Source: a virus. Taken from it: DNA of 20,277 bases. The position numbers were made by a program, and so were the translations under genes. The notes below the pieces were generated by a model, which saw only the letters and a list, made by a program, of their open reading frames with translations, was not told where the DNA came from and made no database searches. Shown one piece after another: positions 1 to 20,277 of the stretch. Location: the IMG/VR virus record IMGVR_UViG_3300032116_010293, positions 1-20,277 of that record, one strand, 5' to 3'. Each line of letters begins with the position of its first letter. Position 1 is the first letter of the stretch.

Positions 1-3000
1 GCCGATCTGCGACTTTTCACTCCTGACAATGCGCGGATGTCGAACTTCCAGCGTAAGTCGTGGGGCGAAATCATTAACGAAATCGTGGTCACTTGGACGA
101 ATCCTGAGAACGAACAGGAAGAAACCGTCAGCCTGCAAGACAACGCCGCAATCGCTGCGCAGGGTGGCATCGTCTCGGATAGTCGCAACTACTACGGCGT
201 GCGCAGCGCCGATTTGGCTATGCGACTGGCTGCGCGCGATCTGCGTATTGCTTCCACCCCGCTTGCTTCCTGCGACATGGAAGTCAATCGAACCGCGTGG
301 AATGTGTTGCCCGGTGAAGTAGTCAAGGTGACTTGGCCCGAGAAGGGGTTGGACGAAGTGCCGATGCGGGTCGGTAACGTCGATTATGGTCGGCCCGGAG
401 AACCTGCTGTGAAGGTGTCTCTCATGGAAGACATCTTCAGTTACGCGACCACTGATTACAGCCTACCGCCTTCGACGGGCTGGCAGGACGATGACATCGT
501 GCCGACGCCGATGCAGCACGCCAAGATTTTCACCGTCCCGTCTTTCTTTGCGGCAAATTACCTACCGCAAGGCACTACGGGTCTGGCCGACATCCAGTAC
601 CCCGAAGTGGTCGCAGGTGTGCTTGCGACCTCACCCAATGCCATCGCTTACGATCTTTACGGAGACCGTGTTCAGGTCGATGGTACAATCACGCAGGAAA
701 CTTTCACGACCAATACCAACCTTGGTCGCGCTACGTTGACCATTCCCCTCGCTGAGGCGACGACTTCAGAGTTCGTGGGCTTTACGGGCTTCACTGGGCA
801 GGTGATTCCGGCACCCAACACTTTTGTCTTTATCGGTGGTGTGACCGAAGACGACACCGAAACCGAAATTGCGCTTATCACGGAGTCGGCGGGTGCAGGC
901 TTCACTTTGAAGCGCGGTGTCCTCGACACCGTGCCTCGCGCGTGGGACGCAGGGACTCCGTGCTACTTCTTGCAGTTGAATAGCGGCGTCACCGAAGGTA
1001 TCATTCGCTCTGACGGTGAAAGTGTCACCTATAAGTTGCTGTCCCGCACTGTGGGTGGAATTCTCTCCGTTGCTGCGGCAGGCTCTGTCACCGCCACTCT
1101 GAGCGGGCGACCCCACTTTCCGCTTCGGCCCGCCAACGTCAAGGTTAACGATCAGGCGTTCGGCACGGTGGACATCAGCGCGATTACCACGGTTCCTGTG
1201 ACATGGGCCAATCGCAACCGGACCCTCGAAAACAGTCAGGTTGTCTACTGGGACAGCGCGAACGTCACCCCTGAAGCGGGTCAGACGACCACGGTGGGTC
1301 TCTACACAGAAGCCGGTGCGCTCATCACCGAATATACCGGACTCACAGGAACGTCGCACAGCTTCCCGAAGACTGCGCTCGGCGCGAACACGCGAGCCGT
1401 TGTCAGGGTCAAGTCTGTGCGTGACGGCTTCGACTCGTTACAAGCCCATCAGATCAAGGTGGACGTGACCTCAGGTTCTGGTGCCGGTGGTGGCACTGGT
1501 GCCGGTGGTGGCACTGGCTCTTTCCCGAGTTCCGTAAACTGGACCGGCACTGCGTCTGTTATCAGCACCGCATACGAAAGTATCACAAGTCCGGTCAAGA
1601 CGGTGTCTTCGCTTTCGGGTAGCACGATCACTGCCACCGCGACTCTCGATTACACCACTGTCGCCTTCGTTCCGCGCAGCATCAACGCGAAGTTCCAGTA
1701 TCGCATAAGCGGGACAACTACTTGGGTTGACGCAGGAGCGCCTGCAAGCGGCACTGACTCCTATTACGACGCGGAAACTGACACCACTATCTCCGGTAGT
1801 CTGAGTTTCACGCGCACATTGACCGGCATCCCCGCGAATGATTATGACTTCCGACTTGTCGCCAATGCCAGTATCGGCGGTGAAGAAATTTTCGTCAGCA
1901 ATCTGTCTGCCTCGGTCACTGTCTCGGGCGGCACCCCACCCCCGAGTGGCGGTGGCGGGGGTAGCGGATCTGGAACCGCAGCAACGGCATTTATGACTGC
2001 TGAGTCCTTGGCCGAGCAGACGACCACCAGTACGACTCTCAGTAACCTGCTTTCGACAACCGTGGTTGCCGCTAACCAGACTGGAAGTGCCAAATATCTC
2101 GGCTTCTTCGGTGCCGAGTTCCAGAACGGTACCGATGGCGTCGAAACCAAGGTGCAGTTGACCAAGAACGGTGTTGCGGTGTTCCCGAGCGATATGCTGC
2201 TGCGCACCAACTACAACACCGAATATCCGGCTATTGGCGGGATGTTCCTGCATGACGCGGGATCGACGCCTGCTGATGTGACCTATGCGCTTCAGTATGC
2301 TCCGGTGTCGGCTTCGACGCTGAAGGGTCGCAATGCGCGCCTGTCTTGGTTGAAGCTGTCGGCCAGTGACTTCGTGACCACCAACTACCCCACCCAGACG
2401 ACGACCAGCACGACGCAGATCGACGCGGCTACGCTGTCGTTCACGCCAGCCAGCGCAGGCGATTACATGGTGCTGTGTTCCTTCACACTGTCCAATTCGG
2501 TCGGCACCTCGACTGCGTTTGTGCAGTTGACCGATGGTACGACCAGTGGGCCTGAGATCGCGCTGTTCGGAGGCACGGGTTCAAAGTTCACGGCGACCCT
2601 GCCGTTGTCGCTTGTCGGCATCAGCGGTGCCAAGACGGTCAACCTGAAGGTGCGCAGCAGCAGCGGGTCGAACACGGTCACGATCATGGGTATCACTATG
2701 GTCGCGCTGCGGCTGGATCGTTTCGCCAACGTCTACACCAATCTGCTTGGCGCAGCGAACAGTGGCACTGACACGGCTTACACCGCGACTGCGACGCAAA
2801 CCTTCACACCTGCTGCCGAGATGCACTTCACCATTGCGACGTGGAACGTCTACGGCGCTGCGGCTTCGTCGAGCAGCCGGACGCAGGTGAAGTTCACTGA
2901 CGGTGCGACCGATGTGAACGCTTCGGATATGGCACTGGTATCGTCCACCGCGTCGCGGGCTATCGTCGGTGCCTCGCATCGTGTTGCGGACTACACCGCA

Positions 3001-3105
3001 GCGAGCCGCACCCAGACTTTGTTCCGTGCTGCCAATGCAGGAGTGTCGGTCAGTGTCGGGCAGGGTTCGGGCATCATCACGCTGAGTTTGGCAGGACTGA
3101 GTTAA
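1..3105 (+). CDS. Phage tail-tip/central hub protein, C-terminal part (5' end outside window)
   Basis: The frame is open from base 1, so the ATG at 37 is probably internal and about 1034 residues of a larger protein are visible. Roughly residues 10-145 resemble the domain that follows the TIM barrel in gene-transfer-agent-type tail proteins: a W-G-E-I-x-N-E segment, then AARDLR..STPLA and LPGEVVKVTWP. Two Gly-rich linkers follow (GSGAGGGTGAGGGTG near residue 492, and PPPSGGGGGSGSG near residue 646). The remainder is beta-rich. The last 370 residues look like three related modules of about 115 residues, two opening with a QTTTSTT stretch. By family knowledge such proteins form the tail tip and bind the host surface; the C-terminal modules are probably receptor-binding. 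It is followed directly by the lysis cassette. I am confident of a tail role, less so of exact domain limits. Confidence 0.85.
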   Translation, partial: ADLRLFTPDNARMSNFQRKSWGEIINEIVVTWTNPENEQEETVSLQDNAAIAAQGGIVSDSRNYYGVRSADLAMRLAARDLRIASTPLASCDMEVNRTAWNVLPGEVVKVTWPEKGLDEVPMRVGNVDYGRPGEPAVKVSLMEDIFSYATTDYSLPPSTGWQDDDIVPTPMQHAKIFTVPSFFAANYLPQGTTGLADIQYPEVVAGVLATSPNAIAYDLYGDRVQVDGTITQETFTTNTNLGRATLTIPLAEATTSEFVGFTGFTGQVIPAPNTFVFIGGVTEDDTETEIALITESAGAGFTLKRGVLDTVPRAWDAGTPCYFLQLNSGVTEGIIRSDGESVTYKLLSRTVGGILSVAAAGSVTATLSGRPHFPLRPANVKVNDQAFGTVDISAITTVPVTWANRNRTLENSQVVYWDSANVTPEAGQTTTVGLYTEAGALITEYTGLTGTSHSFPKTALGANTRAVVRVKSVRDGFDSLQAHQIKVDVTSGSGAGGGTGAGGGTGSFPSSVNWTGTASVISTAYESITSPVKTVSSLSGSTITATATLDYTTVAFVPRSINAKFQYRISGTTTWVDAGAPASGTDSYYDAETDTTISGSLSFTRTLTGIPANDYDFRLVANASIGGEEIFVSNLSASVTVSGGTPPPSGGGGGSGSGTAATAFMTAESLAEQTTTSTTLSNLLSTTVVAANQTGSAKYLGFFGAEFQNGTDGVETKVQLTKNGVAVFPSDMLLRTNYNTEYPAIGGMFLHDAGSTPADVTYALQYAPVSASTLKGRNARLSWLKLSASDFVTTNYPTQTTTSTTQIDAATLSFTPASAGDYMVLCSFTLSNSVGTSTAFVQLTDGTTSGPEIALFGGTGSKFTATLPLSLVGISGAKTVNLKVRSSSGSNTVTIMGITMVALRLDRFANVYTNLLGAANSGTDTAYTATATQTFTPAAEMHFTIATWNVYGAAASSSSRTQVKFTDGATDVNASDMALVSSTASRAIVGASHRVADYTAASRTQTLFRAANAGVSVSVGQGSGIITLSLAGLS

Positions 3106-3118
3106 ACACGGTTGCCAT

Positions 3119-3177
3119 GTCTCGCTAACCCGTGGTAAGGCGTCACTTAATTAGTGAAAACCCACGGGGCGCGAGAC
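3119..3177 (+). promoter_or_regulatory. Nested stem-loop abutting the holin start codon
   Basis: Three nested complementary arms are visible: GTCTCGC (3119-3125) with GCGAGAC (3171-3177), CCCGTGG (3129-3135) with CCACGGG (3162-3168), and TCACT (3143-3147) with AGTGA (3153-3157) around a TAATT loop. That makes 19 perfect pairs with two small internal loops. The only candidate Shine-Dalgarno purines for the holin lie in the right arm, and the start ATG is at 3179. There is no U-tract, so translational control or RNA processing seems likelier than simple termination. The structure also fills the gap between the tail gene stop and the holin. Confidence 0.7.
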
Positions 3178-3178
3178 T

Positions 3179-3415
3179 ATGGCAATCCTTCAGAAAGTCC
3201 TAGCAGTACAAGAAGTCGCGCTTTGCTTTGTGCGGAAGTGGTGGCGTCCTGCTACCTGCGTGGGGATCGCTGGCGGTGCAATCGTCAACCTCATCGTTAT
3301 CCCCCTCTACAAGTGGGAAGTGCCGGATATGACTGCCGCCGCTGCCTACATCACTGCGGCGACTGCCGCCTTTGCGGTGCGAGAGTGGGGAAAGGTCAAG
3401 GGGACTGCTGAATGA
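3179..3415 (+). CDS. Holin (GTA/3TM-holin-like small membrane protein)
   Basis: This is a 78-residue protein with a basic-aromatic RKWWRP segment at 19-24 and hydrophobic segments at about 24-43 and 51-68. An amphipathic N-terminal stretch (2-18) could be a third, weaker segment. The RxWWRP signature and size fit the holin family found beside alphaproteobacterial phage and gene-transfer-agent lysins. Holins accumulate in the inner membrane and open it at a set time so the lysin can reach the cell wall. Its stop overlaps the endolysin start (ATGA at 3412), and its own start lies one base beyond a nested stem-loop that holds its ribosome site. The role rests on size, topology and neighbours. 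Confidence 0.75.
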   Translation: MAILQKVLAVQEVALCFVRKWWRPATCVGIAGGAIVNLIVIPLYKWEVPDMTAAAAYITAATAAFAVREWGKVKGTAE

Positions 3416-4131
3416 CTCAGGCAAATCGCATCGCGTTTCAGACGTTTCTGAACACCAAAGGTGCCGCGTTGAAGGTGGACGGTGCTGTTGGTCCGAAGAC
3501 CACCGCTACTATGATGAACCTTTTCGCCAACCGCAACGCTTCGCGCGTCACGTCTGCTGACATCGACCGCATTGCCACGGCTCTTGGTGCTACCTCGAAG
3601 CAGGTGCGCGCTGTTTCGGCTGTCGAGAGTGCCGGTGGCGGTTATCTGACAACCGGCCACCCGAAGATCCTCTGGGAGCGCCACTGGTTCCATCGTCGAT
3701 TGCGCCAGATTATTCCGGCCACTGGTGTTGCGGGTCACTTTGTCGCTCATCCCAACCCCGGTGGCTACACACTCGACGCCGACCGCGACGGCATCAACGA
3801 CAGTTGGGAGAAACTGGCTGATGGGTGTCGCAGTGACCCTGTTGCAGCGTTCGAGTCCTGCTCATGGGGCAAGTTTCAGATCATGGGTGGCCACTGGAAG
3901 TCGCTCGGTTATCGCAGCGTCTTCGACTTCGCATGGTCAATGCGTGAAGGTGAACTCGGCCACTACACGGCTCTGATGAAGTTCATCCAGACCAACAATC
4001 TGACCGGCCCGCTTCGTCGTCTTTCGACCAATGCGGCCACCAACGAAGCATTTGCTCGCGGCTATAATGGACCAGCGTTCAAGAAGAACGAATACCACAA
4101 CAAGCTGGCCGATGAAATGAGGAAGCCGTAA
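3412..4131 (+). CDS. Endolysin, N-acetylmuramidase family (DUF3380-like)
   Basis: This 239-residue protein carries a short peptidoglycan-binding-like repeat at about 8-40 (KVDGAVGPKT). A catalytic domain from about 50 follows: VESAGGGY with probable catalytic Glu72, then ILWERHWFHR at 86-95, then SCSWGKFQIMG at 149-159. These motifs and their order are those of the N-acetylmuramidase (DUF3380) lysins, which cleave the glycan between MurNAc and GlcNAc. I see no signal peptide, so release probably depends on the holin. It overlaps the holin by 4 bases and the next gene by one base (TAATG at 4129-4133). Confidence 0.92.
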   Translation: MTQANRIAFQTFLNTKGAALKVDGAVGPKTTATMMNLFANRNASRVTSADIDRIATALGATSKQVRAVSAVESAGGGYLTTGHPKILWERHWFHRRLRQIIPATGVAGHFVAHPNPGGYTLDADRDGINDSWEKLADGCRSDPVAAFESCSWGKFQIMGGHWKSLGYRSVFDFAWSMREGELGHYTALMKFIQTNNLTGPLRRLSTNAATNEAFARGYNGPAFKKNEYHNKLADEMRKP

Positions 4132-4535
4132 TGATCCCCGTGTTCAGCGAAATCCGCGCTCAAGCATGGAAGTTCGGCACCATTGGCCTTGGCATTGTGT
4201 CGCTGGGTCTCGGCGTGACTGTGTTCGTTCTCGACCGGCACGCCGACAAGCTGCAAGCGTCGCTCACAACCTGCAACGCGAACCTGACCACGGCACGCAA
4301 CAACGTCACCATTCTGGAAGCGTCCATCGCCGCACAGAACCTCAGCATCCAGAACCTGAAAGACGAGTCCAAGCGTCGCACCGATGCTGCCGCCAAGGCA
4401 CTGGTCGAGGCTCAGAAGCGCACTCGCGTTGCCGAGCGCCGTGTCGAGACGCTGCGGGATCGACCCATTGAAGGTTCGACGCTTGAGGCGCGGGTGCTGA
4501 GCGTCGATGGTATGGTGTTGGAGACGATCAAATGA
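4131..4535 (+). CDS. Probable i-spanin (Rz-like inner-membrane spanin)
   Basis: This 134-residue protein has one N-terminal membrane segment (about 15-34) followed by a long charged, Ala/Glu/Lys/Arg-rich stretch (38-110) that should form coiled coil. That is the architecture of Rz-type inner-membrane spanins, which join an outer-membrane lipoprotein and drive outer-membrane fusion at the last step of Gram-negative lysis. The start overlaps the endolysin stop (TAATG), and the end overlaps the next gene, a lipoprotein of o-spanin type. There is little sequence conservation in this family, so the call rests on topology and context. Confidence 0.78.
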   Translation: MIPVFSEIRAQAWKFGTIGLGIVSLGLGVTVFVLDRHADKLQASLTTCNANLTTARNNVTILEASIAAQNLSIQNLKDESKRRTDAAAKALVEAQKRTRVAERRVETLRDRPIEGSTLEARVLSVDGMVLETIK

Positions 4536-4816
4536 GAACCGCCACCATTCTCGCTGCCACTGCGCTGCTCGCTGCCTGCGGCGCGAAGCCTGAGCCAATC
4601 ATTCGCACTGTCACGGTAGAGGTTCCTGTTGCCGTTGACTGCGTTCCGGCGACGCTGGGCGTCACTCCTGCCTATCCTGATACCGACGAGGCGCTGCGCT
4701 CCGCACCGGACGCCGCAGAGAGGTATCGCCTTCTGTTTCTCGGTCGCTTGCTTCGTGATGCGCGACTCGGTGAAGTTGAACCCGTTATCCAGTCGTGTCG
4801 GAAGGAAGCACAGTGA
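4532..4816 (+). CDS. Probable o-spanin (Rz1-like outer-membrane lipoprotein)
   Basis: This 94-residue protein begins with a short signal peptide and a lipobox ending LLAAC, so Cys16 would be lipidated and become the mature N-terminus. The mature part is about 79 residues and contains two further cysteines. Its start overlaps the i-spanin stop by 4 bases (ATGA). With the preceding coiled-coil membrane protein it forms a two-gene spanin pair of the overlapping rather than embedded type. The spanin role is inferred from lipobox plus neighbour; the lipoprotein call itself is direct. Confidence 0.8.
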   Translation: MRTATILAATALLAACGAKPEPIIRTVTVEVPVAVDCVPATLGVTPAYPDTDEALRSAPDAAERYRLLFLGRLLRDARLGEVEPVIQSCRKEAQ

Positions 4817-5133
4817 CTCAAGACTCCATAATTGTCGCCCGTGAAGCATTGGATCTTGCCAAGGATGTTGAGCGTCGCGTGGAGTCGCATGAAGACATCT
4901 GTGCCATCCGCTACGCTAGTCTCGAAGCGAGCATTCAGGCCGTCGAGAAGAAACTGGATAGCAGCGTGGGCGACATCAAAACGGTTCTCGGCTGGGTCGG
5001 TGGCACAGGCTTCCTTGTGCTGGTTGCGGCCCTTGGTTTTTTCCTGAAAGCGCAGTTCGAATCCAATCGGATTTTGGAGGAACAAATGAAGGCGCTTCAA
5101 CAGCAACAGAGTGCTTATGAGCAGCCCAAATGA
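4813..5133 (+). CDS. XhlA-like single-span membrane protein
   Basis: I chose the GTG at 4813: AGGAAG stands just upstream and the codon overlaps the o-spanin stop. A GTG at 4795 is an alternative. The 106-residue product has an N-terminal heptad-like helix (about 8-58: AREALDLAKDVERRVESH, later SLEASIQAVEKKLDSSV), one membrane segment (61-79) and a Gln-rich tail. This helix-plus-membrane layout with a DIK.VLGW junction resembles XhlA/haemolysin-type phage proteins, which assist holins. An anti-holin or second holin is also possible. Confidence 0.6.
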   Translation: MTQDSIIVAREALDLAKDVERRVESHEDICAIRYASLEASIQAVEKKLDSSVGDIKTVLGWVGGTGFLVLVAALGFFLKAQFESNRILEEQMKALQQQQSAYEQPK

Positions 5134-6382
5134 TCTTGACGCACTTCGCCAGTGGGCGACACCCCGACAAATAGAATTCATCGACGCGGTCCAGCAGACA
5201 GGTAGCGCCCAAGCAGCGTCTCGGATGCTGGGTTTGAGCAAGGACCGCGTTGGCGAGGCAATGAGGTCGCTCAAGAAGCGCGCTGCTGCGCACGGCTGGT
5301 CGCCGGAACATGGGCTTGTCCGTGTCGTGCCAGATCCCTACGTTGTCAAAGGTCACTCGACGCTCGACAAGATTGATCCTCAGACTGGTGAGCGGCGCAC
5401 GCTGCTTCAGTGGACAAAGAGCAGCCTCGACCAGCAGAAGTGGATGGAAGCGGTTCAAGAGGCTGTCCGTGGCTTCTGCGAAGATGTTGCGCCGATTACG
5501 CCAGCCCCGCCGCAGGAAGGCCGCGAAACTGACATCATTCCGTGGATCAACATTGGTGACGCCCATATCGGTATGCTGGCCCATGAATGGGAAGTGGGTC
5601 ACAATTTCGATCTGAAGATTGGCGAAGTCGAACTATGCACCGCGATCTCCGCTCTGATCGACGACGCGGGCGAGCATGATCGCTGCGTCATCAACGACCT
5701 CGGAGATTTTACGCACTACGAGAACTACAGCGCCACCACTGAGGCCAGCGGACACGCACTTGATGCGGATGGTCGCTTTCCGAAGATGATCGGTACCTAC
5801 TCTCGGATTATGCGCTTCATTGTCGATAAGGCGCTGTCCAAGTTCAACCATGTCGATGTCATCATCAATCAGGGCAATCACAGTCGCACCAACGACATCT
5901 GGATGGCGGAACTGCTTCGTGCTGCCTATGGTCACACAGGGCGGGTGAACGTCCTGAACAACAGCAGCGTGTTCATTGGCTACCGGATGGGCAAGACCCT
6001 GATCGTCACGCACCACAGCGACAAGTGCAAGCCCGGTGCGCTTCCCGGTGTCGTATCGACCGATTTTTCTGCTGACTGGGGTGAAACCCATTATCGCTAC
6101 GTGTGGATCGGACATATTCACCACAGCATGAAGTTGAAAGAGGACGGTGGTTGCACCGTTGAATCCTTCAACACTCTGGCTCCAAGCGACCGCTACGCCA
6201 ATGACGGCGGCTGGCGGTCGCGGCAGTCAATCACGATGCTGGAAATGAGCCGAACATATGGTGAGGTCCGCCGCCACATACTGCCGATTGAAAAGGTCAG
6301 GGATCTCATCGACGCGGCCCGTCTCGCGGCTGGCGAGAAGCCTCACTATCGTCCACCCGAGCATCGAGCCTACGCCGTATGA
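5117..6382 (+). CDS. HTH-metallophosphoesterase (calcineurin-like)
   Basis: From ATG 5117 the protein is 421 residues; an in-frame GTG at 5111 would add two. Residues about 14-58 look like a helix-turn-helix (TGSAQAASRMLGLSKDRVGEAM). From 140 on every metal-binding motif of calcineurin-like phosphoesterases is present in order: GDAHIG (147-152), LGDFTHYEN (195-203), GNHSR (253-257), VTHHSD (297-302) and GHIHH (332-336). Such enzymes use two metals to cut phosphodiesters or phosphomonoesters; the DNA-binding front end suggests a nucleic-acid substrate. It overlaps the preceding gene by 17 bases and lies last but one in the late block. Fold and catalytic class are secure; the substrate is unknown. 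Confidence 0.85.
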   Translation: MSSPNDLDALRQWATPRQIEFIDAVQQTGSAQAASRMLGLSKDRVGEAMRSLKKRAAAHGWSPEHGLVRVVPDPYVVKGHSTLDKIDPQTGERRTLLQWTKSSLDQQKWMEAVQEAVRGFCEDVAPITPAPPQEGRETDIIPWINIGDAHIGMLAHEWEVGHNFDLKIGEVELCTAISALIDDAGEHDRCVINDLGDFTHYENYSATTEASGHALDADGRFPKMIGTYSRIMRFIVDKALSKFNHVDVIINQGNHSRTNDIWMAELLRAAYGHTGRVNVLNNSSVFIGYRMGKTLIVTHHSDKCKPGALPGVVSTDFSADWGETHYRYVWIGHIHHSMKLKEDGGCTVESFNTLAPSDRYANDGGWRSRQSITMLEMSRTYGEVRRHILPIEKVRDLIDAARLAAGEKPHYRPPEHRAYAV

Positions 6383-6627
6383 CCTCCCACAGCGTCGATG
6401 AGGACTGGTATACCCTCGACACGCTGACGTTCATCGACATGGACTGGTACGACCCTGCGTGCTTGATGGGCGGCTTCAGCATGAAGGTAATCGAGGGTCT
6501 GACCCATGACCGCGAAATTGTCGAACTGATCTATTACGCAGAAGGCGACTATATAGATCGCTGGGTCGATGTTACGGGCCGCGTGCGAGACATTGCGTTC
6601 TGGCGACCGCTCAGGGGTCGCGGTTAG
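6379..6627 (+). CDS. Small acidic protein of unknown function
   Basis: This is an 82-residue product rich in Asp, Trp and Tyr at the N-terminus (DEDWYTLDTLTFIDMDWYD), with a basic C-terminus. I do not recognise the family. Its start overlaps the phosphoesterase stop by 4 bases (ATGA), so it is the last gene of the plus-strand run. Its 3' end overlaps the convergent minus-strand gene by 17 bases. There is no signal peptide or membrane segment. Confidence 0.65.
   Translation: MTSHSVDEDWYTLDTLTFIDMDWYDPACLMGGFSMKVIEGLTHDREIVELIYYAEGDYIDRWVDVTGRVRDIAFWRPLRGRG
6603..6621. terminator. Weak hairpin at the convergent junction
   Basis: GCGACC (6603-6608) pairs with GGTCGC (6616-6621) around a 7-base loop, exactly where the plus-strand late block and minus-strand early block meet. 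No U-tract follows on either strand, so this is at best a weak or factor-assisted bidirectional stop. It also lies within both overlapping coding ends. Confidence 0.3.
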
Positions 6628-6880
6628 CCGTTGCCAGTTCCAGCAGGCATTGGAAGAAGCCCACCTCGACACCTGTAAACTGGCCGCGCTCGACCAGTGT
6701 TCCCATCGAGCGGGTGAAGCGCGGGTGCAGGTCAGGTCTGTCGCGCATCTGAGTGACTAATTCTTCAGCACGCTGCCTGCCAATCTGGCAGTCGGTCGCC
6801 CAGTCTCCGGTGGCAGCATCGACCCAGAAGTCATCGCCAATGATTACATGATTTTCATTTAACGCGATGACGTTGCTCAC
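6611..6880 (-). CDS. Small protein of unknown function
   Basis: I place the start at the GTG at 6880 because AGGAGG precedes it by 5 bases; the longer frame to 6937 has no comparable ribosome site and would overlap the methyltransferase. The product is 89 residues, beginning VSNVIALNENHVIIGDDFW, with a run of charged residues around a CQIGRQRAEELVTQM helix and a hydrophobic C-terminal helix (FFQCLLELA). I do not recognise it. It is the last gene of the minus-strand block and is separated from the methyltransferase stop by 53 bases, the largest spacing in this part of the block. Confidence 0.65.
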   Translation of the reverse strand: MSNVIALNENHVIIGDDFWVDAATGDWATDCQIGRQRAEELVTQMRDRPDLHPRFTRSMGTLVERGQFTGVEVGFFQCLLELATANRDP

Positions 6881-6933
6881 AATTCCCTCCTGTGTCCTGT
6901 TGTAGACATAGCTGGGAATGTGGCGATCCTGCG

Positions 6934-7560
6934 TCAAGAGAATAGCGAGTCAAAGTCGTCAGTCTGACCGGACACCGCAAAAGGTGAATCGAACTTCGTC
7001 GTCTCGTTGCCCCATGCGTCCCATCCGTCGCGGCTCTGGCGAGCAAACATTTCGAGATAGGGGCCGTCAACTAGGCGCTCGATCCGTTCATACTGGTCAT
7101 CAGGCTTGCGACTATGCTCGCGCTTCGGCGCGTAGATTACATGGTCGTCGGTCTCGATCAGTTGCCGCACCCCAGCGTCGAGGCGCTTCGGCTTACCTCT
7201 GGTGAACAGCAGGCAGGTTTCGGTCTGCTTGCGCGACCAGTATCCCATGCTGATGGGCCGCACGTTGGGGTCATTCTTGCCAGTCTTAACCCAGACAAAA
7301 GCGTCGGTGACATATTTGAAACCCCAAGCTTCTGCGAGTTCGAACGCCTGCTTTAGATGCGACCCGACCACCCACATGAACAGTGCGCAGTTTTTGTCGG
7401 CCCAGTCGCTGACGGGAATTTCCATCAGGTCTTCGGTGTGTTCGGTCTGGTAGTGGTCGGTCTTAGTCCGACGCGGAGTCCCGTCGCGGTCGCCACCTGA
7501 AAAGGTGCGGAACTTCCATGGCGGGTCGCAGAGGATCGCTTTGTAGCGGGTCTCACTCAT
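6934..7560 (-). CDS. MT-A70-family adenine-N6 methyltransferase
   Basis: The 208-residue protein carries the catalytic DPPW at 12-15, FMWVV and AWGFKYVTDAFVWVK in the middle, then EHSRKPDDQYE, LEMFAR and GWDAWGNE towards the end. This is the full MT-A70 core, which transfers a methyl group from SAM to adenine N6. In a phage the likely substrate is DNA, for protection against restriction or for regulation. After the usual WGNE end there is an extra tail finishing DDFDSLFS, a motif also found on two other proteins here. The start overlaps the upstream gene's stop (ATGA), so translation is probably coupled. No restriction enzyme partner is visible. Confidence 0.92.
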   Translation of the reverse strand: MSETRYKAILCDPPWKFRTFSGGDRDGTPRRTKTDHYQTEHTEDLMEIPVSDWADKNCALFMWVVGSHLKQAFELAEAWGFKYVTDAFVWVKTGKNDPNVRPISMGYWSRKQTETCLLFTRGKPKRLDAGVRQLIETDDHVIYAPKREHSRKPDDQYERIERLVDGPYLEMFARQSRDGWDAWGNETTKFDSPFAVSGQTDDFDSLFS

Positions 7561-7584
7561 CCAAACAGATCCTCAAACTCATCG
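7556..7584. repeat. 29-bp copy 1 encoding the DEFEDLFG tail and next start
   Basis: These 29 bases match 12100-12128 at 28 positions in the same orientation. They encode the final D-E-F-E-D-L-F-G, the stop, and the overlapping ATGAG start of the next gene. The single mismatch is in a third codon position. Confidence 0.85.
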
Positions 7585-7826
7585 GCCACTTTCGGAGCAG
7601 CCTCATACCGACGCTCCAAGTCACGCGCTCGGCGCTCATCCTCGACCAGCGCAGCACGCAACGCATTTACGGGGTCACTCGAAACCTTGCTGTTCACGCA
7701 CTGCATCGCTTCATGCTTGCTGTAGTGGCAGATCGACGCCTGCCACCCTTCCTCGCTGCGGAACAGTTGGATGTGGCCGTAGTCTAGGCTGCATTCGCGG
7801 AGCAGGGTTTCGAGTGGGGTGGTCAT
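7557..7826 (-). CDS. Small protein with DEFEDLF tail, unknown function
   Basis: An 89-residue protein. Its first half has a GWQASICHYS strand-like segment followed by a DPVNALRAAL helix, a strand-helix pattern common in small phage proteins; then a charged helix (DERRARDLERRYE) leads to the end VADEFEDLFG. The final bases are 28/29 identical with the end of the gene at 12101-12547. It overlaps both neighbours (TGATG upstream, ATGA downstream), which places it in one operon with the GapR-like gene and the methyltransferase. I do not recognise the family; the tail suggests a shared binding partner. Confidence 0.7.
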   Translation of the reverse strand: MTTPLETLLRECSLDYGHIQLFRSEEGWQASICHYSKHEAMQCVNSKVSSDPVNALRAALVEDERRARDLERRYEAAPKVADEFEDLFG

Positions 7827-8116
7827 CAGATACCGATAGCTGCGCAGTAAGTATCCAGCAGCAGTTCCTGCTCGCGGCGGTCATCGGGGTTCATGGCGCG
7901 CAGCTTCAGGATCTGGCGCATGATCTTGACATCATAGCCAACAGCCTTCGCCTCAGCGAAAACGTCCTTGATGTCGTCCTGAATCCCCTTCTTCTCTTCG
8001 GCCAGTCGTTCCACCCGTTCCAGCAGAAGGATGAGCCGCTGATCGGTCTCCACGGTTCCCGAGTTGTGACCCACACCCGCAGTCTCGTAGTCGTCGTCAT
8101 CTTCATCATCAAACAT
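7826..8116 (-). CDS. GapR-like DNA-binding protein (DUF2312)
   Basis: This 96-residue protein starts with an acidic FDDEDDDDYE stretch, then GVGHNSG and a helical domain matching the DUF2312 pattern: ERVERLAEEKKGIQDDIKDV, FAEAKAVGYDVKIMRQI and DRREQELLLDTYCAAIGI. The family includes GapR of Caulobacter, a nucleoid protein that binds overtwisted AT-rich DNA ahead of replication and transcription. AAAGGGA six bases before the ATG supports the start. It precedes the DEFEDLF protein and the methyltransferase in one operon. A phage copy could support replication of phage DNA or compete with the host protein; that is inference. Confidence 0.9.
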   Translation of the reverse strand: MFDDEDDDDYETAGVGHNSGTVETDQRLILLLERVERLAEEKKGIQDDIKDVFAEAKAVGYDVKIMRQILKLRAMNPDDRREQELLLDTYCAAIGI

Positions 8117-8132
8117 AGTCAGTCCCTTTCTC

Positions 8133-8369
8133 TTAGTGTTGGGTGACAGGGTTACGCGGTGCGTTCTGCACCATGATCTCCGAACTCGCCGCCATCGACG
8201 AAATACATTCCCCTACCGTACCAGTCTCGACCGCAGTGACACCCAGCGTCGTGAGAAAAATCGTCACCGCATAAGGGAGTCCGTGTTGCTCAGCGATGTC
8301 CCAAAAGACTTGCAGAGCCGCGTCCTGCCACTCGTCTATGCTCAGTTGTTGAGTGGCACCTTGGTCCAT
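8133..8369 (-). CDS. Small protein of unknown function downstream of nrdB
   Basis: I favour the ATG at 8369 (MDQGATQQLSIDEWQDAAL...), giving 78 residues; a GTG at 8378 would add three. The middle part is moderately hydrophobic (YAVTIFLTTLGVTAVETG), enough for a weak membrane segment or a buried helix. No clear ribosome site is seen. A promoter-like sequence lies immediately upstream, inside the end of nrdB. I do not recognise the family. Confidence 0.6.
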   Translation of the reverse strand: MDQGATQQLSIDEWQDAALQVFWDIAEQHGLPYAVTIFLTTLGVTAVETGTVGECISSMAASSEIMVQNAPRNPVTQH

Positions 8370-8376
8370 GAGAATC

Positions 8377-8405
8377 ACGGTAGAGTTGAATCAGCGGTCA
8401 GTCAA
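8377..8405 (-). promoter_or_regulatory. Candidate promoter inside the end of nrdB
   Basis: On the minus strand TTGACT (8400-8405) and TACCGT (8377-8382) are separated by 17 bases, with TTCAACT in the spacer. It aligns without gaps to the candidate at 13623-13651 (21 of 31 positions). It would read into the 8133-8369 gene and the GapR operon. The -10 is poor by sigma70 standards. Confidence 0.4.
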
Positions 8406-9377
8406 TCGCTGATCGAACCTCGCCCAAGTTTCTGTCCAGTTGCCGCGCGTCGCCGCCTTGCTGTATTCCGTTGCGCGAGTCTCGAAGAAGTTGCCATGCT
8501 CAACACCGTTCAGCAACGGAATGAGCCACGGCAGCGGGTGGTCGGTTATGTCGAACATCGACTCCATGCCGAGTTGCATAAGTCGCCAGTCAGCGATGTA
8601 CCGGACGTATCTTTTGATGTCGGAGGCCGTCATACCTTGAACGCCGCCCTGCTCGAAGGCGAGGTCAATGAACTTGTCCTCGATCTGCACCGTGGTAGCA
8701 CAGTGGTTGCGGATGCGCTGGATCACCTTGGGGGTGAGCGCCCCAGTCTCTGCCGCGACAGCGTGGAACAGTCGAATGATCCCCTCGCAGTGCAGCGACT
8801 CGTCACGCACCGACCAAGTGACGATCTGACCCATACCCTTCATTTTGTTGAAGCGCGGGAAGTTCATCAGCATGGCGAAGCTGGCGAACAGTTGCAGACC
8901 TTCAGTGAAGCCGCCGAACATCGCCAGTGTGGTCAGAATGTCCTCATGGCTCTCGACGCCGAACTGCTGCAAATAGTCGTGCTTGGCCTTCATTTCCTCA
9001 TATTCGAGGAACGCCGAATACTCACTCTCAGGCATACCGATGGTGTCGAGCAGATGGCTGTAAGCCGCGATGTGAACTGTCTCCATGTTGCTGAACGCCG
9101 CCAGCATCATCTTCACCTCGGTCGGCTTGAACACGCGACCATACTTGTCATGGTAGCAGTCCTGCACCTCGACATCCGCCTGAGTAAAGAAGCGGAAAAT
9201 CTGTGTCAGCAGGTTCCGTTCTGAGTCGGTGAGCGCATACTTCCAGTCGCGCACATCCTCTGCCAGTGGTACTTCTTCCGGCAACCAGTGAATCTGCTGC
9301 TGGATCTTCCAATACTCAAACGCCCAAGGATAATGGAACGGCTTGTAGGACTTCGAGGCTTCAAACAGACTGCTCAT
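8391..9377 (-). CDS. nrdB: Ribonucleotide reductase class I, small (radical) subunit
   Basis: From ATG 9377 (AAGGGG upstream) the protein is 328 residues. The di-iron and radical residues fall at E. coli spacing: Asp68, Glu99, His102 and Tyr106 (in METVHIAAY) match Asp84, Glu115, His118 and Tyr122. Glu159 and the Glu193/His196 pair (RDESLH) complete the site. The subunit generates the tyrosyl radical used by the large subunit to convert ribonucleotides to deoxyribonucleotides. It overlaps the nrdA tail, so the two are co-transcribed. All radical-pathway residues I can place are present, so it should be active. Confidence 0.95.
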   Translation of the reverse strand: MSSLFEASKSYKPFHYPWAFEYWKIQQQIHWLPEEVPLAEDVRDWKYALTDSERNLLTQIFRFFTQADVEVQDCYHDKYGRVFKPTEVKMMLAAFSNMETVHIAAYSHLLDTIGMPESEYSAFLEYEEMKAKHDYLQQFGVESHEDILTTLAMFGGFTEGLQLFASFAMLMNFPRFNKMKGMGQIVTWSVRDESLHCEGIIRLFHAVAAETGALTPKVIQRIRNHCATTVQIEDKFIDLAFEQGGVQGMTASDIKRYVRYIADWRLMQLGMESMFDITDHPLPWLIPLLNGVEHGNFFETRATEYSKAATRGNWTETWARFDQRLTDR

Positions 9378-9387
9378 TTCATTCCCC

Positions 9388-11178
9388 TTATTGGCACGCA
9401 AGGCATTCGTCATAGTTGGTCGGAGCGGCCATGATTACCGGCTTTTCAATGGTGTTGTCCGCTTCGACGCCGCCAGCAAAACCGGCGCGCTGCACCGACT
9501 TCGACCGCAGATAATAGAGACTCTTGATACCCCGCTCCCATGCTTGGAAGTGCAACATCAGCAGATCCCACTTGTCTACGTCAGCCGGAATGAAAAGGTT
9601 GAGGCTCTGCGACTGGTCGATGAACGGAGTCCGGTCGGCAGCGAGTTCCAGCAGCCACCGCTGGTCGATTTCGAAGCTGGTCTTGAACACCGCCTTCTCG
9701 TTGTCCGTCAGGCAGTCGAGGTGCTGCACGGAACCACCGTTCTCCAAGATGCTGTTCCACACCGGATCGGTGTTGCTGTCGTGCTTGTCCAACACCGCTT
9801 CGAGCGCTCGGTTCTTCACGACGAACGAACCCGAAAGCGTCTTGTGGGTGTAGACGTTCGCTGGGATCGGCTCGATGCAGGCCGACGCACCGCCGCAGAT
9901 GATGCTGATAGATGCGGTGGGGGCGATGGCGCTCTTGTTGCTGAAACGCTTCTTCACACCCGCTCTCGCCGCATCGGGACACGGGCCACGTTCTTCGCAC
10001 AGCACCACATCGGCGGCTTCCAGTCGATCATGGATGTGGCGGAACATCTTCAGGTTCCATGCCTTCGCCATCGACCCTTCCATCGGCACACCCTTCGACT
10101 GAAGAAAGCCGTGAAAGCCCATCACTCCAAGCCCGACACTGCGCTCCATGATTGCAGAATAGACTGCGTTGCGCATTTCCTCGGGGGCATTGTCGATATA
10201 GTCCTGAAGCACGTTGTCGAGGAAACGCAGCACATCTTCGATGAACTTCGCGTCGCCGTGCCACTGGTCCCACGTTTCAAGGTTCAGCGACGACAAGCAA
10301 CAGACAGCCGTGCGCTCGTTACCAAGGTAATCGGTGCCGGTCGGAAGAAGGATCTCTGCACAAAGATTTGAAGTGGAAATCTTCAGGCCCAGATCGCGGT
10401 GATGCTTGGGTCGAGCGCGGTTCGCAGTATCCGAGAACACGATGTAAGGCTCACCAGTGGCAAGGCGCGTCTCGACCAACTTCTGAAACAACGACCTCGC
10501 ATCCACGCTACCCCGCACCGAGCCATCATGCGGCGAGCGAAGGTCGAACTGCGAGCCGCTGCGAACCGCTTCCATGAATTCGTCGCTGACCAGAACGCCA
10601 TGATGGAGGTTCAGCGCCTTGCGGTTGAAGTCACCACTCGGCTTGCGGATTTCAAGGAATTCTTCAATTTCGGGGTGGCTGATGTCGATATACGCAGCAG
10701 CACTGCCGCGCCGCAGTGATCCTTGGCTAATACCCAACGTCAGGGAGTCCATGACCTTGACGAACGGAATAATGCCGCTGGTTTTGCCGTTCAGGCCGAC
10801 CTTCTCACCAATGCCGCGCACCTTACCCCAGTAGGTGCCAATCCCGCCGCCCTTCGACGCGAGCCAGATGTTCTCATACCAGCGATCAGCGATACCCTTG
10901 AGACTGTCCTCCACGCTGTTTAGGTAGCAGGAAATCGGGAGACCCCGCTTCGTGCCGCCGTTCGACAGGACTGGCGTAGCAGGCATGAACCACAGCTTCG
11001 AGATATAGTCGTAGAGGCGTTGCGCATGGGCTTGGTCATCGGCAAACGCCCCTGCCACGCGAGCAAACATCGTCTGGTATGTTTCTCCCGGCAAAAGGTA
11101 GCGATCTTCGAGGGTTGCTTTACCGAAATCGGTCAGAAGGTGGTCGCGTGACTGGTCAATCGCTACGTCAAAGCGCAC
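9388..11178 (-). CDS. nrdA: Ribonucleotide reductase class I, large (catalytic) subunit
   Basis: The GTG at 11178 is the likely start: GGAG lies 8 bases upstream, while the nearby ATG is out of frame. The 596-residue protein has the active-site elements in order: Cys84 (PISCYLNS), Asn271/Cys273/Glu275 (NLCAEI), Cys293-Cys294 (CCLSSLN), PTASIS at 420-425, the Tyr555-Tyr556 radical relay and a C-terminal Cys592-x-x-Cys595 redox pair. It reduces NDPs to dNDPs for phage DNA synthesis. At about 600 residues it lacks the N-terminal ATP cone of longer enzymes, so overall activity control by dATP is probably absent. A strong -10 stands upstream. Confidence 0.95.
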   Translation of the reverse strand: MRFDVAIDQSRDHLLTDFGKATLEDRYLLPGETYQTMFARVAGAFADDQAHAQRLYDYISKLWFMPATPVLSNGGTKRGLPISCYLNSVEDSLKGIADRWYENIWLASKGGGIGTYWGKVRGIGEKVGLNGKTSGIIPFVKVMDSLTLGISQGSLRRGSAAAYIDISHPEIEEFLEIRKPSGDFNRKALNLHHGVLVSDEFMEAVRSGSQFDLRSPHDGSVRGSVDARSLFQKLVETRLATGEPYIVFSDTANRARPKHHRDLGLKISTSNLCAEILLPTGTDYLGNERTAVCCLSSLNLETWDQWHGDAKFIEDVLRFLDNVLQDYIDNAPEEMRNAVYSAIMERSVGLGVMGFHGFLQSKGVPMEGSMAKAWNLKMFRHIHDRLEAADVVLCEERGPCPDAARAGVKKRFSNKSAIAPTASISIICGGASACIEPIPANVYTHKTLSGSFVVKNRALEAVLDKHDSNTDPVWNSILENGGSVQHLDCLTDNEKAVFKTSFEIDQRWLLELAADRTPFIDQSQSLNLFIPADVDKWDLLMLHFQAWERGIKSLYYLRSKSVQRAGFAGGVEADNTIEKPVIMAAPTNYDECLACQ

Positions 11179-11216
11179 AGGTTTTTCTCCATTATCAGGT
11201 AGGGTGAGCCGTCCAC

Positions 11217-11245
11217 ATTATAGTGAAACTCAGTCCCCCGCAATG
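11217..11245 (-). promoter_or_regulatory. Candidate promoter for nrdA-nrdB
   Basis: The minus strand has a perfect TATAAT (11217-11222) in the 51-base gap between the dNMP kinase stop and the nrdA start. The -35 is less clear: CATTGC at 17-base spacing, or TTGCGG at 15. The stretch before the -10 (GACTGAGTTTCAC) resembles the GACTCG-TTTTCAACT of the sites at 13623 and 15427. Confidence 0.5.
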
Positions 11246-11910
11246 CGCTCGTCGGGATAAATTTCGATGGGTCGCGGATTGTTCCGGTTCCAGACATGGT
11301 AGTCCTCACCGACTGCATACATCACGCGGTCGAGCATCAGGTGAAGCTGCTTCAGGGTGCCGTTGTTGTGGACGATGAAGTCGGGACGCAACAGATCGAC
11401 GCGCTCGCTGGGATGCACGCCCCACATCGCCCCAGTAAGCCGGTAGGCGAGTTTCCCGAGGCGGCTGGTGAACGCGACTGGTCCGGCTACCTTGCGCACA
11501 ATCATAATCGTGAAGCCGTTCATCTGCCGGATCTTGGTTTCCTCGTTGGGGAAGCGGACAGAATCATTCATGGCAGGCGAGGTGAGACGTTCTGCGCGTT
11601 GCTGCCAGCAATTCACCCACAGGTCGGGGGAAATCTGCGCACGGCCCCATTCGGTCCCGAGCGTGATCTGAGCATGGCGACTGGTCACACCGAGACAGGG
11701 GATCACGTTTTCCTTGCCCGCACCTTCGAGGTAATAGTGAATCTGGTCGTAGTCGTAACCGAAGTCGATCAGCAGACTGTGAAGCATCGCCCGCAGCGGA
11801 TCGGCAATGTGCAGCCGAGTGTACCCGTATTCGGCTTCGAGGTAGTTGGCGGCGGTGGTCTTGCCCGACTTGGCGAAACCCGACAAGCCGATGGATGGTG
11901 TGGTGTTCAT
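11230..11910 (-). CDS. Deoxynucleoside monophosphate kinase-like P-loop protein
   Basis: From ATG 11910, whose ATGA overlaps the upstream stop, the product is 226 residues. Residues 11-19 are a Walker A loop (GFAKSGKTT), followed by a YLEAEYGYTRLHIADPLR segment (lid/substrate region) as in phage dNMP kinases. Later parts have TLGTEWGR and a VRFPNEE-KIRQ-NG segment, which in this family contacts substrate. It would phosphorylate dNMPs to dNDPs, fitting its place just upstream of ribonucleotide reductase. Substrate preference cannot be read from sequence. Confidence 0.82.
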   Translation of the reverse strand: MNTTPSIGLSGFAKSGKTTAANYLEAEYGYTRLHIADPLRAMLHSLLIDFGYDYDQIHYYLEGAGKENVIPCLGVTSRHAQITLGTEWGRAQISPDLWVNCWQQRAERLTSPAMNDSVRFPNEETKIRQMNGFTIMIVRKVAGPVAFTSRLGKLAYRLTGAMWGVHPSERVDLLRPDFIVHNNGTLKQLHLMLDRVMYAVGEDYHVWNRNNPRPIEIYPDERIAGD

Positions 11911-12104
11911 GGTAGTTGGGTCTCCTGAGTTTGTGTAGATAGGTGCCATTCAATTCCGGCAGACCAGCCATCGCACAGCTTGCCGTCTTGGTCTTTATGG
12001 TCGGCGGGATATTGCCGCATTCGGTTGCTGAATGAACTGCCGAAGCGCGTGCGGACGCGCTTACCGCAGACGCGGCAGTTGAGGGATTTCACCTTAACGC
12101 TCAT
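11907..12104 (-). CDS. Small Cys-containing (possible zinc) protein
   Basis: A 65-residue, basic protein with Cys10-x-x-Cys13 (LNCRVCGKRVRTR), His36 and Cys44, a possible single zinc-binding site. It starts with an ATGA overlap at the end of the DEFEDLF-tailed gene and ends with an ATGA overlap into the dNMP kinase, so it belongs to the same operon. I do not recognise the family; nucleic-acid binding is a guess from charge and the CxxC pair. Confidence 0.7.
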   Translation of the reverse strand: MSVKVKSLNCRVCGKRVRTRFGSSFSNRMRQYPADHKDQDGKLCDGWSAGIEWHLSTQTQETQLP

Positions 12105-12128
12105 CCAAACAGATCCTCAAATTCATCG
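12100..12128. repeat. 29-bp copy 2 encoding the DEFEDLFG tail and next start
   Basis: This matches 7556-7584 at 28 of 29 bases, same orientation, covering the last codons, the stop and the overlapping ATGAG of the following gene. Flanking sequence on both sides diverges. Confidence 0.85.
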
Positions 12129-12547
12129 TCACTGGTCGCCGCCTCAGGTTCACCCTCGAACAGCGCATCGAAGTCATCGTCTGCCGCCACTGGCGACGCG
12201 ATTTCCTCGACGGGGGTAGCAACCTCATCACCCATCACCTGCGACCACAAGCGATCCAGCACCTCGTCGGCACGTCCCGTGTTGCGGTATGCCTGATCCA
12301 TTGCGTCGAGGGCGGTCTTGCCTTCACCCTCAGCAAGATACAGCGCCGTCCAGCCACCTGTTGCGGTGCGCTGCGTCGTGAAGGCGACGCACTTGTAGCG
12401 GCGACCCTCTTTGGTGGGGAAGTCGCAATAGAAGCCGCGCTTACCGGCTTCACGGTGGAACTCGGCCCAGCAGGGCCGTTCCTTCATCGCTTCGATTTCA
12501 GGGTCTGGTCGCCAAAACATTTCCGCTTGAATCCTGTAGGGTTTCAC
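12101..12547 (-). CDS. Protein with two (D/E)F(D/E)xLF motifs, unknown function
   Basis: I favour the GTG at 12547, with GGAGAG 5 bases upstream (148 residues, overlapping the HTH gene by 50 bases); the ATG at 12520 is an alternative. The N-terminal two thirds form a small mixed domain: WAEFHREAGKRGFYCDFP, KCVAFTTQRT, GGWTALYLAEGEGKTALDAMDQAY. This is followed by an acidic linker (VEEIASPVAADDDFDALFE) and the end SDDEFEDLFG. The last motif is nearly identical in DNA to that ending the 7557 gene. The layout of GW-strand, ALDA helix and acidic-aromatic tail recalls that gene, so they may be distant paralogues. The function is unknown. Confidence 0.75.
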   Translation of the reverse strand: MKPYRIQAEMFWRPDPEIEAMKERPCWAEFHREAGKRGFYCDFPTKEGRRYKCVAFTTQRTATGGWTALYLAEGEGKTALDAMDQAYRNTGRADEVLDRLWSQVMGDEVATPVEEIASPVAADDDFDALFEGEPEAATSDDEFEDLFG

Positions 12548-12773
12548 TGTTGCTCTCCAATCCCAGCAACCACGCGACGCTGACACCCGTGGCAGCAGCA
12601 AGACACTCCACCGCCACCAGTGTCGGGTTCGATTGCTCACCTCGCGCCAGACGACGAATGTAGTCCAAGCTGAAGCCCGACTGGTGACAGATGACCTTCA
12701 TCGGCACTTCAGCTTTGCGCCGGTCGAGGGCTTCCCTGAGACGGACGTGAAAGCTGGCGGTGAGGCTGGTCAT
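12498..12773 (-). CDS. Cro/CI-type helix-turn-helix regulator
   Basis: From ATG 12773, which overlaps the upstream stop (ATGA), the protein is 91 residues. Residues about 9-70 form an HTH_3-like domain: RLREALDRRKAEVPMKVICHQ, then SGFSLDYIRRLARGEQSNP (turn and recognition helix), then TLVAVECLAAATGVSVAWLLG. This is the fold of small phage repressors and Cro proteins. There is no peptidase or dimerisation domain, so it resembles Cro more than a full CI repressor. Its place inside a long operon rather than at a divergent promoter argues against a classic immunity switch. Confidence 0.85.
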   Translation of the reverse strand: MTSLTASFHVRLREALDRRKAEVPMKVICHQSGFSLDYIRRLARGEQSNPTLVAVECLAAATGVSVAWLLGLESNSETLQDSSGNVLATRP

Positions 12774-12934
12774 GCTGCGTCCATCAAACAAAACACAGCA
12801 GTCCGACGCCCATTGGCATCGCGCTGGCGGATATAGGTCATCTTGCCGACCTGATAGTAGTCACCACCGTCCCAGAGGATCGAGGTGCCGTCCATCGGGC
12901 CACCGGACAAGGTGATGCGCTTGTAGCTAGGCAT
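12770..12934 (-). CDS. Small GGPMDG-motif protein
   Basis: A 54-residue product beginning MPSYKRITLSGGPMDGTSI, with a YYQVGKMTYIRQRDANG middle. A conserved-looking SGGPMDG segment of this kind is frequent in very small phage proteins of unknown role. AAGGG lies 8 bases before the ATG, and its stop overlaps the HTH gene start (ATGA). The frame is tightly enclosed between two coding genes, which supports it as real. Confidence 0.72.
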   Translation of the reverse strand: MPSYKRITLSGGPMDGTSILWDGGDYYQVGKMTYIRQRDANGRRTAVFCLMDAA

Positions 12935-12937
12935 CGT

Positions 12938-13147
12938 TCAAACCCTTCCTCTGAGATCCAAGGCAGCGATGCGAGGATACCCCCACTTGCGGACGCCGTT
13001 GACGATCACCGTCTTGTCGTAGTCAATGGGTCGCCATGCAATCAGGTAACGCCTGAAACGCAGTGTCCAACCGTTGCCGTAAGGGCCAACGGTGAGTCGC
13101 AGCCACCAAGGGCCAAAGTGAAAGCCAACATTGTTATCCCACGGCAT
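12938..13147 (-). CDS. Small Trp-rich protein of unknown function
   Basis: This is a 69-residue basic protein rich in aromatic residues (MPWDNNVGFHFGPWWLRLTVGP, then GWTLRFRRYLIAWRP). It has alternating hydrophobic/charged strands rather than a membrane span. It overlaps the upstream HTH gene by 14 bases and ends just before the GGPMDG gene. I do not recognise it. Confidence 0.65.
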   Translation of the reverse strand: MPWDNNVGFHFGPWWLRLTVGPYGNGWTLRFRRYLIAWRPIDYDKTVIVNGVRKWGYPRIAALDLRGRV

Positions 13148-13391
13148 CAGACGTGTCCTTCTTCAAATGCGGGTGACGCTGGTAATACTTCGTAATCGCC
13201 TTGGTCACGCTCGACTGGTCGATACCCAGACTATCAGCGATCTGCTGATGGGTTTCCCCAGCAGCGTGACGCTCGATGAAACTGCGCGCCCGTGCGTCGG
13301 CTTTGGACTGTATCTTGTTGACCGCCCGCTGTTTGGACGCAGGATACTTCTTCCGCTTCTGGTAGAGCGCGCGGGCTTGTTCCGGTGTCAC
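13134..13391 (-). CDS. Small helix-turn-helix DNA-binding protein
   Basis: Eighty-five residues from a GTG at 13391 that overlaps the upstream stop (GTGA). The N-terminus is very basic (YQKRKKYPASKQRAVNKIQ). Residues about 49-70 form a resolvase/sigma-like HTH (GETHQQIADSLGIDQSSVTKAI), ending in a KYYQRHPHLKK segment. It may act as a small transcription or packaging-type DNA binder. No catalytic domain is present. Confidence 0.75.
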   Translation of the reverse strand: MTPEQARALYQKRKKYPASKQRAVNKIQSKADARARSFIERHAAGETHQQIADSLGIDQSSVTKAITKYYQRHPHLKKDTSDAVG

Positions 13392-13594
13392 TTCCAGACT
13401 CCCGCCTGATTGATGCGACGGATCAGGTTTGTGCCGTAATTCTTGGAAACCTTCTCACCTTGGACATCAACCAGCTTCACAGCCACCTCGCGCAGCAGCC
13501 CTTCGAGCAATACGACTCGCGCCTGCAAGCGCACCGGATCAAGGGACGGGCGATACTGGGGGTCGTCGTAACTCTGCGGCGGAACTTCATACAT
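13388..13594 (-). CDS. Small protein of unknown function
   Basis: This 68-residue protein has an N-terminal Pro/Tyr-rich stretch (YEVPPQSYDDPQYRP) followed by an amphipathic helix (DPVRLQARVVLLEGLLREVAVKLVDVQG). AAGGGAG lies about 9 bases before the ATG. It is the first gene after the promoter-like site at 13623-13651, and its stop overlaps the HTH gene start. I do not recognise the family. Confidence 0.68.
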   Translation of the reverse strand: MYEVPPQSYDDPQYRPSLDPVRLQARVVLLEGLLREVAVKLVDVQGEKVSKNYGTNLIRRINQAGVWK

Positions 13595-13622
13595 AGCGAA
13601 TCACTCCCTTAATGATGTTCTC

Positions 13623-13651
13623 ACCGTAAAGTTGAAAAGCGAGTCATGCAA
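13623..13651 (-). promoter_or_regulatory. Candidate promoter upstream of the 13388-13594 gene
   Basis: Minus strand: TTGCAT (13646-13651), 17-base spacer containing GACTCGC and TTTTCAACT, then TACGGT (13623-13628). The same elements occur at 15427-15455 and 8377-8405. The -35 end overlaps the stop codon of the upstream gene. Confidence 0.45.
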
Positions 13652-13880
13652 CCGTGTTTTCAATCAGGTCAGGAAAATTCATTTCTCGACCTGTGCGCGG
13701 GTTTACCGGAAACGCATCACGCTCGGTTCCCTTGGCGAAGATCACCGTGTCACCCTCTTCGATCTCACGCAGCGCCCGACGATCCCATCCCATGTGAATG
13801 AAGTCAGGGCGTCCCCAGACTCGCACTGCGGACCAGTATTCTTCACCTCGAAATCCGACGAAGTGGACGCACGGTGTCAT
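13644..13880 (-). CDS. Small protein of unknown function
   Basis: A 78-residue protein: VHFVGFRGEEYWSAVRVWGRPDFIHMGWDRRALREIEEGDTVIFAKG, then VNPRTGREMNFPDL. The pattern of short strands with Trp, Gly and charged residues suggests a small beta-rich domain. Its stop lies inside the -35 element of the next promoter-like site. It follows the 2-TM gene by 3 bases. I do not recognise it. Confidence 0.68.
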   Translation of the reverse strand: MTPCVHFVGFRGEEYWSAVRVWGRPDFIHMGWDRRALREIEEGDTVIFAKGTERDAFPVNPRTGREMNFPDLIENTVA

Positions 13881-13883
13881 GAC

Positions 13884-14138
13884 TCATGCTACCCTCTGCT
13901 TCAACCACTGCCACGGGCTGCGCCCGTCGAACAGTCGCCGCAACACATACTGGCGGATAATCGAGACCACGGTGAAGATCATCGTAATGCTGATATTCGT
14001 GAACCACGTCATCTGAATACCATAGGCTCGCGCCACGAAGAACCATGTGACCAGCGACACCACGAAACCGATGGCCGTGTTCGTGATGGACTCCATCAGC
14101 GAGTCGATGCGTGACTGGGTGTGCTGGCGGCTGGTCAT
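13884..14138 (-). CDS. Two-span membrane protein (DUF7220-like)
   Basis: From ATG 14138, which overlaps the upstream stop (ATGA), the protein is 84 residues. Hydrophobic segments lie at about 20-37 and 47-66, followed by a basic RQYVLRRLFDGR. The pattern SxxESxxNTxIGFVVSxxxxxF...W....I....T..SxxRxYxxRRxF resembles a widespread small phage/bacterial membrane family that I recall as DUF7220; the family name is from memory. It is the last of three consecutive small membrane proteins. The function is unknown. Confidence 0.75.
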   Translation of the reverse strand: MTSRQHTQSRIDSLMESITNTAIGFVVSLVTWFFVARAYGIQMTWFTNISITMIFTVVSIIRQYVLRRLFDGRSPWQWLKQRVA

Positions 14139-14305
14139 CCCCAGCCTCCTGCGAACCAGATCAGCGACACCTCGACCAGCAGCATCGCAGCAACAGGCCA
14201 CCCGTTGAAGCGGTGCTGGCGAACGATATGGCCGTGTCGATAGGCTGCGAGCGCCAAGGTGCTGAGGAACAGCACTGCCAGTGCGATGCGGGCGAAGGTG
14301 GTCAT
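14135..14305 (-). CDS. Small two-span membrane protein
   Basis: The start at ATG 14305 overlaps the upstream stop (ATGA), giving 56 residues instead of the longer open frame. Hydrophobic segments are at about 6-22 and 36-53, joined by a basic loop (YRHGHIVRQHRFNG) that should face the cytoplasm. It is encoded between two other small membrane proteins with 4-base overlaps on both sides. The function is unknown. Confidence 0.65.
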   Translation of the reverse strand: MTTFARIALAVLFLSTLALAAYRHGHIVRQHRFNGWPVAAMLLVEVSLIWFAGGWG

Positions 14306-14538
14306 GTCAGCACCATTGCGGCGCTCAGCAGGCCACCGAGTCCCATGCCGATCAGAAAACTGCCGACATGACCCATCCACTCTTCGTCTCGGGCCTTAGC
14401 GTAACCGTGGCGGCGTCCGTGTGTGTAGCCTTCCTGATACCCGTCCTCATAGCCGAAGGGGTTCTCGTAGCCCATCCGGTGCAGGTCGCTGTCGATGGGC
14501 TTCGGTGGGGCTAAGATTTCTCCGGTCCACTCTGCCAT
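14302..14538 (-). CDS. Gly/Tyr-rich single-span membrane protein
   Basis: I chose ATG 14538 (TGATG overlap with the upstream stop); the product is 78 residues. A hydrophilic Gly/Tyr/His-rich stretch (NPFGYEDGYQEGYTHGRRHG at 26-45) precedes a C-terminal membrane segment (58-77), so it is tail-anchored in appearance. I do not recognise it. The dense GYxxGY repeats suggest a low-complexity interaction region. Confidence 0.66.
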   Translation of the reverse strand: MAEWTGEILAPPKPIDSDLHRMGYENPFGYEDGYQEGYTHGRRHGYAKARDEEWMGHVGSFLIGMGLGGLLSAAMVLT

Positions 14539-14735
14539 CACACCACCACCTCAAACCGCTCAGCGAAACCCGCTTCGCTCGTCACCGTCGTATTGTCCTG
14601 CGGGCGACCGCCTTCCTGATAGCGAACCCGCATCAGGACTCGCTTGTCCGTGGTGCGTGCCAGCAACATGCCTTCGAGACCGTCTTTCTTGCGACGGTGA
14701 GTCACGACGAAGGGTTGCTTTTCTGGCTTTTTCAT
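14538..14735 (-). CDS. Small basic protein of unknown function
   Basis: A 65-residue protein with a very basic start (MKKPEKQPFVVTHRRKKDG) and a strand-rich middle (GMLLARTTDKRVLMRVRYQEGG). It may be a small beta domain with nucleic-acid affinity, judged only by charge. The start overlaps the upstream stop by 4 bases and the stop overlaps the next start. No family is recognised. Confidence 0.66.
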   Translation of the reverse strand: MKKPEKQPFVVTHRRKKDGLEGMLLARTTDKRVLMRVRYQEGGRPQDNTTVTSEAGFAERFEVVV

Positions 14736-15106
14736 TGGTTACTCCCATTCTTTGCGTTGAGCCGCCGAAGCAGCGGGATCTGGTATTCTTCGCCAGTGTG
14801 GTGGCGGTAGAAGTCGCGCACATTGGCGAAGCAATCGTCGCGTCGCAGAATTTCCTGCTTCGCTGAGTCTGCGTCGCCTGCTGCATGGTGGAGAGAAATG
14901 GCCGAGTTCTTTGCCACTGCCAGTGCGCCAGCGCAGAAAGCAGTCTGAGGGTTGAACGGCCCGAAGTCGCTCATGTGACAGGCAGGCGCTTCATTCAACG
15001 CCAGTGCATCGGCGTAGAATTCTGCGGAATGACCACCGAGCCATCCTGCTGGTGCTTCTTTGCGCCACGGGCATTCTGCGCAGGCGACGCGATGCTTCAG
15101 TTCCAC
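14732..15106 (-). CDS. Cys-rich phage protein (DUF6283-like)
   Basis: From the GTG at 15106 (AAGGGGA upstream) the protein is 124 residues. The N-terminal half has a conserved-looking pattern: Cys9-x-x-Cys12 in ECPWRKEAP, then GWLGGHSAEFYADAL, then ACHM (43-44) and FCAGAL (Cys58). This set of Cys/His residues suggests a metal site, and the pattern matches a family I recall as DUF6283, present in many phages and actinobacterial genomes. No function is established. The C-terminal half is helical and charged. Confidence 0.75.
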   Translation of the reverse strand: MELKHRVACAECPWRKEAPAGWLGGHSAEFYADALALNEAPACHMSDFGPFNPQTAFCAGALAVAKNSAISLHHAAGDADSAKQEILRRDDCFANVRDFYRHHTGEEYQIPLLRRLNAKNGSNQ

Positions 15107-15117
15107 TATGCGTCCCC

Positions 15118-15381
15118 TTATTCTTCGCTGAAAAACTGAACCGCGTCGGCGCGGTCGATGTGCTGAAGCGCGGCCTGCTGCGGCGTCTCGTTGAGACTCG
15201 CCATGCTGTTGACCATGTTCCTGAAATCCATCAGCGTGTTGAACGCTTCTGCCACGTCAGCGGCGAACTCTGGAAAGGTCTGCCCTGCCAGTGCGTGATC
15301 GCCATACTCGACATACAGATTCAGGCGACTACGAACCTCCATGATCTTGTCGAACGGCGTCTGCTTACGGGTACGTCCCAT
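15118..15381 (-). CDS. Small helical protein of unknown function
   Basis: An 87-residue protein, mostly helical by eye: DKIMEVRSRLNLYVEYGDHAL, then EFAADVAEAFNTLMDFRNMV, then a Gln/Ala-rich end. GGGAG lies about 9 bases before the ATG. It is the first gene after the promoter-like site at 15427-15455 and leads the run that continues to 13644. I do not recognise the family. Confidence 0.66.
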   Translation of the reverse strand: MGRTRKQTPFDKIMEVRSRLNLYVEYGDHALAGQTFPEFAADVAEAFNTLMDFRNMVNSMASLNETPQQAALQHIDRADAVQFFSEE

Positions 15382-15426
15382 ATAATGTTACTCCCTATTC
15401 CGACTCACCATCGAGCCGACGAATCA

Positions 15427-15455
15427 CGCATAAGTTGAAAACCGAGTCGCGTCAA
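15427..15455 (-). promoter_or_regulatory. Candidate promoter in the 15382-15472 gap
   Basis: Minus strand: TTGACG (15450-15455), 17-base spacer with GACTCGG and TTTTCAACT, then TATGCG (15427-15432). This is the best-formed member of the shared site set. It lies in a 91-base gap, one of the few real intergenic spaces in the minus-strand block. Confidence 0.55.
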
Positions 15456-15472
15456 CAGTCCTCGGACAGCGA

Positions 15473-16084
15473 TCAGAATTTCTTCCCATCCGCCTTCAAG
15501 CGGTTCTCGATGCGATGATCCGCCCTCTGAGCATTATAAGCCCGCTTGGCAGCAATCACTTCCGGCAACCCATCATCACAGAAGACATCGGCCACGGCAT
15601 AGATACCACCGAGACACCGCCACAGGGCTTCGAGATATTTGGCGCGGTTCCCCTTCCGATACCCTTCCATAGCGGCGCTGATGCAGTTAACCAGTTCCAT
15701 CACCTGACGACTAGTGGAGTGCGTCGTCCATTGCCACTGCTGCCAGTTGGAGCGCACCACGCGGTCGAAGTTCATCCCTGCCGCATCGCAGCCCAGCAGA
15801 TCGTAGAGCCGTATTGCAGCGTCGGCCAGTTCCACGTCGAAGCCGTAGAGTTCCGGCAGCTTGTCGTCCATCGCTCCATTGCTCCACGCCTCATGCGCTT
15901 CGCTGAGTTCCGTGACAATCAGCATCAACATTTCGGGGCGACTGCGCGTCTCGATGATCGACTCGCCGGTTGTGATGTTGGTCCACCATCCTGCCGCGAT
16001 GTTGTCCTGATGGATCTCGGCGGCGAGACTGGTATGCTCGATGTCGAGCGAGGCTGGGGTTTCGGTTTCACGTTCGAGAGTCAT
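15473..16084 (-). CDS. MazG-like nucleotide pyrophosphohydrolase
   Basis: The 203-residue protein has the metal-binding helices of the all-alpha NTP pyrophosphatase superfamily: Glu59-x-x-Glu62 in TELSEAHEAW and Glu85-x-x-Asp88 in VELADAAIRLYDLL. AGGAGA six bases upstream supports the ATG. Such enzymes hydrolyse (d)NTPs to monophosphates; in phages they have been linked to nucleotide recycling or clearing of alarmones and modified nucleotides. The C-terminal 100 residues (helical, with WRCLGGIYAVADVF) are an extension beyond the core. The family assignment is good, the substrate unknown. Confidence 0.82.
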   Translation of the reverse strand: MTLERETETPASLDIEHTSLAAEIHQDNIAAGWWTNITTGESIIETRSRPEMLMLIVTELSEAHEAWSNGAMDDKLPELYGFDVELADAAIRLYDLLGCDAAGMNFDRVVRSNWQQWQWTTHSTSRQVMELVNCISAAMEGYRKGNRAKYLEALWRCLGGIYAVADVFCDDGLPEVIAAKRAYNAQRADHRIENRLKADGKKF

Positions 16085-16114
16085 TTCAGGTCTCCTGTTG
16101 AGGTGTTGGGACGG

Positions 16115-16204
16115 TCATTTGAGAATGAACCACATGATGAACAGGAAGATCATCAGCGTTCCGATGTTGTCGATGGCTTCGACAATTTCTGCGGCACCTT
16201 CCAT
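16115..16204 (-). CDS. 29-residue single-span membrane peptide
   Basis: This very short frame encodes an acidic N-terminus (MEGAAEIVEAIDNIG) followed by a hydrophobic segment (LMIFLFIMWFIL) and a final Lys. GGGGGAGGG lies just upstream, and the start overlaps the previous stop (TGATG). It fills the gap between two genes. The coupling and clean topology support translation, although chance cannot be excluded at this length. Confidence 0.55.
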   Translation of the reverse strand: MEGAAEIVEAIDNIGTLMIFLFIMWFILK

Positions 16205-16587
16205 CACCCTCCCCCTTGCGGCGCAGCGGGAATGGGCATCCAGTGGGTGAACGTCCAATCACCGTTCATCCCGCTTCCGTATGGCTTGCCACGGAAAAAC
16301 GTCCCCATGACCACCCCCTTAGGGCGCGGCTCTGGGTGCGAATAGATTGTGCGAATGTCGGCGCACCACAAAAGAACCGGTTCGTCGTCAACCGCATTGG
16401 CGCTGTCTGCAATGTCCTGCCACCCCTGCGCCGCCAGTTCGGCCTCAAGCTGGGCGATGCGGGCTTGCAGAACTTCGATATGGTCAAGCGCCAGCCAAAA
16501 CTCTTCCGGCGTGTATTCGCCAACAGCGGACACCATGCCTTCCGGTTCCAACTTGCGCCATTCTGCGATCTGTTCCGGTGTAATCAT
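16204..16587 (-). CDS. Coiled-coil protein with DUF551-like C-terminus
   Basis: From ATG 16587, which overlaps the upstream stop (ATGA), the protein is 127 residues. It has an N-terminal TPEQIAEWRKLEPEG segment, a coiled coil (ALDHIEVLQARIAQLEAELA) and a C-terminal domain (WQDIADSANAVDDEPVLLW ... GDWTFTHWMPIPAAP). The W...VLLW...THWMPIP pattern is that of DUF551, a small phage domain of unknown function. The coiled-coil DNA is 34/35 identical to part of the gene at 18289-18672, and each of these genes follows a copy of the same 140-bp repeat. Confidence 0.75.
   Translation of the reverse strand: MITPEQIAEWRKLEPEGMVSAVGEYTPEEFWLALDHIEVLQARIAQLEAELAAQGWQDIADSANAVDDEPVLLWCADIRTIYSHPEPRPKGVVMGTFFRGKPYGSGMNGDWTFTHWMPIPAAPQGGG
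16430..16464. repeat. 35-bp coiled-coil-coding repeat, copy 1
   Basis: Matches 18431-18465 at 34 of 35 bases, same strand and frame, and encodes ARIAQLEAELA in both genes. Flanks diverge, so only this stretch of the coiled coil is conserved at DNA level. Confidence 0.8.
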
Positions 16588-16727
16588 CGGCCCTTCCCCT
16601 TCTGATACAGATGCGGGTGACGTTCCCGCGTGATGCGCCATGCCCGCTCGTCAACTTTGGACATGGGTTCGATCTTCCCCCACACACGCGAGGGCTTCGG
16701 GATGCGGTGGATCGGGAGGGCGGTCAT
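16584..16727 (-). CDS. Small basic protein (intact copy of duplicated gene)
   Basis: A 47-residue basic product: MTALPIHRIPKPSRVWGKIE, then SKVDERAWRITRERHPHLYQ and KGKGR. It starts with an ATGA overlap on the membrane-protein stop and ends with an ATGA overlap into the DUF551-like gene. A near-identical DNA copy lies at 18672-18814, where one extra base breaks the frame. The end RERHPHLYQKGKGR resembles the RHPHLKK segment of the HTH protein at 13134-13391, which may reflect common descent. The function is unknown. Confidence 0.7.
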   Translation of the reverse strand: MTALPIHRIPKPSRVWGKIEPMSKVDERAWRITRERHPHLYQKGKGR

Positions 16728-16729
16728 GC
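16588..16729. repeat. 142-bp direct repeat, intact copy
   Basis: This stretch reappears in the same orientation at 18672-18814, nearly base for base. Differences cluster at 16676-16688 versus the corresponding stretch near 18760-18773, where the second copy is one base longer. It spans the whole 47-codon gene. Confidence 0.85.
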
Positions 16730-17065
16730 CTTTGCTCCCGGGCGCTGCTTGTCGCTTTCTCGCATCAAAAGGCGCGCCATCATGAAGCAGCTACCCTCAG
16801 TGGTAGCCAAGACATAGACCACACCCACAGCGGCAATCTTCGCCAGAGAACCAGTCGTCAGGGCTTGAAAAAGCACCCCAAAGAGCCCGACCTGAATGAC
16901 AAACCAAACGCCGTTGGAAGCCCACGAGCAACGGCGATGATACGCAACGTCCGCACTGTTGCGCGACCGGCTTACGGCAGTAAATGCCATGTTCTGCACG
17001 AATGCAGCGGCACCTAGAACGGGAAGAGTGGCCCACAGGGGGGCGTTCGTAATCGTGTCAATCAT
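16724..17065 (-). CDS. Three-span membrane protein
   Basis: From ATG 17065, overlapping the upstream stop by 4 bases, the product is 113 residues. Hydrophobic segments are at about 12-30, 52-69 and 75-95. Between the first two is an FTAVSRSRNSADVAYHRRCS loop followed by WASNGVWF. The QNxxFTxVSRxRNS...YH...SNxxWF pattern looks conserved and familiar from phage membrane proteins, but I cannot name the family. It has a basic C-terminal tail. Confidence 0.7.
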   Translation of the reverse strand: MIDTITNAPLWATLPVLGAAAFVQNMAFTAVSRSRNSADVAYHRRCSWASNGVWFVIQVGLFGVLFQALTTGSLAKIAAVGVVYVLATTEGSCFMMARLLMRESDKQRPGAKA

Positions 17066-17802
17066 GCTGTAATATCCTGTTCTGCAATGTGGCAAAGGAA
17101 GTCGCATCGCGGTGCCATCGCGCCAGTTGTCGGAATGTCACTCGGCAAGTCGTCCAAGCTGAAACGCTCATCCCCGCATCCCGGCAGGCGAACCAGCTTT
17201 GACCCAAATCTGCGCGATTGCTCGGCCCTGCGCGCAAACACCTCGGGAAACTCTTTACGCACTAGCGCCCAATAGTTCGGGCTTGTGGCCTTAACGCAGC
17301 CGATGCAGTTGGCGTTCGGAAAGCCCATCGCATAAACACGCGGAGGCTTAATCCCCGCCCGATCGATCATGGCAAGGCACCCCTCTTTGGTGATACCGCG
17401 CTCAATCAGCGGTGCGCGTTGCTTCATATCGGGATAGGTGGCCTTCATCCTCTCCCATCTGGCAACGTCATTGCTGTCGGCGGTGTAACCCCAAAAGTGG
17501 AAGTCAGACGGGCGCTGGAAGTCGAGACGGGGTGCGACCTTGAGCGCACTGGTGCAAGGCGCGCCCGCAATTCCGGCATGGTATTTGCGGGCCTCAAAGA
17601 CCTCGTCGATGGTGCCGCCGCCGATGTAGGTGATTGGCTTGCCGAACCACGATTCACAGTCGCGCGAAAAGCGCCCGTTGTCATCGTCCTCGCTGCTCCG
17701 CATATCGCACTGGACGACAAGCGCATCGGGAAGCTCGGCAAGCACCAGCTTGGACATGACTGCGCTGGCGGCACCGCTGCTGAACCATGCGATCTGCCGC
17801 AT
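17062..17802 (-). CDS. PP-loop / PAPS-reductase-like protein
   Basis: I favour ATG 17802 (TGATG overlap); a GTG at 17805 would add one residue. The 246-residue protein has a PP-loop variant near the N-terminus (FSSGAASAV, 7-15), then QCDMRSSEDDDNGRFSRDCE, PCTSALK (82-88), FWGYTADSND, MGFPNANCIGCVKA with Cys166-x-x-Cys169, and terminal Cys233 and Cys237. This is the adenine nucleotide alpha-hydrolase fold of PAPS reductases and related thiolation enzymes, with ATP or PAPS bound at the loop and cysteines possibly holding an Fe-S cluster or zinc. In a phage, nucleic-acid or nucleotide modification is plausible but unproven. Confidence 0.78.
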   Translation of the reverse strand: MRQIAWFSSGAASAVMSKLVLAELPDALVVQCDMRSSEDDDNGRFSRDCESWFGKPITYIGGGTIDEVFEARKYHAGIAGAPCTSALKVAPRLDFQRPSDFHFWGYTADSNDVARWERMKATYPDMKQRAPLIERGITKEGCLAMIDRAGIKPPRVYAMGFPNANCIGCVKATSPNYWALVRKEFPEVFARRAEQSRRFGSKLVRLPGCGDERFSLDDLPSDIPTTGAMAPRCDFLCHIAEQDITA

Positions 17803-18302
17803 CACTTCCCCCTTTCCGCAGCAAGAGCGCGGAGAGCGGCGGCGACGAGGGCAAGCGCGGGGGTGGTCGCAATGCCATGCAGTTTCTCAAAGGAAACATC
17901 ACCCTGTTCGTTGCGCGTCCAGCGCCGAAGGGTGCCGCGATGATAGGCGGGCTTGCATTCGTTGCCCCTTGCAAATGCTTGCACGGCGGGAAGCCACCCC
18001 TCCGGCACCAGCGACATGGCCGCGTCGAGTGATGCGGTGAAAGCGGGTGGGTCGCTTTCCGGCCAGAAGTTAGCGGCAACGCTTGAGCGATATTCACTGA
18101 TCGCACCAGCCTTGTCGTCTGCGGTGAAATAGGGCGGAAACCAGAGCAAGCCGCGCTCACTAGAACCATTGATGTTTGTGCAGCAAAACTCGTCGCGCAC
18201 ATATCCAAAAGCCAATGCGACTTCCGCATCCACCTCCCGATCTGGCCTCGTCAGCGCCTCCACGCGCTCCGCCAGCGCCTCCAATTCATCAGCCCTGTCC
18301 AT
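17802..18302 (-). CDS. Phage ABA-sandwich-domain protein
   Basis: From ATG 18302 (GAGGAG about 8 bases upstream) the protein is 166 residues. It starts with a DELEALAERVEALTRPDREVDAEVA helix, has a variable middle with WFPPYFTADD, then PAFTASLDAAMSLVPEGW, and ends ATTPALALVAAALRALAAE. The LTxPDREVDAxVA ... FTASLDAAMxLVPEGW ... TPALALxxAALRA pattern is that of small proteins common in alphaproteobacterial phages and prophages, known as the phage ABA sandwich domain. No biochemical role is known to me. It overlaps the upstream coiled-coil gene by 14 bases. Confidence 0.78.
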   Translation of the reverse strand: MDRADELEALAERVEALTRPDREVDAEVALAFGYVRDEFCCTNINGSSERGLLWFPPYFTADDKAGAISEYRSSVAANFWPESDPPAFTASLDAAMSLVPEGWLPAVQAFARGNECKPAYHRGTLRRWTRNEQGDVSFEKLHGIATTPALALVAAALRALAAERGK

Positions 18303-18672
18303 TGCGTATCTCCTCAATCTTGGCGGTGAGCTTTGGGGCAAGGGCGCGCAAGGCATCATCAACCTCGCTGCAATGAGGATGGGGCACCCAGTCCACATTC
18401 CTCGCCACAAGCGCCATCGCCTCCCGCGCCGCCGCTAGTTCGGCCTCAAGCTGGGCGATGCGGGCCTTCAAGGCGTGATGGTGCGCGTCCTCGGCAGCCT
18501 TCCACCCTTCAAGTTCTGCGACATCGGCTTGCAGGGCTTCGATGCGGTCGGCGGCTTCGGTCATGACCTCGTTTGCCGCTTCAATGTCGAACAATTCCGT
18601 TGAATTGTCCTCATGAAGCCCAAATGCAGGCACGCCGTGCCGCAGCACCTCGATCAGATCTTCATCACCCAC
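18289..18672 (-). CDS. Coiled-coil protein downstream of the broken repeat copy
   Basis: The GTG at 18672 has AGGAG 7 bases upstream and gives 127 residues; upstream ATG frames run into the repeat in another frame. A long heptad-like stretch covers about 38-90 (TEAADRIEALQADVAELEGW, later ALKARIAQLEAELAAAREAM), then a VDWVPHPHCSEVDDALRAL region. It shares ARIAQLEAELA, and its DNA, with the DUF551-like gene, but lacks that domain. I do not recognise the family. Confidence 0.68.
   Translation of the reverse strand: MGDEDLIEVLRHGVPAFGLHEDNSTELFDIEAANEVMTEAADRIEALQADVAELEGWKAAEDAHHHALKARIAQLEAELAAAREAMALVARNVDWVPHPHCSEVDDALRALAPKLTAKIEEIRNGQG
18431..18465. repeat. 35-bp coiled-coil-coding repeat, copy 2
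   Basis: One mismatch in 35 with 16430-16464, same strand and reading frame. Confidence 0.8.
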
Positions 18673-18812
18673 GGCCCTTCTCCTTCTGATACAGATGCGG
18701 GTGACGTTCCCGCGTGATGCGCCATGCCCGCTCGTCAACTTTGGACATGGGTTCGATCTTGCCCCACGTCATGCGAGGGCTTCGGGATGCGGTGGATCGG
18801 GAGGGCGGTCAT
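18665..18812 (-). pseudogene. Frameshifted second copy of the 47-residue gene
   Basis: The ATG at 18812 opens like the intact gene (MTALPIHRIPKPS), but an extra base within about 18760-18773 shifts it into an early stop. An in-frame ATG at 18772 could still give 35 residues (MTWGKIEPMSKVDERAWRIT and onward, ending QKEKGRG), with no visible ribosome site of its own. It may therefore be a decaying gene or a short, coupled version. The changes creating the new ATG sit exactly at the shift, so restart by translational coupling is conceivable. Confidence 0.65.
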
Positions 18813-18814
18813 GC
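18672..18814. repeat. 143-bp direct repeat, frameshifted copy
   Basis: Second copy of 16588-16729 in the same orientation, one base longer, with nearly all other positions identical. About 2.1 kb separates the two. Confidence 0.85.
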
Positions 18815-18982
18815 GTCGTCCTCTTCGTCTTGCCAGAGGGTCGCGTCGTTCAGGACACGCGCCCAACTGTGGGCATCGCTCTGGTCAAGCCCGACCGCCT
18901 CGGAAACGTCCCGCAAGCGCGTGGCGAGCCGGATCATTTCGGCGTATGTCAACCCGCGAATGGTTTTCCAAACTTCTTCCAT
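18809..18982 (-). CDS. Small acidic-tailed protein of unknown function
   Basis: Three consecutive ATGs stand at 18988-18980; AAGGAGA is best spaced for the third (18982), giving 57 residues. The protein has two helices (TYAEMIRLATRLRDVSEAVG and DQSDAHSWARVLNDATLWQ) and an acidic end (DEEDDA). Its stop overlaps the start of the frameshifted repeat gene (ATGA). I do not recognise it. Confidence 0.68.
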   Translation of the reverse strand: MEEVWKTIRGLTYAEMIRLATRLRDVSEAVGLDQSDAHSWARVLNDATLWQDEEDDA

Positions 18983-19016
18983 CATCATTCTCCTTCATCC
19001 TGCCCGCGATGGGCGG

Positions 19017-19628
19017 TTACGGGCCAACCCGGGCGCGGGCGCAGGTGTGGCGGGCGGCTTCGCTGCATCGCCAAGCATCATCTTCGATCAGATGCTTGGG
19101 CGTGTCGTTTGCGCCCTGCCTATAGCCCTCGCGGTAGGCGGCCTCGATTGCCTCACTCGGCCAAGCTTTCGGAGCGCGGCGCAAGGTTTCGCGGATGGCG
19201 AGGCGGGCGGCTTGGCGGGCAGTATAGCTTGCGGGAGGAGCCTTGTGCGTTTCGTATGCCTTGTCTGAACACTCCCGCGCCAACGCCTCAATCTCTTCCT
19301 CGCTCATGCCCGCGACAGGGGCGAGAGGAAGGGCGGCAAGCTCTATGCCACGGCGAATGGCGGAAAGGGCAATCTCATGGGTCGGAGTGTTGTCCCAGCT
19401 TCCGTCCCGATGGCGCGCGGCTGCGGCGAGGCAATCTCGCCTTTCCATGTGCAGCGCACAAATCTCCCGCGCTTCGATCAGAAACAGGTCAACCTCCCCC
19501 GCCCGCAGTTCGGCAAGGCGGGCGCGGCGGGTTTCAAGCGCCAGTTCGATGTGGCCGTTATCCGGCAGCAGATTTTGCACCTGTTCCAGCGCGGCAATCT
19601 CGCGCTCAAGGTTTTCGATTTCGCTCAT
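19017..19628 (-). CDS. Coiled-coil/helical phage protein of unknown function
   Basis: From ATG 19628 (ATGA overlap with the pentapeptide gene stop) the protein is 203 residues. An N-terminal coiled coil ([36 protein letters not shown]) is followed by helical segments, an [13 protein letters not shown] helix and [20 protein letters not shown] near the end. The composition, rich in Ala, Glu and Arg, is typical of accessory phage proteins; I cannot name a family. A 28-34 base gap separates it from the next gene. Confidence 0.7.
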
Positions 19629-20277
19629 GCTTGGGGTTCCTCTTCGCCAATCGCAATGCCAGTGAGCCGCGCATATTCGAGCGCCCATTCCAGAGCCTTC
19701 GCCGCACGAAAACCACCTTCGCTATCGTCGCCCGGTTTCATGCCCCTGTGGATCGGCGCAAACCATTGCTCGGCAGGCGATGAAGCCTGATGCGGAATGC
19801 CCGATGCACCGCCATTTTCCAGCGTGCCGACAAGGCAGGCGCACTCACCTTCATAAGTCGAGCCGTCCACGCGGCCATCGCGCAAAGCGTTAATCAGGTG
19901 CGGCACTTCGGCATGGCCCATTGCGAGGATCATGAAGAAGTCGGCTTTGATGTGCCGCAGGTCGGCATCGATCAGGTCGGCACCGCTCAGGTTGGCACCG
20001 CTCAGGTCGGCACCGCTCAGGTTGGCATTGCGCAGGTTGGCATTGCGCAGGTCGGCACCGCTCAGGTTGGCATTGCGCAGGTCGGCACCGCTCAGGTCGG
20101 CATCGATCAGGTCGGCACCGCTCAGGTCGGCACCGCTCAGGTTGGCATTGCGCAGGTCGGCATCGATCAGGTCGGCACCGCTCAGGTCGGCATCGATCAG
20201 GTCGGCACCGCTCAGGTTGGCACCGCTCAGGTTGGCATTGCGCAGGTCGGCATTGCGCAGGTTGGCACCGCTCAGGT
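19625..20277 (-). CDS. Pentapeptide-repeat protein, 5' end outside window
   Basis: The frame is open to the window edge, so the start is missing. From the edge to 19958 it is a run of A(D/N)LxX repeats (21 full 15-base units) built only from LSGA, LRNA and LIDA steps. After the repeats comes a C-terminal domain starting [20 protein letters not shown], with [20 protein letters not shown] and [12 protein letters not shown]. The repeats should form a right-handed quadrilateral beta-helix; some such proteins mimic DNA and bind gyrase, but many have no known role. The C-terminal [14 protein letters not shown] segment looks like one often attached to pentapeptide repeats in phages. Its stop overlaps the next start. 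Confidence 0.88.
19958..20277. repeat. 15-bp tandem repeat array coding pentapeptides
   Basis: There are 21 complete 15-base units plus 5 bases, continuing past the edge. Each plus-strand unit is CAGGT(C/T)GGCA followed by CCGCT, TCGAT or TTGCG. Only five unit types are seen, so the array is much more uniform in DNA than a beta-helix requires. Confidence 0.95.

Follow-up and report, generated by a model that had tools for sequence, protein, structure and literature searches.

Three look-alike phage promoters and a predicted network of repressor operators in Casjensviridae-type temperate phages

Introduction

In phage P1, one repressor, C1, serves many dispersed operators that overlap promoters, and these operators are asymmetric. 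The C1 protein is presumably unrelated to the CI-like repressor discussed below. Many scattered repressor sites, some of them between structural genes, are also described for the stoperators of cluster A mycobacteriophages (L5 type) in the abstract of PMC9283540. In the Casjensviridae, published passages relate gp78 of Achromobacter phage AchV4 to lambda cI by HHpred (PMC7996906) and gp70 of Burkholderia phage AH2 to 186 CI (PMC3483164), and state that family members of the RcD cluster (Rhodobacter) form superinfection-resistant lysogens (PMC8601537). We found no description of operators such as those proposed here for Casjensviridae in open-licence full texts; in the passages searched, "inverted repeat" has 0 occurrences in the AchV4 paper, and "operator" and "palindrom" have 0 in the AH2 paper. 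Finally, passages of PMC7987155 describe GcrA/CcrM-dependent promoters of Alphaproteobacteria, with TGATTCG/YGAKTCK near sigma70 promoters, and report a prophage operon with GcrA-dependent expression.

Here we analyze a window of 20,277 nucleotides, positions 1 to 20,277 of virus record IMGVR_UViG_3300032116_010293. We propose that its three look-alike promoters, A, B, and C, are probably sigma70-type promoters overlapped at the -10 element by predicted, dispersed operators of a CI-like HTH_3 repressor, in a temperate Casjensviridae-type phage. The host of this phage probably belongs to the Sphingomonadales.

Results

Three promoters and their orthologs

The sequence-only reading had placed in the window three minus-strand sites with 17-base spacers, and all three lie exactly where it put them:

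15427-15455, minus strand: promoter of site A (P1), read from the sequence as TTGACG-N17-TATGCG (-35 TTGACG at 15450-15455, 17-bp spacer, -10 TATGCG at 15427-15432), upstream of ORF 15118-15381
13623-13651, minus strand: promoter of site B (P2-like), TTGCAT-N17-TACGGT (-35 TTGCAT at 13646-13651, 17-bp spacer, -10 TACGGT at 13623-13628), upstream of ORF 13388-13594
8377-8405, minus strand: promoter of site C (P4), TTGACT-N17-TACCGT (-35 TTGACT at 8400-8405, 17-bp spacer, -10 TACCGT at 8377-8382), overlapping the end of nrdB (8391-9413)

Sites A and B had been assigned to intergenic gaps, which stands for A but not for B, since 8 of the 29 bases of B overlap the end of ORF 13644-13880. Site C had been assigned to the inside of the nrdB end; the overlap is real, yet C is a properly positioned promoter of the next gene (ORF 8133-8369). 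The start codon of this gene, at 8369, comes 7 nt after the -10 element, so that a message from C would be leaderless or nearly so. The gapless match of B with C at 21 of 31 positions was recovered as reported. A and B agree at 16/17, and two other pairs in the window match equally well. A strict sigma70 consensus scan flagged none of A, B, and C. Within the window alone, the case for their similarity is thus marginal.

Comparison with other genomes gave a different view. Megablast of window positions 8000-16500 against phage records returned zero matches, and the proteins of 15118-15381 and 15473-16084 matched only a near-identical contig among viral contigs (L005, L006, L009). Relatives G001, G002, and G003 were recruited through promoter patterns, so that pattern-found matches in them are not independent; their remaining operators were not used for selection. 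L007 and L008 were recruited through nrdA, independently of the motif. The relatives are Casjensviridae-type temperate phages, and their orthologous genes carry these promoters as well. The ortholog of A occupies the same place in G001, G002, and G005, and C is conserved at the next-gene position in four relatives (5/5 records holding the P4 locus). In G005, P1/P2 and P3/P4 lie on opposite strands, which may reflect biology or assembly.

Among 17 promoters from four orthologous loci, the -35 element begins with TTG in all 17 and is TTGAC in 13, TAnnGT follows at a spacing of 17 in 13 and of 16 in 3, and an exact TCAAC is found in 14. The five P4 copies share invariant TTGAC, TCAAC, TA, and GTGATTC, and each of the 11 bases separating TTGAC from TCAAC varies among them. 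The family thus has sigma70-type features (-35 TTGAC(A), spacer of 16-18 bp, -10 with A2/T6; site A has TATGCG), and the orthologous promoters, together with a palindrome over the -10 element, bear out the earlier proposal of a real promoter family with conservation beyond that of sigma70.

A near-palindrome over the -10 element

The conserved TTCAACT is one half of a 19-bp near-palindrome, TTTCAAC-N5-GTTGAAA, that lies over the -10 element; its right half frequently reads GTGA or TTGAT. The operator consensus was initially drawn by eye with the window sites already known. A weight matrix was then trained on 41 operators from eight other genomes and zero window sites. When the window was searched with it, A, B, and C ranked first, second, and third of 20,259 positions, which places the family far above chance:

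15422-15440, minus strand: operator of site A, TTTCAACTTATGCGTGATT, 17.0 bits, rank 1 of 20,259
13619-13637, minus strand: operator of site B, TTTCAACTTTACGGTGAGA, 16.8 bits, rank 2 of 20,259
8373-8391, minus strand: operator of site C, ATTCAACTCTACCGTGATT, 12.65 bits, rank 3 of 20,259
11210-11228, minus strand: possible fourth member, D, TTTCACTATAATGTGGACG over a TATAAT -10 element, upstream of nrdA (9388-11178)

The operators of A and C match poorly in the right half (GTGATT instead of GTTGAAA). Site D scores 10.3 bits and ranks fourth in the window with the same externally trained matrix, and a similar TCACTATA..GTGAC precedes nrdA in L007 and G005.

The shared spacer had been described as a GACTCG-like block followed by TTCAACT. 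The TTCAAC half is conserved, whereas the GACTCG block is absent from the promoters of the relatives. An exact search of viral contigs for GACTCG-N-TTTTCAACTT-N4-GT returned four stretches, one of them a near-identical copy of the window and the other three in coding DNA of unrelated contigs; hence, the block is not the shared element.

Distribution in phages and prophages

Operators of at least 12 bits are far more numerous than in reversed-sequence controls: 19 against 1 in G001, 10 against 2 in G002, 18 against 2 in G003, 21 against 2 in AchV4, 17 against 0 in KPN_BP, and 20 against 0 in RHph_X2_30, counts in the training genomes being partly circular. The scans covered 47,490 of 59,489 bases of AchV4, 50,000 of 58,387 of KPN_BP, 49,700 of 69,699 of RHph_X2_30, 37,568 of 57,567 of SS2019XI, 38,066 of 58,065 of AH2, and 39,602 of 59,601 of DSS3-P1. 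These six and RcPescado were recruited through the regulator, as were two chromosomes, and make up the 7 records scanned out of 63 phage records matching it at E 1e-2; at E 1e-5, 43 phage records have the regulator. Most of the operators fall in the 7-14% of the DNA that is intergenic, so that the family escapes the objection that its motif might occur in coding DNA just as often as ahead of genes. Some sites also lie between structural genes.

Both chromosomes were outside the training set. In that of a Sphingomonas sp., 21 matches fall in a 67-kb prophage and 1 in the other 133 kb of the 200 kb scanned (reversed control, 1 match in 200 kb). In the second, 6/6 matches in 200 kb lie inside a prophage-like stretch.

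These data bear on the possibility that A, B, and C are plain sigma70 promoters, whose spacers are alike by chance or common descent and bind no protein. The marginal similarity within the window and the promoter-like spacing at all sites would fit, but each of six long genomes has 10-21 copies of the palindrome, in varied hosts and gene surroundings, where reversed controls give 0-2; in the chromosomes its matches fall within prophage DNA (21/22 and 6/6), and the rest of the spacer is unconserved among orthologous promoters. This reading is strongly disfavoured, and we regard it as highly improbable. Recognition by a sigma factor or RNA polymerase that the phage itself encodes seems just as improbable. 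G002 and G003 do encode a protein with sigma-70 region 2 (ECF-like; Pfam) next to P4, but in pairwise comparison of six records the gene is found only in these two, a sigma factor has no need of dyad symmetry, and at repressor promoters the palindrome lies downstream of the -10 element or over the -35 element, so its position is not fixed.

A candidate repressor

The idea that a phage regulator binds these sites fares well as the best explanation of the extra conservation, but not for the proteins that had been suggested. The window HTH proteins (12498-12791 and 13134-13391) gave zero tblastn matches in seven other related records or prophages, which makes them unlikely regulators. On sequence evidence, the most likely binder is instead a CI-like HTH_3 protein whose gene is found in another region of the longer relatives, beside helicase, integrase, or terminase genes. 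In G001 and G003 this regulator (P0001, P0002) carries PF01381 HTH_3 in its N-terminal half, above the Pfam cut-off, and G001 also encodes a tyrosine integrase (Pfam). An operator lies directly upstream of the CI-like gene in six cases (G001, G003, AchV4, KPN_BP, RHph_X2_30, and the Sphingomonas prophage), and a variant dyad is found at the repressor gene of the second chromosome; in SS2019XI and AH2, no operator was seen at the repressor's own promoter. The profile of the repressor matches PDB chains named CI weakly (E 0.056-0.069 only), and AlphaFold modeled the Sphingomonas repressor poorly (mean pLDDT 48.8). A Novosphingobium MAG (L137) was rejected as a family member although a 24-bit site lies upstream: the match there is to the N-terminal part only, in a different protein beside a gene that by eye is uvrB-like.

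Chi and BcepNazgul have no regulator match at E 1e-5, and they have 1 and 2 operator matches, respectively (40,000 bases scanned of each). RcPescado, AH2, and SS2019XI have regulator homologs and 1, 2, and 8 operator matches, of which only 1, 1, and 2 are intergenic. As these three lack a clear palindrome set, the pairing of regulator and operator holds only if specificity drifts. Five operator-rich phages share the regulator helix [VI]SxE[TA]VRKWFxGE[AS][KR]PRP, from which the helix of these three differs; the helix of the Sphingomonas prophage also differs, and the operator is nevertheless present there.

A different binder could be the small Cro-like HTH protein whose divergent gene adjoins that of primase; it would shut down early promoters in the lytic cycle and might share the sites with the CI-like protein. 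A small gene annotated as HTH or regulator is found there in G001 (3849-4166), G003 (52217-52522), RcPescado, AchV4, and AH2 (Cro by the AH2 annotation), and in G001 operators at 4228 and 4251 lie in the divergent gap before it. Yet Chi retains a small gene beside primase without the palindrome in its scanned part, and the operator-rich phages have a site before the CI-like gene too. We thus consider it unlikely that the Cro-like protein is the main binder.

A GcrA/CcrM motif near the promoters

The promoters of the window and its close relatives also carry TGATTCG/YGAKTCG, the GcrA/CcrM motif, which makes a coupling of these promoters to the host cell cycle possible:

15401-15449, no strand assigned: three GANTC sites around site A, all in a YGAKTCG context (15444-15448, 15421-15425, and 15402-15406)
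13597-13603, minus strand: TGATTCG near site B, adjoining the ribosome-binding site (GGGAGTGATTCG) of the gene behind B

One could propose that these are primarily promoters controlled by host GcrA/CcrM, with GANTC (GACTCG in A and B) as the regulated element and TTCAAC secondary. YGAKTCG lies at most 55 bp from operators in 3/12 cases in the window, 11/32 in G001, 5/24 in G002, and 4/23 in G003, counts that random intergenic placements reached in 0/1000 trials each; GATTC is found downstream of 17/17 promoters and TGATTCG of 12/17. But the signal is weak in the Sphingomonas prophage (3/43, reached in 55/1000 random placements), and neither RHph_X2_30 nor DSS3-P1 shows enrichment, whereas phages of beta- and gammaproteobacteria still carry the palindrome. 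GANTC can therefore be a second layer and not the basis of the family, and its primacy is quite improbable. The spacer GANTC was rejected as the main explanation, most spacers of the relatives lacking it. Plain GANTC is also enriched near operators in a Klebsiella phage (9 near sites; 0/1000 random placements), so that we keep only the extended YGAKTCG as a hint. Of the sphingomonad genomes that encode repressor-like proteins, 2/2 have both GcrA and a RAMA-domain (CcrM-type) protein.

Returning to the predicted operators, we tentatively suggest, as a reading that is plausible rather than probable, that the lytic promoters are two-layered, with a palindromic operator over the -10 element and a methylated TGATTCG read by host GcrA. 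If so, firing after relief of repression would hinge on host replication and on methylation by CcrM, and the lysis-lysogeny switch would be gated by the host cell cycle.

Discussion

At the sequence level, the CI-type reading is backed by the anatomy of the promoters and their conservation at orthologous loci, and by a palindrome that is restricted to phages and prophages, favors intergenic DNA, and stands before the repressor gene. As for a CI-type operator, the site is dyad symmetric and repeated at phage promoters, with a degenerate right half at A and C. We infer that the repressor binds these sites, that it represses by doing so, and that the window phage forms lysogens; as the repressor gene lies outside the 20-kb fragment, its presence in this phage is likewise deduced. 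A repressor dimer bound in a lysogen would mask the -10 element and block RNA polymerase at the promoters of A, B, and C. It would also act at many further sites scattered genome-wide and regulate its own promoter.

Three look-alike promoters lead to a predicted genome-wide immunity network of a phage family. The 19-bp predicted operator is precise, the candidate repressor family can be named, and relatives without the operator and two chromosomal prophages are at hand as controls. The predicted operator could be used to find lysogeny modules, to forecast immunity groups, and to probe ties between phage promoters and host CcrM/GcrA cell-cycle methylation.

How does this compare with known systems? 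The lysogeny modules of Casjensviridae (AchV4 gp78, AH2 gp70, and gp19 of the RcD cluster) have an HTH repressor beside helicase, excisionase, integrase, or terminase genes, and its homolog is present in the relatives studied here. What we add is a proposed network of binding sites, no operators being described in the AchV4 and AH2 passages. Motifs resembling those of GcrA/CcrM-dependent promoters are found here in phage promoters, apparently on top of a predicted repressor operator. The likeness to stoperators lies in the many genome-scattered sites, including between structural genes. However, the L5-type repressor is a monomer that binds an asymmetric site, whereas the 19-bp site described here is a near-palindrome, for which orientation has no meaning, and it often sits right on a promoter. 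The dispersed predicted operators over promoters are also reminiscent of P1 C1, from which they differ in being near-palindromic.

Three predicted promoters in the window and their counterparts in relatives

The window, 20,277 bases long, is an entire IMG/VR record, classed linear and probably a fragment. The three minus-strand sites proposed by the sequence-only reading were recovered at exactly the coordinates given; in each, 17 bases separate a TTG-type -35 from a -10-like hexamer:

Site A: 15427-15455, minus strand, upstream of ORF 15118-15381
Site B: 13623-13651, minus strand, upstream of ORF 13388-13594, sharing 8 bases with the preceding ORF
Site C: 8377-8405, minus strand, overlapping the end of nrdB, upstream of ORF 8133-8369

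The location of C in the end of nrdB was as described, while the intergenic placement of B holds only in part: it precedes its ORF but overlaps the previous one. The ATG of ORF 8133-8369 lies 7 nt after the -10 of site C, and its message would thus be leaderless or nearly so. Within the window alone, the resemblance of the sites is only marginally unusual: two other pairs equal the 16/17 match of A and B, and a 21/31 match to B occurs at three positions, including B itself, vs one in the reversed control.

A search with nrdA retrieved two related viral records, L007 and L008, without selection for the motif (amino-acid identities 87% and 85%, about 75% in DNA). Both have TTGAC-N17-TAnGGT with TCAAC ahead of the -10. 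Three more, G001 (71 kb), G002 (44 kb) and G003 (66 kb), were retrieved by two promoter patterns. Four promoter positions recur across the records compared: P1, after a MazG-like gene (site A); P2, similar to site B; P3, not found in the window; and P4, after nrdB or the gene replacing it (site C). Reversed-sequence controls of six records gave no match at up to 3 mismatches. Genes for ECF-like sigma factors (Pfam) adjoin P4 in G002 (L118:9102-9593) and occupy the corresponding place in G003 (L122:17235-17717).

A palindrome overlying the -10

All 17 promoters compared have TTG, 13 of them TTGAC; the spacing to TAnnGT is 17 in 13 promoters and 16 in 3. Exact TCAAC is present in 14/17, the P2 copies of G001, G002 and a further relative, G005, having TTTCACG instead. 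In five P4 copies TTGAC, TCAAC, TA and GTGATTC are invariant, while each of the 11 bases separating TTGAC from TCAAC varies. In the CAAC-bearing promoters the stretch from CAAC through the next TGA is 14 bases long, whether the -10 starts 1 or 2 bases after CAAC. This constant span despite a shifting -10 implies another fixed element on top of the promoter, namely the near-palindrome TTTCAAC-N5-GTTGAAA (a proposed operator, hereafter the operator). P1 lies within a larger inverted repeat, TGACCCGCTGT ... ACAGCGGGTCA (L125, about 16032-16079; counterparts in G001 and G002), so its promoter motif is nearly readable on both strands. Towards the end of the G001 contig (L117: 62994, 69153, 69699), three operator regions are nearly identical; by eye, their operators cover the -35, not the -10, and the regions are apparently tied to duplicated genes.

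A symmetrised weight matrix was built on eight further genomes (41 unique sites), with no window sequence in the weights. Among 20,259 window positions, the operators of A (15422-15440, 17.0 bits), B (13619-13637, 16.8 bits) and C (8373-8391, 12.65 bits) ranked first, second and third, in a test that was not wholly blind because the consensus was drawn by eye after seeing these sites. The fourth (10.3 bits) lies over a TATAAT upstream of nrdA; L007 and G005 have a similar sequence.

Proposed operators across phages and prophages

Genomes were scanned at a cut-off of 12 bits, intergenic DNA making up 7-14% of the records by the gene caller used.

Operators at 12 bits (sites; intergenic; reversed control)
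Window: 3; 3; 0
L007: 4; 2; 1
G005: 5; 3; 0
G001: 19; 15; 1
G002: 10; 9; 2
G003: 18; 16; 2
AchV4 (part scanned): 21; 15; 2
KPN_BP (part scanned): 17; 10; 0
RHph_X2_30 (part scanned): 20; 16; 0

Comparison phages had 1 site (Chi), 2 (BcepNazgul; 40 kb scanned of each) and 1 (RcPescado); those scanned in part had 2 (AH2), 4, all intergenic (DSS3-P1), and 8, 2 of them intergenic (SS2019XI).

Searching a genome collection for the regulator described below gave two loci, of which the full-length one is in Sphingomonas sp. TREG-RG-20F-R18-01; counting this strain, 2/396 genomes of the order have the regulator. The 200 kb of this strain's chromosome scanned at 12 bits contain 22 sites (reversed control 1), 21 in a 67-kb prophage and one in the 133 kb outside; 13 of the 21 are intergenic, in a prophage that is 8% intergenic. 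In the second of these genomes (200 kb around the regulator; reversed control 1) all six sites fall inside a prophage-like stretch and drift towards TGTCAAC-N5-GTGACA, its repressor promoter having a TGTCAC-N7-GTGACA dyad.

A CI-like repressor as candidate binder

A phage regulator, as the sequence-only reading suggested, seems to explain the conserved spacer; most likely, the binder is a CI-like repressor with its gene outside the window. The two HTH proteins of the window suggested for this role had no match in seven related records or prophages. The candidate, a protein of 228/229 aa in G001/G003, has an HTH_3 domain that scores above the Pfam cut-off. G001 also encodes a tyrosine integrase, with a homologue in G003. 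In annotated Casjensviridae the regulator's homologues are named repressor or HTH regulator, and genes for excisionase, integrase or terminase are found nearby. The palindrome is directly upstream of the regulator gene in G001 (11983; gene 12062), G003 (62859 and 62901; gene 62940), AchV4, KPN_BP, RHph_X2_30 and the Sphingomonas prophage; it was looked for and not found there in SS2019XI and AH2. The helix [VI]SxE[TA]VRKWFxGE[AS][KR]PRP is common to the five operator-rich phages (G001, G003, AchV4, KPN_BP, RHph_X2_30) and altered in RcPescado, SS2019XI, AH2 and DSS3-P1, a pairing that is only suggestive because the Sphingomonas prophage helix differs too. Among phages with a regulator homologue, two reports describe superinfection-resistant lysogens of RcD-cluster phages (PMC8601537) and a lytic behavior of AchV4, stable lysogens not being recovered (PMC7996906).

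From these sequence patterns, the most likely mechanism is that, in a lysogen, a repressor dimer would cover the -10 and silence these sigma70-type promoters, along with many other sites, and would control its own promoter. The sequence comparisons show the promoter anatomy, the palindrome, its distribution and its position; from them we infer which protein binds, that it represses, and that the window phage may form lysogens.

A possible GcrA/CcrM layer

In one report (PMC7987155), Caulobacter GcrA acts close to sigma70 promoters, at methylated GANTC that lies in a TGATTCG or YGAKTCK context, and a prophage operon of Brevundimonas depends on GcrA. Downstream of the promoters of the window group, GATTC is present in 17/17 and TGATTCG in 12/17. 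YGAKTCG within 55 bp of operators was compared with 1000 random intergenic placements: the window (3/12), L007 (1/6), G001 (11/32), G002 (5/24) and G003 (4/23) were reached by none and G005 (2/8) by 7, results that are not independent since the records are related. The signal was weak in the Sphingomonas prophage (3/43; reached by 55/1000), and the same comparison gave no enrichment in RHph_X2_30, DSS3-P1, AchV4 and KPN_BP. In the six records' GTGATTC list, all ribosome-binding sites reading GGAGTGATTC belong to operator-bearing genes; this disfavors a plain ribosome-binding constraint, but extended pairing with 16S rRNA is a possible confounder. GcrA and a RAMA-domain protein are both encoded in two sphingomonad genomes. 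We hypothesize that a second, GcrA-type layer could act at operator-bearing promoters. GANTC is under-represented in the whole window (58 vs a shuffle mean of 96; 100/100 shuffles at least 58).

Other features of the window

7826-8116, minus: GapR-like DNA-binding protein (PF10073, E 4e-30), with homologues in 5/5 other records compared; a phage-borne version of a protein that structures alphaproteobacterial chromosomes
7557-7826 and 12101-12520, minus: two proteins ending in the same acidic tail, DEFEDLFG (29-bp DNA repeat, 97% identical)
6934-7560, minus: DNA methyltransferase-like gene; differing ones at the same locus in relatives (L125:6048-8084, L007:7205-7861)
16588-16729 and 18672-18814: near-identical duplications, one block of 96 bp and one of 45 bp, at a distance of about 2.08 kb
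19960-20277: pentapeptide-repeat-like protein (by eye), running off the record end

Tails resembling DDFD.LF also end the MT-A70-like protein of the window and other proteins in relatives, and the acidic tail may act as a docking peptide recognised by a common partner. The 678-aa methyltransferase-like protein of L125 has, by eye, an apparent intein-like interruption.

A proposed dispersed operator network

Sites A, B and C seem to be members of a dispersed operator network, of which we found no description for Casjensviridae-type phages in the open-licence literature searched. Several operators lie between structural genes in RHph_X2_30 and the Sphingomonas prophage, as in dispersed-operator systems.
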